Source of the DNA: Bacteroidales bacterium
Lineage (GTDB): Bacteria > Bacteroidota > Bacteroidia > Bacteroidales > F082
DNA: 64,000 nucleotides
Direction: 5' to 3'
NCBI GenBank assembly: GCA_017539045.1
Contig: JAFYHS010000018.1
Location: forward strand, 45,715-109,714
The notes beneath the pieces were generated by a model. That model searched no databases. It had not been told where the DNA came from and saw only the letters and a program-made list of their open reading frames with translations. Shown here piece by piece: positions 1 to 64,000 of this stretch. The position numbers and the translations under genes are program-made. Numbering within the stretch: position 1 is the stretch's first letter; each line of letters begins with the position of its first letter.

Positions 1-23
1 GTTTTAAAGTGTTTTGTATTCAT
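1..23 (-). CDS. Possible 5' end of a gene running off the left edge
   Basis: On the minus strand an ATG at position 23 opens a frame (M-N-T-K-H-F-K) that stays open to the window edge. It lies about 30 bases downstream of a good TAnnTTTG promoter box at 54-61, which is the main reason to suspect a start here. Only seven codons are visible, so nothing can be said about the product, and the true start may lie outside the window. Confidence 0.3.
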
Positions 24-53
24 GTTGCATGTCTTTTTTGATGTTTGTACCTG

Positions 54-61
54 CAAAGATA
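54..61 (-). promoter_or_regulatory. Promoter -7 box for the left-edge gene
   Basis: TATCTTTG on the minus strand matches the Bacteroidetes -7 consensus TAnnTTTG and is followed by GC, as in many other promoters of this window. It points out of the window to the left. Confidence 0.5.
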
Positions 62-114
62 GTGATTGTTTGTTTCATTGGTTATATTTGTCGTTTCTTT
101 TTTTTCATCGTTGA

Positions 115-150
115 GGCATCCCAAGGGACAAAGTCATCGCTTGGGATGCC
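115..150. other. Hairpin downstream of the DUF3244 gene
   Basis: An 11-bp perfect stem (GGCATCCCAAG, 115-125, with its complement at 140-150) encloses a 14-base loop. It lies after the stop of the DUF3244 gene and could end that transcript. There is no clear U-run on the minus strand, so a classical intrinsic terminator is not certain. Confidence 0.4.
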
Positions 151-206
151 ACATAGCGTTTGACTTTTTCATTTTTGTAAGATTTTAATTGTTTAACTTT
201 AGTTAT

Positions 207-587
207 TTAATCTGTTACCGTAAACTCACCAGCATAAATATCCCCATTAGAGAGCGTAAATGTGACAATGTAATCCCCTGCATTGGGGATGTAGAACTGG
301 ATGCCATTAGGGGTAATGCAGGAATTAGCCTGAACATAACCGCCCGTGGAAGTAGTGACCTCAATGTCCACTTGACCGAGGTTTTCGGTGAAAACAACGG
401 TGAGATAGTGGCCGTTGATGGAGGCTTGGATGGTGTAGCCTTTAGGCACACTTTGAACGTGTGCAACTTTTACTTGTATGGCACTATATCCATCTTTAGA
501 AATGATTGTAGCGGCACTACACCATACTATTGGCAATAATAAGCCTAATAGCAAAAATAGTTTTTTTTGAAGTTTGTAATTTGACAT
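207..587 (-). CDS. DUF3244-like secreted protein
   Basis: A 126-residue protein with a hydrophobic N-terminal signal peptide (about residues 8-26) and a single small beta-rich domain. The pattern of a hydrophobic strand (YLTVVF), a turn, and a late block GDYIVTFTLSNGDIYAGEF resembles DUF3244, a small family of exported immunoglobulin-like Bacteroidetes proteins without known activity. It is encoded just downstream of a TPR regulator on the same strand but has its own promoter box (613-620), overlapped upstream by a perfect palindrome (624-644). Similar small domains occur as lipoproteins at 23192 and 24868, again next to a TPR regulator. Family assignment is by pattern only. Confidence 0.6.
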   Translation of the reverse strand: MSNYKLQKKLFLLLGLLLPIVWCSAATIISKDGYSAIQVKVAHVQSVPKGYTIQASINGHYLTVVFTENLGQVDIEVTTSTGGYVQANSCITPNGIQFYIPNAGDYIVTFTLSNGDIYAGEFTVTD

Positions 588-612
588 GACTGTTTGTTTT
601 TGAATACAGATG

Positions 613-620
613 CAAAACTA
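613..620 (-). promoter_or_regulatory. Promoter -7 box of the DUF3244 gene
   Basis: TAGTTTTG on the minus strand, followed by GC, 26 bases before the ATG at 587. A TTGACA-like stretch begins about 19 bases further upstream and is part of the palindrome at 624-644. Confidence 0.5.
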
Positions 621-623
621 CAA

Positions 624-644
624 TTGACAAAATCCTTTTGTCAA
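624..644. promoter_or_regulatory. 9-3-9 perfect palindrome, candidate operator
   Basis: TTGACAAAA, a TCC spacer, then TTTTGTCAA form a perfect 21-base dyad. It sits where the -33 element of the DUF3244 promoter should be and lies between that gene and the upstream regulator gene. It has no GC-rich stem and no run of T of its own, so an operator reads better than a terminator. Confidence 0.5.
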
Positions 645-692
645 GAAATTACAGATTTGGTTTATTTGGATTTTTAGTTAAGAACTTGATTG

Positions 693-2489
693 TCAATTAA
701 TCAAAATCTCATTAAGTATAACTGCTATTTTGTCTTCCTTTTGGAATATATGCTGCAGACGCTTTTCTCTTTCCCACACGGTTCTATAGGAAAGCTGTGT
801 CATAACAGCGATCTGAACATTATCCAATCCAAGAAGGCATAAATTGCAATAAAAGAGATCCTTTTCCTTCAATTCAGGGTATAGTTGCTTCAATTTCTTA
901 AATAGCACGCTGTAATGTCGTGTAGCAGCCTCTTTAAGCTGCGCTTTTTGTGCATCGCTGAGGGCAATGTCTTTGTAAGCGGATACAGGGACAGAAGATT
1001 TGATAGGTTTATTCTTGTCGTTACAAACAGTAAGTATGTGCTGGCAAATAGGTTCATCAGCATAGTTTTCTACTACGATTTGCCCTTTAATAGATGATAT
1101 TTGAGGGTCTCTGGTTTTTTTCTTATCCTGCTCTCTTAATGCAGCATTGCTTCTTTTCAACCTTCCAGCCAATGCCGCTTGCTGTATCTTATGAGCATGA
1201 CGTTCAACTTCCATCTGAACTTCAAGCTTTTTCCTGCTTCGTTTGTTCTTTCGATATAAGATAACGATAATCACTAATATGATCAACAATCCCACAAGGG
1301 CCAATAGGCCTTGGGTTGCATGTTTCATTATTTCACGATGATGTCGTTGCTCCAAATCCTTTTGCTCGTATTTATTATGCAACTCTATTAATTGAGATTT
1401 CAATCCACTATTATTCTCTTCTTGGTTGGCAAAAGGAAGCAAAAACTCAGCATATTTAGACACGTCACACATAAAATACTCTGCTTTGCATATCTCGACA
1501 AGCCATTCTGCTGCCTGCTTTTTTGCACCAATTATTTCGCTTTGGTCAAAAACATTATTCAAATAAATCCAAGCCGAATCGAATTCTCTTTCGTGATAAT
1601 AGATTTCTCCAATAGTTAAGCAACGCGATGCGTATTCTTGTTTGCTTTCAGATTGTGATAATATAGAGAACAATTGATGCAATGATGGTTTTATGTCATT
1701 GCCCCTTTTATAAGATAAAAAAGCTAGATGTGCCATAATGTCTCTATATGACAAACTATTTGTGTCAGACAAAACCATCACTCCTTCTTTATAATAGTAC
1801 TCGGCGCTATCATAATTATGCAAAATATCAAAATGTAATCCGATTTCATCAAAAGACCATGCAATATGTTGAGGAAAGGCTCCGTATTTGTAAAAATAGT
1901 GTAAAGATAGTTTGCCGAAAAAGATGGCTTGTTCATGTAAATACATGTCGGAAAACAGTCCCGTTAAATGCGTGTATGTCAAAGCAATAAACTTTGCTTT
2001 TTCTTCTACCAGCTCCTTTTCCTCAAAATGCTCCTCCATCACCTCCAATGCCTTCAGGTATTCCTTGCAGGCCTCCACCACGCTATCGCGCTCATAATAC
2101 CCTACACCATTAATATAATGGCCGCGGGCATCTAAAAATGCATTCCTTTTCTGTATGTTCGCTCCATGCAAATCCACAATTGAATCGAAATAACCCACCG
2201 CCTTAAGCAGCTCCCCACGGTTGCTTTGCCCCCAATCGTTCTTATAAAGCAATTCCGAGATCAGCAGCTGGCAGTAATGCCCATTAAAAGCATCGAGGCT
2301 GTCGGCCGCTGGGCTTGCCACAAACCGCTGTAGCCACGCCAGAGCACTGTCGGGCTGCCGCCACATCAGGCTGTCGATGGCGCACAATTCTGATGACGGC
2401 GTTTCGACAGGCTCAACGACCTTCACCTTTGAAGTACAAGAGGCTATGGTCAACAACAAGTATCCTATGATGAGAAACTTGGCTTTCAT
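693..2489 (-). CDS. Lipoprotein TPR / transmembrane / HTH-like regulator (copy 1)
   Basis: A 598-residue protein. It starts with a lipoprotein-type leader (LLLTIASC, Cys about residue 18), followed by a long helical region with TPR-like repeats (about 30-370), one strong transmembrane segment (about 390-412), a basic coiled coil, and a C-terminal domain with the block YPELKEKDLFYCNLCLLGLDNVQIAVM and a following helix that looks like a LuxR-type helix-turn-helix. Two homologues with the same order lie at 16201 and 21622. A sensor outside the membrane with a DNA-binding tail inside is a reasonable inference, but a lipoprotein Cys and an inner transmembrane helix in one protein is unusual. The start lies almost on its promoter box (2495-2502), so the message may be nearly leaderless. 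Residues VVEPVETP come from a repeat element at 2398-2421. Confidence 0.65.
   Translation of the reverse strand: MKAKFLIIGYLLLTIASCTSKVKVVEPVETPSSELCAIDSLMWRQPDSALAWLQRFVASPAADSLDAFNGHYCQLLISELLYKNDWGQSNRGELLKAVGYFDSIVDLHGANIQKRNAFLDARGHYINGVGYYERDSVVEACKEYLKALEVMEEHFEEKELVEEKAKFIALTYTHLTGLFSDMYLHEQAIFFGKLSLHYFYKYGAFPQHIAWSFDEIGLHFDILHNYDSAEYYYKEGVMVLSDTNSLSYRDIMAHLAFLSYKRGNDIKPSLHQLFSILSQSESKQEYASRCLTIGEIYYHEREFDSAWIYLNNVFDQSEIIGAKKQAAEWLVEICKAEYFMCDVSKYAEFLLPFANQEENNSGLKSQLIELHNKYEQKDLEQRHHREIMKHATQGLLALVGLLIILVIIVILYRKNKRSRKKLEVQMEVERHAHKIQQAALAGRLKRSNAALREQDKKKTRDPQISSIKGQIVVENYADEPICQHILTVCNDKNKPIKSSVPVSAYKDIALSDAQKAQLKEAATRHYSVLFKKLKQLYPELKEKDLFYCNLCLLGLDNVQIAVMTQLSYRTVWEREKRLQHIFQKEDKIAVILNEILIN
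2398..2421. repeat. Dispersed 24-bp palindromic repeat, copy 1 (degenerate)
   Basis: The core TTCGACAGGCTCA is identical to the reverse complement of the core at 39888-39911 and one base off that at 38213-38236. Here it lies inside the TPR regulator gene and encodes VVEPVETP just after the lipobox. Confidence 0.6.
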
Positions 2490-2494
2490 GCCTG

Positions 2495-2502
2495 CAAAGG
2501 TA
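2495..2502 (-). promoter_or_regulatory. Promoter -7 box of TPR regulator copy 1
   Basis: TACCTTTG on the minus strand, followed by GCAGG, only five bases before the ATG at 2489. Transcription would start at or next to the start codon. Confidence 0.45.
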
Positions 2503-2513
2503 TGAAAAGAATG

Positions 2514-3119
2514 TCAAAACTGGAAGGTCTTTTTGTCTACCGGGATATCGTACTTCACGTTAGAGACCGTATAGGTGTCCTCGGATCCGCCATAGTCGAT
2601 TAACCTGATTTCCTTGATGAGCAGGTCGCTAGCCGAATACTTGAAGATGACCTGCTTGTAGCCAATGCCTAACAGGCTCTTTTTGTTGTTCGTTCCGGTC
2701 ACCACGTGATAGTTTCCCTCGGTCTTCGTCGTCAGGCTGTAGTCGTTCTCGTCGGCAAGCTCCTGGATGCGACCCTGGAAACCATAGAGGAAGATGTTGC
2801 TCAACGACTGCATCATGCCGCCGTCCTTCAGTTTGAAGGTGCCGTGAAAAAGCCCCATGTCCATCTTGATCTTGCTTTGGTTGACAATCATATAGCTGTC
2901 TTCGGAGAAAAGGGCTGCAAATTCCTTGGGCGAGACGAAATAGAGCTTGCCTTTCTGTGAGGTGGTCTTCTTCGGCTTGACAAGGGTGTTCGACAGGTCG
3001 GCCTCGAATGACTTGACTTTGCTGTTGGTGGCTTTGATGCGGTTGAGCAGGCTGACGTCCTGGGCCTGCAACTGCATGGCAATCAATATTGTCGTGATGA
3101 GGATAAGTACTTTTTTCAT
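2514..3119 (-). CDS. LolA-like outer-membrane lipoprotein carrier
   Basis: A 201-residue protein with a signal peptide ending in LQAQ. It has the LolA-type opening after the signal (a helix, then VKSFEADLSNTLV) and then strands ending in YTVSNVKYDIPVDKKTFQF, the usual LolA C-terminal sequence pattern. LolA-fold proteins carry lipoproteins across the periplasm. The start was placed at 3119 (MKKVLILI) because an upstream ATG in the same frame would put a charged Cys-containing stretch before the signal peptide and would overlap the terminator at 3136-3171. It follows rho on the same strand but is separated from it by that terminator. Confidence 0.75.
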   Translation of the reverse strand: MKKVLILITTILIAMQLQAQDVSLLNRIKATNSKVKSFEADLSNTLVKPKKTTSQKGKLYFVSPKEFAALFSEDSYMIVNQSKIKMDMGLFHGTFKLKDGGMMQSLSNIFLYGFQGRIQELADENDYSLTTKTEGNYHVVTGTNNKKSLLGIGYKQVIFKYSASDLLIKEIRLIDYGGSEDTYTVSNVKYDIPVDKKTFQF

Positions 3120-3135
3120 TGCTAATGGTAAAAAC

Positions 3136-3171
3136 GAAAAAGTGGTGCTGCAAAAACCGCACCACTTTTTC
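3136..3171 (-). terminator. Intrinsic terminator after rho
   Basis: A perfect 13-bp stem (GAAAAAGTGGTGC and its complement) with a 10-base loop. Read on the minus strand it ends in a T-run. It lies 12 bases after the rho stop, so it should uncouple rho from the lolA-like gene. Confidence 0.8.
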
Positions 3172-3182
3172 AGTTTCATTGC

Positions 3183-4997
3183 TTATTTGTCCAAACTCAT
3201 CAAGAATTCTTCGTTGTTGATGGTCTTGGCCACACGGTCCTTGAGGAATTCCATGGCTTCGACGGGGGTCATGTCGGAGAAGTGATTGCGCAAGGCCCAA
3301 ACACGAGCCAGGGTGCGCTCGTCGACCAACAGGTCGTCGCGGCGCGTGCCCGAGGCCACGATGTCGATCGACGGGAAGATGCGCTTGTTCGACAGACGGC
3401 GGTCGAGTTGCAGCTCCATGTTGCCGGTGCCCTTAAACTCTTCGAAGATGACCTCGTCCATCTTGGAGCCAGTGTCGATGAGGGCGGTGGCGAGGATGGT
3501 CAGCGAACCACCGTTCTCGATCTTACGGGCTGCGCCGAAGAAGCGCTTGGGCTTCTGCAAGGCATTGGCTTCAACACCGCCGGTGAGCACCTTGCCCGAG
3601 GCGGGCGAAACGGTGTTGTAGGCACGGGCCAGACGCGTGATGGAGTCGAGCAGGATGACCACGTCGTGGCCGCATTCGGTGAGACGCTTGGCCTTCTCGA
3701 GGACGATGTTGGCGATCTGCACATGTTTCGAGGCGGGCTCGTCAAAGGTGGAGGCCACGACTTCGGCGTTGACGCTACGTTGCATGTCGGTCACCTCCTC
3801 GGGACGCTCGTCGATAAGCAGGATGATGAGGTAGACCTCGGGGTGGTTGGCGGCGATGGCGTTGGCCACGTCTTTCAACAGGACGGTCTTACCGGTCTTG
3901 GGCTGTGCCACGATGAGGCCGCGCTGTCCCTTGCCGATAGGGGCGAAGAGGTCCATGATGCGGGTCGAGATGGTGCAGCCCTTGTGCCCCGTGATGTTGA
4001 ACTTCTCGTTGGGGAAGAGCGGCGTGAGATAGTCGAAGGGGATGCGGTCGCGCACTTCCTCGGGCTTGCGGCCGTTGATGAGGTCGACCTTCACCAAGGG
4101 GAAGAACTTCTCGCCTGCCTTGGGCGGACGGATGACACCGAGGACGGTGTCGCCGGTCTTCAGGCCCATCAGCTTGATCTGCGACTGCGAGACGTAGATG
4201 TCGTCGGGCGAGGGCAGGTAGTTGTAGTCTGACGAACGCAGGAAGCCGAAGCCTTCAGGCATGACTTCGAGCACGCCCTCGGCCTTCACGCAGGGGTCGA
4301 ACTGGCTCAGCAGGTCGTCGCGGCGCGGACGCTGCTCGTTACGCTCGTTGCGTTCATGACGCTCTTGGCGCTCCGGCTTGGGCTCTTCGGCGACCATAGG
4401 CTCTTCGGCCTTGATGGCGTCGTCGGTTTTGCCGGCCTCGGTGGGAGTGGCCTCAGCGTTGTCGTGTGTGCGTTTGCGTTTCTGTCTTTCCTTCTTCTCG
4501 CGGACGGGTTTCGGCTCGGCGGGAGCCTCTTCCGCTTTGGCGGGCTCGCTGACAACGGGCTCGGCGGCAGGCTCGGGCTTGGCCACAGGCGTCTCCATCA
4601 GCTGGGGCGCGTTTTGGCGCTGCCATTCGCTGACGTTGGCCTCGGCGCTCTTGCTGATGCGCGGACGCTTGGCGCGTTTGCCTTGGGCCTCGCCGTCTTT
4701 GGCTGGCTCTTTGGCTTCGCTAGCTGGCGTTTCGGCTTGGGGTGCCTTCTCGTTTATCTTTTCAACGCTCACCGGTGCTTCATGGGTTTGTTTCTTAGGC
4801 TCCGGCTTGTCGTTCTTCTTTTGTTTCTGTTTCTTCGCTTGAGATGGTTTCTTGATGTCGGGATGATCCACCTGATGGTCGATGATGTCGTAGATGAGCT
4901 GCGTACGGTCTCTGTTTTCGTCGTCGATGCCAAGCTCGGTGGCAATCATCTTGAGGTCGTCCAACGACTTCTCTTGTAGTTCAAAAATGTTATACAT
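3183..4997 (-). CDS. rho: Transcription termination factor Rho
   Basis: A 604-residue Rho with the long Bacteroidetes-type insertion. Residues 1-45 form the Rho N-terminal helical domain ([19 protein letters not shown]). Residues about 50-235 are a low-complexity K/E/P/R-rich segment. An S1/cold-shock RNA-binding domain follows ([16 protein letters not shown]), then the RecA-like ATPase with Walker A ([12 protein letters not shown], near 365), Walker B ([15 protein letters not shown]) and the Q/R-loop region ([12 protein letters not shown]-like). Rho is a ring ATPase that ends transcription and removes stalled polymerase. It has its own promoter with a leader of about 105 bases; Rho genes are often autoregulated through the leader, though nothing specific is seen here. 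Confidence 0.97.
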
Positions 4998-5105
4998 AAA
5001 TAAGGGATTTACATATTCCGAATGGAATGATAATCTTGATTCATTATTTCTTAGGGAACGGTTTTGTTAGGTCGGATAAGATGGTTGTGACCTTCAAAAG
5101 CGCTG

Positions 5106-5113
5106 CAAAGATA
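5106..5113 (-). promoter_or_regulatory. Promoter -7 box of rho
   Basis: TATCTTTG on the minus strand followed by GC, 109 bases before the rho ATG. Confidence 0.5.
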
Positions 5114-5154
5114 AGGCTTTTTTTCGAAATGGCAATTTTTTCGGCAAAAAACCG

Positions 5155-5162
5155 TATTTTTG
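5155..5162 (+). promoter_or_regulatory. Promoter -7 box of the DUF4293 gene
   Basis: TATTTTTG followed by CG, 24 bases before the ATG at 5186; divergent from the rho promoter. Confidence 0.55.
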
Positions 5163-5185
5163 CGCCCTAATTAAATCGTTTTACT

Positions 5186-5674
5186 ATGTCACAAAGACTG
5201 CAATCCATTTTCTTTTTCCTTTCAGCCTTGCTGTTTGCGCTGCTGTTTTTCTTGCCCTTGGCAGAGTATTTTGGAGAGTTGAACATCTTGCGTTTCAATG
5301 TCTATGGCGTTGAGTCCACCATGCCCGACGGCGTCTCGCCGTTCAAGACGGCCTTCAGCCTCCCGGTACTCATCCTGTCCGTCACGGCCATGTTGCTCAG
5401 TGGCTATCTGGCCATGAGTCTCTTCCGTGCCGTGAAGCTGGCGCAATTCGTGAAGCTGCACAAGATTGCTCGCATCAACATCGTGGTCATCGTGGCCTGG
5501 ATCGCTGTGGTGTTTGCCTATTACATCCGTGTGATTGGTCATCCCATAGGTGCTGAGCCGACCTATAAGGTGGGTGCTTTCCTGCCTTTGGCTGCCCTGT
5601 TGCTGAGCGTCGCTGCCGCCTCAGGCCTAAGGAGGGATATCAAGAAGGTGCGCGCCACCGACCGTATCCGTTGA
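5186..5674 (+). CDS. DUF4293 family membrane protein
   Basis: A 162-residue protein with four transmembrane helices (about 7-28, 55-78, 95-113, 125-147). The opening MSQRLQSIFFFLSALLFALLFFLPL and the overall length fit DUF4293, an inner-membrane family found in Bacteroidetes and without known function. It is monocistronic, between the divergent rho promoter and a bidirectional terminator. Confidence 0.75.
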   Translation: MSQRLQSIFFFLSALLFALLFFLPLAEYFGELNILRFNVYGVESTMPDGVSPFKTAFSLPVLILSVTAMLLSGYLAMSLFRAVKLAQFVKLHKIARINIVVIVAWIAVVFAYYIRVIGHPIGAEPTYKVGAFLPLAALLLSVAAASGLRRDIKKVRATDRIR

Positions 5675-5696
5675 TAGGGAAGAGAACAAGAAAAAT

Positions 5697-5727
5697 GAAA
5701 GCCGACCTCGTTGCGGGGCCGGCTTTC
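5697..5727. terminator. Bidirectional terminator hairpin
   Basis: An 11-bp stem (GAAAGCCGACC with GGCCGGCTTTC, one mismatch that becomes a G-U pair on the minus-strand transcript) lies between the convergent DUF4293 and phosphodiesterase genes. Confidence 0.6.
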
Positions 5728-5733
5728 GTCGTT

Positions 5734-6237
5734 TCAGATGACCTTGTGGCGGTCGATTTGGAAGATCTCCATGTCCTTGAAGGTCTTCCCGTCGATGGCC
5801 ATCCTGATGAAGGTGATTTGCTTGTGGAAACCCGACTGGCCGGCTGCCCCCGGGTTGACGTGGAGCAGGTTCAGCTGCTTGTCGTAGATGACCTTTAGGA
5901 TATGCGAATGGCCGCAAATATAAAGGTCGGGCTTCTTTTCTTGCAAGATGTGTTTCACCTCAGGCATGTAATGGCCAGGATAACCGCCTATGTGGGTCAT
6001 ATAGACATTCACGTCTTCGACATGGAAGAACAGACTTTCGGGGTACTGCATCCTGACGACATGGTCGTCGATGTTGCCATGCACGGCGCGCAAAGGCTTG
6101 AAGGCGGCCAAGGCATCGGCCGTCTCGATGCTGCCGATGTCGCCCGCATGCCACAACTCGTCGACGTCTTTGAAGAAGTGGAAGAGTTGCGGTATGAGGG
6201 TGCAGTGCGTATCCGAAAGAATGCCTACTTTTTTCAC
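5734..6237 (-). CDS. YfcE/MJ0936-type metallophosphoesterase
   Basis: A 167-residue calcineurin-like phosphoesterase. All family motifs are present: ILSDTH near the start, AGDIG at about 33, GNID at about 56, THIGG, GHSH at about 112 and NPGA. These bind two metal ions. Small enzymes of this type hydrolyse phosphodiesters in vitro; the natural substrate is not known. The start overlaps the stop of the DUF3078 gene by four bases (ATGA), so the two genes are co-transcribed. Confidence 0.85.
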   Translation of the reverse strand: MKKVGILSDTHCTLIPQLFHFFKDVDELWHAGDIGSIETADALAAFKPLRAVHGNIDDHVVRMQYPESLFFHVEDVNVYMTHIGGYPGHYMPEVKHILQEKKPDLYICGHSHILKVIYDKQLNLLHVNPGAAGQSGFHKQITFIRMAIDGKTFKDMEIFQIDRHKVI

Positions 6238-7154
6238 TTCAGGTTCACCATAAATCCGATGGCCAGCACTTCCTTAAACTGGACCTTGGAGCCTTCGATT
6301 TTTAGTCCATCATCACCATAGAATGGGATGTCATAGTCGTAGATGAGATGGGTGGCGACATTGCAGTTGAGCCAGTCGTTCACTTTCAGGACGAGCATGT
6401 TCTGCCAGTCGACGTCGATGCGCTCGGGGTGGTTGAGGTAGTTGGAGAAGAGCTCCAGCTTCGAGTTGAAGTCGATGTTCTTGGCGAGTGGATATTGGAA
6501 CTTAGCCACGGCGCGAGCACCAAACTCATAGCGCACCTTGGCGTTCTTGGCGTGTTGGGTGGTGTCGTTGGCATCCAACGAGTTGACACCGAAGGCGCCG
6601 ATGGAGGCCAGATAGTCATCGTTGACGATGGTCACACGGCCCGTGATGGGCGAGAAGTAGAGTGAGAAGTGGGGGTTAGGCACCCATTCCACACCAAGAC
6701 CCAAGCTGATGTAAGCCGGGGCAAGGAACTTGGAGATGTAATGAACAGTAGAATCTACCTCGTAGTTCCAACCTTTTGCAAACTGCGAGCGGAAGGCCAA
6801 CTCGGCGGCATAGTTGAGGTGCTCCGAGGCCTTCAGGCCGGCCAGCGAGGTGAACTCGATCTTGTCGTCGGTCTTGATGGGTTTCTGCTTGAAGTTAAAG
6901 TAGCTATAGCCCAAACTGGTGGTAAGGGTGTTGTCCCACTTGAAGTTGTCTTTAAGGTAGAAGATGCCATAATTAAAAAGGCCTTGCCAGTTGATGGAGT
7001 TTTGGCCGCCAGCCGCCCAGTTGGTGTAGGAGCTTTGGCCGAAGTTGAGGCCGATGTTGCCTTTGTGGCTCCAGCCCTGAGGCTGCTCGTCTTGTGCGAA
7101 GGTGATGATGGCGAGAGACAATGCCATCACGGTAAGTAAAATTTTCTTCATCAT
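6234..7154 (-). CDS. DUF3078 outer-membrane beta-barrel protein
   Basis: A 306-residue exported protein with a signal peptide ending in TFAQ. The block GNIGLNFGQSSYTNWAAGGQNSINW is typical of DUF3078, and the rest is a series of alternating amphipathic strands ending in FKEVLAIGFMVNLK, consistent with an outer-membrane barrel. Function is unknown. First gene of a two-gene operon with the phosphodiesterase. Confidence 0.8.
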   Translation of the reverse strand: MMKKILLTVMALSLAIITFAQDEQPQGWSHKGNIGLNFGQSSYTNWAAGGQNSINWQGLFNYGIFYLKDNFKWDNTLTTSLGYSYFNFKQKPIKTDDKIEFTSLAGLKASEHLNYAAELAFRSQFAKGWNYEVDSTVHYISKFLAPAYISLGLGVEWVPNPHFSLYFSPITGRVTIVNDDYLASIGAFGVNSLDANDTTQHAKNAKVRYEFGARAVAKFQYPLAKNIDFNSKLELFSNYLNHPERIDVDWQNMLVLKVNDWLNCNVATHLIYDYDIPFYGDDGLKIEGSKVQFKEVLAIGFMVNLK

Positions 7155-7197
7155 ATTGAATATTAAAAGGTTAAAACTCGAAACTCTAAACTCTCAA

Positions 7198-7986
7198 CTA
7201 ATAACTATTCCCGTCTTGGAAATTATGCGCTCCAATGCTGAACGTGATGTCCTGCATGCCGTTGCTGCGCACGTATTTCCCGTTCTTCTCGGCAGGGATC
7301 CAAATGGTGTTTTGAAGCAGTCGTACGGCCTCGTTGTCGCAGCCACCGCCCACCGAGTTGAGGATGACGATGTTCGACACGCTGCCGTCTTTTTCGACCA
7401 CGAAGTTGAGGCGCACCGTGCCTTGGATCTCGCGTTCCTTGGCCTCGGCAGGAAACCTTAAGTTGCTGGCGATGTATTTGCCCATGTTACTGCCATCGGT
7501 GAAATAGGGCTTGGCTACCTCTTCCAGTTGCTTATAGTCATAGATTTTATTTGAAGTGTCGGCTTCTAACGCTAAGGGCGCGGTGAGGCGCTCGTTGTGC
7601 TTCCAATGGCGCTTGTAGCGCTTGGCGTTGAACTCGACTTCATATTCCGTGTCGTATTCGCCAGGCAGCCCGTTGATCAGGCCAGGGCTCCAAAGGATGG
7701 TCTTCACCAGCCTGATGGCCTCTTGTGCGGCGTCTTTGCTGAAGGTGGACTTTACCTTATAGTTGCTGGCGTTGCCTTCCTTGTCGACATGGAGGCCGAC
7801 GACGACCTTGCCGCTGATGCCTTGACGGAGATAGGAGCCAGGATAGACGAGGTTTTGGTTGATGTAGTCCTTCACCAGTGCCCAGCCGCTGATGGGCTCG
7901 GGAGGCGTGGTCTGCGCATTCAGCGACAGCGCCGTGAAGGCGATCGCCATGACGATGATGAGCTTGAGGGATTTGAAGGTTTTCAT
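7198..7986 (-). CDS. Periplasmic protein with two TonB C-terminal-like domains
   Basis: A 262-residue protein with a signal peptide ending in LNAQ. It contains two copies of the TonB C-terminal fold: residues about 35-120 (QNLVYPGSYLRQGISGKVVVGLHVDKEGN) and about 165-260 (NLRFPAEAKEREIQGTVRLNFVVEKDGSV). TonB domains contact outer-membrane receptors, but this protein has a cleavable signal and no other membrane anchor, so it is probably not a full energy transducer. The start at 7986 was chosen because the signal peptide begins there and a promoter box lies 22 bases upstream; longer frames would run through that promoter. Confidence 0.75.
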   Translation of the reverse strand: MKTFKSLKLIIVMAIAFTALSLNAQTTPPEPISGWALVKDYINQNLVYPGSYLRQGISGKVVVGLHVDKEGNASNYKVKSTFSKDAAQEAIRLVKTILWSPGLINGLPGEYDTEYEVEFNAKRYKRHWKHNERLTAPLALEADTSNKIYDYKQLEEVAKPYFTDGSNMGKYIASNLRFPAEAKEREIQGTVRLNFVVEKDGSVSNIVILNSVGGGCDNEAVRLLQNTIWIPAEKNGKYVRSNGMQDITFSIGAHNFQDGNSY

Positions 7987-8007
7987 AGTGATATGGTATT
8001 GATGATG

Positions 8008-8015
8008 CAAAATTA
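8008..8015 (-). promoter_or_regulatory. Promoter -7 box of the TonB-domain gene
   Basis: TAATTTTG on the minus strand followed by GC; supports the start at 7986. Confidence 0.5.
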
Positions 8016-8037
8016 GCAAAAATGTTGGAAAAAGCTG

Positions 8038-8045
8038 TATTTTTG
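8038..8045 (+). promoter_or_regulatory. Promoter -7 box of rlmB
   Basis: TATTTTTG followed by CC, 18 bases before the ATG at 8063; divergent from the box at 8008-8015. Confidence 0.55.
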
Positions 8046-8062
8046 CCGCAAAATATGAAGCT

Positions 8063-8809
8063 ATGGAAGACAACTACAAGAATAATATGGTGTTCGGTAT
8101 CCATCCCGTGCTGGAGCTGATCCGTTCGCAGAAGGAGATTGAGAAGGTGTACATCCAAGGCGGTGTGCGCTCTCCCGAGATTGCGGAGATTGCCAACACC
8201 TGCCGTGCCAATGGAGTCCCCGTACAGTTTGTACCTATCGAGAAGATGAACCGCCTGACGCGTAAGAACCACCAAGGCGTGGTGGCTTTCATCTGCCCGA
8301 TCGAATACCAACCGCTGGAGAAGGTGGTGCAGATGGTCTTCGAGGACGGCCGCGACCCCTTCGTGCTGATGCTCGACCGCGTGACCGACGTACGCAATTT
8401 CGGCGCCATCGCCCGCACGGCCTACGCTGCCGGCGTGGACGCCATCGTCATCCCCAACCATGGTTCGGCTTCCATCAATGGTGATGCCATGAAGACCTCG
8501 GCTGGAGCCTTGTCTTTGATCAATGTGTGCCGTGTGGAGAATATGAAAGACGCCATCGACTTCTTGAAGGCCAGCGGCCTGCGTGTGGTGGGCTTCACCG
8601 AGAAAGCGCATGACAGCCTTTGGAAATCTGACCTTACAGGTCCCCTCTGCGTGATGATGGGATCTGAGGAGGACGGCATCAGCCCCGCATACCTCAAGCG
8701 TCTCGACGGCCACCTGATGATTCCCATGCCTGGTGACATCGATTCGTTGAATGTCTCGGTCGCCACGGGGGTGGTGTGTTTCGAGGTGGTGCGACAACGC
8801 ATTAAATGA
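8063..8809 (+). CDS. rlmB: RlmB/TrmH-family RNA 2'-O-methyltransferase
   Basis: A 248-residue SpoU-class methyltransferase. The N-terminal substrate-binding domain (FGIHPVLELIRSQKEIEKVYIQ) precedes the knotted catalytic domain with motif 1 (RNFGAIARTAYAAGV, about 113-127), motif 2 (MMGSEEDGIS) and motif 3 (LNVSVATGVVCFEV). RlmB methylates G2251 of 23S rRNA using S-adenosylmethionine. Other TrmH-family targets cannot be excluded from sequence. The stop codon lies inside its terminator stem. Confidence 0.88.
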   Translation: MEDNYKNNMVFGIHPVLELIRSQKEIEKVYIQGGVRSPEIAEIANTCRANGVPVQFVPIEKMNRLTRKNHQGVVAFICPIEYQPLEKVVQMVFEDGRDPFVLMLDRVTDVRNFGAIARTAYAAGVDAIVIPNHGSASINGDAMKTSAGALSLINVCRVENMKDAIDFLKASGLRVVGFTEKAHDSLWKSDLTGPLCVMMGSEEDGISPAYLKRLDGHLMIPMPGDIDSLNVSVATGVVCFEVVRQRIK

Positions 8810-8843
8810 AAAAAGGAGGCAAGCGCCTCCTTTTTTCATTTAA
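8802..8843. terminator. Bidirectional terminator overlapping the rlmB stop
   Basis: A perfect 19-bp stem (8802-8820 with 8825-8843) closes on the four-base loop AAGC, with A- and T-runs at the ends. It serves both rlmB and the convergent S9 peptidase gene. The last codons of rlmB are part of the stem. Confidence 0.9.
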
Positions 8844-8856
8844 GTCATTTAAGGTT

Positions 8857-10956
8857 TCATTTCAGGTATTTATCCAACCAATTATAGAACCGTCTCTGCC
8901 AGAGAACGCCGTTCTGCGGTTTCAAAACCCAGTGGTTCTCGTCGGGGAAATACAGGAACTCGGCGTCGATGCCGCGCAGGATGGCTGCGTTGTAGGCCTG
9001 CATGCCCTGCGTGAAGCAGATGCGGTAGTCCAAGCCACCGTGGATGACGAGGATGGGCGCGGTCCATTTGTCGACGAAGAGGTGGGGCGAGTTGGCGTAG
9101 GTTCTACGCACGGTGGGGTTGTTCCAATCCCAGAAGGGGCCGCCGAGGTCCCAATTCACGAACCACATCTCCTCCGTTTCGAGGTATTGGGCATCAAGGT
9201 TGAACATGCCGTCGTGGGCGATGAGGGCCTTGAAACGACCGTCGTGGTGACCAGCCAGCCAGTACACGCTGAAGCCGCCGAAGCTGGCACCTACGGCACC
9301 GAGGCGGTTCTCGTCGATGTAAGGCTCTTTCTTCAGCTCATCGATGGCGCTGAGGTAGTCCTTCATGCATTGTCCGCCGTAGTCACCGCTGATCTCCTCA
9401 AGCCATTCCTGACCGAAGCCGGGCAGGCCGCGACGGTTGGGGGCGACGATGATATAGTCGTTGGCAGCCATCATCTGGAAGTTCCAACGGTAGCTCCAGA
9501 ACTGGCTCACGGTGCTCTGCGGTCCGCCTTCGCAGTAGAGCAGGGCAGGGTATTGCTTGTTGGCATCGAAGTGAGGCGGGTAGATGACCCACACGAGCAT
9601 GTCCTTGCCGTCGGTGGTCTTCACCCAGCGTTCTTCCACTTTACCCATGGTGAGTTGGGCAAAGATCTTGTCGTTGACGGTGGTGATTTGCGTGGCCTCG
9701 CCCGTGGCGGGGTCGACGCTGAAGAGCTCCGTCGGGTGGCTCATCGACTGACGACCGGCAATCAGCTTATCGCCATTGTATTGCACCGAGATGTAGTTGT
9801 GTTGGCCTTCCGTCAGCTTCTTGATCTCGCCGTTCTCGAGGTTGAGGGCGTAAAGCTGGTCGGTGGCGTAGGCGTCACTGATGAAATAAAGCGTCTTGCT
9901 GTCATCGGCCCAGCTGAAGCCTGTGCAGCATTGGTCGAACTTGGCCGAGTAGTCGGTCTTTTCGCCGGTCTCGAGATCCATCACGAAGAGGCGTTGTTTG
10001 TCGCTCTCATAGCCGTCGCGTTCCATGCTCTCCCAGGCCATGTATTTGCCGTCGGGCGAGATGACGGGGTTGAGGTCGTAGCCCATCATGCCTTCGGTGA
10101 GGTTCTTGCACTCGCCGCTTTGGATGGTGTATTGATAGATGTCAGTGTTAGTGGAGAGGGCGTAGTCCTTGCCGACTTTCTTGCGGCAGCAGTAGACGAA
10201 GCTCTTGCCGTCGGGCAGCCATTGCACCTGCTCCATGCCGCCGAAGGGGCGCACGGGGGCTTCCCATTGTTCGCCCTTCATGGCGTCGATGGCGTTTTCA
10301 ATCTTGTCACTACTGAAGTTGCCTACGAAGAGGTGTCCATAGGTGTCGACCCATTGGTCCCAGTGACGGTACATCAGGTCGTTGTTGATGCGGCCCGACG
10401 ACTTGTCGAGGTCGGGATAGATGTCGGCCACGGTCTCTTTCAGCTTCACTTCCTTGGTGAACAGCACCTGGGCGCAGTCGGGCGAATAGAGGAAGCCGTT
10501 GATGTCGTCGGCCTCGTTGGAGACGCACTGTCGGCCTGTGCCGTCGGGGTTGATTTCCCAGAGTTGCATCACGCCGTCGCCGTTGGGGCAGAGGAAGCCG
10601 ATCTTCTTGCCGTCAGGACGCCATTGCGGGCTGTATTCGCTTTGGTTCGAGTTAGAAAGGACACGGTTGTTGGTGCCATCGGCATTCATTATATACAAGG
10701 TGGAGCCGCTGCGGTTTTCGGGCACGCTGTAGTAGGTGACGTTGTAGACGATTTGCTGATGGTCGGGCGAGAGGCTGTATTCGCCGATGCGGCCCATGCT
10801 CCATAGCACTTCGGGCGTCATGATGTCCGATTGCAGGGTGACCTCGGTGGGTCCGATTTTGTCTTTGCCTTTCGGCTCTGTCTCAGGTTTTTGTGTGTTG
10901 CACGATACGATTGAACAGGTGATCATGGCTAACAGGAATAGTTTGGTTTTTTTCAT
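8857..10956 (-). CDS. S9 family prolyl-oligopeptidase-like lipoprotein (DPP5-like)
   Basis: A 699-residue exported peptidase. A lipoprotein leader (MKKTKLFLLAMITCSIVSC) is followed by a seven-bladed beta-propeller with WD40-like PD40 repeats (about 50-430) and an alpha/beta-hydrolase domain. The catalytic triad can be placed at Ser558 (GASFGGFS), Asp643 (GGLDYR) and His675 (DENHW). Members of this group cut dipeptides or acyl-amino acids from peptide N-termini; dipeptidyl-peptidase 5 of Porphyromonas is the likeliest relative. Together with the DPP III-type lipoprotein at 13717 it suggests peptide use. It is monocistronic. Confidence 0.88.
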   Translation of the reverse strand: MKKTKLFLLAMITCSIVSCNTQKPETEPKGKDKIGPTEVTLQSDIMTPEVLWSMGRIGEYSLSPDHQQIVYNVTYYSVPENRSGSTLYIMNADGTNNRVLSNSNQSEYSPQWRPDGKKIGFLCPNGDGVMQLWEINPDGTGRQCVSNEADDINGFLYSPDCAQVLFTKEVKLKETVADIYPDLDKSSGRINNDLMYRHWDQWVDTYGHLFVGNFSSDKIENAIDAMKGEQWEAPVRPFGGMEQVQWLPDGKSFVYCCRKKVGKDYALSTNTDIYQYTIQSGECKNLTEGMMGYDLNPVISPDGKYMAWESMERDGYESDKQRLFVMDLETGEKTDYSAKFDQCCTGFSWADDSKTLYFISDAYATDQLYALNLENGEIKKLTEGQHNYISVQYNGDKLIAGRQSMSHPTELFSVDPATGEATQITTVNDKIFAQLTMGKVEERWVKTTDGKDMLVWVIYPPHFDANKQYPALLYCEGGPQSTVSQFWSYRWNFQMMAANDYIIVAPNRRGLPGFGQEWLEEISGDYGGQCMKDYLSAIDELKKEPYIDENRLGAVGASFGGFSVYWLAGHHDGRFKALIAHDGMFNLDAQYLETEEMWFVNWDLGGPFWDWNNPTVRRTYANSPHLFVDKWTAPILVIHGGLDYRICFTQGMQAYNAAILRGIDAEFLYFPDENHWVLKPQNGVLWQRRFYNWLDKYLK

Positions 10957-11029
10957 GATGATAAAGGTTGGAAATTTGCGGTAAAATTACGATTTTTTGT
11001 CGTACAGTGTCTGCAAAAATATTTTTTTA

Positions 11030-11037
11030 TATCTTTG
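11030..11037 (+). promoter_or_regulatory. Promoter -7 box of efp
   Basis: TATCTTTG followed by CACC, 52 bases before the ATG at 11090. Confidence 0.55.
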
Positions 11038-11089
11038 CACCCTCAAAATCTGAAATTTGGAGTATTAAATCTATAAAAACGAACGAACT

Positions 11090-11653
11090 ATGTTAAGTCA
11101 AGATGTAAAGATTGGAAGCGCCGTCCGTCTGGATGGAAAGATTTATTTCTGCATTGACTTCCAACATGTTAAGCCTGGTAAGGGCAACACTATCATGCGT
11201 ATCAAACTGAAGGATGTGTTGAGCGGCAACGTGCTTGAAAAGCGTTTCGACATCGGCGTGAAGCTGGAGGATGTCCGCGTTGAGCACCGTCCCTATCAGT
11301 ACCTCTACAAGGAAGCTGAGGACTATATCTTCATGCACACCGAGACCTACGAACAGATCCCGATCGCTGGCGAGAACATCACTGGCGTGAAGTTCATGAA
11401 GGAAAACGATATCGTTGACGTCGTTGTTGACGCCAGCACCGAGACCATCCTCTTCGCCGAGATGCCGGTGAAGACCGTGCTGCAGGTGACCTACACCGAG
11501 CCTGGTGAGAAGGGCAACACCGCCACCAACGCTCTGAAGGAAGCCACCGTTGAGACTGGCGCCATGGTTCGCGTGCCGTTGTTCATCAACACCGACGACA
11601 TGATCCGCGTCGACACCCGCACGGGCGAGTACTGCGAACGCGTGAAGGCCTAA
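11090..11653 (+). CDS. efp: Elongation factor P
   Basis: A 187-residue EF-P with all three beta-barrel domains. The N-terminal KOW-like domain has the loop HVKPGKGNTIMRIKLKDV, where the lysine in PGKG is the position modified in other bacteria, and the C-terminal domain carries the EF-P signature region GAMVRVPLFINTDDMIRVDTRTGEYCERV. EF-P enters the ribosome to relieve stalling at consecutive prolines. It has its own promoter and a strong terminator. Codon use is very regular, as in highly expressed genes. Confidence 0.97.
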   Translation: MLSQDVKIGSAVRLDGKIYFCIDFQHVKPGKGNTIMRIKLKDVLSGNVLEKRFDIGVKLEDVRVEHRPYQYLYKEAEDYIFMHTETYEQIPIAGENITGVKFMKENDIVDVVVDASTETILFAEMPVKTVLQVTYTEPGEKGNTATNALKEATVETGAMVRVPLFINTDDMIRVDTRTGEYCERVKA

Positions 11654-11668
11654 GCCGAATACCCTAAT

Positions 11669-11704
11669 AAAAAAGCGCAGAGTCAATTGACTTTGCGCTT
11701 TTTT
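11669..11704 (+). terminator. Intrinsic terminator of efp
   Basis: A 17-bp stem with one G-U pair, a two-base loop and a long T-run, 16 bases after the efp stop. Confidence 0.9.
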
Positions 11705-11706
11705 TG

Positions 11707-11714
11707 TATTTTTG
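11707..11714 (+). promoter_or_regulatory. Promoter -7 box of lpxD
   Basis: TATTTTTG followed by CG, directly after the efp terminator and 27 bases before the ATG at 11741, which supports that start. Confidence 0.55.
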
Positions 11715-11740
11715 CGAAATCATTTCATAAAACCATTTCG

Positions 11741-12682
11741 ATGAAAATCAAGAAGACTACACTGAAAACTATTGCGCAACTTATTGACGCTAAATATGTT
11801 GGCCCTGCCAACTTCCCTATAACAGGCTTGAATGAAATCCACAAGGTGGAGGCGGGTGACATCACCTTCGTCGACCATCCGAAATACTACGCCAAGGCCC
11901 TCAACTCGGCTGCTACGGTGATCCTTATCAACAAGGAAGTGGTCTGCCCCGAAGGCAAGGCCCTGTTGTTGCATTCCGACCCGTTTGATGCCTTCTTGCG
12001 TATCATGCGTCATTTCCGGCCCTTTGAGCCACAGACACAGCCTATCAGCGACACTGCCGAGATAGGGGAGGGCACGCTCATCATGCCGGGGTCTTTTGTG
12101 GGACATCACACCGTCATCGGAAAGAACTGCCTCATCCACCCCAACGTGACCATATACGACCACTGCGTGATAGGCGACAACGTCATCATCCATTCAGGCA
12201 GCGTCATCGGAGCCGATGGCTATTATTTCCAGCGCCGCAACGAGGGCTTCAAGAAGTTCGAGTCCTTCGGCCGTGTGGTCATCGCCGACGATGTGGAGAT
12301 AGGTGCTCTTTGCAGCATCGACCGTGGCGTCACCTCCGACACCATCATCGAGAGCGGTACAAAAATGGACAACCACTGCCAGATTGGTCATGATAGCTAT
12401 ATCGGCCACAACTGCCTCATCGGAGCCCATGCCGCCATCGCAGGCGTGACCTGCATTGAGGACGATGTCATCCTCTGGGGCCGTGTGTGCATCAATAAGG
12501 ACTTGGTCATCGGCACCGGTGCCGTCGTCTTGGCCACCTCGGCTGTCGACAAGAACATCGAGCCGGGCAAGGCCGTCTTCGGTGTGCCCGCCCAAGAGGT
12601 GCGGAAGCAATGGCGCGAACAGGCCGCCTTGCGTCAGTTGCCTGAGTTCTTGAAGGAATACTATAAAACACATCAACAATAA
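11741..12682 (+). CDS. lpxD: UDP-3-O-acylglucosamine N-acyltransferase (LpxD)
   Basis: A 313-residue left-handed beta-helix acyltransferase. The N-terminal uridine-binding domain (TGLNEIHKVEAGDITFVDHPKYY) precedes a long series of hexapeptide repeats (AEIGEGTLIMPGSFVGHHTVIG onward to about 290) and a short C-terminal helix. The domain order and the HCQIGHD-like catalytic His region fit LpxD, which adds the second N-linked acyl chain in lipid A synthesis. It does not sit with lpxC or lpxA here. Bacteroidetes can carry two LpxD-like genes, so this may be one of a pair. Confidence 0.85.
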   Translation: MKIKKTTLKTIAQLIDAKYVGPANFPITGLNEIHKVEAGDITFVDHPKYYAKALNSAATVILINKEVVCPEGKALLLHSDPFDAFLRIMRHFRPFEPQTQPISDTAEIGEGTLIMPGSFVGHHTVIGKNCLIHPNVTIYDHCVIGDNVIIHSGSVIGADGYYFQRRNEGFKKFESFGRVVIADDVEIGALCSIDRGVTSDTIIESGTKMDNHCQIGHDSYIGHNCLIGAHAAIAGVTCIEDDVILWGRVCINKDLVIGTGAVVLATSAVDKNIEPGKAVFGVPAQEVRKQWREQAALRQLPEFLKEYYKTHQQ

Positions 12683-12705
12683 CGGTGGCCTATGGCAGAT
12701 GGCTA

Positions 12706-12735
12706 ATGGCCTGCCTCTCGGTAAAAGCAGGCCAT
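12706..12735. repeat. Inverted repeat between lpxD and the hydrolase gene
   Basis: ATGGCCTGC (12706-12714) and its exact complement (12727-12735) close a 12-base loop. The flanks at about 12690-12760 extend this as imperfect pairing of TATGGC/GGCCAT-like words. There is no T-run. It resembles a REP-type element more than a terminator. Confidence 0.45.
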
Positions 12736-12771
12736 GGTCATAAGCCATTGGCCATAGTCAAAAACACAACC

Positions 12772-13689
12772 ATGAAAAGAATAACACTACTATTAGCGGT
12801 TCTCCTCGCGGGCATGATGGCCTTTGGCCAGGACATGAAGACCTACCAATATGCCGAGCGCGACACCCTTAACCTATATCTGGATTTCTACACGCCTGAA
12901 CAAGTCAACGACAGCACGATCTGTTTGGTCTATGTCTTCGGCGGCGGCTTCATTGGTGGCCATCGTGATGGCAAATGGGAAAAAGCCTATTTTGAGCAGC
13001 TGGTCAAAGAAGGCTTTATGGTGGCCTCCATCGACTACCGTTTGGGCTTGAAAGGAGCGAAGAATCTTGGCATATTCAATACCGAGCCCTTGGAGAAGGC
13101 GGTTTATATGGCCACGGAAGATGCCATCTCGGCCATCGCCTATCTGCTCGAGCACGCCAAGGAGCTGAAGGTCAACAAGGACTACATTGTGATGATTGGC
13201 TCCAGTGCGGGCGCCATCACTTCATTGCAGACCGATTATGCCTTGTGCAACGGCTACCTCAATTCCAATATCCTGCCTAAAGATTTCCGTCTGGCAGGGG
13301 TGGTCAGCTATGCCGGAGCCATTTTCTCGCATGAAGGCAAGATCCAGTATCGCAATCATGAGCCGGCACCTACGATGATGTATCATGGCATGAGAGATAA
13401 CTTGGTTTCATACAAAGGAATAAGTTTCATGAATGTTGGCTTCTTTGGCACGGATGCTCTTGTGAAGCGCTTCGTGAAGTATCAATATCCCTATTTCGCA
13501 CGCCGTTTTGAAGATTATGGTCATAGCGTCGCCGTTGCAGGTCCGTTGACAGTGGACGATTTGCTTTGGTTCTGCCGTCATTACATTTATAACAAGGAAA
13601 GAATCCAAGTGGATGGGACCTACACGAACCTCGACCCGACCACCATGCCGCCGTATGACTACTTTACGCCTGGCGATTTATATAAGTGA
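12772..13689 (+). CDS. Exported lipase/esterase-like alpha/beta hydrolase
   Basis: A 305-residue protein with a signal peptide (MKRITLLLAVLLAGMMAFGQ). The core shows an oxyanion-hole motif (VYVFGGGFIGG) and a nucleophile elbow (IGSSAGA, Ser about 144), followed by a possible His near YGHSVAV. This is the layout of carboxylesterases of the hormone-sensitive lipase type. The substrate is unknown. The start at 12772 was chosen because the signal peptide starts there; the longer frame runs through the inverted repeat at 12706-12735. Confidence 0.75.
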   Translation: MKRITLLLAVLLAGMMAFGQDMKTYQYAERDTLNLYLDFYTPEQVNDSTICLVYVFGGGFIGGHRDGKWEKAYFEQLVKEGFMVASIDYRLGLKGAKNLGIFNTEPLEKAVYMATEDAISAIAYLLEHAKELKVNKDYIVMIGSSAGAITSLQTDYALCNGYLNSNILPKDFRLAGVVSYAGAIFSHEGKIQYRNHEPAPTMMYHGMRDNLVSYKGISFMNVGFFGTDALVKRFVKYQYPYFARRFEDYGHSVAVAGPLTVDDLLWFCRHYIYNKERIQVDGTYTNLDPTTMPPYDYFTPGDLYK

Positions 13690-13716
13690 TTAACAAACTT
13701 TTAGATAACTGATAAA

Positions 13717-15771
13717 ATGAAAAAACTGATGATTTGCATTGGAATGGCTGCCGCATTGGTGGGCTGCGCCCCGAAAGAGGAGGAAGTCGCCGAACAGCCC
13801 CAGCCCAAAGAGGAATTCAAGTATCTGGTGGACGAGTTCGCCGACTTGAGGATCATGCGTTACCAGATTCCAGAGTGGGACCAGCTGACGCTGCAACAGA
13901 AAAGCTACATCTATTATCTCGGCGAGGCGGCCAAGTGCGGTCGCGACATCCTCGCCGACCAGAACTTCAAGTATAACCTGGTGGTCCGCAAGACCATCGA
14001 GGCCGTGCTGAACTCGTATCAAGGTGACCGCGAGAGTGCCGATTTCCAAAACTTCGTGGTCTACGCCAAGCGCGTGTTCTTCAGCAACGGCATCCATCAC
14101 CACTATGCCGAGGACAAGTTCTTCCCCGAGGTCAGCGAGGCTTATTTTGCCGACTTGATTAAGGGCAGCGATGTCAACCTGCTTCCCCTCAACGAGGGCG
14201 AGACCGTCGACGACTTCATCGCCTTCCTGACACCCGTGGTCTTCGACAAGGAGCTTTATAAGATGCGCCGCAGCAGCGAGGATGATATCATAGCCAGCTC
14301 GGCCGTGAACTTCTATGAAGGCGACATCCGTAAGGGTGATGTGGAAGCCTTCTACAACAAGATGCGCAAGCCCAACGACGAAACGCCGATTAGTTACGGA
14401 CTCAACTCAAAGCTGGTGAAGAAAGACGGCAAGATCTATGAGGACGTCTACAAGGCCGACGGCCTGTACGGCGAGGCTATCCAAGCCATCATCGGCTGGC
14501 TGCAGAAGGCCAACGAGGTGGCGGAGAACGACAGCCAACGCAACTACACGCAAAAGCTCATCGACTATTATACCACGGGTGACCTGAAGACATGGGACGA
14601 ATACAACATCGCTTGGGTGCAGGACTCCGTTTCGCACATCGACTTCGTGAACGGCTTCATCGAAGACTATGCCGACCCGATGGGCATGAAGGCCACTTGG
14701 GAGGCCGTTGTTGACTTTAAGGATCTTGAGGCTACCGTGCGTTCCAACATCATCAGCGAGAATGCCCAGTGGTTCGAGGACCATTCGCCCATTGACCCGC
14801 GCTTCAAGAAAGAGGAGTGCAAGGGTGTGTCGGCCAAGAGCATCATCGTCACCACGCTGGCTGGCGACTGCTTCCCCTCGCCTCCGATTGGCATCAACCT
14901 GCCCAATGCCGACTGGATTCGTAAGGAATACGGCTCCAAGTCGGTGACCATCACCAACCTGATGGAGGCCTACGACAAGGCCGCTGACGAATGCCCGAGG
15001 AGCGCCCTCAAGGAGTTCGCCTACACGCAGGAAGAAGTCGACCTCTGCAAGAAATACGGCTCCGATGCCGACGTGGTGCACACCAACCTGCATGAGTGCT
15101 TGGGTCACGGCTCGGGTAAGCTGCTGCCTGGCACGCAGCCTGGCGCTTTGAAGGAGTTCAGCTCGACACTTGAGGAAGCCCGTGCCGACCTCTTCGGTCT
15201 GTACTATCTGGCCGAGCCGAGGATGGTGGAGTTGGGCGTCATGCCTGACGCCGAGGCTTATAAGGCCGAGTACTGCTCCTATATCCGCAACGGCATGATG
15301 TCGCAGCTGGCTCGTGTGGAGCTGGGCAAGGACGTCACCGAGGCGCACATGCAGAACCGCAAGCTCATCTCGGAATGGTGCTACGAGCACGGCAAGGACG
15401 CCAACGTCATCGAGAAGAAGGTGGAGAATGACAAGACCTACTTCGTCATCAACGACTTCGAGGCTTTGCGTGGCTTGTTTGGCGAGCTGTTGGCCGAGAT
15501 CCAGCGCATCAAGAGCGAAGGCGACTATGCCGCAGGCAAGGCCATCGTGGAAAAATATGCTGTGAAGGTCGACCCCGAGCTGCACAAGGAAGTCAGAGAC
15601 CGTTACAATGCTCTTGGTCTGAAGCCTTACGGCGGTTTCATCAATCCCGAGATTGTGCCCGTTGTTGAAAACGACCAGGTGGTCGACTACAAGGTCGAGT
15701 ATCCTACCGATTTCGTGGCGCAGCACCTGAAATATGGTAAGGAGTATAGTTTCTTGAAGGCGGTGCATTAA
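13717..15771 (+). CDS. Dipeptidyl-peptidase III family (M49) lipoprotein
   Basis: A 684-residue zinc peptidase with a lipoprotein leader (AAALVGC, Cys about 17). The M49 signatures are clear: HECLGH at residues 459-464 and EEARAD at 486-491, which supply the two zinc His residues, the catalytic Glu and the third zinc ligand. DPP III removes dipeptides from the N-termini of short peptides. Most DPP III enzymes are cytosolic, so the lipoprotein leader marks a cell-envelope form. It follows the hydrolase gene by 27 bases and may be co-transcribed; a strong terminator follows. Confidence 0.92.
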   Translation: MKKLMICIGMAAALVGCAPKEEEVAEQPQPKEEFKYLVDEFADLRIMRYQIPEWDQLTLQQKSYIYYLGEAAKCGRDILADQNFKYNLVVRKTIEAVLNSYQGDRESADFQNFVVYAKRVFFSNGIHHHYAEDKFFPEVSEAYFADLIKGSDVNLLPLNEGETVDDFIAFLTPVVFDKELYKMRRSSEDDIIASSAVNFYEGDIRKGDVEAFYNKMRKPNDETPISYGLNSKLVKKDGKIYEDVYKADGLYGEAIQAIIGWLQKANEVAENDSQRNYTQKLIDYYTTGDLKTWDEYNIAWVQDSVSHIDFVNGFIEDYADPMGMKATWEAVVDFKDLEATVRSNIISENAQWFEDHSPIDPRFKKEECKGVSAKSIIVTTLAGDCFPSPPIGINLPNADWIRKEYGSKSVTITNLMEAYDKAADECPRSALKEFAYTQEEVDLCKKYGSDADVVHTNLHECLGHGSGKLLPGTQPGALKEFSSTLEEARADLFGLYYLAEPRMVELGVMPDAEAYKAEYCSYIRNGMMSQLARVELGKDVTEAHMQNRKLISEWCYEHGKDANVIEKKVENDKTYFVINDFEALRGLFGELLAEIQRIKSEGDYAAGKAIVEKYAVKVDPELHKEVRDRYNALGLKPYGGFINPEIVPVVENDQVVDYKVEYPTDFVAQHLKYGKEYSFLKAVH

Positions 15772-15829
15772 GCCTTTGGGTGTATTCCATAGCTGAAGCA
15801 TTCGTGGCTATAGCCACAATTTGACATCA

Positions 15830-15871
15830 AAAAGAAAACCGATGCAGCTCTTGTTGCATCGGTTTTCTTTT
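15830..15871. terminator. Bidirectional terminator between the M49 gene and the tRNAs
   Basis: A perfect 17-bp stem (15830-15846 with 15855-15871) and an eight-base loop, with A- and T-runs at the ends. On the minus strand it begins two bases after the 3' end of tRNA-Ser(CGA), so it also ends the tRNA transcript. Confidence 0.85.
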
Positions 15872-15872
15872 G

Positions 15873-15958
15873 CGGAGAGAAAGGGATTCGAACCCTTGGA
15901 ACGCAAAGCGTTCAACGGTTTTCGAGACCGCCCCGATCGACCACTCCGGCATCTCTCC
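15873..15958 (-). tRNA. tRNA-Ser (CGA)
   Basis: An 86-base cloverleaf on the minus strand. The acceptor stem GGAGAGA pairs with TCTCTCC, with discriminator G as expected for serine. The anticodon loop is CTCGAAA (anticodon CGA), there is a long variable arm (CGTTGAACGCTTTGCGTTC), and the T-loop is GTTCGAATC. The CCA end is not encoded. Confidence 0.95.
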
Positions 15959-16012
15959 TTACTGCCCTTTGGCAGGGTCTTTCATCATAAAGGCGACAAA
16001 CTGTCGCCCTTG

Positions 16013-16097
16013 CGGAGACAGAGGGATTCGAACCCCCGAAGCCTTTCGGCTTAACGGTTTTCAAGACCGCCGCTATCGACCACTCAGCCATATCTCC
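16013..16097 (-). tRNA. tRNA-Ser (TGA)
   Basis: An 85-base cloverleaf on the minus strand with acceptor stem GGAGATA / TGTCTCC (one G-U pair), discriminator G, anticodon loop CTTGAAA (anticodon TGA), a long variable arm (TAAGCCGAAAGGCTT) and T-loop GTTCGAATC. CCA is not encoded. It is upstream of tRNA-Ser(CGA) in the same transcript, 54 bases apart. Confidence 0.95.
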
Positions 16098-16101
16098 GCT
16101 G

Positions 16102-16109
16102 CAAAAGTA
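16102..16109 (-). promoter_or_regulatory. Promoter -7 box of the tRNA-Ser pair
   Basis: TACTTTTG on the minus strand followed by CAG, four bases before the mature 5' end of tRNA-Ser(TGA). Transcription would start at or next to the mature end. Confidence 0.55.
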
Positions 16110-16171
16110 CAACAAATTTCGTTAGGTTGAGAATTTTCGACGAAAAAAAACTATTTTCCGCTGAAAAACCC

Positions 16172-16179
16172 TATCTTTG
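16172..16179 (+). promoter_or_regulatory. Promoter -7 box of TPR regulator copy 2
   Basis: TATCTTTG followed by CAAAATGG, 21 bases before the ATG at 16201. Confidence 0.5.
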
Positions 16180-16200
16180 CAAAATGGAAAAAACCGCGAA

Positions 16201-17841
16201 ATGAAGAATGCTTACCGCGTCATATCGGCTTTGTTTTTGTCCTTGTCGGCACTCCTCTGCGCGTGCAGCAGGGAGAGACAGGCTTTTACCGAGCAGAACG
16301 CACCTCGTCATTTCCATGAGCTGCAGGCCGTAGAGGCTTTGTTGGAGACGGATCCGACCAAGGCGATGGACAGCGTGAACCGGTTGGTGGCGCTCGCTGC
16401 GGAGGCTCCTTTCTCCACTTTGGATTCCATCGAATTGCAACTGCGTCTTGTACAAGCCCAATACAAGAACCGTTGCCTCTCCGAGCAGAGTCTTGAACTG
16501 TCGTCCATCGTGGCTTTTTACGACAGCTTGGCAACGATCTATCCCGAGGATGACGACTTGCAGTATCTGCGGGCCAATGCATATTATTATAGAGGTGCGC
16601 AGTGGACCTCTGCCAATGAAGATGTCAACGCCTTCACACATTATCTGAAGGCCTTGGAGGTGATGCACCAGCGCGAGGCATGGAAAAGCCCGTATGCCAA
16701 GCGGTTTGTCGCCTTGACATACACACGTCTGTCGGAAATCCTTTACCGTTATGGCCTACGTGATGCGGCTTTGGAGACTTGTCACAAAGCAGCATCCTAT
16801 TATGAGTCGGAGGCCGATCTTGCCGCCATGTTGCGCTTCGAAGCGGCCATCTATCAGTCGCAGAAAGACTACGACAAGGCTTTGTCGTTGTATGACGACG
16901 CGCAACAACTAGTGTCGGTGGGGGATGAGCCGATACAACTATCCATCGGTGCCAAGCTCTTCGAATTACAGCAATACGATTCGGCGGTACCACATCTGCT
17001 CAGGGCTTTCGCCAATGGCGACCGGTACGCCCGGATAGACGCAGCGGCCAAGTTGGCAGAGGTCTATTGCGATAAAGACATGGGCGACCAGGAACTGGCC
17101 TACACGCGCTATTATGTGGAGAACTCCATGATGGAGAGCCGAATGGCCTCGCGAAAGATGGAGATAGAATACCTTTACGATGACTACAATCAACCCAAGA
17201 CGGAGCCCGCGGTCCAGAAAAAGGATCATACCATGCCCGTTTTGCTGCTTTTGTTACTGCTATTGTCGGTCATTGCCATTATGGCGTTCATTATCATCCG
17301 CAACCGTAAGCGTATCAGCCACATCGAGAACAAGATCACGACCATAGAGCAGAAGCACGAACAAGAGAACGCGGATAAAGACCAGGAGATTGAACAGATT
17401 TCGCAAGCTTTGAATGACACCCGTGAACAGCTCAATGCCCAACGTGTCGATTTCGATGAGGCATGGCAGACCTTCTTGTCGTCGTCTATCGTGAACAAGA
17501 TCAAGCATTCCGTTGAAGACAAGGACATCATGATCAAGAGCGTGGGCGCATATCCCAAGCTGAAGCTGAAAGAGATGGATTATATCGACTTGGTGCAGGA
17601 AACCAACCATTGTTTCCCGGATTTCTCGTCGCGTTTCCTGAAACACTATCCCGACCTCAACATCGCCGACCTGCGTCACTGCTGTCTGGGGCTTTTGGGC
17701 ATGAACGACGCCGAAATTGCCGTGCTTGAAGGCATCTCCTATAGTGGGGCCAACCGTCGTACCAACAAAATCTTGTCGTCCTTGAATGCAGGCGAGAGCC
17801 TTGAAAACGCTATGATAGAGTGTTTGAAAAAGTTGATTTAA
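16201..17841 (+). CDS. Lipoprotein TPR / transmembrane / HTH-like regulator (copy 2)
   Basis: A 546-residue homologue of the proteins at 693 and 21622. Order: lipoprotein leader (SALLCAC), TPR-like helical repeats (about 25-330), a transmembrane helix (MPVLLLLLLLLSVIAIMAF), a highly charged coiled coil (EQKHEQENADKDQEIEQISQ), and a C-terminal block with YPDLNIADLRHCCLGLLGMNDAEIAVLEGISY that looks like a helix-turn-helix. The start at 16201 was preferred over a TTG at 16177 because the latter lies in the promoter box. Unlike the other two copies, it is not followed by a DUF3244-like gene but by a GWxTD operon. DNA binding is inferred. Confidence 0.65.
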   Translation: MKNAYRVISALFLSLSALLCACSRERQAFTEQNAPRHFHELQAVEALLETDPTKAMDSVNRLVALAAEAPFSTLDSIELQLRLVQAQYKNRCLSEQSLELSSIVAFYDSLATIYPEDDDLQYLRANAYYYRGAQWTSANEDVNAFTHYLKALEVMHQREAWKSPYAKRFVALTYTRLSEILYRYGLRDAALETCHKAASYYESEADLAAMLRFEAAIYQSQKDYDKALSLYDDAQQLVSVGDEPIQLSIGAKLFELQQYDSAVPHLLRAFANGDRYARIDAAAKLAEVYCDKDMGDQELAYTRYYVENSMMESRMASRKMEIEYLYDDYNQPKTEPAVQKKDHTMPVLLLLLLLLSVIAIMAFIIIRNRKRISHIENKITTIEQKHEQENADKDQEIEQISQALNDTREQLNAQRVDFDEAWQTFLSSSIVNKIKHSVEDKDIMIKSVGAYPKLKLKEMDYIDLVQETNHCFPDFSSRFLKHYPDLNIADLRHCCLGLLGMNDAEIAVLEGISYSGANRRTNKILSSLNAGESLENAMIECLKKLI

Positions 17842-17964
17842 AATATTGATATTGTGTTGAATATACGAAATTTGTTGATATTTGTTGAGAAAATGGAGAT
17901 GAAAAAGATTGACAACACTGTGTTTAGGCAACTACTTTTGCCATGGATTTAAAAACATTATGCC

Positions 17965-19440
17965 ATGAAAAAGTCATTTTTTATCCTCGCATTAGTGCTG
18001 ATTGCTTTCGCTGGCAACGCACAAGTCAAAGCAAAGAGACTGAAACCCTATCTCTCCACGACCACCTATTGTGTGCCAGGCGTGACATCCTACGTGGAGA
18101 ATGCCATCGCCTTCGATTGCCGTACGGCAACCTACAAGGAGTTTGAACCGGGTAAGTTCAAGGCCACGGTCGAAATCACCACGGTGTTCCGTAAAGGAGA
18201 AAAAGCCACATTCTCGAAGGTTGCCCTCGACAGCCCTGTGGTGACAGATACCACCAACCTCTCGGGCGCGTTCATCGACCAGCAGCGTTTCATGCTGGAC
18301 AATGGTGAATACGACATGGAGATCAGCATCACCGACATGAACAGCGGTTTCGCCTTGCCGACCGAGACCATCACGGTGAATGTCGACTATCCTGCCGACG
18401 CTCCCGCTGTGTCCGACATCCTTTTGTTCGACTCGTATTCCAAGAGCGTGAAGCCGTCGGCATGCACGAAGAGTGGCTTTGACTTCCTGCCTCGTGTATA
18501 TCCTTTCTATGGTGCCAACGAGGATAAGCTGAAGTTCTATGCCGAGCTGTACAACAGCGATAAGTTGTATGATGACGGGAAGTTCCTGGTCAATTATTAC
18601 ATCGAGACGGTGGAGTCGTCGACCCGCATGAAGAACTACTTCTTCTCGCAGCGTTACGAGGTGAAGAAGGTGGACATCCTGTTCAACACCATCAATATCA
18701 AGGACCTGCCGTCGGGCAACTACTACCTCGTCGTGGAGATGCGCGACCGCAGCAATAATCTGATCTGCTCCAACAGCTGCTTCTTCCAACGCAGCAACCC
18801 CGAGGCGAGCTTCGACATGGGCGACTTGGCAGGCGTCAACGTGGCCAACACCTTCGTCAGCGAGATTGACAATATCGACACCCTGCGCAAATACCTGCGT
18901 TATATTGACCCGATCTGCACCGAGATGGAGCGTGACTATACCTCCAGCTTGGTGAAGACCCAAGACAAGCAGACCATGCAGCAGTTCCTCTTCAACTTCT
19001 GGAGCGCCCGCTCGCCGATGAATCCCAAGCAGGCTTTCGATGACTATCTGGCTGCGGTGAGACGCGTTAACATGTCGTTTAAGACCACCAGCTTCCCGGG
19101 CTATCGCACTGACCGTGGCTATGTGTTCCTGAAATATGGCCAGCCCGACAAGATCATGCAGGAGCCCAATGAACCTGGCGCCTATCCTTACGAGATCTGG
19201 CATTACTATACCATTGGCAACCAACGCAACAAGAAGTTCGTCTTCATGTCGAAAGATGCGTCGGCCAACAACTACCAGCTCATCCACTCCGATGTGATCG
19301 GTGAGATCAACAACCCGCGCTGGCAACTTGAGATCTATTCGCGTATCTACGGACAAGGCTACGACCAAGGCGTCGACCAGACTGAATACGAGAAGGGCTG
19401 GGGCTCGCATGCTGGTGATTTGTACAACAACCCAAGATAA
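17965..19440 (+). CDS. GWxTD-domain exported protein
   Basis: A 491-residue protein with a signal peptide (IAFAGNAQ). The central part has beta-rich segments, and the C-terminal 140 residues carry the GWxTD domain, recognisable as GYRTDRGYVFLKYGQPDKIMQEP and YPYEIWHYY (here Tyr replaces the usual Trp in the name-giving motif). GWxTD domains are common in Bacteroidetes envelope proteins and have no assigned activity. It precedes an acyltransferase by only five bases, so a role in envelope or lipid assembly is a context inference. Confidence 0.8.
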   Translation: MKKSFFILALVLIAFAGNAQVKAKRLKPYLSTTTYCVPGVTSYVENAIAFDCRTATYKEFEPGKFKATVEITTVFRKGEKATFSKVALDSPVVTDTTNLSGAFIDQQRFMLDNGEYDMEISITDMNSGFALPTETITVNVDYPADAPAVSDILLFDSYSKSVKPSACTKSGFDFLPRVYPFYGANEDKLKFYAELYNSDKLYDDGKFLVNYYIETVESSTRMKNYFFSQRYEVKKVDILFNTINIKDLPSGNYYLVVEMRDRSNNLICSNSCFFQRSNPEASFDMGDLAGVNVANTFVSEIDNIDTLRKYLRYIDPICTEMERDYTSSLVKTQDKQTMQQFLFNFWSARSPMNPKQAFDDYLAAVRRVNMSFKTTSFPGYRTDRGYVFLKYGQPDKIMQEPNEPGAYPYEIWHYYTIGNQRNKKFVFMSKDASANNYQLIHSDVIGEINNPRWQLEIYSRIYGQGYDQGVDQTEYEKGWGSHAGDLYNNPR

Positions 19441-19445
19441 GGCAG

Positions 19446-20333
19446 ATGAACAAGATCGGATATGCCATAGTGAAATGGTGGGCCGACTTCATGTCGGTGC
19501 AGCCCTATTGGCTGCTCTACGTGAAGTCGGACATCTGCTATTTCATGGCATATCACGTGTTCCGCTATCGTCGTAAAGTGACCAGGGAGAACCTGTTACG
19601 TTCGTTTCCCGAGAAGGATGCCAAGACCATCAAACGCATCGAACGTCAGTTCTACCATAATCTCTGCGACTTGTTCGTGGAGGCACCCAAGATGATGTGT
19701 ATGGGTCCTGATGGCTATGGCAAGCGCATCACCTATACCAACCCCGAGGTCTTGGAACGGCTTTTCGAACAGAAAAAGAGCATCTTCTATGCCATCCCGC
19801 ATTCAGGCAACTGGGAATGGTACGGCAAGATGATCCCTTCGTTTGCAGCCCATCATAATGTGGCGGTGTATAAGAAGGTGTCGAATCCTGTCTTCGATGC
19901 CCTGATGCTCTATATGCGCATGAAAGGCATCTCCGCGGAGCCTGTGGAGGCCAATGATGTGTTTAAGCATCTGGTGCAACACCGTGATAGGTGGAATGCC
20001 GTGCTGATGATAGCCGACCAGTCGCCACGTGGCGTCGAGTCCGACTATTGGACGGAGTTCCTACATCAGGACACCTGCTGGTTTACAGGCATGGAACGCA
20101 TGGCGAAGAAACTGGACTATGCCGTGGTCTTCGTGGCCATGAAACGACGGGGCAGGGGACTTTATGAAGTGACCTATGAGCTGATCACCGATGCTCCCAA
20201 GACGATGGCCGATGGCCAGATCATGGAACAATATGTGCGTTGCGTTGAGCGTTTCATACAAGAGAATCCCGACAACTGGTTGTGGTCGCACCGTCGTTGG
20301 AAACACCAAAGAAATCTGAAAGAAGTAGCATGA
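19446..20333 (+). CDS. LpxL/HtrB-type lipid A acyltransferase
   Basis: A 295-residue lysophospholipid acyltransferase superfamily member. The active-site motif HSGNWEW (about residue 118) supplies the His and Glu of the HX4E signature, and an N-terminal hydrophobic helix anchors it to the inner membrane. The block ADQSPRGVESDYWTEFLHQDTCWFTG is typical of LpxL/LpxM proteins, which add secondary acyl chains to lipid A. It overlaps the next gene by four bases (ATGA). Confidence 0.85.
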   Translation: MNKIGYAIVKWWADFMSVQPYWLLYVKSDICYFMAYHVFRYRRKVTRENLLRSFPEKDAKTIKRIERQFYHNLCDLFVEAPKMMCMGPDGYGKRITYTNPEVLERLFEQKKSIFYAIPHSGNWEWYGKMIPSFAAHHNVAVYKKVSNPVFDALMLYMRMKGISAEPVEANDVFKHLVQHRDRWNAVLMIADQSPRGVESDYWTEFLHQDTCWFTGMERMAKKLDYAVVFVAMKRRGRGLYEVTYELITDAPKTMADGQIMEQYVRCVERFIQENPDNWLWSHRRWKHQRNLKEVA

Positions 20334-21352
20334 AAGTGGCCGTCGTCATATTGAATTACAACGGGAAGAGGTTCCTCGAGCAATTCCTGCCCAATGTCAT
20401 CGCCAACTGCGATCCGACATGGACCGAAATCGTCGTGGCCGACAATGCCTCGACCGACGACTCCGTGGCATTCATGCGCGAGCATTTCCCAGAGATCCGT
20501 CTGATTGAAAACGGCAGTAACGGAGGCTTTGCCACGGGCTATAATTTGGCTTTGCGGCAGGTGGAGGCACAGTATTATGTGCTGCTCAACTCCGACATCG
20601 AGGTGGCACCGCATTGGATCGAGCCCGTCATCGAAATGATGGACGCCAATCCGCAAATAGCTGCCTGTCAGCCCAAGATTCTATCGTATTACCACAAGGA
20701 ACAGTTTGAATATGCCGGTGCCAGCGGCGGTTTCATCGACAAGTATGGTTATCCCTTCTGCCGTGGGCGTTTGTTCCAAAACCTGGAGACCGACGAACAC
20801 CAGTATGACGAGCCAATGGAAGTGTTTTGGGCCACGGGTGCATGCATGTTTGTCCGCGCCGAACTGTACCATCAGGTGGGAGGCCTCGACGACAGTTTTT
20901 TTGCGCACATGGAGGAGATAGACTTGTGCTGGCGGCTGAAAAATGCAGGATATAAGGTGTATTGCTGTCCGCAGTCGAAGGTCTACCATATCGGCGGCGG
21001 CACTTTGCCGAAGAACTCACCACGTAAGACCTACCTGAACTTCCGCAACAACCTTTCGCTGCTGGTGAAGAACCTGCCAAAGCAGCGTGTGCATCGCATT
21101 ATCCTTTATCGTGTCCTCTTGGACTGGGTGGCCGCGTTCAAGTTCCTCTTCGAGGGTTGTCCCAAAGACTTTAGGATGGTCTTCAAGGCGCATTGGGACT
21201 TCTACAAACGTCTGAAAGATTTGCGTGAGAAACGCAAGGCAGGAGAACAAAAGAAGGTCAGTTGCATCTATCAGCGCAACATCGTCTTCGACAGCGTGGT
21301 TCGCGGAAAAAAGAAATACAGCGAGTTGAAGGAAAGCGATTTTACCCTGTAG
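20330..21352 (+). CDS. Family 2 glycosyltransferase
   Basis: A 340-residue GT2 enzyme: the opening VAVVILNYNGKRFLEQFLPN and the DNASTDDS and LLNSDIEV (D-x-D-like) motifs define the nucleotide-sugar domain, and WATGACMFVRAELYHQVGGLDDSFFAHMEEIDLCWRLK is typical of rhamnosyltransferase-like members. A hydrophobic stretch after 250 may contact the membrane. The start was set at 20330 because the longer frame overlaps the acyltransferase gene. With the acyltransferase it suggests an envelope glycolipid role; the sugar is unknown. Confidence 0.85.
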   Translation: MKVAVVILNYNGKRFLEQFLPNVIANCDPTWTEIVVADNASTDDSVAFMREHFPEIRLIENGSNGGFATGYNLALRQVEAQYYVLLNSDIEVAPHWIEPVIEMMDANPQIAACQPKILSYYHKEQFEYAGASGGFIDKYGYPFCRGRLFQNLETDEHQYDEPMEVFWATGACMFVRAELYHQVGGLDDSFFAHMEEIDLCWRLKNAGYKVYCCPQSKVYHIGGGTLPKNSPRKTYLNFRNNLSLLVKNLPKQRVHRIILYRVLLDWVAAFKFLFEGCPKDFRMVFKAHWDFYKRLKDLREKRKAGEQKKVSCIYQRNIVFDSVVRGKKKYSELKESDFTL

Positions 21353-21442
21353 AGATGCGATTGTCCGCATCGAAATGCTCTGCGTTGACTAACGTCGAAT
21401 CAGTGATTTCAGCGTAACTAATCTTTGATTTTATCGCGTCTC
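21352..21442. repeat. MITE-like element with inverted ends after the glycosyltransferase stop
   Basis: GAGATGCGAT (21352-21361) is the complement of ATCGCGTCTC (21433-21442) with one T-G wobble. An inner hairpin GATGCG/CGCATC (21354-21359, 21366-21371) is also present. The words GTAGAGA-GCGAT and ATCGCGTCTC at the ends of a short non-coding spacer resemble dispersed repeats I recall from Bacteroidetes genomes. Confidence 0.35.
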
Positions 21443-21521
21443 CCCCTTGTTTTATAGGTATAAAGAACCAAAATGGTTTGTAATCAACTGTGTTAATTTA
21501 TTGATTATCAACGCTGATGTG

Positions 21522-21537
21522 TTACAAAAGTTTGTAA
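21522..21537. promoter_or_regulatory. 7-2-7 palindrome upstream of TPR regulator copy 3
   Basis: TTACAAA-AG-TTTGTAA is a perfect dyad about 38 bases upstream of the -7 box. It resembles the palindrome at 624-644 in its ACAAA...TTTGT core. Confidence 0.4.
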
Positions 21538-21574
21538 TAACCTTTTCCAGTGTAAAAAAGCCCAATTTTAGTTA

Positions 21575-21582
21575 TACTTTTG
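21575..21582 (+). promoter_or_regulatory. Promoter -7 box of TPR regulator copy 3
   Basis: TACTTTTG followed by CG, 39 bases before the ATG at 21622. Confidence 0.5.
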
Positions 21583-21621
21583 CGTTTGAAAAACGAACAC
21601 AAAATGAACTGCCTTTCGGTC

Positions 21622-23181
21622 ATGATTAAAAAACGCTTTTTGCTCTTACTCGGAGTGGTCCTGCTCCTTCCCGCTTGCAACACCAAGAGCAAGACGGAAC
21701 GGATGCAAGCCGTGGTCGACGAGGTGCGCACCAAATACAAGGCCTTCGAGGACATCAGCCAGGACGACCAAATCTTTGAGGCTTACGACTTCTTCGTGAA
21801 GCAAAAGGATTATGGAAACGCCGCGCCTGCCGCGCTCTATAGCGGCTGTGTGCGCCAAGCCAAAAAGGAATATGAGTCCGCGATGAACTGCTACAAGGAA
21901 GCCGACAAGTACGGCCGCATGGCGGGCGACTCGGTCAGTGCGGCCTTCGCTCAATATTATATAGGTGACCTGCTCAACGCGAGTGGCAACGAAGCCGAAG
22001 CCATCGACAATTATAAGGTCGCAGCAGAGTTGTGGGGCGACAGCCTCTCGCGCAAAGCCAAAAGCCTCAACGCCGTGGCCATGATGAACATCGTCATCGA
22101 CGAGTATGACAGCGCCTTTGTCTATCTCGACCAAGCCCTGAATTTAGCCCAAACCGCTGAAGATAAAATCACCGAAGCCTCGGTTTGGAACAACTATTCC
22201 GTTGCTTATCAACTGCTTGACGAATACGACAACGCCAAAGAATGCTTGCGGAAAGCCTTACCCCTAACCGACCAAAAACGCCGTCCCATCGCCTTACTCA
22301 ACCTCGCCAAGGTACATTTGGCATTAGACGAACGCGACTCGTTGGAATACTATAAGACACAGATGCTCAGCGCAATAGAGGAAACAGACATCAAACCAGA
22401 GACACAAGCTGCCGTATATGGATTTTTGATTAAGGATGCGCTTGCCGTGGGCGACTACGAAAGTGCCTATCAGTTTGAAAAACAGCATGAACAGGTGGCT
22501 TTGGACATCCTCGGCGACCAAACCCAAAGCTCCGTCCTCGAAATCCAGAAGAAATACGACTTTGAGGCACAGGCCAACCAACACAACCGCCAAATGCTTT
22601 CACGACAAAGGCTAATCATCATACTAACCATAGTCCTGATTGCGGCCTTGATTTTAGTCACCATATTGATTCTCAACGCTTTGAAAAAGAAGCGCATCGA
22701 GGCCGAAATCAACGCGAACTTGCTGGAACTGAAAAAACGCAACGCGCAACAACAGCAAGAGCAGACTGCAATGCAAGCACAATACGATGAACTACAAAAA
22801 CAGAGCGCGCAGCAAAGCGAACTACAAGCAGAATTCGGCGACAAGCTGAGAGATGAATACCTGCAAAAATGCAACATCATCCGCTGCTTCGAAGTGTTGT
22901 CGCGCGACAGAAGCAACCCGATAGCTTTCAAGGACTTGGAGAAGTCGCTCTTTGATGGCGAAGACCATTGGGCTGGCTTCGAAGCCGCTTTCGAAGGGGT
23001 ACATCCGGGGTTCATTGCTTCTGTCAGGGAACATTATCCCGACTTGACCGAAACAGAGTTCCGCTATTGCTTGCTGTCGAACTTCAAATTGTCTCGCCAA
23101 GAATATGCCGATGTGCTCGGTTGCAGCGTCTATAATGTGGATAAAGTTCGCGCAAGCCTCAACAATAAAATGAAGGAATAA
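21622..23181 (+). CDS. Lipoprotein TPR / transmembrane / HTH-like regulator (copy 3)
   Basis: A 519-residue protein with the same order as those at 693 and 16201. A lipoprotein leader (VVLLLPAC) is followed by TPR repeats (about 25-300; units such as SAMNCYKEADKYGRMAGDSVSAAFAQYYIGDLL), a transmembrane helix (LIIILTIVLIAALILVTILIL), a Q/E-rich coiled coil, and a C-terminal block YPDLTETEFRYCLLSNFKLSRQEYADVLGCSVYNVDKVRASL that reads as a helix-turn-helix. It heads a run of eight small exported proteins, the first only 10 bases after its stop. Control of that operon by this protein is an inference from position. An ATG at 21604 is an alternative start. Confidence 0.65.
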   Translation: MIKKRFLLLLGVVLLLPACNTKSKTERMQAVVDEVRTKYKAFEDISQDDQIFEAYDFFVKQKDYGNAAPAALYSGCVRQAKKEYESAMNCYKEADKYGRMAGDSVSAAFAQYYIGDLLNASGNEAEAIDNYKVAAELWGDSLSRKAKSLNAVAMMNIVIDEYDSAFVYLDQALNLAQTAEDKITEASVWNNYSVAYQLLDEYDNAKECLRKALPLTDQKRRPIALLNLAKVHLALDERDSLEYYKTQMLSAIEETDIKPETQAAVYGFLIKDALAVGDYESAYQFEKQHEQVALDILGDQTQSSVLEIQKKYDFEAQANQHNRQMLSRQRLIIILTIVLIAALILVTILILNALKKKRIEAEINANLLELKKRNAQQQQEQTAMQAQYDELQKQSAQQSELQAEFGDKLRDEYLQKCNIIRCFEVLSRDRSNPIAFKDLEKSLFDGEDHWAGFEAAFEGVHPGFIASVREHYPDLTETEFRYCLLSNFKLSRQEYADVLGCSVYNVDKVRASLNNKMKE

Positions 23182-23191
23182 TCATAAAACC

Positions 23192-23656
23192 ATGAAATAC
23201 AGAAATTTGACTTTTATCATTCTCACCGCTATCATTTTAATGGTGGTTTCGTGCAAGAAGTTCAATCCTTTTGAAAACTCCAAGCCCACAATGGAATATG
23301 TCTCGGGCAACGAAAAAGACAAAATCGACCTGAAGGGCTCTATGATCAAACCCGACATGCGGTATGTCAACATCTACGCGGAATTGGTGGGAAAGACAGT
23401 TTACGTCTATTTCAACGAGACCGTAGAGGACTGCCTGCTGACCCTTTCCGCCGAAAACGGAGACGTTTTGTATGCCAGGAACGTGAAGAAACAGTATCCG
23501 GCCACCATCCGCATCTACATGGAAAACGAACCCACAGGCGAATATCGACTCTACGTCACCAACGAGACGGAGGAAGCCTCGGCATGGTTCCATTTCGAGA
23601 ATGCAGAATCGCCTAACCGCGCACCCGTCCCTATCAAAGTCCTATTTGAAGAGTAA
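23192..23656 (+). CDS. DUF3244-like lipoprotein (copy A)
   Basis: A 154-residue lipoprotein (LMVVSC, Cys about 21) with one small beta domain: KIDLKGSM, GKTVYVYFNETVEDCLLTL, GDVLYARNVKK and TGEYRLYVTNE give the alternating-strand pattern of DUF3244. It is clearly related to the protein at 24868 (KIDIKGSLSNGDMRHPNIEAGYWGKTVYVYF). No enzyme motif is seen. It is expected at the inner leaflet of the outer membrane or at the surface. Confidence 0.6.
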   Translation: MKYRNLTFIILTAIILMVVSCKKFNPFENSKPTMEYVSGNEKDKIDLKGSMIKPDMRYVNIYAELVGKTVYVYFNETVEDCLLTLSAENGDVLYARNVKKQYPATIRIYMENEPTGEYRLYVTNETEEASAWFHFENAESPNRAPVPIKVLFEE

Positions 23657-23680
23657 TAAATCATTAAAATTCAATAGTAT

Positions 23681-24286
23681 ATGAAAAAACACATCATGAT
23701 TGCCTTGGCTTTGGCTCTTTGTCTGCCAGCCTTGGCGCAAGAGGAAGAAAAAGAACGTCACGTCAGCGATGAAATCAGCATCGGCTACGGATTCCATCCA
23801 GTGAGCGGCGATTACTTCGGCATGGACGCCATGCGTTTCAACTACTGGATCGACAAAGTAGGAGCAATTTATGGTTCTTACACTCACTTCTTCAACAAGG
23901 TGGTCGGCGTAGGCGGCACCTATTGCTTCGACCCGAGAATCATCGACTACACCTACAACGGCTTAGTCACCAATAACCCCTTGATCTGCACACTCAATGA
24001 GTCGTCCCATTCCGTGATGGGTCATGTGAAACTCAATTGCATCAACAAGAAGCATTTTGTCCTATACACCAAGTTTGACGCGGGCATCTGCTTTTGGGGC
24101 TACAAACTCAAAGAATTCCAGCCAGAGTATTTTGCTGTTGAACTCCCCGACCAGCATTGCTGCTTCGCATGGCAAGCCGCTGTTGGCATCGAGGTTGGCA
24201 ACGAACGCGTTGCAGGATTCCTGCAATGTGGAGTTGGCATGGAAGGCAACTATAGTTTAGGAATCAGATACAAATTCAATAAATAA
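23681..24286 (+). CDS. Small outer-membrane beta-barrel protein (copy A)
   Basis: A 201-residue exported protein with a signal peptide ending in ALAQ, then alternating strands with aromatic ends and a final GIRYKF, as in eight-stranded barrels. It is a paralogue of the protein at 26579: both share VGAIYGSY/VGAIYATY, GTYCFDPR/ATYCLDPR and FLQCGVGMEG/FIQCGLGMEG. No family name can be given with certainty. It is followed by a lipoprotein, as its paralogue is. Confidence 0.6.
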   Translation: MKKHIMIALALALCLPALAQEEEKERHVSDEISIGYGFHPVSGDYFGMDAMRFNYWIDKVGAIYGSYTHFFNKVVGVGGTYCFDPRIIDYTYNGLVTNNPLICTLNESSHSVMGHVKLNCINKKHFVLYTKFDAGICFWGYKLKEFQPEYFAVELPDQHCCFAWQAAVGIEVGNERVAGFLQCGVGMEGNYSLGIRYKFNK

Positions 24287-24292
24287 CACACT

Positions 24293-24856
24293 ATGAAAAA
24301 GATAATAATAATTGGCATGACGCTCTTCATGATGAGCGCCTGCGTGAAACACCCCGACATTTACATGCTGATGTCCGACGAGGACGCAGCGGCCATCCCT
24401 TACGAGCAAGGGCAAACCGTAAAATTCCTTGACCAAAACGGCGACACAGTGACGTATCAAGTCGAGCGCGACGAAACCTATCCCTATAACTACGAACAAT
24501 ACATCAACGCCATCCATGGCGGAGACGTCATGCACCCAGCCCATCATTCGGTGGAGTGCTACGCCCGTACGGTGAACCTCCGTGACCAATCGTACGCAAA
24601 CCAACTGAGCTTCACCGTGAAGCCAGGAAAGGAGTTCTCATTCAGCTTCCTCTCCAGCGAAGGCGAACTCAACTTGGACATGTACCTGCCATCCAACGAT
24701 ACCTGTACCATCAATGGCATCAACTACGAACAGGTTCACCACGAGATCCTTTACAGCCAACACACGGGCGAGTTGCTTTACGACTGGTATTACAATGAGG
24801 AGTTTGGCTTGCTCTATTTCCAAAAAGGCGATTTCTCATTGACAAGGATACCATAA
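24293..24856 (+). CDS. Lipoprotein of unknown function (copy A)
   Basis: A 187-residue lipoprotein (MMSAC, Cys about 17). It shares with the protein at 27205 the blocks DEDAAAIPYEQGQTVKFLDQNGDT and DWYYNEEFGLLYFQKGDFSLTRIP; the rest is predicted beta-rich. I do not recognise the family. It lies six bases after its partner barrel gene, so the two are probably made together. Confidence 0.6.
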   Translation: MKKIIIIGMTLFMMSACVKHPDIYMLMSDEDAAAIPYEQGQTVKFLDQNGDTVTYQVERDETYPYNYEQYINAIHGGDVMHPAHHSVECYARTVNLRDQSYANQLSFTVKPGKEFSFSFLSSEGELNLDMYLPSNDTCTINGINYEQVHHEILYSQHTGELLYDWYYNEEFGLLYFQKGDFSLTRIP

Positions 24857-24867
24857 CCGCAATAAGC

Positions 24868-25275
24868 ATGAAATCCAAATACTTATCATTCATTACAATC
24901 TTGTTTGTCACCTTGATTACGGCTTCTTGCAGTAAGCCAATCAATCCGAACAGCCTCATCGACGACAAAAACAAAATCGACATCAAGGGCTCGCTTTCCA
25001 ATGGTGACATGCGCCATCCGAACATCGAGGCGGGTTATTGGGGAAAGACCGTTTATGTGTACTTCCACGATTATATGGGTGAGTGCGTCGTCAGCATCAG
25101 CAACAGACAAGACCATGTCATTTTTTGCGACACCGTAACCTCGGGATACAACACAGGAACGCGATTCTATATGGGCGACCAACCCTTGGGCCGCTACCAT
25201 CTCGTCATCAGCAACGGCACGGATGAGGCCGAAGGGTGGTTCAACAACTTCAAGATTGTCGCCGTTAGGCCATAG
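24868..25275 (+). CDS. DUF3244-like lipoprotein (copy B)
   Basis: A 135-residue lipoprotein (LITASC) closely related to the 23192 product: KIDIKGSL, GDMRHPNIEA, GKTVYVYFHDYMGECVVSIS, GRYHLVISNGTDEAEGWF. The shorter C-terminus is the main difference. It begins 11 bases after the preceding gene. Function is unknown. Confidence 0.6.
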   Translation: MKSKYLSFITILFVTLITASCSKPINPNSLIDDKNKIDIKGSLSNGDMRHPNIEAGYWGKTVYVYFHDYMGECVVSISNRQDHVIFCDTVTSGYNTGTRFYMGDQPLGRYHLVISNGTDEAEGWFNNFKIVAVRP

Positions 25276-25329
25276 CAGTAGATTCAAAATTCAAGATTTA
25301 AGATTTAAAGATTTAAAAATCAAATCATT

Positions 25330-25935
25330 ATGAAAAGATCGGCCATCCTATTAAGTCTAATGGTTTTGCTTTCCACAGCGGCGTTGGCTCAAAATTCAGA
25401 AAAGCCCTATTCATTAGTGGCGCATGTTGGCGGTGGAAGTGGTTCTTTTCCTTTCCTGGATGGCGATATGACTACCAGCCATCGCATTGCTGCATTGGGA
25501 ATCGATGGTAAATATGATTTTGCCGAACACTGGTCGCTTTTGGTAGGTTTGGACTACCAATTCTGGTATTTCAAAGGCTATTATATTCATAGTGACCCCG
25601 ATGGCGTTGAGCATCATCCCTACACAGCGACTGGACATATCGTGCGACTACCCATCCGTTTGGAGTATCACAAGCGCTGGTTTTATTTGGCTTTTGGCCC
25701 TTATTTGGAAAAGGCATTCGGAGATGTTTCTGCAGGCAGCATCAAAGAGATTGCTACCCTCGGACCTACAATGGAAATGGGCGGTAGGATTCGACTTTCT
25801 GATAATGGCAAACTTCGAATCGGACTACAAACCTCAGTGGGAACCACACTCAGCATCGGCTATCATAATGAACTGTTTTTCGGACGAGTAGAAGCCAACG
25901 CTTTATTGCGGATTGGGTATGAATATCATTTCTAA
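25330..25935 (+). CDS. Outer-membrane beta-barrel protein
   Basis: A 201-residue exported protein with a signal peptide ending in ALAQ and strands ending in IGYEYHF, a typical outer-membrane C-terminus. Segments such as GIDGKYDFAEHWSLLVGLDYQFWYFKG and LRIGLQTSVGTTLSIGYHNELF alternate polar and hydrophobic residues. It is not an obvious paralogue of the copy A/B barrels. Function is unknown. Confidence 0.6.
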   Translation: MKRSAILLSLMVLLSTAALAQNSEKPYSLVAHVGGGSGSFPFLDGDMTTSHRIAALGIDGKYDFAEHWSLLVGLDYQFWYFKGYYIHSDPDGVEHHPYTATGHIVRLPIRLEYHKRWFYLAFGPYLEKAFGDVSAGSIKEIATLGPTMEMGGRIRLSDNGKLRIGLQTSVGTTLSIGYHNELFFGRVEANALLRIGYEYHF

Positions 25936-25966
25936 CATTGCTGAAAGATTTAAAATTCAAACCATT

Positions 25967-26557
25967 ATGAAAAAATTAGTTTTGTTTCTCGGAATGCTAC
26001 TTGTGATAGGTAGCCTCCACGCCCAAGAAAAGGGGCAATTCGTGCTTCAAGCCGAAGCCAATGCCGGCGTGCTTTTCCACGATTTGTTGAAAGACAATCG
26101 AAAAGTTCATCCCGAAGTTGCCCTTGGAGCGGTTTTCGGCTATCAAGTCGGCAACCATTTGAGCATAGGCATTGGTGCCAATGTCCGCCAAACCTCGGAT
26201 GTGGTCACTTGGCTGCCCGTGTTCGCCTCGGCCAAGTATCGCTTCAATGGCAGCAATGTCAAACCCTTTGTGGAGGCCCGTTGCGGCTACGCCTTTTGCT
26301 TGTTGGGCTTGGGCTATAAAGGTAGTAGCAAAGGAAGTAGTTATGTGTCGTCGGCCTTATGCGAGGGGTTTTATGCCACAGTGGCTGGCGGTTGTTCGTT
26401 CGGACATTCCGATGTCGGCCTTGGTGTGCAGTTTGTCAATATCCACACCTACGAAATGGGCTGGAACATTGCGGGAGATCCTTTCAGTTACGAGAGCCAA
26501 AACATTAAACCCGCTGTTTTCGTCAGCTATGCATACAATTTCCATTTCGGAAAGTAA
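25967..26557 (+). CDS. Outer-membrane beta-barrel protein
   Basis: A 196-residue exported protein (signal ending in SLHAQ) with barrel-type strands and the end FVSYAYNFHFGK. The pattern GAVFGYQVGNHLSIGIGANVRQT and LPVFASAKYRFNGSNVKPFVEARCGYAF resembles general OMP beta-barrel families. The start was set at 25967 (MKKLVLFLG) because the longer frame overlaps the preceding gene and lacks a signal sequence at its start. Confidence 0.6.
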   Translation: MKKLVLFLGMLLVIGSLHAQEKGQFVLQAEANAGVLFHDLLKDNRKVHPEVALGAVFGYQVGNHLSIGIGANVRQTSDVVTWLPVFASAKYRFNGSNVKPFVEARCGYAFCLLGLGYKGSSKGSSYVSSALCEGFYATVAGGCSFGHSDVGLGVQFVNIHTYEMGWNIAGDPFSYESQNIKPAVFVSYAYNFHFGK

Positions 26558-26578
26558 ATAATTCAAATCCAAATAGTT

Positions 26579-27199
26579 ATGAAAACCAAATTTATCATCC
26601 TCGGTTTGCTCATCGCCATTGCGGTGCCTGCCTTCGCGCAGCGCGACACCATCCGGAGCAACAAGAACGAGTTCAGCTTCGGCTACGGCGTGAAACCTTC
26701 AAGCAGTTTCCGTTATAGCCCCGGCCATCACTATTATCCCTTGGAGGAACATGTCGGTGCCATTTATGCTACCTACACGCGCCGCCTCACCAAGGTCATC
26801 GGCATCGGAGCCACCTATTGCCTCGACCCACGCGTCTACACCTATTATGAAAAACCCAGCACCAAAGAAGGCCTTATTTGCCGCCTTGGCGAGACAAGCC
26901 ACACACTCATGTTTCACCTCAAAATCAACTGGCTCAACACCAAGTATGTGAACCTCTACAGCAAAGTCGGGCAAGGCATCATGGCTTGGGGCTATAACCT
27001 CAAGGAATACCGACCCGACTTGTATCAAATCAACATGCCGTCCAACAAATTCACAGACAGGATTAACTACGCCTACCAGTTTGTTCCCATCGGGGTAGAA
27101 GTCGGCACGAAGCAATACGCTGGCTTCATCCAATGCGGCTTGGGTATGGAAGGCATCATCAGCATCGGTTTTCGTTACGGACTAAAAGACAAGGAGTAA
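26579..27199 (+). CDS. Small outer-membrane beta-barrel protein (copy B)
   Basis: A 206-residue exported protein (signal ending in AFAQ), paralogous to the 23681 product over its whole length; shared blocks include FGYGVKP, GATYCLDPR, LKINWLNTKYVNLYSKV, GYNLKEYRPD and GFIQCGLGMEG. It is again followed within five bases by the matching lipoprotein gene, so the pair was duplicated as a unit. Confidence 0.6.
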   Translation: MKTKFIILGLLIAIAVPAFAQRDTIRSNKNEFSFGYGVKPSSSFRYSPGHHYYPLEEHVGAIYATYTRRLTKVIGIGATYCLDPRVYTYYEKPSTKEGLICRLGETSHTLMFHLKINWLNTKYVNLYSKVGQGIMAWGYNLKEYRPDLYQINMPSNKFTDRINYAYQFVPIGVEVGTKQYAGFIQCGLGMEGIISIGFRYGLKDKE

Positions 27200-27204
27200 A
27201 CGCC

Positions 27205-27810
27205 ATGAAAAGACACTTGATATTTTGCATCGCCCTCGTGGCCGTGATGGCCTCTTGCGTGAAAGAGCCTCAAATCTACCGTCGCCTCACCGATGAAGAA
27301 GCAGCCATCGTCCCTTATCAGATGGGGCAAACCATCCGAATGCTCAACCAAGACGACGACACGCTCTGCTTCACCGTTGTACACGACACCACTTATGTAG
27401 CCCATAACTACGACGATTACCGTTATCACCCTTACGGAAAAATGTCCATTGAGCCTCGTCCCTATTTCTATGCTCGTGAAGTGGTGCTTCAAAGTCCGCC
27501 CGAAGACAGTTGCCTGCTGCGATGCATCGTGGCACCCGAGAAGGTGGTCACCGTCACTTACGAAGAGCTCCGCCTTTACCAGGACCGAGATTTCTATTAT
27601 TGGCATACCATTCTAGGCCGCACCCTTCCCTTGAACGACCTGGCCACCACCACCGTCACGATTGGGGAAACCACCTACGAGGATGTGCATGTTGACCAAG
27701 GATCCTATATGGCAGACACCACCATGGTTTCCTATGCTTGGTACTACAGCGAACAGTTGGGATTGATTGCCGTCAAGCAGGGAGACAACTCGCTGACGTT
27801 GTTGCCTTAA
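27205..27810 (+). CDS. Lipoprotein of unknown function (copy B)
   Basis: A 201-residue lipoprotein (AVMASC, Cys about 18), paralogue of the 24293 product (shared LTDEEAAIVPYQMGQT, AWYYSEQLGLIAVKQGDNSLTLLP). The start at 27205 was chosen because the leader begins there; the longer frame overlaps the barrel gene. The TAA stop at 27808-27810 overlaps the stop of convergent aroQ. Confidence 0.6.
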   Translation: MKRHLIFCIALVAVMASCVKEPQIYRRLTDEEAAIVPYQMGQTIRMLNQDDDTLCFTVVHDTTYVAHNYDDYRYHPYGKMSIEPRPYFYAREVVLQSPPEDSCLLRCIVAPEKVVTVTYEELRLYQDRDFYYWHTILGRTLPLNDLATTTVTIGETTYEDVHVDQGSYMADTTMVSYAWYYSEQLGLIAVKQGDNSLTLLP

Positions 27811-28217
27811 AAGGTTTCAATGGCCAAAGCGTAGCCTTCCAAGCCTTTTCCCATAATGCATTTCACACAAGCCTCACTGGTGAAGGAATGTCGCCGGTAA
27901 GGCTCTCTTTTTGAAATGTCGGAGATATGAACCTCCACCACGGGGATGCTGATGGCACGGATGCAGTCGGCAAGGGCGATGGAAGTGTGGGCATAGCCGC
28001 CGGGGTTCATCACCACGGCGTCGTATTGTCCGTCGGCGGCTTGCAGCTGGTCGATCAAAACGCCCTCGTGGTTGGATTGGCAATAATGGATTTCGTGCTG
28101 TGGGAAACGCTCGCGAAGCTGTGGCAGGTAGTCGTCGAAGGAGAGACGTCCGTAAATTTCGGGTTCGCGCTTGCCCAAAAGGTTCAGATTGGGTCCGTTG
28201 AGGATGAGAATTTTCAT
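27807..28217 (-). CDS. aroQ: Type II 3-dehydroquinate dehydratase
   Basis: A 136-residue type II dehydroquinase: opening ILILNGPNLNLLGKREPEIYG (Arg17 and the catalytic Tyr22), NPGGYAHTSIAL and EVHISDISKREPYRRHS, which carry the substrate-binding and catalytic His region. It makes 3-dehydroshikimate in the shikimate pathway, normally as a dodecamer. The start was set at 28217, 16 bases after a promoter box. It is monocistronic and convergent with the lipoprotein operon. Confidence 0.95.
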   Translation of the reverse strand: MKILILNGPNLNLLGKREPEIYGRLSFDDYLPQLRERFPQHEIHYCQSNHEGVLIDQLQAADGQYDAVVMNPGGYAHTSIALADCIRAISIPVVEVHISDISKREPYRRHSFTSEACVKCIMGKGLEGYALAIETF

Positions 28218-28232
28218 CGTGTTTTGTTTTTG

Positions 28233-28240
28233 CAAAAATA
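28233..28240 (-). promoter_or_regulatory. Promoter -7 box of aroQ
   Basis: TATTTTTG on the minus strand followed by CA. Confidence 0.5.
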
Positions 28241-28302
28241 GGTTTTTTAAGGACTTGTGCGAAAAAGAAGGCTTAAAATTTGGTGTATATCAATAATTTT
28301 CC

Positions 28303-28310
28303 TATTTTTG
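28303..28310 (+). promoter_or_regulatory. Promoter -7 box of the aldo/keto reductase gene
   Basis: TATTTTTG, 18 bases before the ATG at 28328, divergent from the aroQ promoter. Confidence 0.5.
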
Positions 28311-28327
28311 TGCAAAATTCGTCAGCC

Positions 28328-29359
28328 ATGAAAACCATCACATTAGGCAAGACCAACCTGAAGGTGAACAAGAACGGTTTTGGTGCGCTTCCCATCCAAA
28401 GGATTAGCGAGAAAGAAGCCGTCTATTTGCTGCATAAAGCCTATGACAACGGCATCAATTTTTATGACACGGCTCGTTTTTATACCGACAGCGAGGAGAA
28501 GATCGGCGCAGCCTTTGGCGACCGTCGCAACAAGGTGTTGATAGCTTCGAAGACGGCGGCCACCACCATTGAGGATTTTTGGAAGGATCTGCACACCACG
28601 TTGAAGAACCTGAAGACCGACTACCTCGATTTGTATCAGTTCCACAACCCGGACTATTGTCCGCGTCCCGGCGACAAACAGGGCTTGTATGATGCCATGA
28701 AGGTGGCCAAACGCCAAGGTAAGGTGCGTTTCATTGGCATCAGCAACCACCGTCAGAACGTTGCCATGGAGGCTATCGAGCGCGACTGCTACGATACGTT
28801 GCAGTATCCCTTCTCTTATCTCTCGTCGGAGGAGGACCAGAAGATTGTGGATGCCTGCTTTAAGCACAATATGGGCTTCATTTGCATGAAGGCGATGGCG
28901 GGCGGACTTATCACCGATTCGGCATTGGCTTATGCCTTCCTCAACCAGTTCGACCACGCTTTGCCAATCTGGGGTATACAGCGTGAGAGTGAGTTGGATG
29001 AGTTCCTTTCGTATCAAGACCATGAGCCCGAGCTCTCTTCCGCCTCCTGGCGTAAGATCGATAAGGAGCGTGCCGAATTGTCGGGCAATTTCTGCCGTGG
29101 CTATGGCTATTGCATGCCTTGCCCTGTGGGCATACAAATCAACGACTGCGCTCGTATGAGCCTCTTCTTGCGACGCGCCCCGCTGAGCGTCTACCTCACC
29201 GAGGAATGGGCCGAGAAGATGAAACAGATCGAGAAATGCAAACACTGCAACGCTTGCCGCTCCAAATGTCCTTATGGATTGAACACCCCCGAACTGCTCC
29301 AGAAGAACTACGCTGACTTCAAGGAGTTTTGGGCCAAGAAGCAGGCAGGAGAACTTTGA
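28328..29359 (+). CDS. Aldo/keto reductase with C-terminal Fe-S cluster motifs
   Basis: A 343-residue fusion of an aldo/keto reductase barrel with a ferredoxin-like tail. The barrel shows the catalytic set Asp and Tyr (INFYDTARFYTDSEEKIG), Lys (IASKT) and His (LYQFHNPD). The tail has C-x5-C-x2-C (CRGYGYCMPC) and C-x2-C-x2-C-x3-C (CKHCNACRSKCP) motifs. Such proteins occur in anaerobes and probably pass electrons between Fe-S clusters and NAD(P)H. The substrate is unknown. Confidence 0.88.
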   Translation: MKTITLGKTNLKVNKNGFGALPIQRISEKEAVYLLHKAYDNGINFYDTARFYTDSEEKIGAAFGDRRNKVLIASKTAATTIEDFWKDLHTTLKNLKTDYLDLYQFHNPDYCPRPGDKQGLYDAMKVAKRQGKVRFIGISNHRQNVAMEAIERDCYDTLQYPFSYLSSEEDQKIVDACFKHNMGFICMKAMAGGLITDSALAYAFLNQFDHALPIWGIQRESELDEFLSYQDHEPELSSASWRKIDKERAELSGNFCRGYGYCMPCPVGIQINDCARMSLFLRRAPLSVYLTEEWAEKMKQIEKCKHCNACRSKCPYGLNTPELLQKNYADFKEFWAKKQAGEL

Positions 29360-29402
29360 GCTATTTTGAGTTTTTATGGAATCTTAACTAAAATACAATC
29401 AT

Positions 29403-29897
29403 ATGAAAAAACTATTCATTTCATTAGTTGTCTTGTTCGTTGTTGGCCTTTCATGTTCGTATGCTCAGTCTGAACAATACGCCATTGGAATCGAAAAGGC
29501 GGGAATAGGCCATAAGTTTTATCATCAAAATGGAGTGTTCATCAATTCGATCAGCCAGATGAAAGCTTCCGTGGGCAGTGATAAAGAGGCACTTCGCCAG
29601 TTGCGTTGGGCAAGCTTTGACACAGGCGCCAGTTATTTCTTCAGCTTTGCAGGTGGCTTTGCATTGGGCTGGGAAATTGCGGACTTGATTAAGGGTAAAG
29701 GTATTAATGCTCCTGTGCTGATTGGTGGAGCCGCTTCAATAGGTGTCGGTTTCCTGTTTACTTACTTGGCAGATCGAAGGATGGTAAAAGGAGCGACGAT
29801 TTATAACGAACACTTGGGCGTGACTTCGTATGGCTCGCCCGTCGAACTCGACTTTGGCTTAGTGCCAGGTGGTGTCGGGCTGACGTTGAGTTTCTAA
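29403..29897 (+). CDS. Exported protein with two hydrophobic segments, unknown family
   Basis: A 164-residue protein with a signal peptide (VVGLSCSYAQ), a middle hydrophobic stretch (YFFSFAGGFALGWEI), a second one (APVLIGGAASIGVGFLFTYLA) and a beta-type end (FGLVPGGVGLTLSF). It could be a small membrane or outer-membrane protein. I do not recognise a family. It follows the reductase gene by 43 bases and ends at a strong terminator. Confidence 0.55.
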   Translation: MKKLFISLVVLFVVGLSCSYAQSEQYAIGIEKAGIGHKFYHQNGVFINSISQMKASVGSDKEALRQLRWASFDTGASYFFSFAGGFALGWEIADLIKGKGINAPVLIGGAASIGVGFLFTYLADRRMVKGATIYNEHLGVTSYGSPVELDFGLVPGGVGLTLSF

Positions 29898-29911
29898 TTC
29901 ATTCCACAGTA

Positions 29912-29955
29912 AATCAAAAAGCTCCGTTCCCTATTGGGAACGGAGCTTTTTGATT
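29912..29955. terminator. Bidirectional terminator
   Basis: A perfect 20-bp stem (29912-29931 with 29936-29955) with loop TATT, flanked by A- and T-runs, between the convergent 29403 gene and ferritin. Confidence 0.92.
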
Positions 29956-29974
29956 GTTAAAGGCTTGCTGAGTA

Positions 29975-30487
29975 TTATTTCAGCGGGCTGGGCGTGTGGT
30001 ATTCACGGGCGCCGAGCTCCTTGTCGAGCATGATCATGCCACCGATATGGTCGCCAATCATCTTGGCTTGACGCACGAGGTCGCGGGCGTTCTCTTCCTC
30101 TTCCACCTGCTCGTCGATGAACCAGGCGAGGAAGTTGGCGGCAGCGCGGTCTTTGTCTTCGTCAGCGATGTCGCACAGGTTGTTGATCATGGCGGTCACT
30201 TTCTTCTCGTGGGCGAGGGTGTCTTCGAAGGTGGCCAGGACGCTCTTCCAGCTGGTCTGCACCTTGGCGATAGGGGCCAAGACGACTTTCTCATCTTGTG
30301 CGTGCAGGTAGTTGATCATGATGGCGGCGTGGGCTTGTTCCTCGAGGAACTGCACCTTGTACCAGTGGGCGATGCCATGGAAACCCTTGGCATAGATGTC
30401 TTGAGACATGCTCAGATAGAGATAGGCCGACCACATCTCAGCATTGATTTGGTCGTTGATGGCCTTGGCTAATTTCTTGCTAATCAT
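29975..30487 (-). CDS. ftnA: Ferritin
   Basis: A 170-residue bacterial ferritin. The four-helix ferroxidase residues appear in INAEMWSAYLYLSMS, FLEEQAHAAIMINYL and the late helix block FIDEQVEEEENARDLV. It oxidises and stores iron in a 24-subunit shell and limits hydroxyl radical damage. It lies 20 bases downstream of the rubrerythrin gene, so the two form an iron and oxidative stress operon. Confidence 0.93.
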   Translation of the reverse strand: MISKKLAKAINDQINAEMWSAYLYLSMSQDIYAKGFHGIAHWYKVQFLEEQAHAAIMINYLHAQDEKVVLAPIAKVQTSWKSVLATFEDTLAHEKKVTAMINNLCDIADEDKDRAAANFLAWFIDEQVEEEENARDLVRQAKMIGDHIGGMIMLDKELGAREYHTPSPLK

Positions 30488-30507
30488 GGTGATATCAAAT
30501 TAAAGGA

Positions 30508-31056
30508 TTATTTTTCGAAATAACGTTTGTAAAGGCCCTCAAAGCCTTTGCCGTGGCGGGCTTCGTCTTTGGCCATCTCGTGGACGGTGTCGTGGATGGC
30601 GTCGAGGTTGCGCTCTTTGGCCACGCGGGCGATGCGCATCTTCTCTTCGCAGGCGCCACATTCGGCGATCATGCGCTTGTAAAGGTTGGTCTTGGTGTCC
30701 CAAACCACTTCACCCAGCAGTTCGGCGAAACGTGAACAGTGGTCGGCCTCTTCGAAGGCATAGCGTTTGAAGGCCTCGGCGATTTCGGGATAGCCTTCAC
30801 GGTCGGCTTGGCGGCTCATGGCCAGATACATGCCTACCTCGGTGGCCTCCCCCATGAATTGGGCGTTGAGATCCTTGATCATCTCGTCGCCAGTGCCTTT
30901 GGCGATGCCGAGGACGTGCTCGGTGACGAAATTCAAGGCAGCGCTTTCGTCGACGACTTTCCATTCAACGATTTGCTTGCATTGTGGGCAGCGCTCGGGG
31001 GCTTCCTCACCTTCGTGAACATACCCGCAGATGGGGCAGATGAATTTTTTCTTCAT
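30508..31056 (-). CDS. Reverse rubrerythrin (rubredoxin first)
   Basis: A 182-residue protein with the domains in the reversed order. The N-terminal rubredoxin has Cys7, Cys10, Cys23 and Cys26 (CPICGY...CPQC); the ferritin-like diiron domain follows ([53 protein letters not shown]). Such proteins act as NADH-linked peroxidases in anaerobes, with electrons passed from the rubredoxin iron to the diiron site. Operon with ferritin. Confidence 0.9.
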
Positions 31057-31108
31057 AGATGTCAGTATTTGATGATTTTGAGTTAGTTATTCTTGACGGA
31101 TAGAAACG

Positions 31109-31116
31109 CAAAGATA
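31109..31116 (-). promoter_or_regulatory. Promoter -7 box of the rubrerythrin-ferritin operon
   Basis: TATCTTTG on the minus strand followed by CG, 53 bases before the ATG. Confidence 0.5.
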
Positions 31117-31176
31117 GGGTTTTTATTACATATGGCGTGACTTATTGAAAAAAATCTATTGAAAACGCTTTATGCC

Positions 31177-31494
31177 TTATGAATCAATGAAATAGTCGCA
31201 CGCGACCCGGTCTTTTCTGACTTTTTTGCAGTACTGGCTTATCTGTTGGTGCAACGGATGGTTCTTGTAACGTTCCATTGCCTCAAAGGAATTGAAAGTG
31301 GCTGTCAGCACGGCGTCGTAAGCCACCGCCGAGTCCTTGCAGTTGATGCCCACCTCTGCGCTGAGCAGCTCGGGGATCTGTCCTACCAAGGCCTCTAAGT
31401 GTTCCTTCATCCATTGCGCGTTTTCTTGGCGAGTGCGTCCTTCAGCCTCGTCGAGGAATTTCCACATTACGATGTGTTTCAAAACTTTTGTCAT
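31177..31494 (-). CDS. Dabb-domain (stress-responsive alpha/beta barrel) protein
   Basis: A 105-residue protein with the Dabb pattern: VLKHIVMWKF at the start, VGINC, AYDAVLTATFNSFEAMERYKNHPLHQ in the second half. These are small dimeric ferredoxin-like folds with no agreed function. The start at 31494 matches the family length and lies 20 bases after a promoter box. Confidence 0.85.
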   Translation of the reverse strand: MTKVLKHIVMWKFLDEAEGRTRQENAQWMKEHLEALVGQIPELLSAEVGINCKDSAVAYDAVLTATFNSFEAMERYKNHPLHQQISQYCKKVRKDRVACDYFIDS

Positions 31495-31514
31495 GGCGAT
31501 TGTCGTTGATGCCG

Positions 31515-31522
31515 CAAAAATA
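31515..31522 (-). promoter_or_regulatory. Promoter -7 box of the Dabb gene
   Basis: TATTTTTG on the minus strand followed by CG. Confidence 0.5.
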
Positions 31523-31557
31523 GTCCATTTTTGTTGTATTTGCACAGGATTTTGTTT

Positions 31558-31565
31558 TATCTTTG
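31558..31565 (+). promoter_or_regulatory. Promoter -7 box of nusB
   Basis: TATCTTTG followed by CA, 30 bases before the ATG at 31596, with a TTTG about 16 bases upstream. Confidence 0.5.
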
Positions 31566-31595
31566 CAAATTGTTTTTCTATATAGAATAATCGAG

Positions 31596-32549
31596 ATGTT
31601 GAATAGAAGATTTCTGAGAGTCAAGGCGTTGCAATCTATTTACGCCTATCATCAGTCCGAAAGTGCCAACCTGCCTCAAGCTGAACGACAGCTGCTTGAA
31701 GGGGTCGATGACCTCTATAAGCTGTTTGTCTACCAGCTTTCCTTCTGGGTGGAGCTGAAGCAGTTCGCCGAACGTCGTATCGAGGAGAACAAGCATAAGC
31801 ATTTCCCCACGGAAGAGGACCTGAACCCCAACATGAAGTTCGTCAACAATAGGATCCTCAAGGCCTTGGATGACAACAAGCATCTGATGAAACTGGAGGA
31901 ACAATATAAGATCAACTGGGCCGACTCCCGTGAGGATTTTATCCGCAATATGTTTACCAAGCTGACCGAAACGCCTGAGTACCAGGAGTATATGACCAAT
32001 GGGAAAGATAGTTTCAGCGATGACAAACGCTTCTTGGTGACAATCATCGACACTTATATGGCGGAGAACGGCTTGTTGTTCGACTACTATTCTGATCGCG
32101 ATCTTTCGTTCAACAGCGACTATCAGTTGGCCATCTATCTGCTTTGGAAATACATCAGCGAGTTGCCTGCCGACTTCAATGCCGATAGCATGCTGCCTCC
32201 GGTGTTCAAGGACGAGGCCGAAGACAAGGAGTTTGTGGTCAAACTGTTTGAGAAGACCATCCTCCATGCCGATGAGTATATGGAACTGGTCAAGGACAAC
32301 ATTTCCAATTGGGATTACGATCGCTTGGCCTTGATGGATAAGATCCTTATCTACATGGCGGTGACCGAGTTCGTCGAATTCCATTCCATCCCCGTGAAGG
32401 TGACCATCAACGAATACATCGAGATCTCGAAGTTCTACAGCACACCCGACAGCCGCAGGTTCATCAACGGCATGCTCGACAAGATAGCCACCGAACTGAA
32501 GGCGAACGGTAAACTCGTCAAGACGGGTATCGGCTTGATTGACAAATAA
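31596..32549 (+). CDS. nusB: Transcription antitermination factor NusB (long form)
   Basis: A 317-residue protein. The start MLNRRFLRVKALQSIYAYHQ and the C-terminal block DYDRLALMDKILIYMAVTEFVEFHSIPVKVTINEYIEISKFYSTPDSRRFINGMLDKI are NusB. Most NusB proteins have about 140 residues; here a large helical insertion lies between the first helix and the C-terminal core, as in other Bacteroidetes. NusB with NusE binds boxA RNA to support rRNA transcription. The next gene, porQ, starts 61 bases later. Confidence 0.92.
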   Translation: MLNRRFLRVKALQSIYAYHQSESANLPQAERQLLEGVDDLYKLFVYQLSFWVELKQFAERRIEENKHKHFPTEEDLNPNMKFVNNRILKALDDNKHLMKLEEQYKINWADSREDFIRNMFTKLTETPEYQEYMTNGKDSFSDDKRFLVTIIDTYMAENGLLFDYYSDRDLSFNSDYQLAIYLLWKYISELPADFNADSMLPPVFKDEAEDKEFVVKLFEKTILHADEYMELVKDNISNWDYDRLALMDKILIYMAVTEFVEFHSIPVKVTINEYIEISKFYSTPDSRRFINGMLDKIATELKANGKLVKTGIGLIDK

Positions 32550-32610
32550 AAGAAGAGGCTTTAATGCAATAATACAATAGGTTATTCCGTTATCATCGAA
32601 ACAACTCATT

Positions 32611-33660
32611 ATGAAACGATATCTCTACATCATAGGCGTCTGCATCCTTTCCGTTTTCACTCTGCGCACTCAGGCGCAAGTGACCAACGGCACCTATCGT
32701 GCCTTGACGGATGCCAATTCAGCCCGTGTGGTGGCATTGGGCGGCTTGCCGTTGCCTGTGCACGACGGCGACCTGCAGACGGCCGTGTTCAACCCTTCGG
32801 CCATCTCGCCCGAGATGAACAACCAACTGACGCTCTCTTATGTCGGTGACTTCAATGTCGGGACCAACTTTGCCACGGCGCAATACAGCCATACCTTCGA
32901 CAAGGTGGGTAGCTTCGCTGCATCGGTGCAGTATTACAACTATGGCAATATGGAGTACGCCTCGGAGAGCGGTTATGTCGATGGCGGCACCTTCAACGTG
33001 TCCGACTATGCCGTCACTCTTGGCTGGGGCCGTGAGCTGACCGACAAATGGAGCATCGGTGCCAATCTGAAGTATGCCGGTGTCCAATACGAGAGCGGTC
33101 GTGCCGGTGCTTTGGGCGTCGACGTGGCAGCTACCTATTGGTCCTACCATAACTGGGCTTTCACCCTTGCTGCACGTAACATCGGACGTCAGCTGTTCTC
33201 TGTCGAACTGAACACACTCGACAAATGGCTGCCTTACTCCGTTGATTTCATGGCTTCCAAGCGTCTCGACCACCTGCCGCTGACCATCATCATGGGCTAT
33301 CATGACATCCAACGTTGGAAGGTGACCTACAAGGATCCTTTGGACCTTGAAGGCTATTATGACCCTGTCACGGGCGAATACACCGAACCCAGCAAGGCGC
33401 GCCAGTTTGTCACCAACCTCGGATGCCATCTTCTGCTGGGCGGCGAGTTGGAGCTGGGCAAGAACCTTGTGCTGAGGGCTTCGTATAACTACGGCATCCA
33501 TCACGACATGGATGTGCCGACAGCCCGTACCCTGGTGGGCTTCTCTGCCGGCTTTGGCGTGAAGATCAAAGCTTTCCAAATCGACTATGCCCGTTCGAGA
33601 AACAACATCGTGGGCTCGCCCAACTTCCTGACCATCCGCATGGACCTGAGCAAGTTCTGA
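32611..33660 (+). CDS. porQ: Type IX secretion system protein PorQ
   Basis: A 349-residue outer-membrane barrel protein with a signal peptide (TLRTQAQ). The opening NGTYRALTDANSARVVALGGLPLPVHDGDLQTAVFNPSAISPEMNNQLTLSYVG is characteristic of PorQ, a PorV-like barrel. PorQ works with PorZ and PorU in the attachment of type IX cargo to the cell surface. No other T9SS genes are in the window, which is common because they are scattered. It is two bases from recF. Confidence 0.88.
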   Translation: MKRYLYIIGVCILSVFTLRTQAQVTNGTYRALTDANSARVVALGGLPLPVHDGDLQTAVFNPSAISPEMNNQLTLSYVGDFNVGTNFATAQYSHTFDKVGSFAASVQYYNYGNMEYASESGYVDGGTFNVSDYAVTLGWGRELTDKWSIGANLKYAGVQYESGRAGALGVDVAATYWSYHNWAFTLAARNIGRQLFSVELNTLDKWLPYSVDFMASKRLDHLPLTIIMGYHDIQRWKVTYKDPLDLEGYYDPVTGEYTEPSKARQFVTNLGCHLLLGGELELGKNLVLRASYNYGIHHDMDVPTARTLVGFSAGFGVKIKAFQIDYARSRNNIVGSPNFLTIRMDLSKF

Positions 33661-33661
33661 C

Positions 33662-34789
33662 ATGTACCTCCGCGAACTCAAACTGACGAATTTCAAGAAC
33701 TGTGAGTCGGCCGACCTGCAGTTTTCAGAGAACGTCAATTGTTTCGTTGGACTCAATGGGGCAGGGAAGACCAATATCCTTGATGCCATCTATTATCTCT
33801 CCTTCTGTAAGAGCTTTTTCGGGGCTACCGATAAGCAGAACATCCGCCATGAACAGGATTTCTTCGCCATACATGGCCTGTATTCGCATGACGGCAAGGA
33901 CGACGAGATGGTGTCGTGCGTGCAGAAGCGCGAGCAGAAGAAATCGTTTCGTTTCAACAAAAAGGAATACGACAGGCTCTCAGACCATATTGGCAAATTC
34001 CCTTTGGTGATGATCTCGCCTTACGACCGCGACCTCATCAACGAGGGCAGCGACTTGAGGCGTAAGTTCATCGACGGCGTGATCTCGCAGTTCGATCCGC
34101 TCTATCTCAATGCCTTGTTGAAATACAACCGCGCCTTGCTGCAGCGTAATATGCAGCTGAAGCAGTTTGCTGAAAGCCGCCACTTTGAACGCGATTTACT
34201 CCGTCTCTGGGAAGACCAGATGGCTCAGCATGCCGATGATATCCATGCCAAACGCCACCGTTTTTTGGAGGAGTTCCTGCCTATATTCCAGCATTATTAT
34301 GAGATCGTCTCAGGCGGCACCGAGAAGGTGAATGTGATCTACCAGTCGCGCCTCGACGAGAAGCCTCTTCACGAGTTGTTGGATGAGAGCCTGCAGCAGG
34401 ACAGCTATTCCGGCTATACCAATGTGGGCATCCATAAGGACGACCTGGAGTTTGCCTTGGACGGCCATCCGCTCAAGAAGTTTGGCTCGCAAGGGCAGCA
34501 GAAGTCGTTTGTGGTCTCCATCCGCCTCGCACAGTTCGAGTTCAACTACCAGAAAATCGGCTACAAGCCCATCCTCTTGTTGGATGATATCTTCGACAAG
34601 TTGGATGACCAAAGGGTGATGAAACTCGTCCGCTTGGTGGGCGACGATCATTTCGGTCAGGTGTTTATCACCGACACCCAACAGCAGAGAGTTGAACGCT
34701 TGTTTGATGACACCCATATTGACCATAAGATCTTTAAGGTGGAGAAGGGACACGTGCAAGAGATAGGAGGTGGCGATGGTTTACTATGA
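33662..34789 (+). CDS. recF: DNA replication/repair protein RecF
   Basis: A 375-residue RecF. Walker A (FVGLNGAGKTNILDAIYYLSFCKSFF, about 29-54), a signature-type FGSQGQQKSFVVSIRLAQF and Walker B (ILLLDDIFDKLDD) are all present. RecF binds gapped DNA and guides RecA loading with RecO and RecR. It is followed by an overlapping DUF721 gene, a common pair in Bacteroidetes. Confidence 0.95.
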   Translation: MYLRELKLTNFKNCESADLQFSENVNCFVGLNGAGKTNILDAIYYLSFCKSFFGATDKQNIRHEQDFFAIHGLYSHDGKDDEMVSCVQKREQKKSFRFNKKEYDRLSDHIGKFPLVMISPYDRDLINEGSDLRRKFIDGVISQFDPLYLNALLKYNRALLQRNMQLKQFAESRHFERDLLRLWEDQMAQHADDIHAKRHRFLEEFLPIFQHYYEIVSGGTEKVNVIYQSRLDEKPLHELLDESLQQDSYSGYTNVGIHKDDLEFALDGHPLKKFGSQGQQKSFVVSIRLAQFEFNYQKIGYKPILLLDDIFDKLDDQRVMKLVRLVGDDHFGQVFITDTQQQRVERLFDDTHIDHKIFKVEKGHVQEIGGGDGLL

Positions 34790-35066
34790 CGTCAAGCCGT
34801 TAGGCGACCTCATCCGTGAGTTTTTCGAGCTTCACAAGGGCTCGGGTTACTTTGACGAGCAACGTGCCATACAATGCTGGTCACAAGTGGTGGGGCCATT
34901 CATTGCTTCTCACACCATTGACTTGTCCATCAAAAACAAGGTGCTCTTTGTGCGGGTCGACTCTGATGCGCTTCGCACTGAATTGGGTTATTCCAAGTCG
35001 TTGCTGCTGAACAACTTGAATAATGTCATAGGAAAGACTATGCTAACCGACATTGTGCTTTGCTGA
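34776..35066 (+). CDS. DUF721 (DciA-like) protein
   Basis: A 96-residue protein with the DUF721 pattern IQCWSQVVGPFIASHTIDLSIKNKVLFVRVDSDALRTELGYSKSLLLNNLN. DUF721 proteins related to DciA help load the replicative helicase. The start ATG at 34776 lies inside recF, giving a 14-base overlap; a GTG six bases upstream is possible too. Confidence 0.82.
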   Translation: MVYYDVKPLGDLIREFFELHKGSGYFDEQRAIQCWSQVVGPFIASHTIDLSIKNKVLFVRVDSDALRTELGYSKSLLLNNLNNVIGKTMLTDIVLC

Positions 35067-35072
35067 GGAAAC

Positions 35073-37988
35073 TCATCTTTTCTTTTTGCCTCTCTCGCAA
35101 ATCTTATTGAACTCACAAAAGTCGCAGCGTTGGTCGCTTTCTGACTGCACAAAAGGCTTGTCGGGGTCGAATATCTCTGCTATCACGTCTTTCAGCATAC
35201 ACTCCATGTCGTCTATGAAGGTGCTGTCGTCGAGGAAAGCAGCATCGATGCCAGTGGCCGTCTTCGAGGGTGGGGTTTTGGTGAGGCTGTATTCTATGTT
35301 GGTGGTGTGCATCAACCCATGTATGGCGGTCGTCACTTGGTCGGGCGCAATGTCTTGGTTCTCTTTCAGGAAGAGGTATTTGTACAGCAGTAGCTGCAGC
35401 GCCTTCTCGGGGATTCGCTTCAGGTAATCCAAATCGCTTTCGTCGATTTTGCGTATGGGTAGCTTCACGTCTTTGCTTTCGACCTTGCCCGTCTTGTAAT
35501 CGATGACGCGGAACACGTTGCCCCATTTGTCGATGCGGTCGGCCTGGCCCGAAATGACCCATGTGCCTTGTTCGGTGGGGATGCTGGTCTTGAGGATCTC
35601 TTCGGTTTTGAGAATGCTTAGACTGTTGGACTCCAATTGCTTGGAGGTGTATTTCATATAGTTCTTCAGCTGCTGCTTGATGTTGATATGTTTTAGGTAG
35701 TTGAATCCCACATCAGAGAGGCCACCGGGCATATTATGGGCAAGGGATTGGGCGAGACAGTCTTTCCATTTTGGCTCGATGATTTGATCAAAGCAGTTTT
35801 TGTCGATGATTGGCATTGCGCCATTCTTGGGCAGGTAAGGGGCGAAAAGGAATTTCAACGTGTCGTGGATGATGGTGCCTTTGATGTTTTCCCCGATTTC
35901 TTCCTTGACGCTGTTGTCTTTGAGTTGGGCAACGTATTTCAAGTAGTATTTCAAAGGACAATTGATATACGTCGAAAGGGAAGAGGGCGAGATGCCCTTG
36001 TCGCCTTCGATGAGACGGTGTAGTCTTGCGGAAGCGTTCGCTTTAGTGGCATTCAAGGGCATCTTTTTGTAGGTGATGTTGGTTTGGCAGCCAAACGTTT
36101 CCTCGTGTATGGTTATGTTGTCGTATTTGGAGAGCTCATACCTGATTTGAAGGATGTAGCGACTGGCTTCGCCCTCCGAAGCATCACTCAGGTTGTTGTA
36201 GTAAAGGTTGATGTCCTCTCCGTTTTGCAGAAGACGATAGAAGTGGTAGGCCGTAACGGCTTGAGCCTCCTCATAGCTAGGCATGCCATAATGATGCCTG
36301 ATGAACTGGGGAATGAAGCTGCCTCGAGGCTTCTCTGGAGGTAAGATGCTTTCGTTGACGCTGAGCACATGCAAACGTTTGATGTCGATGTTACGGGTCT
36401 CAAGCATACCCATGATTTGAAGCCCATCGATGCTGCTGCTGTTCAACTTGACGGTGGCGTTTGAGCTCAGCAGGCGATAGAGGACCTCGAGGTTTCGTGT
36501 CTCGGTGATGTAATTCTCGTTGTCTTTGACGATCTGCGAGAGACGGCTGATGGTTTTCCCAATCTCGCTGATTTGGTTGAGGAGAAAATAATAGCTTTCT
36601 TTGTCTTCTTTGCCGTTGACGACGTTTGAGAGTATCGAGAGTGTATGCTCCAAGGTTTGAAGCGTGGACAAAGGCGATGTGCTTGGTTCGGACAAAATGA
36701 CCCTCAGGAAAGCTTGAAGTTGAGGTGCATGGAATGCTTCGATATCGGCGTTTTCAAAAACGAACTTTCCTTGTTTGAGGACTTTGTTTTTCCATTCGTT
36801 GAATGCGGCAATCTCTTGTTTAGGGAAGACGATGTTGATGATTTCCAACTCCATGAGACGAAGCACCAACCAGATGTACCAACCCTTTGCAATGTAGTTG
36901 CCGTCGCTCCCGTTGATTTCTCTGCTGATGGGCTTACGGCGCTGTAGCATGAAATAGTAACTGACCAGATGGTTGATGGGAGTCTTGTTGATGGGGTAGC
37001 CCATCGAGACTTTGAGGTCCTTGTAGGTGTTAGTGTCGGGGATGGCGTTGAGGACAGGGATGAGCAGCTTTTCGTCAGCAAGGACTATGACGGCATCGTG
37101 GCAGTCGCTCTCTTGCAGTTTCGCTTGCAGGGCCTTGGCTTGCAGCGCATTGCCACCGACTTTGATGAGGTGTATCGTCTTTTTCTCGGTGGTAAGGGAA
37201 CGGGAGATGCCGTTTTTCAGCCATTGGGGATGGCGCTGTTGGTATTTCCTTGCAAAGAGGCCAGCCCTATTGTTGATGTCGTCCACATAATAACTGTCAT
37301 AGTCGAAGTGGATTTCGGCCTTGCCGTTTTTCACTAAGGTGTCGACGATGTGCTCTTCGGTAGTGGTCAGCGCGTTGAAGCCAGCGAAGATGATGCTTTG
37401 ATTTCCGACCTTGTCTAAGAGCTCTGCTTCAGGGAGCTCAGATAAGTATCGGGTGATCATGCCGTAATAGCCTCTCTTTTGTTCTGTCAGCCTGTTGTGG
37501 AGACCGAGGTAATAATCATAAAGAGCGTGGAAGAATTGCAGGTATTTCTGTTCTTTCTCCTTGCTTTTCAACGTGTCAAAGTCCCATAAACCAAGCTTTT
37601 TGTTCTCCAAGACATAGCTGAACAACGATTTGGCATCGATACCGTACTGGTCGATCTCGTCAAAGTCCTTGGCCATTTGTGCCGCCTGGCTCCCAAATAC
37701 GCTAATATCGCTGTCTTGTTTCTTGTGCAACTGTGCGTCAATGTCGATGAGCTCGAAGAGCAGGTCGATGTTGTCGGCGAGGGCGATGCCACTCCATTGG
37801 GTGACGGCCTCTTCGATGGAAATGATCTGAGGTAGCCAAATGGTTTGGCTGCAACTGTCTTTGAAAGCATTACGCAGATAGAAGGCCGCTCTTTTGTTGG
37901 GGAAGATAATGGTGACCTCTTGCTTTTGAAGGTCATAGCGGTTTTGTATGTGTTTCGCCAGTTTGGAGATGAAGGTGTCGTGGCTCAT
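35073..37988 (-). CDS. AddB-like PD-(D/E)XK nuclease with Fe-S cluster
   Basis: A 971-residue protein. It opens with a degenerate helicase-like region (TIIFPNKRAAFYLRNAF) that has no Walker A motif. The C-terminal 300 residues form a RecB-type nuclease with IDYKTGK (Asp830 and Lys832) and four Cys, one in YINCPLKYYL (677) and three in CDFCEFNKIC (955, 958, 964), as in the Fe-S clasp of AddB. It is likely the AddB-type partner in double-strand end resection; no AddA is in the window. The convergent DUF721 gene ends six bases away. Confidence 0.82.
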   Translation of the reverse strand: MSHDTFISKLAKHIQNRYDLQKQEVTIIFPNKRAAFYLRNAFKDSCSQTIWLPQIISIEEAVTQWSGIALADNIDLLFELIDIDAQLHKKQDSDISVFGSQAAQMAKDFDEIDQYGIDAKSLFSYVLENKKLGLWDFDTLKSKEKEQKYLQFFHALYDYYLGLHNRLTEQKRGYYGMITRYLSELPEAELLDKVGNQSIIFAGFNALTTTEEHIVDTLVKNGKAEIHFDYDSYYVDDINNRAGLFARKYQQRHPQWLKNGISRSLTTEKKTIHLIKVGGNALQAKALQAKLQESDCHDAVIVLADEKLLIPVLNAIPDTNTYKDLKVSMGYPINKTPINHLVSYYFMLQRRKPISREINGSDGNYIAKGWYIWLVLRLMELEIINIVFPKQEIAAFNEWKNKVLKQGKFVFENADIEAFHAPQLQAFLRVILSEPSTSPLSTLQTLEHTLSILSNVVNGKEDKESYYFLLNQISEIGKTISRLSQIVKDNENYITETRNLEVLYRLLSSNATVKLNSSSIDGLQIMGMLETRNIDIKRLHVLSVNESILPPEKPRGSFIPQFIRHHYGMPSYEEAQAVTAYHFYRLLQNGEDINLYYNNLSDASEGEASRYILQIRYELSKYDNITIHEETFGCQTNITYKKMPLNATKANASARLHRLIEGDKGISPSSLSTYINCPLKYYLKYVAQLKDNSVKEEIGENIKGTIIHDTLKFLFAPYLPKNGAMPIIDKNCFDQIIEPKWKDCLAQSLAHNMPGGLSDVGFNYLKHINIKQQLKNYMKYTSKQLESNSLSILKTEEILKTSIPTEQGTWVISGQADRIDKWGNVFRVIDYKTGKVESKDVKLPIRKIDESDLDYLKRIPEKALQLLLYKYLFLKENQDIAPDQVTTAIHGLMHTTNIEYSLTKTPPSKTATGIDAAFLDDSTFIDDMECMLKDVIAEIFDPDKPFVQSESDQRCDFCEFNKICERGKKKR

Positions 37989-37989
37989 G

Positions 37990-38754
37990 TCAATGTGTGT
38001 TTAGGTAGGCCTCTGCAGCTTGCAGTTGTTCGGGTTTGCCCAGGTCGAACCAATAGTCGGGTTGGATGGGCTTGGAGAGGATACGGTTGTTTTTGGCCAA
38101 TTTGAGGTATAGGTCGATGACGCTCTGGGGCTTTTCTTCAAAACCGGCAAACAGGTCGCTGCGGAAGAAGTGCAGCCCGCTGAAAGCCATTTCTTTATAA
38201 TTGTAAGACTGAGGTCCCTGAGCCCGTCGAAGGGCCGACTGAGAATCATTGACCCATTTAAACCTCTCTTCCGACTTATTCATCCATCCAACAAGCAGGT
38301 TCTCGTCATCAAACAACAACTTCCTATTCGTCTCCCTGTCTTGCGTCAGCAACCAAGCATCGTCACCTGATGCCATGAATTCTTGGCTCATCTCGCCAAG
38401 ATTCACATTGCTGATGATGTCCACATTATGCACCAACACGGCTTTTGAGTTTTTGAACAGGGGAGTGGCCTTGACGATGCCGCCGCCCGTGTCCATCAGT
38501 AGGTCGCGTTCGTCGGAGATTTGAATGTAGGCATCAAACTTGTTTTGCTCCACAAAGTCGATGATTTGTTCGCCAAAATGATGCACATTGATGACGATAC
38601 GATGGAAGTCATTGGCAATGAGGTTTTCGATGCAATGCTGCAACAAAGGCTTGCCGTTGAGCAGGACCAAGGCCTTGGGCTTGTCTTGCGTCAAGGCTTT
38701 GAGGCGGGTGCCCAAGCCGGCGGCTAGAATCATGGCGGTGGTGTCGTGCTTCAT
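37990..38754 (-). CDS. MurU-like sugar-1-phosphate nucleotidyltransferase
   Basis: A 254-residue NTP transferase: MILAAGLGTRLKALTQDKPKAL is the nucleotide-binding signature, VHNVDII carries the metal Asp, and DTGGGIVKA is typical of MurU and related enzymes. MurU makes UDP-N-acetylmuramic acid from the 1-phosphate in peptidoglycan recycling. The overlap with an AmgK-like kinase gene (four bases) supports that role. Residues SALRRAQGPQ come from an inserted 24-bp repeat. Confidence 0.82.
   Translation of the reverse strand: MKHDTTAMILAAGLGTRLKALTQDKPKALVLLNGKPLLQHCIENLIANDFHRIVINVHHFGEQIIDFVEQNKFDAYIQISDERDLLMDTGGGIVKATPLFKNSKAVLVHNVDIISNVNLGEMSQEFMASGDDAWLLTQDRETNRKLLFDDENLLVGWMNKSEERFKWVNDSQSALRRAQGPQSYNYKEMAFSGLHFFRSDLFAGFEEKPQSVIDLYLKLAKNNRILSKPIQPDYWFDLGKPEQLQAAEAYLNTH
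38213..38236. repeat. Dispersed 24-bp palindromic repeat, copy 2
   Basis: GGTCCCTGAGCCCGTCGAAG followed by GGCC. It lies in frame in the MurU-like gene and differs by two bases from copy 3. Confidence 0.7.
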
Positions 38755-40238
38755 GCGTTATTCTCCTCCGTGATTTTGCGTTCGATGTGGTTCAATTTCA
38801 AGTGAATGTCGGGATAGGTCGCCTTCAGCCATTCGAAGATGGTCTGGGCGAAGAAGACGGAGCGGTGCTGTCCGCCCGTGCAGCCAAACGATACCATCAG
38901 GTTGCTGAAATGCCGCTCTCGGTAGTTGTCGACACTTTGCCCGACGATGCCTTTCACGTGGTTGAGGAAGACGTGGACGGGTGGCTTGGCCATAAGGTAG
39001 TCGATGACTTCCCAATCGCGGCCGGTCTTGGTCTTGAACTCAGGTTCGCGACCCGGATTGGGCAGGGCGCGACAGTCGAACACGAAGCCGCCGCCGTTGC
39101 CGCTGAAGTCGGCTGGGTAGCCCTTCTTGAACGAGAAACTGTTAATGGTTACGGTCAGCTTGCCTGCGGGCGGTGCAATGAGCGCGGCATACTTGGTGTC
39201 CAACTTGTTGAGCTGGCTAATGACGCTTTGCAGCTCTGGATAGGCAGTTAAAGGTGTTCCTTTCGAAAGTGCCTCGATTTCACGCAGGGCGTATGGGATG
39301 CTCTCGATGAAATGGGATTTCTTTTGGATGAGACCACGGAAACCGTATGCACCTAATACCTGCATCAATCTCAAGTAGACGAAATAGGGTTGGTAGGTGT
39401 CGAACTTGACGGCTTCTGGGCTCATGTATTGGGAAAGTTCAGCTTTGTAATAGTTGACCAGTTCGTCGCGTATGGCTTGCGGAACCTGAGCCTTCACTTG
39501 ATAGAGCAGCGAGACCACATCGTAGTTTAACGGGCCTTTTCTTCCACCTTGGAAATCGATGAAGTATAGCTCCCCATCCTTGACCATAATGTTGCGAGAT
39601 TGGAAGTCGCGGTACATGAAGAAGTCGCAGGGCGCTTGGCTGACGAAGTCGGCGAAGGCTTCGAAGTCCTTGCCCAAGCGCGTCTCGTTGAAATCGATTT
39701 CCTCGTGCGGCTTGATGAAATAGTATTTGAAGTAGTTCAAATCATCTATGATGGCCTGTCGGTCGAAACGTTCGGTAGGGTAGGCCTTGCTGTAGTCCAA
39801 GCCTTGGTGGCCCAGCACTTGCAGTTTCACCAAATGGCTCAGTGCTTTTTTGTATAGTTCGATGACGTTATCGCTATATGAAGCTAAGGCCCCTGAGCCT
39901 GTCGAAGGGCCGCTGCTTGCTATCAAAGCCTTCTGCACATGTGCAAACAAATTATCATCCCCAAAGTCACTTTGCAAATAGCAAGTTCTCTCTTCATTTA
40001 CAGCAAAGACCTCCGGCACATTGAGCCCCAAGTCGTGGAAATGCTTGCTGAAACAGAGGAAAGCCTCGTTTTCTTCTACATTATTGCTATAGGTGCCAAT
40101 CAGGCTCTTGTTGTCGGTGATGATGCGGAAATACTTCCTCGCCGAGCCTGACTCCACGATGGGCAGTATTTCCTTGGGCGTTTCACCGATGGAACGCGTC
40201 AGTTCTGCTAATATGTTTTGAATATCAGGGGTTTGCAT
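38751..40238 (-). CDS. AmgK-like sugar kinase fused to a RapZ C-terminal domain
   Basis: A 495-residue fusion. Residues 1-350 are an aminoglycoside-phosphotransferase-type kinase: FFMYRDFQSRNIMV is the catalytic loop (Asp and Asn) and YFIDFQGGRKG the metal site. Such kinases, as AmgK, phosphorylate N-acetylmuramic acid and glucosamine at C1. Residues about 358-490 match the RapZ C-terminal domain: FVFDCRALPNPG, and FGCTGGQHRSVFFAQ, the sugar-phosphate loop. RapZ in other bacteria senses glucosamine-6-phosphate. The usual RapZ ATPase domain is missing. Coupling of kinase activity to amino-sugar sensing is an inference. Residues GPSTGSGA come from a 24-bp repeat. Confidence 0.85.
   Translation of the reverse strand: MQTPDIQNILAELTRSIGETPKEILPIVESGSARKYFRIITDNKSLIGTYSNNVEENEAFLCFSKHFHDLGLNVPEVFAVNEERTCYLQSDFGDDNLFAHVQKALIASSGPSTGSGALASYSDNVIELYKKALSHLVKLQVLGHQGLDYSKAYPTERFDRQAIIDDLNYFKYYFIKPHEEIDFNETRLGKDFEAFADFVSQAPCDFFMYRDFQSRNIMVKDGELYFIDFQGGRKGPLNYDVVSLLYQVKAQVPQAIRDELVNYYKAELSQYMSPEAVKFDTYQPYFVYLRLMQVLGAYGFRGLIQKKSHFIESIPYALREIEALSKGTPLTAYPELQSVISQLNKLDTKYAALIAPPAGKLTVTINSFSFKKGYPADFSGNGGGFVFDCRALPNPGREPEFKTKTGRDWEVIDYLMAKPPVHVFLNHVKGIVGQSVDNYRERHFSNLMVSFGCTGGQHRSVFFAQTIFEWLKATYPDIHLKLNHIERKITEENNA
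39888..39911. repeat. Dispersed 24-bp palindromic repeat, copy 3
   Basis: GGCCCCTGAGCCTGTCGAAG followed by GGCC. In frame in the kinase-RapZ gene, encoding GPSTGSGA. Confidence 0.7.
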
Positions 40239-40263
40239 GAAATTCCATTGTTTTCTATTGTTG

Positions 40264-40271
40264 CAAAGTTA
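40264..40271 (-). promoter_or_regulatory. Promoter -7 box of the kinase/nucleotidyltransferase operon
   Basis: TAACTTTG on the minus strand followed by CA, 25 bases before the ATG at 40238. Confidence 0.5.
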
Positions 40272-40308
40272 CAAAGAAAAAATGATTTGGTAATCCGCTA
40301 GAAATGTT

Positions 40309-40316
40309 TATCTTTG
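40309..40316 (+). promoter_or_regulatory. Promoter -7 box of the type I restriction-modification operon
   Basis: TATCTTTG followed by CA, 27 bases before hsdM. Confidence 0.55.
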
Positions 40317-40343
40317 CAAATCTATATATAAATAGGTGCTGAT

Positions 40344-41864
40344 ATGGCAAATAAGAAAGAAACCGTCGAAGAGCCTTTGGAAAAACAGCTTTGGAAGGCT
40401 GCCGACAAATTACGTAAGAATATTGATGCGGCTGAATATAAGCACGTTGTGTTGGGCCTCATCTTTTTGAGATATATTTCGGTCTCGTTTGAACAGTTGT
40501 ATGACGAATTGGTGAAACAACAGGCCGATGGCGCTGATCCTGAAGACCGCGAGGAATATGCTGCCGAGAATGTGTTCTATGTTCCGGCAAATGCGCGTTG
40601 GTCGTATTTGGTTTCGATGGCAAAGAATCCGCAAATTGGGAAATACATCGACGATGCGATGGATGTCATCGAGCGCGAGAACAAGTCGTTGAAAGGCGTG
40701 CTGCCCAAGGTGTTTGCCCGTCCTAACTTGGACCCGACCAGTTTGGGTGAACTAATTGACTTGATTGGCAACTCCACTTTGCAAAACACCAGCACCAAAA
40801 GCGCCGACCTGCTCGGTCATGTCTTCGAGTATTTCCTTGGCGAGTTTGCTTTGGCCGAAGGCAAGAAGGGCGGACAATTCTATACGCCACGAAGTGTCGT
40901 GGAACTGCTTGTGAATATGCTGGAACCGTACAAAGGCCGTGTGCTCGACCCATGTTGTGGCTCTGGCGGCATGTTTGTGCAGAGCGAGAAGTTTGTAAAG
41001 GAGCATCAGGGACGGATTGAGAATATCTCAGTATACGGGCAGGAGAGCAACCAGACCACCTGGCGCCTGTGCAAGATGAACCTCGCCATCCGTGGCATCG
41101 ACGCCTCGCAGGTGAAGTGGAACACCGAAGGCTCGTTCCTCAACGATGCGCACCGCGATGTGAAAGCCGACTTCGTGATGGCCAATCCTCCGTTCAACGA
41201 CAGCGACTGGAGTGGCGACCAACTGCGTAGCGATGCCCGCTGGCAATATGGCGTGCCGCCTACGGGTAACGCCAATTTCGCTTGGATTCAGCATTTCATA
41301 TATCATCTTGCCCCAAGTGGACAAGCAGGCTTCGTGCTGGCCAAAGGATCATTGACCTCAAAAACAGGCGGCGAGGGCGAAATCCGCAAGGCATTGATTG
41401 ACAAAGGCTTGATCGCCTGCATCGTGAATCTTCCCGCTAAGCTGTTCCTGAACACTCAGATTCCCGCATGTCTGTGGTTTGTAACGCGTAACCGCACCCA
41501 TCGCGCTGGCGAAATCCTGTTCATCGATGCCCGCAACAAAGGCCATCTCATTAACCGCCGCACCCGCGAACTCTCGGAGGAAGACATTCACGAGATTGCT
41601 CGAACCTATCATTTATGGAGAGATGAATCCACCGATTACCAAGACATCGCAGGTTTCTGCGCTTCGGTACCAGTGAGCCGTGTGGCGGAACTGGACTATG
41701 TGCTCACGCCGGGTCGTTATGTGGGTTTGCCCGAAGAGGAGGACGACTTCAACTTTGCCGAGCGTTTCACCGCTCTGAAAGCCGAGTTTGAGGAGCAACT
41801 GAAGGAAGAGGAATGGCTGAACAAGGTGATTCTGGAAAATTTGGGGAAGATAAAAATTGAATAA
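40344..41864 (+). CDS. hsdM: Type I restriction-modification DNA methylase subunit
   Basis: A 506-residue adenine methyltransferase. The HsdM N-terminal helical domain (LWKAADKLRKNIDAAEYKHVVLGLIFLRYIS) precedes motif I (VLDPCCGSGGMF, from residue 200) and motif IV (NPPF, about 281). It methylates one adenine per strand in the asymmetric target chosen by HsdS and is part of the M2S and R2M2S complexes. GC-rich and similar in composition to the flanking chromosome. First gene of the defence operon; next start is three bases away. Confidence 0.96.
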   Translation: MANKKETVEEPLEKQLWKAADKLRKNIDAAEYKHVVLGLIFLRYISVSFEQLYDELVKQQADGADPEDREEYAAENVFYVPANARWSYLVSMAKNPQIGKYIDDAMDVIERENKSLKGVLPKVFARPNLDPTSLGELIDLIGNSTLQNTSTKSADLLGHVFEYFLGEFALAEGKKGGQFYTPRSVVELLVNMLEPYKGRVLDPCCGSGGMFVQSEKFVKEHQGRIENISVYGQESNQTTWRLCKMNLAIRGIDASQVKWNTEGSFLNDAHRDVKADFVMANPPFNDSDWSGDQLRSDARWQYGVPPTGNANFAWIQHFIYHLAPSGQAGFVLAKGSLTSKTGGEGEIRKALIDKGLIACIVNLPAKLFLNTQIPACLWFVTRNRTHRAGEILFIDARNKGHLINRRTRELSEEDIHEIARTYHLWRDESTDYQDIAGFCASVPVSRVAELDYVLTPGRYVGLPEEEDDFNFAERFTALKAEFEEQLKEEEWLNKVILENLGKIKIE

Positions 41865-41867
41865 GGT

Positions 41868-42968
41868 ATGAGCGAGATAATGAAAACCGATTTGGCCGAA
41901 CGCATAGAGCGGCTGATTGCAGAAGCAAGAAAACGCACCGTTGCCGCTGTCAACACGGCGATGGTTTATACCTATTATGAGATAGGAAGGATGATTGTGG
42001 AGGACGAGCAGCAGGGAGAGCAGAGGGCAGAATATGGAGCAACGATGCTAAAAAATGTAGCAAATAGACTTACCAAAAAATTTGGTAAAGGCTTCTCTCT
42101 GACGAATTTAAAACAGATGAGAAGTTTCTTTCTTATTTATTCTCAATCGATTATGGAGAAAGGTCAGACAGTGTCTGACCAATTCGAAAATTCCGAAACA
42201 CTGTCTCGGAAATCGTCATCACCGTTGACGAAATCACAAAAACAGCAGACACTGTCTGCGGAATTGCACTTCACCCTCAGTTGGTCGCATTACCTGAAAC
42301 TGATGCGCATTGAGAACCCCGACGAGCGGCGTTTTTATGAGATTGAGGCCGCCGAAAACAATTGGAGTCTGCGCGAGTTGCAGCGGCAGTTCGACAGTTC
42401 GCTATATGAGCGGTTGGCATTGAGCCGCGACAAAGCAGGGGTGAAGGCTTTGGCACAGAAGGGACAAATTGTCGAGAAGCCCGAGGATATGATTAAAGAC
42501 CCGTATGTGTTGGAATTCATCGGTTTGCCCGAATTGCCGCAATACAACGAGAGCGAGTTGGAACAACGCCTGATTGACCATTTGCAGACCTTCCTTTTGG
42601 AGTTGGGCAAAGGCTTCACCTTTGTGGGACGGCAAGTGCGTTTCACTTTCGACGAGCAGCATTTCCGTGTCGATTTGGTGTTCTACAACCGCTTGTTGCG
42701 TGCTTTTGTGCTGATAGACTTGAAGCGCGGCACACTGAAGCACCAAGATTTGGGTCAGATGCAGATGTATGTGAACTATTACGACCGCTTTGTGAAAACC
42801 GAGGACGAGAATCCTACCATAGGCATCCTGCTCTGCACCGACAAAAGTGATGCGATGGTGGAGATTACCTTGCCCGAAGACAACAACCAAATCTTTGCCA
42901 GTAAATACCAGACTTACCTGCCGAGCAAGGAGGAACTGCAAAGACTGATTGAGGAAAACCTAAAATAA
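41868..42968 (+). CDS. DUF1016 (YhcG-type) PD-(D/E)XK nuclease-like protein
   Basis: A 366-residue protein with the two parts of the YhcG family: an N-terminal helical region (AVNTAMVYTYYEIGRMIVEDEQQG; FTLSWSHYLKLMRI) and a C-terminal nuclease-like fold (FTFVGRQVRFTFDEQHFRVDLVFYNRLLRAFVLIDLKRG, with D and D-x-K). YhcG-like proteins often sit inside type I operons; their role is uncertain, possibly a subunit exchange or extra nuclease. The linker between the parts (about 95-135) is encoded by iterated palindromic words at 42162-42259. Confidence 0.82.
   Translation: MSEIMKTDLAERIERLIAEARKRTVAAVNTAMVYTYYEIGRMIVEDEQQGEQRAEYGATMLKNVANRLTKKFGKGFSLTNLKQMRSFFLIYSQSIMEKGQTVSDQFENSETLSRKSSSPLTKSQKQQTLSAELHFTLSWSHYLKLMRIENPDERRFYEIEAAENNWSLRELQRQFDSSLYERLALSRDKAGVKALAQKGQIVEKPEDMIKDPYVLEFIGLPELPQYNESELEQRLIDHLQTFLLELGKGFTFVGRQVRFTFDEQHFRVDLVFYNRLLRAFVLIDLKRGTLKHQDLGQMQMYVNYYDRFVKTEDENPTIGILLCTDKSDAMVEITLPEDNNQIFASKYQTYLPSKEELQRLIEENLK
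42162..42259. repeat. Iterated palindromes inside the DUF1016 gene
   Basis: GGTCAGACA-G-TGTCTGACC (9-1-9, 42162-42180) and GCAGACA-C-TGTCTGC (7-1-7, 42245-42259) are perfect dyads, with a third related word (ACACTGTCT) between them. They encode TVSD, TLSR and TLSA in the linker. Confidence 0.6.
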
Positions 42969-42975
42969 TGGGATT

Positions 42976-44130
42976 ATGAGCGAGTGGAAAGAATATAAGT
43001 TGGGAGAGATAATTCAATTAATTGGTGGAGGAACACCCAAGACATCCGTTCCTGAATATTGGGATGGCGATATCCCATGGTTGTCTGTTAGTGATTTTAA
43101 CAATGGGAAAAAGTATGTGTTTACCGCAGAAAAATACATAACACAATTGGGATTGAATAACTCAAGTACAAAACTATTACATAAGGATGATATTATTATT
43201 TCAGCGCGAGGAACGGTTGGCGTTGTGGCAATGATTGGTAGCGATATGGCTTTTAATCAATCGTGTTATGGGATAAGAAACAAAGATTTAGTGGATAAAC
43301 AATATCTTTATTACCTACTTGTTAATTCTGTGAATGGATTAAAACAAAATGCTTATGGGGGTGTTTTTGATACAATAACAAGAGAAACCTTTGATTTAAT
43401 TGACGTTTCATTACCTTCTCTCAACGAGCAATGCCGCATAGCCGCCATTCTCTCTTCCCTTGACGACAAGATAGACCTTCTGCACCGCGAGAACGCCACC
43501 TTGGAGCAGATGGCGGAGACGCTGTTTAGGCAGTGGTTTGTGTTGGAGGCCAAGGAGGAGTGGGAGGAAGGAAAGTTGGGGGATTGGGTAGTTATTAAAA
43601 GAGGAGGTTCTCCAAGACCTATTAATGATTACATATCGTCAAGCGGTTATAGATGGCTAAAAATATCTGATGTAACTAACCTAAATTCACCATATATCTT
43701 TCAAACCAAAGAGTATATTAAAGAAAGTGGATTGCAAAAGACTGTTTATTTGAATAAAGGATCTTTGGTTTTATCAAATAGTGCAACACCTGGTATACCC
43801 AAAATACTATGTGTAGACAGTTGCATACACGATGGTTGGTTGTATTTCCCCAAATCCAGTTTCTCAAAGATTTACTTGTATTTATTGTTTAAATATATAC
43901 GTGAAGATTTGGTGAATTTAGGCAATGGAAGTATTTTTACGAATCTGAAAACAGATATACTAAAAGATTATAAAGTGGTCAAACCTGATTCTAAAACCTT
44001 AGAAAACTTTGACCATCAGGTACAACCCATTTTTGATAAACTATACAGTAATGATATTCAAATTCAAACTCTCATTCAGACGCGCGACGGGTTGCTGCCG
44101 AGGCTGATGAGTGGGGAGGTGAAGATATAG
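42976..44130 (+). CDS. hsdS: Type I restriction-modification specificity subunit
   Basis: A 384-residue HsdS with two target-recognition domains. TRD1 spans about 1-145 (EYKLGEIIQLIGGGTPKT), the central conserved helix about 150-190 (LNEQCRIAAILSSLDDKIDLLHREN), TRD2 about 195-350 (GDWVVIKRGGSPRPINDY) and a short C-terminal helix (IQTRDGLLPRLMSGEVKI). It fixes the DNA target of the complex; the target itself cannot be read. The two TRDs are AT-rich while the conserved helices are GC-rich like hsdM, which points to domain exchange. Confidence 0.93.
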   Translation: MSEWKEYKLGEIIQLIGGGTPKTSVPEYWDGDIPWLSVSDFNNGKKYVFTAEKYITQLGLNNSSTKLLHKDDIIISARGTVGVVAMIGSDMAFNQSCYGIRNKDLVDKQYLYYLLVNSVNGLKQNAYGGVFDTITRETFDLIDVSLPSLNEQCRIAAILSSLDDKIDLLHRENATLEQMAETLFRQWFVLEAKEEWEEGKLGDWVVIKRGGSPRPINDYISSSGYRWLKISDVTNLNSPYIFQTKEYIKESGLQKTVYLNKGSLVLSNSATPGIPKILCVDSCIHDGWLYFPKSSFSKIYLYLLFKYIREDLVNLGNGSIFTNLKTDILKDYKVVKPDSKTLENFDHQVQPIFDKLYSNDIQIQTLIQTRDGLLPRLMSGEVKI

Positions 44131-44159
44131 ATAATTGTATACATTACATCATAAATGCT

Positions 44160-47018
44160 ATGCTGACAGAAATTGAAAAACTCCTTGAAACGAAGACTAC
44201 GGGAAAAAAGAGCCATGTTTTTTTCACTCAATGGCAAATGGCTAGGGATTATGTGCCGCAGGTGCTAAACACAATCTCACAAGTTTTTCCTCATTATAGC
44301 TTGCATGACCGTACACATTCTGAAACTATCATCTATATTATAGGAAGAATTGTAGGACTCAAAACACTTGAGAAAATGTCATCCATTGATTTGTGGATGA
44401 TACTTTGCGCGGCTTTTTATCATGATGTTGGAATGGCAGTTTATTCTAATGAAAAAATAGATTTTTTCCAAGATGAGAAGTTTGTTGAATTCTTGAAAAC
44501 CATTCAATCGACAGACTCATCTCCTCTTCATGAATATTCGAAATGTTTCGAAATTAAAGACAACAAAGTATATTATAAAAACGACATTCTTAGTGCCCAG
44601 AACTATGATGCTGCCAGATTTTTAATAGCGGAATTTGTGAGGAAAAAACATGGAGAACGGGCTAATGATTCTATGCATTCAGACATGTCTATCAATCTGC
44701 CGGGTAGTCCAATTCCAAAACGTATCATTGATGTGTTGGGCAATATTTGTAATGCTCATACGCAATCTTTTGATAAAGTAATGGAGTTGCCGTTTTGTGA
44801 AGCAGGCATTGATCATGAGGATTGCCATCCCAGATACATTGCTTGTTTGTTGAGATTGGGGGATTTGTTGGATATAGATAACAATCGTTTTTCGGAAGTC
44901 TTGTTACAGACCTTGCCTTCTATTCCAATAGACTCAATATGGCACAAAGAGAAGCACATGGCCGTAAAACATTTGCAAATCAATGAAACAAGAATTGAAG
45001 CTGTTGCAGAATGCAATGATTATGATGTTGCGGATGTTACAAATAGATGGTTCTCCATGATTGATACGGAAATGTATAATCAGATGAAGAATTGGAATAA
45101 TATTGTGCCAGACGTGTCGTATGGATTCCTTCCAACATTAGGTAAGATGGAGGTTGTTCTAAAAGGCTATGATACTATAAATGGCAAGGATCGTCCGAGT
45201 TTTAAAATTGATTCGTCGAAAGCGATTGAACTCTTACAGGGTGCCGGGCTTTATAATGAGCCATACCAATGTATTCGTGAATTGTTACAGAATTCGGTTG
45301 ATGCTACATTATTGAGAGTTTTTGTTGAATCTGAACAAAAAGGGATTCTTTTGTTAACTAAGGATGATTTTTATAAAGAGTGTAAAGACCATCCCATTAA
45401 AGTATACATCTCTAGTAATAAAATTGAAAAAGATAAAATAAAGTGGTCTATTAAAATCTCAGATAGTGGCATTGGGATGTCAAAAAACGATTTGTTGTTT
45501 TTGACGACAACTGGTAGTTCAAATAGAAATACAGAAAAAAAGAAGATTATCGAAAAAATGCCAGAATGGATGAGACCGTCAGGGACATTTGGAATAGGAT
45601 TTCAGAGCGTTTTTCTAATAACGGATGCTGTTAAGATTAAGACCAGAAAGCTTAATAAAGAAGATGTTTTAAATGTTTCACTTAATAATCCTGCAGGGAA
45701 AAAAGAAGGTGCCGTATTAATACAAACATCAATAGAAGAACACAAACCTTTTGGGACAGAACTCGAATTTGATATTGTAAGAAAAACTATGCCAGATAGA
45801 TGGTCAGTTCCAATGGATTATGCTGTCGCAAGTCATGTCATATCCTCATACGATTTTGTTAACGATGATTCATTGGATGTGGATATTGCAAAGGTTGTTG
45901 ATGAAGTTAGTAAGTTTGCTTATGCTAGTTATATTCCAATTCATGTTAAGCTTGATGATGACGATGAAATAATATTAAATAGTGATAGGAATAATAGATT
46001 TGATTATTTTGTTGCAGATAAAGGTTTAGAATTGTCTATTTCAACATCTGAGAATGATAGTAGGATTTATTATAGAAATCAAATTATTCCAAATGTTAGA
46101 TTCTCCATTAATTATTTGTCATTTCAAGTCAATATATTAAGTGGTGATGCTAAAAAGATATTGACTTTGAACAGGAATGAAATTCAAGCGGATTATAAGG
46201 CAACACTTCGAAATAATATAATGGAAGCGGCGTTTGAAATAATAAGTAAACATTATGACGAATTGGAAGAGAATTTAAAAAAATACGCCTCTATGTTCGT
46301 CAATTACTATTTAAGTGAGGATAGAAGGATGACATTGTTTGCTAATCGTCCTTTAGATGAATGGAAGCAACTGGTGATAGGTAAAGAGAATCAAATGACA
46401 ATGGAAGAAATAGTGGGTTATAATACCATTCTTATAAATGAAACTATGCATTTGCCATTTGAGAGGCAATTTATTCAAAGGGAGGGCGTTCTCGAGATTA
46501 TTGGAAATGTGTTTTCTGATGGATTGCTTGATTATAATACAAGTAAGACTAATAATCATAGGTTAAGATATTATACGGAGAAGACCGAAAAAGGGAAAAA
46601 TATTTATATTGAGTTGTCAAAAGGTGATACAGAGGTGAAGATCGACGATTGGGAAGTCTGGTTTAAATCATATATGTTCCAAAGTCATTATTCAAGAAAT
46701 CTTATGCCTTGTGTGGACAAGTATTTGAAACTACGTGTTAAAGAGGATAAAATTCCCATGGGATGTGGTGATTATACATTTATTAGAGTCAAGCAAAAGT
46801 ATCCACAAATGATTTGCCCATATACTAGAATATCTAATCCTGCTAATAGACAGGGAGTTTCTCACAAGTTAAGAGAAAGTGTAACGGAAGATTTGTTTAA
46901 AATGGCGTATGATAATAGATATGATGAGACTGTTACAATGGAACAAATAAAAAATACGTATCAGCAGTTTCTTGATGACACGAAACAATATGTGGAGAGC
47001 TTTTTGGAGAATACTTAG
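44160..47018 (+). CDS. HD-domain / GHKL-ATPase fusion protein of the defence island
   Basis: A 952-residue protein. Residues about 40-260 look like an HD phosphohydrolase: HDRTH (His49, Asp50, His53), FYHDVG (His88, Asp89) and LRLGDLLDIDNNR. Residues about 350-600 are a GHKL (Hsp90/MutL/MORC-type) ATPase: N-box IRELLQNSVDA (Glu374, Asn378), D-x-G-x-G (Asp435, Gly437, Gly439) and the lid region TGSSNRN...GTFGIGFQS (475-483). The remaining 350 residues are unassigned. The gene is strongly AT-rich compared with hsdM and hsdR, and starts 29 bases after hsdS. GHKL ATPases in restriction-modification operons have been described before as relatives of MORC. A role in defence, with the HD part as effector and the ATPase as sensor or switch, is an inference. 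Confidence 0.75.
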   Translation: MLTEIEKLLETKTTGKKSHVFFTQWQMARDYVPQVLNTISQVFPHYSLHDRTHSETIIYIIGRIVGLKTLEKMSSIDLWMILCAAFYHDVGMAVYSNEKIDFFQDEKFVEFLKTIQSTDSSPLHEYSKCFEIKDNKVYYKNDILSAQNYDAARFLIAEFVRKKHGERANDSMHSDMSINLPGSPIPKRIIDVLGNICNAHTQSFDKVMELPFCEAGIDHEDCHPRYIACLLRLGDLLDIDNNRFSEVLLQTLPSIPIDSIWHKEKHMAVKHLQINETRIEAVAECNDYDVADVTNRWFSMIDTEMYNQMKNWNNIVPDVSYGFLPTLGKMEVVLKGYDTINGKDRPSFKIDSSKAIELLQGAGLYNEPYQCIRELLQNSVDATLLRVFVESEQKGILLLTKDDFYKECKDHPIKVYISSNKIEKDKIKWSIKISDSGIGMSKNDLLFLTTTGSSNRNTEKKKIIEKMPEWMRPSGTFGIGFQSVFLITDAVKIKTRKLNKEDVLNVSLNNPAGKKEGAVLIQTSIEEHKPFGTELEFDIVRKTMPDRWSVPMDYAVASHVISSYDFVNDDSLDVDIAKVVDEVSKFAYASYIPIHVKLDDDDEIILNSDRNNRFDYFVADKGLELSISTSENDSRIYYRNQIIPNVRFSINYLSFQVNILSGDAKKILTLNRNEIQADYKATLRNNIMEAAFEIISKHYDELEENLKKYASMFVNYYLSEDRRMTLFANRPLDEWKQLVIGKENQMTMEEIVGYNTILINETMHLPFERQFIQREGVLEIIGNVFSDGLLDYNTSKTNNHRLRYYTEKTEKGKNIYIELSKGDTEVKIDDWEVWFKSYMFQSHYSRNLMPCVDKYLKLRVKEDKIPMGCGDYTFIRVKQKYPQMICPYTRISNPANRQGVSHKLRESVTEDLFKMAYDNRYDETVTMEQIKNTYQQFLDDTKQYVESFLENT

Positions 47019-47053
47019 AATGATATGACATAACACGAAAGGATACCTAACAA

Positions 47054-48073
47054 ATGGCACGAAAAAAAGAGAAATATAACGGCTACAAGCCCCCGTTCAT
47101 GCTTTCTGCAAAGGCGGTGGGGATGATTGCGGACATCTCCGCGCAGATGGAGCGCTTCGCCATACGGTTGGAGCAGAGCGATGCCCTTACCCTGCGCAGA
47201 GCCAACCGCATCAAGACCATCCATAGCTCATTAGCCATCGAGGGTAACACCCTGCTGGAGAGCGAGGTGGCGGACATCATCGACGGCAAGACCGTCGTTG
47301 CGCCTATCCGTGAAATCCAGGAGGTGAAGAACGCCATTCGTGTATATGAGGAGTTCGACAGACTTGATCCCTTCTCCATGGACGACCTGCTTAAAGCCCA
47401 CGGACTGATGATGTCCGCTCTGACCGATGACGCAGGACATTTCCGCAGGGGTGGAGTGGGCGTGTACTCCGAAAACGGCTTGGTGCACATGGCACCACCT
47501 GCTGAAAGGGTGTATCCTCTGATATCCGATTTGTTCAACTGGCTGAAAAACGCCGATGACCACCTGCTGGTGCGCAGCTGCGTTTTTCATTATGAGTTCG
47601 AGCTAATACATCCGTTTATAGATGGCAACGGCCGCATGGGACGCCTGTGGCAGTCGCTTATCCTCACCCGATGGCATCCTGCCTTTGCCCACCTGCCGGT
47701 GGAGAATATGGTCTATTCCAACCAGCAGGCCTATTACGATGCCATAGCACTAAGTACTAAACAAGGTGAAAGCGGTCCTTTTATTGAGTTTATGCTTGGC
47801 GAAATACTGAATGCTGTACGCAGTCATCAAGGTGAGCCTCTGGCTGCACCTGTAAATGCACCTGTAAATGCACCTGTAAAACATACTAAAACACAAGCTG
47901 CAATTATTGATATTTTGAAGGGAGATGCTCATGCTACATACGATGAAATGGCAGCAACCATTGGCGTGAATAGAACAACTATTATGAGAAATATTGCAGC
48001 GTTAAAAGGAAAAGGTGTTTTGGAACGTGTTGGAGAAGACAAAAACGGTTATTGGAAACTGAATAATAAATAG
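47054..48073 (+). CDS. Fic family protein with winged-helix tail
   Basis: A 339-residue Fic protein. The active-site motif HPFIDGNGRMGR starts at His186, and an inhibitory-helix motif of the (S/T)xxxE(G/N) type, SLAIEG, lies near residue 60, so this is a self-inhibited class with the motif N-terminal to the Fic core. Fic domains usually transfer AMP to a target protein. A short linker of APVN repeats (about 265-275) leads to a C-terminal winged helix (AATIGVNRTTIMRNIAALKGKGVLERVG). The core is GC-rich while the tail is AT-rich, so the tail may have been joined from elsewhere. Its target is unknown. Confidence 0.88.
   Translation: MARKKEKYNGYKPPFMLSAKAVGMIADISAQMERFAIRLEQSDALTLRRANRIKTIHSSLAIEGNTLLESEVADIIDGKTVVAPIREIQEVKNAIRVYEEFDRLDPFSMDDLLKAHGLMMSALTDDAGHFRRGGVGVYSENGLVHMAPPAERVYPLISDLFNWLKNADDHLLVRSCVFHYEFELIHPFIDGNGRMGRLWQSLILTRWHPAFAHLPVENMVYSNQQAYYDAIALSTKQGESGPFIEFMLGEILNAVRSHQGEPLAAPVNAPVNAPVKHTKTQAAIIDILKGDAHATYDEMAATIGVNRTTIMRNIAALKGKGVLERVGEDKNGYWKLNNK
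47846..47880 (+). repeat. 12-bp tandem repeat in the Fic gene linker
   Basis: GCACCTGTAAAT is repeated almost three times and encodes APVNAPVNAPVK. The 12-base unit keeps the frame. Confidence 0.8.
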
Positions 48074-48077
48074 CGAA

Positions 48078-48164
48078 ATGACCCAACTCCACGAATCCGA
48101 TATAGAGCTGATGCTGGTTTATAATTGTGTATACCAAACAATGGATTTTATTCCAAAAAAGTGA
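48078..48164 (+). pseudogene. Relic of the hsdR 5' end
   Basis: This 28-codon frame begins MTQLHESDIELML, which matches the HsdR start MAILHESDIEQML at 49444; 14 bases (CTCCACGAATCCGA) are identical. After 13 codons the similarity ends. It starts four bases after the Fic stop, where an intact hsdR would be expected. It is best explained as the old hsdR start, cut off when the AAA ATPase gene was inserted. Confidence 0.7.
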
Positions 48165-48199
48165 AAAATCATAGAAGTTTTTGGATTTTATTCCAAAAA
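48142..48199 (+). repeat. 18-bp direct repeat upstream of the AAA ATPase gene
   Basis: TGGATTTTATTCCAAAAA occurs at 48142-48159 and 48182-48199, 40 bases apart. Each contains a TGGA...TCCA dyad. The second copy sits just upstream of the -7 box, where a repressor or activator could bind. Confidence 0.65.
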
Positions 48200-48204
48200 T
48201 TCTA

Positions 48205-48212
48205 TATCTTTG
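48205..48212 (+). promoter_or_regulatory. Promoter -7 box of the AAA ATPase gene
   Basis: TATCTTTG followed by CGG, 24 bases before the ATG at 48237. An internal promoter in the operon. Confidence 0.55.
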
Positions 48213-48236
48213 CGGCAGATAAATAAGATTTGGTAG

Positions 48237-49439
48237 ATGAAACTTATTCAACGAGAACAGTATTTGGCGAAGCTCAGGGCGCTGCGCGATAAGGCAATCA
48301 TAAAGGTGATTACCGGAGTGCGGCGTTGTGGCAAAAGTACGCTGATGCAGCTTTTCCAAAAGGAACTGTTGCAATCAGGCGTAAGCGAAAAGCAAATCAT
48401 CAGTATCAATTTCGAGGATTATGATTTCGTGGGACTTCGGAATGCCAAAGCCTTGTATCAGCATGTTGTCGCCCGTCTCGTTGAAGGCGTGACCAATTAC
48501 GTTTTCCTTGATGAGATCCAGCATGTGGACAACTATGCCGATGTGGTGGACGCGCTCTTTGTGAAAGAGAATGTCGATTTGTATATCACGGGATCAAATG
48601 CCTACCTGCTCTCAAGTGAGATCGCCACGCTGCTCTCTGGCAGGTATGTGGAACTACAGCTTCTGCCGCTTTCTTTCAAGGAATATGTCAATGCAACGGG
48701 CAACACCAATGACTTGGAAAGAAAATACGCTGACTATATCACATTCTCGTCCTTCCCTTACGCTATGGCGTTTGATAAAGAGGTGCAGATGACGAACGAT
48801 TACCTGAGAGGCATTTACAGTACCATCGTGCTTAAGGATGTGATGCACCGCCATAGCATCGGCGACGCGATGATGCTTGAAAATGTGATGGCATTCATGG
48901 CCGACAATATTGGAAATACCTTGTCCGTCAAGAAAATTGCCGACACTTTGACTTCATCGGGGAGGAAGGTGGATGTGAAAACCATCGAGAAATACCTGTC
49001 GGCACTCTGCCAGAGCTTCATCCTTTATCCTGCTAAAAGATTCAACATAAAAGGCCGACAGTTGCTAAAGACAATGGAGAAGTACTATTTGGTGGATGTG
49101 GCCCTGCGCAACACGCTGTTGGGAAGCACGAACGCGGATTTCGGACGCATTTTGGAGAATGTGGTGTATCTGGAATTATTGCGACGTTACCCTAACGTGT
49201 ATATCGGAAAGACGGATGCGTTTGAGATCGATTTCGTGGCCGTAAACATGCAGGAGGTGGCCTATTATCAGGTGGCGGCGACGGTTCGTGACGAGGCGAC
49301 GCTTGAACGGGAACTGCATCCACTCAAGATGGTGAAGGATAATTACCCGAAAACCATTCTGAGTTTGGATGTGGCTCCAGTGGCCTATCATAATGGCATC
49401 AAGATACAAAATGTGTTAGACTGGTTATTAGAACAATAA
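48237..49439 (+). CDS. AAA ATPase with DUF4143 C-terminus
   Basis: A 400-residue protein. Walker A (GVRRCGKSTLMQ, about 22-33) and Walker B (YVFLDEIQHV) define an AAA_14 domain; the C-terminal half (KTMEKYYLVDVALRNTLLG, NVVYLELLRRYPNVYIGKTDAFEIDFVAV) is DUF4143, a nuclease-like fold. Such genes are abundant and mobile-looking in Bacteroidetes; their role is unknown. It has its own promoter and is flanked by two copies of the hsdR start, so it was probably added after the operon had formed. Confidence 0.85.
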   Translation: MKLIQREQYLAKLRALRDKAIIKVITGVRRCGKSTLMQLFQKELLQSGVSEKQIISINFEDYDFVGLRNAKALYQHVVARLVEGVTNYVFLDEIQHVDNYADVVDALFVKENVDLYITGSNAYLLSSEIATLLSGRYVELQLLPLSFKEYVNATGNTNDLERKYADYITFSSFPYAMAFDKEVQMTNDYLRGIYSTIVLKDVMHRHSIGDAMMLENVMAFMADNIGNTLSVKKIADTLTSSGRKVDVKTIEKYLSALCQSFILYPAKRFNIKGRQLLKTMEKYYLVDVALRNTLLGSTNADFGRILENVVYLELLRRYPNVYIGKTDAFEIDFVAVNMQEVAYYQVAATVRDEATLERELHPLKMVKDNYPKTILSLDVAPVAYHNGIKIQNVLDWLLEQ

Positions 49440-49443
49440 GGCT

Positions 49444-52400
49444 ATGGCAATCCTCCACGAATCCGACATAGAACAGATGCTCATCGAGCAACTGAAAGCC
49501 AAAGGCTACCAATATCTCTATGGCCCCGACATCGCGCCCGATGGCGATACTCCCATGCGTGCCAGTTTTGATGAAGTGGTGCTCCGCGACAAGTTGGAAA
49601 AGGCGGTGAAACGGCTCAATCCGTCGTTGCCTTATTCCGTGCAGGACGAGGCGGTGAAAACCGTACTGCGTATCAGCTCGCCCGATGTGTTGGCCAACAA
49701 TGAGGAATTTCACCGCTTGCTCACGGAAGGCGTTCCGGTATCGGTGTTCAAAGATGGTGTGGAACGTGGCGAAAGGGTGTGGCTCGTTGACTTCAACGAC
49801 CCGTGGAACAACGAGTTTACAGTGGTCAATCAGTTCACCATCATCGAGAACGGCCACAACCGCCGCCCCGATGTGCTGCTCTTTGTGAACGGTCTGCCCT
49901 TGGTCATCTTTGAACTGAAAAATGCCGTCGACGAGAATGCCACCCTGCAAAGTGCCTATCGGCAGATTGAGACTTACAAGCAACAGATTCCGTCGCTGTT
50001 CACCTACAATGCCTTGGTGGTTATTTCCGATGGCTTGGAGGCACGGGCTGGCTCGCTTTCGGCAGGCTTCAGCCGATTCACGGCATGGAAGAGCGAGGAT
50101 GGCGAGAATGTGGCTTCGAATCTCGTGAGCGAGTTGGAAGTGCTGGTCAATGGCATGTTGCGGAAGGACACTTTGCTGGATTTGGTGCAGTCGTTCACGG
50201 TGTTTGAGAAACAGAAACAAGAAGACTTGAGAACAGGTCTCACTACCATCAAGACGGTGAAAAAGATTGCCGCCTATCACCAATACTATGCCGTCAACAA
50301 GGCGGTGGAATCGACTTTACGAGCCACGGGCATCAATGCTAATAGTATGTTCGCGGAATCGCCTGCCAATTATGGCTTCAAGACGGTGAAAGAGCAACAG
50401 CCTGGCGACCATCGTGCTGGTGTGGTGTGGCACACGCAAGGTAGCGGCAAGTCGCTCACCATGGTGTTTTACACGGGCAAAATCGTGCAGCGGCTCAACA
50501 ACCCGACCATTGTCGTCATCACCGACCGCAATGACTTGGATGACCAACTTTTTGATACCTTCACAGGCGCAAAGCAACTCTTGAGGCAGACACCTGTCCA
50601 AGCCGAAAGTCGTGAGCACTTGAAGAAGCTTTTGTCGGTGCAGTCAGGCGGTGTTATCTTCACCACTATTCAGAAGTTCCAACCCGAGTCGGGCAATGTT
50701 TACGACACGCTTACCGACCGCAGCAACGTCATCGTGATGGCCGACGAGGCGCATCGGACCCAATACGGCTTCAAGGCTAAGACGGTGGACGTACGCAACG
50801 AGGCTGATGAAGTGATTGGCTCGGAAATCAAATACGGTTTTGCCAAGTATTTACGTGATGCGCTGCCTAATGCCACCTATCTTGGTTTCACAGGAACACC
50901 CATCGAGAAAGAGGACAAGAACACGCCGGCAGTGTTCGGCAATTACATTGATGTTTACGACATCGCCCAGGCGGTGGAGGATGGCGCCACGGTGCGCATC
51001 TATTACGAGAGCCGTTTGGCCAAGGTGGAACTCAGCGATGAAGGACGCCAATTGGTGGAAGACCTCGACAAGGAGTTGGAAACCGAGGACATGAACGATG
51101 TCCAAAAAGCCAAGGCGAAATGGACGCAGTTGGAAGCGCTGATTGGCAGTCCCAAGCGTTTGAAAAACATAGCCAAAGACATTGTCACGCATTTTGAGGA
51201 ACGACAGAAAGTGTTCGAAGGTAAGGCCATGATTGTGGCGATGAGTCGCCGCATTGCTGCCGAGTTGTACGATGAAATCATCAAACTGCGTCCCGAGTGG
51301 CATTCCGACGACCTGGCCAAAGGTGCCGTGAAGGTGGTGATGACTTCTTCAGCATCCGATGGCGCGAAAATCGCCAAACATCACACTACCAAGGAGCAGC
51401 GTCGTGCCTTGGCAGAGAGGATGAAAGACCCCGACGATGAGCTGAAGCTCGTCATCGTTCGCGATATGTGGCTCACAGGCTTTGACGTGCCTTGTCTGCA
51501 TACGCTTTACATCGACAAGCCGATGCAAGGCCACAACTTGATGCAGGCCATCGCTCGCGTGAACCGTGTCTATAAGGACAAGCCGGGCGGTCTGGTGGTC
51601 GATTATTTGGGCATCGCTGCCGATTTGAAAAAGGCCTTGTCGTTCTATTCCGATTCGGGTGGCAAGGGCGACCCCACACAGCAGCAAGATCAAGCAGTGG
51701 CCTTGATGCAGGAGAAACTGGAAGTGGTGGAGCAGATGTTCTATGGCTTTGATTATAAGCAATATTTCACTGCCGATACTGCTGGAAAACTCTCCTGGAT
51801 TCTGAAAGCCGAAGACTTCATTTTGGGTTTGGACGACGGCAAGAAGCGTTTCGTGAACGAGGTAACCGCCTTGGGTAAAGCCTTCGCCTTGGCCATCCCG
51901 CAGGATGCCGCCATGGATGTGAAGGACGAAGTGGCGTTCTTCCAAGCCGTGAAAGCGCGTCTCTGCAAGTTCGACCAAACTGGTTTAGGCAAGACGGATG
52001 AGGAAATCGAAACCACCATTAGGCAAGTCATTGACCAGGCCTTGGTGTCCGAAAAAGTGATTGATCTTTTTGATGCGGCAGGTATCAAGAAACCTGACAT
52101 CTCCATTCTTTCAGAAGAGTTCCTGATGGAATTGAAAGACATGGAGCACAAAAATATCGCCTTGGAGGTGCTGCGCAAGCTGTTGGAAGGTGAGATCAAG
52201 GCGCGTTCCAAGTTCAATGTCGTGGAAGGCCGCACTTTGATGGAGATGCTGGATGGTTCCATCACCCGTTATCACAACAAAATCATCACCGCCGCCGAAG
52301 TCATCGATGAACTGATTAAACTCAGCAAGACCATAGTGGAGAAAGACAAAGAGGCTGATGACATGGGCTTGACCACCTACGAATATGCGTTCTATTCTGC

Positions 52401-52656
52401 CGTTGCCGACAACGAAAGCGCGAAAGAGTTGATGGGGAAGGACAAGCTTCGTGAGTTGGCGGTGGTGCTAACCGAAACCATCCGCAAAAATTCATCTATT
52501 GACTGGACCATCAAGGAGAATGTTCGGGCAAAGATGAAAGTGGCAGTGAAACGGCTATTGCGCAAATATGGTTATCCACCTGATATGCAGCAATTGGCTA
52601 CGGAGACAGTTTTGAAACAGGCTGAATTGATTGCAGAAGAAATTGCAAATCAATAA
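49444..52656 (+). CDS. hsdR: Type I restriction-modification endonuclease/translocase subunit
   Basis: A 1070-residue HsdR. The N-terminal nuclease has RPDVLLFVNGLPLVIFELK (about 139-159), the translocase has Walker A (TQGSGKSLTM, about 330) and DEAH (about 432), and motif VI lies in QAIARVNRVYKDK. The C-terminus is the helical domain that docks on HsdM. It pumps DNA and cuts at a distance from unmethylated targets. It starts four bases after the AAA gene; all key motifs are intact, so the system should be active. Confidence 0.96.
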   Translation: MAILHESDIEQMLIEQLKAKGYQYLYGPDIAPDGDTPMRASFDEVVLRDKLEKAVKRLNPSLPYSVQDEAVKTVLRISSPDVLANNEEFHRLLTEGVPVSVFKDGVERGERVWLVDFNDPWNNEFTVVNQFTIIENGHNRRPDVLLFVNGLPLVIFELKNAVDENATLQSAYRQIETYKQQIPSLFTYNALVVISDGLEARAGSLSAGFSRFTAWKSEDGENVASNLVSELEVLVNGMLRKDTLLDLVQSFTVFEKQKQEDLRTGLTTIKTVKKIAAYHQYYAVNKAVESTLRATGINANSMFAESPANYGFKTVKEQQPGDHRAGVVWHTQGSGKSLTMVFYTGKIVQRLNNPTIVVITDRNDLDDQLFDTFTGAKQLLRQTPVQAESREHLKKLLSVQSGGVIFTTIQKFQPESGNVYDTLTDRSNVIVMADEAHRTQYGFKAKTVDVRNEADEVIGSEIKYGFAKYLRDALPNATYLGFTGTPIEKEDKNTPAVFGNYIDVYDIAQAVEDGATVRIYYESRLAKVELSDEGRQLVEDLDKELETEDMNDVQKAKAKWTQLEALIGSPKRLKNIAKDIVTHFEERQKVFEGKAMIVAMSRRIAAELYDEIIKLRPEWHSDDLAKGAVKVVMTSSASDGAKIAKHHTTKEQRRALAERMKDPDDELKLVIVRDMWLTGFDVPCLHTLYIDKPMQGHNLMQAIARVNRVYKDKPGGLVVDYLGIAADLKKALSFYSDSGGKGDPTQQQDQAVALMQEKLEVVEQMFYGFDYKQYFTADTAGKLSWILKAEDFILGLDDGKKRFVNEVTALGKAFALAIPQDAAMDVKDEVAFFQAVKARLCKFDQTGLGKTDEEIETTIRQVIDQALVSEKVIDLFDAAGIKKPDISILSEEFLMELKDMEHKNIALEVLRKLLEGEIKARSKFNVVEGRTLMEMLDGSITRYHNKIITAAEVIDELIKLSKTIVEKDKEADDMGLTTYEYAFYSAVADNESAKELMGKDKLRELAVVLTETIRKNSSIDWTIKENVRAKMKVAVKRLLRKYGYPPDMQQLATETVLKQAELIAEEIANQ

Positions 52657-52671
52657 AAAGGGAAGGGGCGC

Positions 52672-52965
52672 TTATTTCTTCCCCCGATTTTCCACCCACA
52701 CCCACAGCCGCCACATCAGCCAGCCCCAGGCGAAGAAGAGGACATAGAAAATCCACTTGGGTACGGAGGTCTGGTAGGCGCCTTCCTTGTCGATTTGTTG
52801 GTATTGCTCGGTGGGGATGTCGGCGTAATAGTATGACCCCGCACCGAAGTCGTAGCCGTTGACGAGACCGAGCATATTGGCCATGATCCAGCCAGCCAAA
52901 AACAAAGTGATTACCACCACGAGGATGGTAATCACTTTGAATATGATGTGGTTTTTGTTCATCAC
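52672..52965 (-). CDS. Small membrane protein next to YeiH
   Basis: A 97-residue protein with two transmembrane helices (about 9-31 and 70-89) and a loop rich in Tyr and Gln. I do not recognise a family. It overlaps the YeiH gene by four bases and so is probably translated with it; an accessory subunit of that transporter is possible. Confidence 0.6.
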   Translation of the reverse strand: MMNKNHIIFKVITILVVVITLFLAGWIMANMLGLVNGYDFGAGSYYYADIPTEQYQQIDKEGAYQTSVPKWIFYVLFFAWGWLMWRLWVWVENRGKK

Positions 52966-54299
52966 TTGAACATGTCGAGGACAGGAACGTCAAACACCAC
53001 GCCTGAGAGCAGGAACCACACGGCAAACAGCGTGAGGGCGATATTGAACACCTGACCGATGATGTAGAGCCAGAGCACCTTGCCGCCTTGCATCTGCTTG
53101 AAGAGGCTCTTGAAGTTGGTGTCGAGACCGATGCTGGTGAAGGCCAGCACAAAGGCCCAGTTCTTGTATTGGTCGAGGACGCCGTTGATGGCCTTCACGT
53201 CGCCACCCAGAGGCTTGACGATGAAGGAAGCAACCAACGAAGCCACGAAGAAACCGATGATGAACTTGGGGAAACGGTTCCAGATCTCGCCGGCACCGAC
53301 CTTCTGGTTCGGGTCTTTGTCGACCTTGGTGGCGAAGAAGATGGCCACGAAGAAGGCGATGAAGCCGATGAGGATGTTCTGGATGGACTTCACGAGCACA
53401 GCAGCTTGCTCGGCTTCTTCGCCGAGGGCGTTACCGGCCAGCACCACAGCACCCGTCGAGTCGACGGTACCGCCGATGAGGGCGCCGCCCATGAGTTGGT
53501 TCATGCCGCAGGCACGGATGATCATAGGTTCGAACACCATCATGAGGATGGTGAAGATGATGGAGATGCTGATGGCCAACGAGAGGTCTTCCTTCTTGGC
53601 CTTGGCGGCAGCACCCGTGGCGATGGCGGCACTGGTACCGCACACCGAAGTGGCCGAAGCCAAGGTGATGACCAACGGCTTGTTGTCAATCTTCAGCACC
53701 TTGGTGCCGAGCCACCACATGAAGATGATGACGATAGGTGTCACAATCCATGCGATGCCGAGGCCATAGAGGCCGAACTTGGCGATGTTGCTGAACAGCA
53801 CGGAGAAGCCCATGATGACCAGACCCGTCTTGATGTAGAACTCAGTACGGATGGCGGGTTTCAGCCATTCGGGCGTGCCGACGGTATTGGAGATGAGTAG
53901 ACCGATGAGCAAGGCCCAGAAAGCCCACTCGAGGTACATCTTCAGGGTGTATTCGGCGCTGATCATTCTCACCACGATGCAGATGATGAACAGCACGATG
54001 AAGGCAGGGATGAATTTGCTGATTTTCTCGCCTTGCAACTTGATGCCGATGCCAAACAGGATGGCCGTCACCAAGAAGGTGCGAAGCAGTTTAATCCAGA
54101 ACTCACCGTTGAATTGTGCAGCCAAGGATTTCTTTTCCTCGACGTTTTCCCACCAGTGCCAGGTGCCGAACTTGGCGGCGGAGAAATCAAACGAACCGGT
54201 CAGCACGGCGATGCAGGCAACGGCGATGACGATGAAGCCGATCCACACGGCTAGCCAGTCTTCCTTTTTCCAGAGGTTGGATGCTTTGTTGTTTGCCAT
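52962..54299 (-). CDS. YeiH/UPF0324 family transporter
   Basis: A 445-residue membrane protein with about eleven transmembrane helices. The signature region LATSVCGTSAAIATGAAAKAK-like (here ATSVCGTSAAIATGAAAKAKKEDLSLAIS) and GALIGGTVDSTGAVVLAG are typical of UPF0324/YeiH proteins, which are predicted sulfate or sulfonate exporters. The substrate is not established. It lies between a porin and a small membrane protein in one operon. Confidence 0.85.
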   Translation of the reverse strand: MANNKASNLWKKEDWLAVWIGFIVIAVACIAVLTGSFDFSAAKFGTWHWWENVEEKKSLAAQFNGEFWIKLLRTFLVTAILFGIGIKLQGEKISKFIPAFIVLFIICIVVRMISAEYTLKMYLEWAFWALLIGLLISNTVGTPEWLKPAIRTEFYIKTGLVIMGFSVLFSNIAKFGLYGLGIAWIVTPIVIIFMWWLGTKVLKIDNKPLVITLASATSVCGTSAAIATGAAAKAKKEDLSLAISISIIFTILMMVFEPMIIRACGMNQLMGGALIGGTVDSTGAVVLAGNALGEEAEQAAVLVKSIQNILIGFIAFFVAIFFATKVDKDPNQKVGAGEIWNRFPKFIIGFFVASLVASFIVKPLGGDVKAINGVLDQYKNWAFVLAFTSIGLDTNFKSLFKQMQGGKVLWLYIIGQVFNIALTLFAVWFLLSGVVFDVPVLDMFK

Positions 54300-54317
54300 A
54301 ATGATTAAGGTTTAGGA

Positions 54318-55466
54318 TTAGAACTTATAGCTCACCATGGCAACCACGCGGTGTGAATTGCCGCCGGCTTCCTTTTGGATCAGTGAGTAGTCGAGTTTGC
54401 AGTTGACGGACTTCAGCGGCCAGTAGTTGATGCCAGCGGTGTACCAGTTGGTGCCACCATTGACGATGCTGGTATCCTTGGTGAAGTGCTCATAACGCAG
54501 CACAGGCATGATCTTCTGTTCACCAGCTTGGAAGTTGTAACCAATTACACCGTAATAACCGTTGCTGTTGAAATAGTTAGGGTCTTCGGGAATAACGGTA
54601 GCAAGTTGTCCTGTCTTGCCGCTGATGTATTCGCCACGGAGCAAGAACTTGCCGTCGTTGTATTGAGCGCCGGCAGCCCAACGGTTGCGGGTGCCAAAGT
54701 ACACATCGTCTTTGTTATACTTACCATAGTAGTAAGAACCACTCAAGGTGATTTCTTTCAGGCCAGGATGCACATCGAGGCGACCTACAATGTCCTTGCT
54801 GTTGTTGTTGTCGAGGTTGTTGGCACCGTTGCCGTTGAACACGCCGATGGAGTAGTCAACGATGCTGTATTTGTATCCTTCCTCACCTTCCACAGGGAAG
54901 AGGCTACCGGTGGCCATCAGACCGAGGTCACGGCCGAGGGCACCGACACCGCAAACGTCTTTATAACCACCCAGCTGTTGGACAGCCTCGCCATAGTCGA
55001 AGATTTCGAGGTTGACGGGGTTGATGGGGCTTTCAATCGTGAACGGGGTCTTGAACTGACCGAGTTGGATGGCAAACTCTCTGCAGGGTTTGTACTTGAT
55101 GTAAGCGTCAACCAGCATGGGGCTGCGGGTGAAGTCGCCTTGGATCTTGTAGCTTACGGTCTTCGCAAGGTTACCGTCGACAGACAGACGCACACGGCGC
55201 ATTCTCAAAGTGTTGTCATTGAGCTCGCCTTCGTCGCTAAGGTTGGCTTGATACATGCCTTGGACAAAACCGGAAATTTTGGGCATCTCCAATCCGCCTT
55301 TCGGCTTTTCGGGTCTTTCAGGTCTTTCTTTTTTCTCTTTTTCAACTTTTTCAACTTTAGCCTGTTTTGGCTCTTGGCCAGGCTTTACAGGTTTCACTTG
55401 AGCGTTGATACTCATCGGAAGGGCAATAGCCAGCACTCCGATCAAAATGCGAAAGTTGTGTTTCAT
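54318..55466 (-). CDS. OprO/OprP-type outer-membrane porin
   Basis: A 382-residue porin. A signal peptide (MSINAQ) is followed by a K/E/P-rich segment (about 25-55) and a barrel with RMRRVRLSVDGNLAKTVSYKIQGDFTRSPMLVDAYIKYKP and a final strand HRVVAMVSYKF, as in phosphate-selective porins O and P. First gene of the operon with YeiH; anion passage across the outer membrane would fit. The promoter carries a 20-bp palindrome. Confidence 0.82.
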   Translation of the reverse strand: MKHNFRILIGVLAIALPMSINAQVKPVKPGQEPKQAKVEKVEKEKKERPERPEKPKGGLEMPKISGFVQGMYQANLSDEGELNDNTLRMRRVRLSVDGNLAKTVSYKIQGDFTRSPMLVDAYIKYKPCREFAIQLGQFKTPFTIESPINPVNLEIFDYGEAVQQLGGYKDVCGVGALGRDLGLMATGSLFPVEGEEGYKYSIVDYSIGVFNGNGANNLDNNNSKDIVGRLDVHPGLKEITLSGSYYYGKYNKDDVYFGTRNRWAAGAQYNDGKFLLRGEYISGKTGQLATVIPEDPNYFNSNGYYGVIGYNFQAGEQKIMPVLRYEHFTKDTSIVNGGTNWYTAGINYWPLKSVNCKLDYSLIQKEAGGNSHRVVAMVSYKF

Positions 55467-55506
55467 AATAGATAATTTAAAACGTTTTCAATTCATTTTT
55501 ACGCGG

Positions 55507-55514
55507 CAAAAATA
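55507..55514 (-). promoter_or_regulatory. Promoter -7 box of the porin-YeiH operon
   Basis: TATTTTTG on the minus strand followed by CC, 40 bases before the ATG at 55466. Confidence 0.55.
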
Positions 55515-55526
55515 GTAAAAATACTT

Positions 55527-55546
55527 ATAGTAAATATATTTACTAT
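55527..55546. promoter_or_regulatory. 20-bp perfect palindrome, candidate operator
   Basis: ATAGTAAATA and its complement TATTTACTAT join without spacer into a perfect dyad. It covers the place expected for the -33 element of the porin promoter. It is very AT-rich, so a protein-binding site is more likely than a hairpin. Confidence 0.6.
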
Positions 55547-55583
55547 TTATTTTGGAAAAAAATATCCTCCAGAAGGGTGCTGT

Positions 55584-56114
55584 TTATTCTGCTTTTTCCT
55601 TGAAAACGTTGGCGTGCCGCGTCATCTCCTCAAAAGTGATTTTGAACCACTCGGTGTATAACTCGGGGTATAATTCAAGGTCTTTTTTCAGGTCGTCCAA
55701 ACGCATGTATTTCCACGAGGCGACCTCGTCGGTGTTGATGTTGGGTATGTCGTCGCTTTGTCCGATAAACACGTGGTCGAACTCGTGCTCGGTGAGTCCT
55801 TGTCCGACAGGAGCCATATATATAAAGGTATAGACTTCTTTCATGGGGCAGGCTATGCCCATCTCTTCCATAAGTCGGCGCGAAGTGGCCTCTTCCAAGG
55901 TCTCGCCAGAGCGGGGATGGCTACAGCAGGTGTTGGTCCACAGGCCAGGGGAATGGTATTTCGACAATGCACGCTGTTGCATCAGTAGCTCGCCCTTTGA
56001 ATTGAAGATAAAGACAGAAAAAGCCCTATGCAAGTGCGGTCCGATGTGGGCAGCCTGCTTTTCCATCAATCCGATGGGCTGGTCTTGCTCGTCGACAAGG
56101 ATAACTTGTTCCAT
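55584..56114 (-). CDS. idi: Isopentenyl-diphosphate isomerase, type I
   Basis: A 176-residue Nudix enzyme. LWTNTCCSHPRSGETLEEATSRRLMEEMGI carries the catalytic Cys and the Nudix-type Glu helix, and the early HRAFSVFIF and late HEFDHVFIG are typical of IDI-1. It interconverts isopentenyl and dimethylallyl diphosphates. The ATG overlaps the YchF-like gene stop (TGATG). The C-terminus ends AE shortly after the final helix. Confidence 0.9.
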   Translation of the reverse strand: MEQVILVDEQDQPIGLMEKQAAHIGPHLHRAFSVFIFNSKGELLMQQRALSKYHSPGLWTNTCCSHPRSGETLEEATSRRLMEEMGIACPMKEVYTFIYMAPVGQGLTEHEFDHVFIGQSDDIPNINTDEVASWKYMRLDDLKKDLELYPELYTEWFKITFEEMTRHANVFKEKAE

Positions 56115-57184
56115 CACACGTTGAATCTGATGTTGAGGATGTCGCCATCCTGTACGACGTAGGTCTTGCCTTCCACGCGGAACTTGCCTGCTTCCTTGAC
56201 AGCGGCTTCGGAACCGTATTGCAGAAAGTCCTCCGTACTCATTACCTCCGCACGGATGAAGCCGCGTTGCAGGTCGCTGTGGATGGCACCAGCTGCGATG
56301 GGAGCGGTGTCGCCCACATGGATGGTCCAAGCACGCGTCTCATCGGGACCCGTAGTGAAGAACGAGTGCAGGTTCAAGGTGTGGTAGGCAGTGCGTACCA
56401 GCTTGTTCACGCCAGGCTCGGTCAGGCCAGCGTCTTCCATGAAGAGGGCGCGGTCGTCGGCGTCGAGTTCGGCGATCTCGGCCTCCAGCTTGCCGGCGAT
56501 GACCAGCATCTCCTGGCCATCTTTCAAAGCAGCCTTCACGGCATCGGAGTATTGGTTGCCAGTGGTTGCCGAAGCATCATCCACGTTGCAGACGTAGATG
56601 ATAGGTTTGGCGGTCAAGAGTTGGATGTCCTGAACGAACTTCTTGTCTTCCTCGGCCACCTTGGCGTCGCGGGCATTGCCGAAGTTCTCCAGCGTTTCCT
56701 TGTAGACGCTTAGCACGTCGAAGGCCTTTTTATTGTCCTTCTCGCCATTCTTCAACAGCTTCTGCACGCGTTCCAGCTTGCGGGTGACCAGGTCGAGGTC
56801 GCGGACCTGGAGCTCAAAGTCGACGAGTTCCATGTCGCGCACAGGGTCGATGCTGCCTTCGCTGTGGGGGATGTTGGGATCGTCGAAGCAGCGCAGCACG
56901 TGGATGAGGGCATCCATGGTCTGCACCTCGGCGAGGAGCTTGTTGCCCACGCCTTGGCCGCCTTTGCTCAGTCCGGGCAGGTCAACGATTTCGACCGTGG
57001 CGGGCACGATGCGCTTCGAGTGGGAGATGTTGTCGATGAGCTTGAGGCGCTCATCCACCACCTCGCACATGCCGATATTGGATTTCGAGGCAAAACCGAT
57101 TTCTGCCTTGGTGTTTGATATACAGTTGAATATGGTAGTCTTTCCAACGCTTGAAAGGCCGATGATTCCGCAATTAAGTGCCAT
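56114..57184 (-). CDS. YchF/Ola1-type nucleotidase with a divergent P-loop
   Basis: A 356-residue YchF-family protein. The C-terminal TGS-like domain (IHSDLQRGFIRAEVMSTEDFLQYGSEAAVKEAGKFRVEGKTYVVQDGDILNIRFNV) and the helical arm are standard. The P-loop is GLSSVGKTT instead of the usual PNVGKS, the switch region lacks the NFPFCTIEPN block and G3 is DLPGLSKGGQG. The G4 region is NVDD. YchF is normally an ATPase linked to ribosomes and redox stress. This may be a second, specialised copy; a normal ychF could be elsewhere. Confidence 0.8.
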   Translation of the reverse strand: MALNCGIIGLSSVGKTTIFNCISNTKAEIGFASKSNIGMCEVVDERLKLIDNISHSKRIVPATVEIVDLPGLSKGGQGVGNKLLAEVQTMDALIHVLRCFDDPNIPHSEGSIDPVRDMELVDFELQVRDLDLVTRKLERVQKLLKNGEKDNKKAFDVLSVYKETLENFGNARDAKVAEEDKKFVQDIQLLTAKPIIYVCNVDDASATTGNQYSDAVKAALKDGQEMLVIAGKLEAEIAELDADDRALFMEDAGLTEPGVNKLVRTAYHTLNLHSFFTTGPDETRAWTIHVGDTAPIAAGAIHSDLQRGFIRAEVMSTEDFLQYGSEAAVKEAGKFRVEGKTYVVQDGDILNIRFNV

Positions 57185-57206
57185 AATGATGTGTTTTAAT
57201 TTGCTG

Positions 57207-57214
57207 CAAAGATA
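57207..57214 (-). promoter_or_regulatory. Promoter -7 box of the YchF-like/idi operon
   Basis: TATCTTTG on the minus strand followed by CAGC, 22 bases before the ATG at 57184. Confidence 0.5.
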
Positions 57215-57219
57215 GGAAA

Positions 57220-58020
57220 TTATTGTCTATCGCCTGCGTTCCAGTCGATTTGCTTGTATTCAGGGTCGTAGTTGAGGTTGGGGAGCCCGATGTCAGGGCC
57301 GTCGCCGCAATCGTCATTCTCAGCCTGTAGCCGTGAGTTTTCCTGTTGTTGGCGTATGTATTTGATGCCGATTTTCCACAGTTTGATGTCGCCCCAGAGG
57401 AAGGCGAGGTAGATGACGGTGCCGATGCCGGGACCGAGGGCGTCGCTGACCATCAGCAGCCAGTCGAACAGGCCGTGACCTGCGGCAGCCGTCAACAGGG
57501 CGAGGAGGAGATAGGGCAGGGTCTTGCCTTTCTTGAATTTGGCTATGGAGAGGAAGTAACCCATCAACACGCCGAAGAGGAAGTGGCCAGGCACGGAGAG
57601 CAAAGCCCTGACGACACTGGTGGCGACACCGGCTTGAAACGACTCGGCTGAGGCATTGAAGACATACATGACGTTCTCCACGCAGGCGAAGCCGAGACCG
57701 ATGAAAGTGGCATAGACGATGCCGTCCATGTATTCGTTGAAGTTCTTGTCGCGCCAGATAAAGATCATGAAGATGATGAACTTGGAGAGCTCTTCGGGAA
57801 GACCCGCGTTCAGGAATGCGGTGTGAAAGACGGTGTTGGAATAAACGACATGGTTGATTAGCGTGACCAATAGGATATCCAAGGGGATGGCGATCATGCC
57901 GCCGATAAAGGCTTTGGCCAGGGTCTTGATAGGCTCTCTCTCGTATTTGTCTGCACGATAGATGAAGATCATCAAAAGGATGACGGGAAGTATAGACAAG
58001 GCAAGTAAAAGCGCAGTCAT
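57220..58020 (-). CDS. PrsW-like intramembrane protease
   Basis: A 266-residue membrane protein with about seven transmembrane helices. The family motif EELSKF (about 75-85) follows [18 protein letters not shown], and [13 protein letters not shown] and [10 protein letters not shown] supply further conserved Glu and His. PrsW cuts anti-sigma factors in Bacillus; the substrate here is unknown. The start at 58020 was chosen because longer frames run through the promoter box at 58045-58052. Confidence 0.82.
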
Positions 58021-58044
58021 AGTTTCGTTTTTTATTCTTTTCTG

Positions 58045-58052
58045 CAAAAATA
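58045..58052 (-). promoter_or_regulatory. Promoter -7 box of the PrsW-like gene
   Basis: TATTTTTG on the minus strand followed by CAG. Confidence 0.5.
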
Positions 58053-58076
58053 CGGATTTTGTCCATGAAAAAAGCT

Positions 58077-58084
58077 TATTTTTG
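58077..58084 (+). promoter_or_regulatory. Promoter -7 box of guaA
   Basis: TATTTTTG followed by CC, 15 bases before the ATG at 58100. Confidence 0.55.
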
Positions 58085-58099
58085 CCAAAATTTTCGTTT

Positions 58100-59674
58100 A
58101 TGCAAGAAATGATTCTCATACTCGACTTCGGCTCGCAGGTGACCCAACTCATCGGTCGCCGCCTCCGCGAACTGAACGTCTATTGCGAAATCCATCCTTA
58201 TAATAAGATCCCTGCTATCGGTCCCAATGTCAAAGGCGTGATTCTCAGTGGCAGCCCGTTCTCGGTGTGCGATGAGAAGGCACCTATCGCCGACTTGTCG
58301 GATGTCAAAGGCAAACTGCCGCTATTAGGCATCTGCTATGGCGCTCAGTTTATCTCGCAGCATTTCGGCGGCGAGGTCAACGGCTCCATCGCCCGTGAAT
58401 ATGGCCGCGCCATGCTGACGGTGGTCGACGAGGCTTGTCCTCTGTTCAAAGGGGTGAGCAAGACCAGCCAGGTGTGGATGAGCCATGGCGACACCATCGC
58501 CAAGCTGCCCAATGGCGCACGTATCATCGCTTCGACTGACGACGTGGAGAACGCCGCATACAAAATCGATGGCGAGACGACGTATGCCGTTCAGTTCCAT
58601 CCCGAGGTATTCCACACCAAGGAAGGCCCGCAGATGCTGGCCAACTTCGCGCTGGGCATTTGTGGCTGCAAGGGCGACTGGACACCGGATTCCTTCATCG
58701 ATAACACGGTGGCGAGCCTGAAGCAAAAGCTGGGCAATGACAAGGTCATTCTCGGCCTCTCGGGCGGTGTCGACAGCACCGTAGCCGCTGTGCTCCTCAA
58801 CAAGGCGATAGGGAAGAACCTCACCTGTATCTTTGTGGATAACGGCTTGCTGCGCAAGAACGAGTTTGAGGATGTGCTTGACTCATACAAGGAGATGGGC
58901 CTCAACGTAATCGGCGTCCATTCCGGACATCTTTTCCTTGAGAAGCTGAAAGGCGTCACTGACCCGGAGGCCAAGCGTAAGGCCATCGGCTCAACGTTCA
59001 TCGACGTGTTTGATGCCGAAGCACAAAAGATCGAAGGCGCCCGTTGGCTGGCCCAGGGCACCATCTATCCCGATGTCATCGAGAGCGTGAGCGTCAACGG
59101 ACCGAGCTGTAAGATCAAATCGCATCATAACGTGGGTGGTCTTCCGGAGAAGATGAACCTGAAGATTGTGGAGCCTTTGCGTTCCTTGTTCAAAGATGAG
59201 GTGCGTCGTGTGGGTCGTGCTTTAGGCATCAAGCGTGAGCTCATCGGCCGCCATCCCTTCCCGGGTCCGAGTCTTGGCATCCGTATCTTGGGTGAGGTCA
59301 CCGAAGAGAAACTGCATATCCTGCGCGAGGCCGACGACATCTTCATCAAAGGCCTGCGTAATTGGCCTTGTGAGCTGCCGAGTGCCTCCTATCCCAATGA
59401 GATGGCCGACAACCTGTACGACAGCATCTGGCAGGCGGGTACCATCCTGCTGCCCGTGAAGTCGGTCGGTGTGATGGGCGACGAACGTAGCTACGAATAC
59501 ACCATCGCCCTTCGTGCCGTGATCTCCACCGATGGCATGACTGCCGACTGGGTGCATCTGCCTTACGAGTTTATGGCCAAGGTGTCGAACGATATTATTA
59601 ATAAGGTGAAAGGCGTCAACCGTGTGTGCTACGACATCTCGTCGAAGCCGCCAGCGACCATCGAGTGGGAATGA
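58100..59674 (+). CDS. guaA: GMP synthase (glutamine-hydrolysing)
   Basis: A 524-residue GuaA. The class I glutaminase domain has LGICYGAQ (catalytic Cys) and FHPEV (His), the ATP-pyrophosphatase domain has the P-loop LSGGVDST, and the C-terminal dimerisation domain is complete ([20 protein letters not shown]). It converts XMP to GMP. ATG at 58100 or 58109 could start it; the first was taken. Confidence 0.97.
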
Positions 59675-59702
59675 TAGTGCTTAATTTGAATAATTGGTTA
59701 TT

Positions 59703-61940
59703 ATGAAAAATAAAGTCTTTAGTTTGGTGCTCCTGTTCTTTGGACTGCTGCTCGTCAGCCCTGCTGCGTTTGCGCAGGTTGAAGTGAAGCGATCCACTGA
59801 AACCACCAGGATTGGTAGCAAGGAGTATTACATGCACCATGTGACGCAAGGCCAAACGTTATACAGCATCTCCGTGGCATATAATGTTACTGTTGAGGAG
59901 ATTGAAAAACTGAACCCCGAGGTCAAAGATGGCTTGAAAGCTGGCCATGTGCTGGGTATTCCTGTCCGTCCTATGGCTGAGCCCAAGGTTGAGAAGCCCC
60001 AAGAGGAACCAAAGGTTGAACCAAAGGTTGAACCAAAAGTGGAGCCTAAGGTCGAGCCTAAAGTAGAGCCCAAGGTCGAACCTAAAGAGGAACCTAAGGT
60101 TGAACCCGAACCTGCCGTTGTGCCTCAAGCGGAGCCTAAGACGGTTGTGGTGGAGCCCGCCCCCCGACAGGTGACAGCACAGAAAAGAGCTGAAGGAGGC
60201 TATGCCCGTGTGGTGCGCCAAGGCGAAGACCTTTACGACATTGCCAAGGAGTTTGGCATTGACATCTCTGAGTTTAAGTTCTTCAACCCGGGGTTGAGCA
60301 ATACGCCTGCGCCCGGTACCTCGGTGATCATCCCTAATGTGGCCAACGAAAACGACTATATCTTGCATTATTGTGAGTTGAACGAACGCGTGACCTCGTT
60401 GTTGAAGCGTTGGAAGGTGGATGAAGCCGCCTTTAGGGAGAAGAACGTTTCGGTAGGCTCACACGTCTTCATGAATCAGGTGGTGCTGATCCCGATAGAA
60501 CCCATCACGGATTTCTATTGGATGTCTGATCAGCAAGAGGAGATCGTCGAAGCGGTCGACACGCCTGAACCCGAGCCCGAACCGGAGATACAACCAGTGA
60601 TATCCTTGGATGACATCGAGGACGCACCAGTATGCGTTGCGAGGGCTGAGAATGCACAGCGTTGCTATAAGGTGGCCTTGATGGTGCCTCTTTATCTTTC
60701 AGGCATTGGCGGTCTCGACGTTCCTAAGGAGAAGGCGGCAAAGAGCCAGAAATCGCGTTCCCTGTCGTTCCTTCAGTTCTATGAAGGCTTTATGATGGCC
60801 GTCGACGCGATGAAGGAAAAGACTGGCTTGAAACTCGATTTGACGGTGATTGATGTCATCGACAATCCCGTGTCAGCTGAAAACGCAGTCTCGCAGATTG
60901 AGGGTAAGGACCTTGATCTAATTGTGGGGCCTTTCTTCGGAAACGCCTTCGAGGTGGTTGAAGAATATGCCAAGGCCCACAATATCCCGGTGGTCAACCC
61001 GGTCTCCTTGCGCGAGTCGGTCATCGAGAACAACCCCAACGTGGTGAAGCTGAGAGCTGGTAATATGGGTCTGATACTGACCCTGTCGAATCTGGTGAAG
61101 AATGTCTATCCCGAATCCAACGTGTTCATCGTTAGCCGAGAGAAGGCTGCCGACTCGTTGTTCTTGACCCAACTTGAGCATCACTTGAATATGGCCATTA
61201 ACGACCAGGTGACCATCAATGGCGACGACTTCCTGCAGTTTGCCCGACATGAAAGCGAACGCATGGAGATGGGAAGCCAGATGGTGCCGACGCTCGATGT
61301 GGAAGGACAGGTGTATTCTGTGGGAGATTTTGAAAGCGGTGCGAGCAACAAATTGGTGCTTGAGAACACCGTGAAGCGGTATTCCAACAGCCAGATGGGT
61401 AGTGTGAGATCGCAGCTTTCTGGGGTCAGAAACAACCTGATCATCGCATATGGCGACGATAACGTCTTCGCCACCCAGCTACTGAATTCTTTGACCGGTA
61501 CAGCCAATAGGTTCCCAATTACTTTGGTGTGTGTCCCCAATTGGGAAAAGAACGAAAAGCTGCTTGTCGACAACTTGCTGAAGATGAACGCTATCTATGT
61601 CGCTAATGGCTTCGCCGACTACTCGTCGGACGAGGTGAAGCGCTTCGTGCTTAAGTTCAGAAGCAAGTATTCGACAGAGCCGCGCCACTATGCCTTTGAA
61701 GGCTATGACGTGGCCACCTATTTCCTGGGTGCTTTGATGAACTATGGCGACGAGATGCTTGACTGCCTGCATTGCTATGAGCCTCAACTGCTCTATACGA
61801 ACTATAAGTTCTACTACAAGAACTACCTGAAGTCGGTGGAGGAAACCGGCAAGGAGAACCTCTCCTGGACGCTGTATCAATACGACAAGGATGAAGTTGA
61901 ATTGCGCCCCCTCGATCCTTTCAAGAAGGAGAAGAAATGA
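59703..61940 (+). CDS. LysM and periplasmic-binding-fold exported protein
   Basis: A 745-residue protein with a signal peptide (SPAAFAQ). LysM modules are seen at about 40-90 (VTQGQTLYSISVAYNVTVEEIEKLNPE) and about 165-215 (VVRQGEDLYDIAKEFGIDISEFKFFNPG), with a third weaker one after 220. Between the first two is a run of EPKV repeats. The C-terminal 390 residues resemble a type 1 periplasmic-binding protein fold as in branched-chain amino acid receptors (LIVGPFFGNAFEVVEEYAKAHNIPVVNPVSL). Peptidoglycan binding is expected; the ligand of the second domain is unknown. The stop overlaps the next start by four bases. Confidence 0.8.
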   Translation: MKNKVFSLVLLFFGLLLVSPAAFAQVEVKRSTETTRIGSKEYYMHHVTQGQTLYSISVAYNVTVEEIEKLNPEVKDGLKAGHVLGIPVRPMAEPKVEKPQEEPKVEPKVEPKVEPKVEPKVEPKVEPKEEPKVEPEPAVVPQAEPKTVVVEPAPRQVTAQKRAEGGYARVVRQGEDLYDIAKEFGIDISEFKFFNPGLSNTPAPGTSVIIPNVANENDYILHYCELNERVTSLLKRWKVDEAAFREKNVSVGSHVFMNQVVLIPIEPITDFYWMSDQQEEIVEAVDTPEPEPEPEIQPVISLDDIEDAPVCVARAENAQRCYKVALMVPLYLSGIGGLDVPKEKAAKSQKSRSLSFLQFYEGFMMAVDAMKEKTGLKLDLTVIDVIDNPVSAENAVSQIEGKDLDLIVGPFFGNAFEVVEEYAKAHNIPVVNPVSLRESVIENNPNVVKLRAGNMGLILTLSNLVKNVYPESNVFIVSREKAADSLFLTQLEHHLNMAINDQVTINGDDFLQFARHESERMEMGSQMVPTLDVEGQVYSVGDFESGASNKLVLENTVKRYSNSQMGSVRSQLSGVRNNLIIAYGDDNVFATQLLNSLTGTANRFPITLVCVPNWEKNEKLLVDNLLKMNAIYVANGFADYSSDEVKRFVLKFRSKYSTEPRHYAFEGYDVATYFLGALMNYGDEMLDCLHCYEPQLLYTNYKFYYKNYLKSVEETGKENLSWTLYQYDKDEVELRPLDPFKKEKK
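59990..60110 (+). repeat. Tandem EPKV-coding repeat
   Basis: Roughly 12-base units (GA[A/G]CC[A/T]AA[A/G]GT[T/C]-like) encode EPKVEPKVEPKV between the LysM modules. The copies differ mainly at third codon positions. Confidence 0.7.
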
Positions 61941-62605
61941 GCGTCAGGAGCTTGCTGCTTTTGTTGTTTGCTGCGGTGCTGTCGGTCTCATGTGACGATG
62001 GCACACAGAAGTCGTATTGGGACAACGGTAAATTGAAGTCGGAGCTTCGCTATGAAAACGGTATGCTGAATGGCGAAAGCGTTTGGTACACGGAGCAGGG
62101 CAGGCTGATGACGAAGGCTTGCTACAAAAACGACACACTTGAAGGACGTTATCAACGTTTCCGCCAGGACGGCACCCTTGAGTTGGAGTGCTGGTATAGG
62201 CATGGCCTTCGCGACAGCATCTGCCGTTCCTATTCGGTCAAAGGCAACTTGGAGGCGGAGGACTATTATGTCGGTGGCAAACGCAATGGCGAGTCGAAGA
62301 AATGGTACGAAAACGGCCAGATCTTTCAGGAGGGACAGTTTGTGGATGACATGCTGGACGGCCAGTGGTTTGTCTTCTACCCGAGTGGAGCCTTGGCCAG
62401 CAAGGCCGATTACAGAAAGGGAACGGGCAAGCAAATCGGTTATGACGAGTCGGGCTACAAATGCCTCGAGGTGTCGTTTGTCGACAACCTCAAGCATGGA
62501 AAGGAGATTTATTACAACCCTGATGGCTCTGTAGCGAAAGTTGTTAATTATGAGGGTGGTAAGATGGTCTCTGAAGCGAATGAACAACAAAATAACGGTA
62601 AGTAG
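61937..62605 (+). CDS. YwqK-type MORN-repeat lipoprotein
   Basis: A 222-residue lipoprotein (AVLSVSC, Cys about 19) made almost only of MORN-2/YwqK repeats: WDNGKLKSELRYENGMLNGES, RQDGTLELECWYRHGL, YENGQIFQEGQFVDDMLDGQW, NPDGSVAKVVNYEGGK. Some databases call these toxin-antitoxin antitoxins, but no toxin is nearby and the leader points to the envelope. Overlaps the LysM gene, so the two act in one operon. Confidence 0.78.
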   Translation: MSVRSLLLLLFAAVLSVSCDDGTQKSYWDNGKLKSELRYENGMLNGESVWYTEQGRLMTKACYKNDTLEGRYQRFRQDGTLELECWYRHGLRDSICRSYSVKGNLEAEDYYVGGKRNGESKKWYENGQIFQEGQFVDDMLDGQWFVFYPSGALASKADYRKGTGKQIGYDESGYKCLEVSFVDNLKHGKEIYYNPDGSVAKVVNYEGGKMVSEANEQQNNGK

Positions 62606-62633
62606 GGGAGGAAAATGAAATTATTTTGTGCAA

Positions 62634-62650
62634 TTTGAAAATTGTTCAAA
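62634..62650. promoter_or_regulatory. 6-5-6 dyad in the gdhA promoter
   Basis: TTTGAA-AATTG-TTCAAA lies 10 bases upstream of the -7 box; its first TTTG has the spacing of a -33 element. Confidence 0.4.
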
Positions 62651-62659
62651 TAAAAACCT

Positions 62660-62667
62660 TAACTTTG
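62660..62667 (+). promoter_or_regulatory. Promoter -7 box of gdhA
   Basis: TAACTTTG followed by CACC, 64 bases before the ATG at 62732. Confidence 0.55.
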
Positions 62668-62731
62668 CACCGCTTTTGTTTATAAGCATTCTTTCAAACA
62701 CAACAATAAACCTTTAACTAAAGTCAAAAAA

Positions 62732-64000
62732 ATGAAAGTCAATGAAATTATGACCGCTCTGGAAGCCAAGCATCCGGGCGAAAATGAGTACTTACAGGCC
62801 GTTCGCGAAGTCCTGGAAACCATCGAAGAAGAATACAACAAGCACCCCGAATTCGAGGCTGCTAAGATTGTCGAGCGCATTGTTGAGCCCGACCGTATCT
62901 TCAAGTTCCGCGTCGTTTGGGTTGACGATAAAGGTCAGACCCAGGTCAACCTCGGCTACCGTGTGCAGTACAACGCTGCCCTCGGTGCTTACAAAGGCGG
63001 TCTCCGCTTCCACCCCAAAGTAAACGAGTCAATGCTGAAGTTCTTGGGCTTCGAACAGATCTTCAAGAACTCGCTGACCAACCTGCCTCTCGGCGGTGGT
63101 AAGGGTGGTGCTGATTTCGACCCGACAGGTAAGAGCGACGCTGAAATCATGCGTTTCTGCCAGGCCTTCGTGTACGAACTCTGGCGCAACATCGGTCCCG
63201 ATCAGGACAGCCCTGCTGGTGACGTTGGTGTTGGTGGCCGTGAGATTGGCTACATGTACGGTATGTACAAGAAGCTGGCCCGTGAGCACTCGACTGGTGC
63301 TTTGACTGGCAAGAGCTACGGCTGGGGTGGTTCCCTCATGCGTCCCGAGGCCACTGGTTTCGGCGCTGTCTACTATGTGAAGCACATGGTGGAAGAGAAG
63401 GGTGACACTCTCGAAGGCAAACGCGTGGCTCTCTCTGGCTTCGGTAACGTGGCTTGGGGTGCTGCCCAGAAGGCTTGCGAATTCGGTGCCAAGGTGGTCG
63501 CCATCAGCGGTCCCGACGGTGTCTGCGAGCTGCCCGAAGGTATCAACAAGGAAATGATCGACTACATGCTTGACATGCGTGCCTCGAACCGTAACAAGGT
63601 TCAGGACATGGCCGACAAGTTCCCGGGCAAGGCCGTCTTCACTCCTGGCAAGAAGGCTTGGAGCGTGAAGTGCGACATCGCTATGCCTTGCGCTTTCCAA
63701 AACGAGCTTGCTGAAGAGGATGCCAAGATGCTGCTCGCCAATGGCGTGAAGTATGTGGCTGAAGTCTCCAACATGGGCTGCCAACCTGCCGCTATCGCCG
63801 CTTTCCAAGCTGCCAAGATCCCGTTCGGTCCTGGTAAGGCTGTCAACGCCGGTGGTGTTGCCACCTCTGGCCTTGAAATCTGCCAGAACGCTGGTCACAT
63901 CAACTGGACCGCTAAGGAAGTTGATGAGAAGCTGAAGAAGATCATGAGCGACATCTACGATCAGTGCGTGAAATACGGTAAGCAAGCCGATGGCACCATC
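62732..64000 (+). CDS. gdhA: Glutamate dehydrogenase, hexameric, C-terminus cut by the window edge
   Basis: The first 423 codons are visible and the frame is open to the edge; the full family length is about 445. The active-site block GGLRFHPKVNESMLKFLGFEQIFKNSLTNLPLGGGKGGADFDP has the catalytic Lys residues, and SGFGNVAWGAAQKACEFGAKVVAISG is the nucleotide-binding fold. It joins 2-oxoglutarate and ammonia to glutamate; NADP use is likely but not proven by sequence. Strong codon bias suggests high expression. Confidence 0.95.
   Translation, partial: MKVNEIMTALEAKHPGENEYLQAVREVLETIEEEYNKHPEFEAAKIVERIVEPDRIFKFRVVWVDDKGQTQVNLGYRVQYNAALGAYKGGLRFHPKVNESMLKFLGFEQIFKNSLTNLPLGGGKGGADFDPTGKSDAEIMRFCQAFVYELWRNIGPDQDSPAGDVGVGGREIGYMYGMYKKLAREHSTGALTGKSYGWGGSLMRPEATGFGAVYYVKHMVEEKGDTLEGKRVALSGFGNVAWGAAQKACEFGAKVVAISGPDGVCELPEGINKEMIDYMLDMRASNRNKVQDMADKFPGKAVFTPGKKAWSVKCDIAMPCAFQNELAEEDAKMLLANGVKYVAEVSNMGCQPAAIAAFQAAKIPFGPGKAVNAGGVATSGLEICQNAGHINWTAKEVDEKLKKIMSDIYDQCVKYGKQADGTI

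What the first reader, a model, noticed from the sequence alone, without database searches (positions are those of the whole stretch)
44160..47018. HD phosphohydrolase fused to a GHKL ATPase inside a type I restriction-modification operon
Seen: an N-terminal HD-type motif set (His49, Asp50, His88, Asp89), a complete GHKL ATP site (Glu374/Asn378, Asp435-x-Gly-x-Gly, GTFGIGFQS) and about 350 further residues with no recognised domain, placed between hsdS and a Fic gene. The gene is clearly AT-rich against hsdM and hsdR. Known: MutL/MORC-type GHKL ATPases have been noted in restriction-modification contexts, and HD domains serve as effectors in several conflict systems. Inference: a switch in which an Hsp90-like ATPase controls an HD effector, possibly as a back-up when restriction fails.
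Basis: partly seen in the sequence, partly recalled or inferred. Interest (0 to 1): 0.85.

Follow-up and report, generated by a model that had tools for sequence, protein, structure and literature searches.

The report
ATP-gated HD enzyme in restriction operon
A bacterial gene fusing a probable nucleotide-destroying (HD) domain to an Hsp90-like ATP switch sits just behind the specificity gene of a restriction-modification operon, a spot where related operons carry other anti-virus genes, so it is probably an exchangeable anti-phage module.

Summary
Window 44160-47018 (+) encodes an intact 952-aa protein: HD-CE domain (Pfam PF24391, residues 43-304, E=4e-49) plus an Hsp90-type GHKL ATPase (371-525), between hsdS and fic of a type I R-M operon. 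R-M linkage is real but facultative: at least 5 of 40 homologous loci have an N6-methylase within 3 kb, 0.29 expected. Strongest evidence: 13 same-genus orthologous operons (hsdR 77-98%) lack the gene; in 9 of 12 the place behind hsdS holds a known defence family instead: Hachiman-like, CBASS, Avs4, nSTAND, SIR2-HerA, AbiU, Abi_C, HEPN or Schlafen. Most likely: a self-contained, ATP-gated HD effector carried as exchangeable defence cargo. A link to failed restriction ("back-up") is not shown, and the varied partners argue against an obligatory one. HD-CE/Hsp90 proteins (recalled) and defence genes embedded in type I operons are known kinds. No structure could be predicted; no activity is shown.

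The parts
44160..47018 (+). HD-CE / Hsp90-like GHKL fusion gene, 952 aa
   Evidence: ORF; Pfam; conservation
44286..45071 (+). HD-CE domain (aa 43-304); invariant H49, H53, H88-D89, R161, H164, H200, D235
   Evidence: PF24391 E=4.1e-49; 98 of 98 proteins
45195..45779 (+). Hsp90-like GHKL ATPase domain (about aa 346-540); E374, N378, D435xGxG439, F477-G-x-G480
   Evidence: PF13589 E=2.3e-8; NCBIfam HSP90 E=3.2e-17; hhalign against HtpG-like proteins 98%
45780..47015 (+). C-terminal region (about aa 541-952), conserved in the orthologue clade, no recognised family; R672 in LTLNRNEIQ is Arg in 93 of 98
   Evidence: HSP90 middle-domain homology not confirmed
40344..41864 (+). hsdM, type I methylase
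   Evidence: PF02384 E=1.6e-111
41868..42968 (+). YhcG/DUF1016 PDDEXK nuclease gene (accessory, between hsdM and hsdS)
   Evidence: PF06250, PF17761
42976..44130 (+). hsdS, low G+C; immediately upstream of the fusion gene (29-nt gap)
   Evidence: PF01420 E=5e-47; G+C
43433..43585 (+). conserved central hsdS block, 75-96% identical in the sister operons that match it (anchor)
   Evidence: blastn
44050..44134 (+). conserved 3' end of hsdS, matched in 9 of 13 sister operons: left edge of the exchange slot
   Evidence: blastn
47054..48073 (+). fic gene with winged HTH; homology resumes at about 47018-47062 in five sister operons (in the others at 48078 or in hsdR): right edge of the slot
   Evidence: PF02661
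48087..48115 (+). 29-nt near-copy of the hsdR 5' end (49453-49481, 90%): probable insertion scar of the AAA_14 gene
48237..49439 (+). AAA_14/DUF4143 ATPase gene
   Evidence: PADLOC PDC-S01
49444..52656 (+). hsdR
   Evidence: PF04313, PF11867; TIGR00348

Best explanation
A self-contained anti-phage module carried as exchangeable cargo in a type I R-M operon. The N-terminal HD domain is a metal-dependent phosphohydrolase whose likely substrate is a nucleotide; the Hsp90-like ATPase is a nucleotide-gated clamp that holds the HD site off until an infection cue closes it, after which the pool is degraded and phage growth stops. The gene lies in the hsdS-to-hsdR slot, is co-transcribed with the operon, and adds a second layer that does not depend on methylation. 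Shown: domains, conserved sites, position, replacement by known defence genes in sister operons. Inferred: substrate, gating, trigger, anti-phage effect, co-transcription.
For: Domains; both sites invariant in 98 of 98 proteins (11 of 108 loci dropped first: own copy, 2 duplicates or near-duplicates, 7 broken, truncated, frameshifted or partial rows, and L051, whose match was split). Slot test: 13 same-genus orthologous hsd operons were read (hsdR 77-98%); none has the gene, nor a close homologue elsewhere in those genomes. Of the 12 with hsdS and hsdR on one contig, 9 have a known defence or conflict family behind hsdS: Hachiman-like helicase with a 230-aa partner L179, CBASS cyclase+SLATT L181, Schlafen AlbA L182, Abi_C L184, SIR2+HerA L185, HEPN_Swt1 L186, Avs4 L187, nSTAND L188 (just over its cut-off), AIPR/AbiU L190. 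Position: directly 3' of hsdS, same strand, also in L065 (about 7 nt), L081 and L105 (ATGA overlap), L103 (18 nt). Mobility: low G+C, 6 plasmid records, two of them weak partial matches, 4 viral contigs.
Against: No activity, structure or phage test. In 28 of 40 homologous loci no R-M gene was found within 3 kb; several stand among housekeeping genes (purL, valS, adh). No PADLOC family matches (best E=0.022). Position among defence genes is guilt by association; one sister slot holds a transposase (L189), one an unknown 803-aa gene (L180), one ORFs not searched (L191). Hsp90-type proteins can be plain chaperones.
Confidence: 0.68

Rival explanations
1. A PrrC-like guard: the protein is held silent by the HsdM/HsdS complex it is encoded with and is released when a phage anti-restriction factor disables the enzyme; the HD domain then acts as a suicide effector.
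For: Embedded in a type I locus like the guard PrrC (PMC2610378, PMC12707154; passages read); directly 3' of hsdS in 5 of the 7 type I-linked loci seen (window, L065, L081, L103, L105), two with overlapping stop and start codons; not so in L108 and L122.
Against: Also found beside type IIG-like, type III-like, EcoRI-like and D12 methylases and with no R-M gene found, which a guard of HsdM/HsdS would not tolerate; sister slots hold CBASS, Avs4 and Hachiman-like genes, which have triggers of their own (established knowledge).
Confidence: 0.17
2. A regulator or chaperone of the R-M complex (the ATPase remodels HsdR/HsdM; the HD domain removes a signalling nucleotide), not a defence effector.
For: Hsp90-like ATPase; HD phosphodiesterases often process signals (established knowledge); gene order with hsd genes.
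Against: Absent from 13 of 13 orthologous sister operons (L183 and L190 are cut by contig ends); no R-M gene found near most homologues.
Confidence: 0.08
3. A nuclease-type HD effector acting on phage DNA or RNA instead of free nucleotides.
For: Some HD domains cut nucleic acid (Cas3, Cas10; recalled).
Against: Profile match is to small-molecule phosphodiesterases (weak) and the Pfam family is named for nucleotide-targeting effectors (recalled).
Confidence: 0.15

Closest known systems
HD-CE effectors coupled to HSP90-like modules (Nicastro et al. 2023, NAR 51:11479; paper not held; abstract recalled; reference entry seen)
   Same: HD-CE domain (Pfam PF24391 well over its cut-off) on the same chain as an HSP90-like ATPase
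   Different: Whether they reported this subfamily or its place inside type I operons could not be checked
PrrC in the EcoprrI type IC locus (PMC2610378, PMC12707154: passages read)
   Same: Accessory toxin-like gene embedded in a type I R-M locus
   Different: PrrC is an anticodon nuclease with an ABC-type ATPase domain, bound to its R-M enzyme; no such domain matched here
DarTG2 between hsdS and hsdR in E. coli E2348/69 (PMC12255303: passages read)
   Same: Defence module in the same slot
   Different: Toxin-antitoxin pair, different proteins
TgvAB in the Vibrio cholerae type I operon, and Campylobacter RloF (PMC11411939: passages read)
   Same: Embedded anti-phage genes; TgvAB protects without the R-M genes, though 10-100 times less against several phages than the whole cluster
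   Different: GmrSD-type modification-dependent nucleases
Clover CloA and other HD dNTPase defences (PMC12265719: passages read)
   Same: HD metal site used to deplete nucleotides during infection
   Different: CloA is regulated by dTTP and p3diT from a partner enzyme, not by a fused Hsp90-like ATPase
HtpG/HSP90 chaperones
   Same: GHKL N-domain with the E, N, DxGxG and FGxG motifs
   Different: Far below the HtpG/HSP90 equivalog cut-offs (47 of 371 and 62 of 455 bits); C-terminal half not matched by profile

Membership tests
HD-CE (Pfam PF24391) | profile score over gathering cut-off | tested here: met
   168.1 bits against 27, residues 43-304
HD-CE (Pfam PF24391) | HD metal-site residues kept | tested here: met
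   H49, H53, H88, D89, H164, H200, D235 in 98 of 98; which of them bind metal, and the geometry, not checked
HD-CE (Pfam PF24391) | hydrolyses nucleotides | not testable with these tools
   needs enzyme assay
GHKL / HSP90-like ATPase | Bergerat motifs E-N, DxGxG, GxxG | tested here: met
   PF13589 34.6 bits against 25; PF02518 18.4 against 26.4, under its cut-off
HtpG chaperone | NCBIfam equivalog score | tested here: not met
   47.2 against 371 bits; HSP90 family protein 62.2 against 455
HtpG chaperone | HSP90 middle domain | tested here: inconclusive
   hhalign of residues 541-952 gives 0.1%; R672 motif only suggestive
MutL/MORC-type ATPase | MutL profile | tested here: not met
   14.4 against 180 bits; MORC not tested
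PrrC-like guard of type I R-M | embedded in a type I operon | tested here: met
   operon order and families
PrrC-like guard of type I R-M | invariable linkage to type I R-M | tested here: not met
   most of the loci examined have no type I gene found nearby
PrrC-like guard of type I R-M | release by anti-restriction factor | not testable with these tools
   needs phage or Ocr/Stp experiment
known defence system in PADLOC-DB 2.0.0 | profile match | tested here: not met
   best E=0.022

The most novel reading that the evidence does not exclude
The 3' side of hsdS in this lineage's type I operon is a dedicated exchange slot: conserved blocks in the middle and at the end of hsdS, and the start of fic or hsdR, serve as recombination handles, so that a new specificity half and a new defence module can be swapped in together while hsdM and hsdR stay. 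The HD/Hsp90 protein is one of these modules, and one that senses a cue common to all R-M activity (DNA ends or nucleotide imbalance), which would explain its repeated linkage to R-M enzymes of unrelated types.
Probability: 0.33. Interest if true: 0.75.

Novelty: new member of a known kind. Interest (0 to 1): 0.52.

Why it matters
It gives a predicted but, as far as recalled, untested effector class (HD-CE driven by an Hsp90-like ATPase) a clear defence context and exact residues to mutate. It also shows that one type I operon lineage carries differing defence genes behind hsdS in most of the 12 sister operons read, so such operons are a ready source of candidates: an 803-aa gene without Pfam or PADLOC match (L180) sits in the same place.

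Tried and rejected
Search with the single protein in genome contigs confirmed no relative; an 8-row alignment gave 145 relatives, 80 kept. PDB search with the C-terminal region gave nothing useful, and hhalign did not confirm an HSP90 middle domain. MutL origin rejected on score. A first count of R-M neighbours used seeds taken from those neighbours, so it gives no fair background; searches give the fair test for N6_Mtase. The tree (FastTree, long branches, 88 rows, R-M labels assigned by me from incomplete neighbour annotation) shows R-M linkage scattered: 15 changes for 18 rows, 78 of 500 shuffles as low. Paper searches on HD-CE with HSP90, on embedded genes or on a slot behind hsdS found single cases (TgvAB, DarTG2, PrrC, Rlo) but no survey; the library lacks most subscription papers.

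Full report
Observation. The ORF at 44160-47018 (+) is intact, 952 aa, the only match in its own assembly (81% complete). Pfam finds HD-CE (PF24391) at residues 43-304, E=4.1e-49, and HATPase_c_3 at 371-525, E=2.3e-8. NCBIfam's best matches are HSP90 profiles, far under their equivalog cut-offs. The operon is hsdM, YhcG-type nuclease, hsdS, this gene, fic, AAA_14/DUF4143, hsdR, all on +. Low G+C starts at hsdS (0.374) and covers this gene (0.339); the other five genes are 0.47-0.52.

Active sites. In 20 diverse proteins (A1), 46 (A3) and finally 98 (the window protein and 97 homologues) the residues H49, H53, H88, D89, R161, H164, H200, D235 and R373, E374, Q377, N378, D381, D435, G439, F477, G478, G480 never change; G437 is Ala in two viral-contig rows (L147, L148). 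For the last count 11 of 108 loci were left out: the own copy L064, duplicates or near-duplicates L074 and L146, L065 (apparent frameshift near its start), L092, L111, L116, L141, L055 and L063 (broken, truncated or partial) and L051 (match in two stretches). A profile of the HD region matches class I phosphodiesterases over HxxxH...HD at E=0.0019, a lead only. R672, in LTLNRNEIQ, is Arg in 93 of 98 and resembles the HSP90 middle-domain arginine motif (recalled; the HtpG-like proteins of the same family read PLNVSRSYLQ), but hhalign does not support homology there.

Distribution. In the window's family of genomes 6 long homologues of 31-32% identity over about residues 7-503 (L002-L007) and four weaker ones (L008-L011) were found; the other hits (78 of 173 genomes match in all) cover only the ATPase region and look like HtpG. 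In the order sample only the own genome of 393 has one at E<=1e-15; in the phylum sample 10 of 395, the own included. A search of named genomes with an alignment found 145 relatives, of which 80 were returned, by their titles mainly Bacteroidota, Pseudomonadota and Bacillota. Also: 4 viral contigs, 6 plasmid records, two of them weak partial matches, 1 unannotated phage record over 56% of the query.

Neighbourhoods. Pfam was run on chosen neighbours, not all (30 proteins, further ones). Of the 40 loci used for the genome-wide test (40 of the 80, mostly the best scoring with flanks), at least 12 have an R-M gene within 3 kb: L065, L081, L105 (type I), L108 (hsdR), L078, L085, L087 (Eco57I or type IIG-like), L067 (split methylase plus helicase), L070 (EcoRI-type methylase), L072 (D12 methylase), L088 (N6_N4 methylase), L104 (ResIII). 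Outside the 40: L103, L122, L137 and, in the window's genus, L044 and L045. Others have RloB and an AAA_21 ATPase (L073), HEPN-nucleotidyltransferase (L086) or an AAA_21 ATPase (L089) next door. Against the link: no R-M gene was found within 3 kb of the other 28, and Psychrobacter, Acinetobacter and other loci stand beside adh, purL, valS or an integrase.

Fair test. PF02384 N6_Mtase genes of the 40 genomes were located: 96 matches in 143.7 Mb at E<=1e-8. At least five loci (L065, L078, L081, L085, L105) have one within 3 kb of the HD gene, expected 0.29, Poisson P about 1.4e-5 (contig positions matched by hand). Methylase_S domains lie at four of the same loci (L065, L081, L085, L105). On a tree of 88 proteins the R-M label needs at least 15 changes and is no more clustered than shuffled labels (78 of 500 as low): linkage seems to have arisen or been lost many times, with the caveat that absence rests on incomplete annotation.

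The slot. The window's hsdR has relatives in 29 of 99 same-genus genomes at E<=1e-100, distant ones and the own included. Thirteen operons with hsdR at 77-98% were read (L179-L191). hsdM is 93-97% identical in the eight where it is complete (92% over 402 aa in L182, 82% over a contig-end part in L189, not on the stretch in L181, L183, L190), while hsdS is 33-44% (28% over an 85-aa part in L190; none on L183). None of the 13 holds the HD gene; blastn shows homology up to the end of hsdM (about 41858-41882; in L181 to the end of yhcG), then only short hsdS blocks (42972-43010, about 43433-43585, about 44050-44134), and again from about fic (47018-47062) or from 48078 or hsdR (49453). In 12 of the 13 hsdS and hsdR are on one contig (L190 with part of hsdS). 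Behind hsdS stand: a 230-aa ORF and a Hachiman-like helicase (L179), an 803-aa protein without Pfam or PADLOC match (L180), SMODS cyclase plus SLATT_4 (L181), Schlafen AlbA (L182), Abi_C (L184), SIR2_2 plus HerA (L185), HEPN_Swt1 (L186), Avs4 (L187), an nSTAND protein of similar size (L188; not run in PADLOC), an IS200-type transposase (L189), AIPR/AbiU (L190), and ORFs not searched (L191). L183, without hsdS on its contig, has Avs4 in two ORFs. Slot G+C is 0.27-0.43. So 9 of 12 sister slots hold a known defence or conflict family.

Position. Seven type I-linked loci were seen. In five the HD gene follows hsdS directly on the same strand: at 29 nt (window), about 7 nt (L065), 18 nt (L103) or with overlapping ATGA (L081, L105). 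In L108 a YgjP-like gene and hsdR lie upstream, and in L122 the type I genes start 2 kb downstream. Translation coupling is an inference.

Reading. Conserved sites in both domains, low G+C, presence on plasmids and viral contigs, and replacement in the same slot by known anti-phage genes make a defence effector the best reading. The Hsp90-like ATPase as a gate and nucleotides as substrate are inferred from family knowledge (Nicastro et al. 2023, recalled, not held) and from HD dNTPases in defence (PMC12265719, passages). Dependence on the R-M enzyme, as for PrrC (PMC2610378, PMC12707154; passages), is not favoured because partners vary and for many copies none was found. TgvAB in the V. cholerae type I operon protects on its own, although the whole cluster protects 10-100 times better against several phages (PMC11411939, passages), so some cooperation is possible; DarTG2 lies between hsdS and hsdR in E. 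coli (PMC12255303, passages). The guard model stays open at about 0.17.

Verdict. Observation confirmed with corrections; interpretation partly supported; a new member of a known kind, with a slot arrangement that deserves a wider survey.

Noticed in passing
window 48087-48115 and 49453-49481: A 29-nt near-copy (90%) of the hsdR 5' end lies between fic and the AAA_14 gene. Of the window and 12 sister operons scanned, such a copy occurs in the window, L179, L181 and L182, each with an extra AAA_14 or AAA_21+RloB gene just before hsdR: a probable insertion scar.
   Followed up: partly
L180:7448-9859 (+): 803-aa low-G+C protein directly after hsdS in a sister operon, no match in Pfam or PADLOC: candidate unknown defence gene.
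   Followed up: no
L136:6491-9835 (+): 1114-aa protein with reverse transcriptase (RVT_1) and HD-CE domains, directly upstream of an HD/GHKL gene.
   Followed up: no
L181:9268-10077 (-): TIR-domain gene between the YhcG gene and hsdS in a sister operon; the hsdM-hsdS gap is a second variable place (Schlafen-HATPase_c_4 or RhuM in others).
   Followed up: partly
L095:9941-12844 and 15541-18948: Two different HD/GHKL homologues within 3 kb in Moritella dasanensis.
   Followed up: no
L147:7061-12745 (viral contig): HD/GHKL homologue next to a phage GPA replication gene, as cargo of a P2-like phage might be (P2 likeness inferred).
   Followed up: no
L092, L111: HD/GHKL homologues broken into several ORFs in Chryseobacterium sp. 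CH21 and Psychrobacter frigidicola.
   Followed up: no
L079 (Methanocaldococcaceae MAG, 4.2-kb contig): Near neighbour in the tree of a Campylobacteraceae copy; short contig of a MAG, so perhaps misbinned.
   Followed up: no
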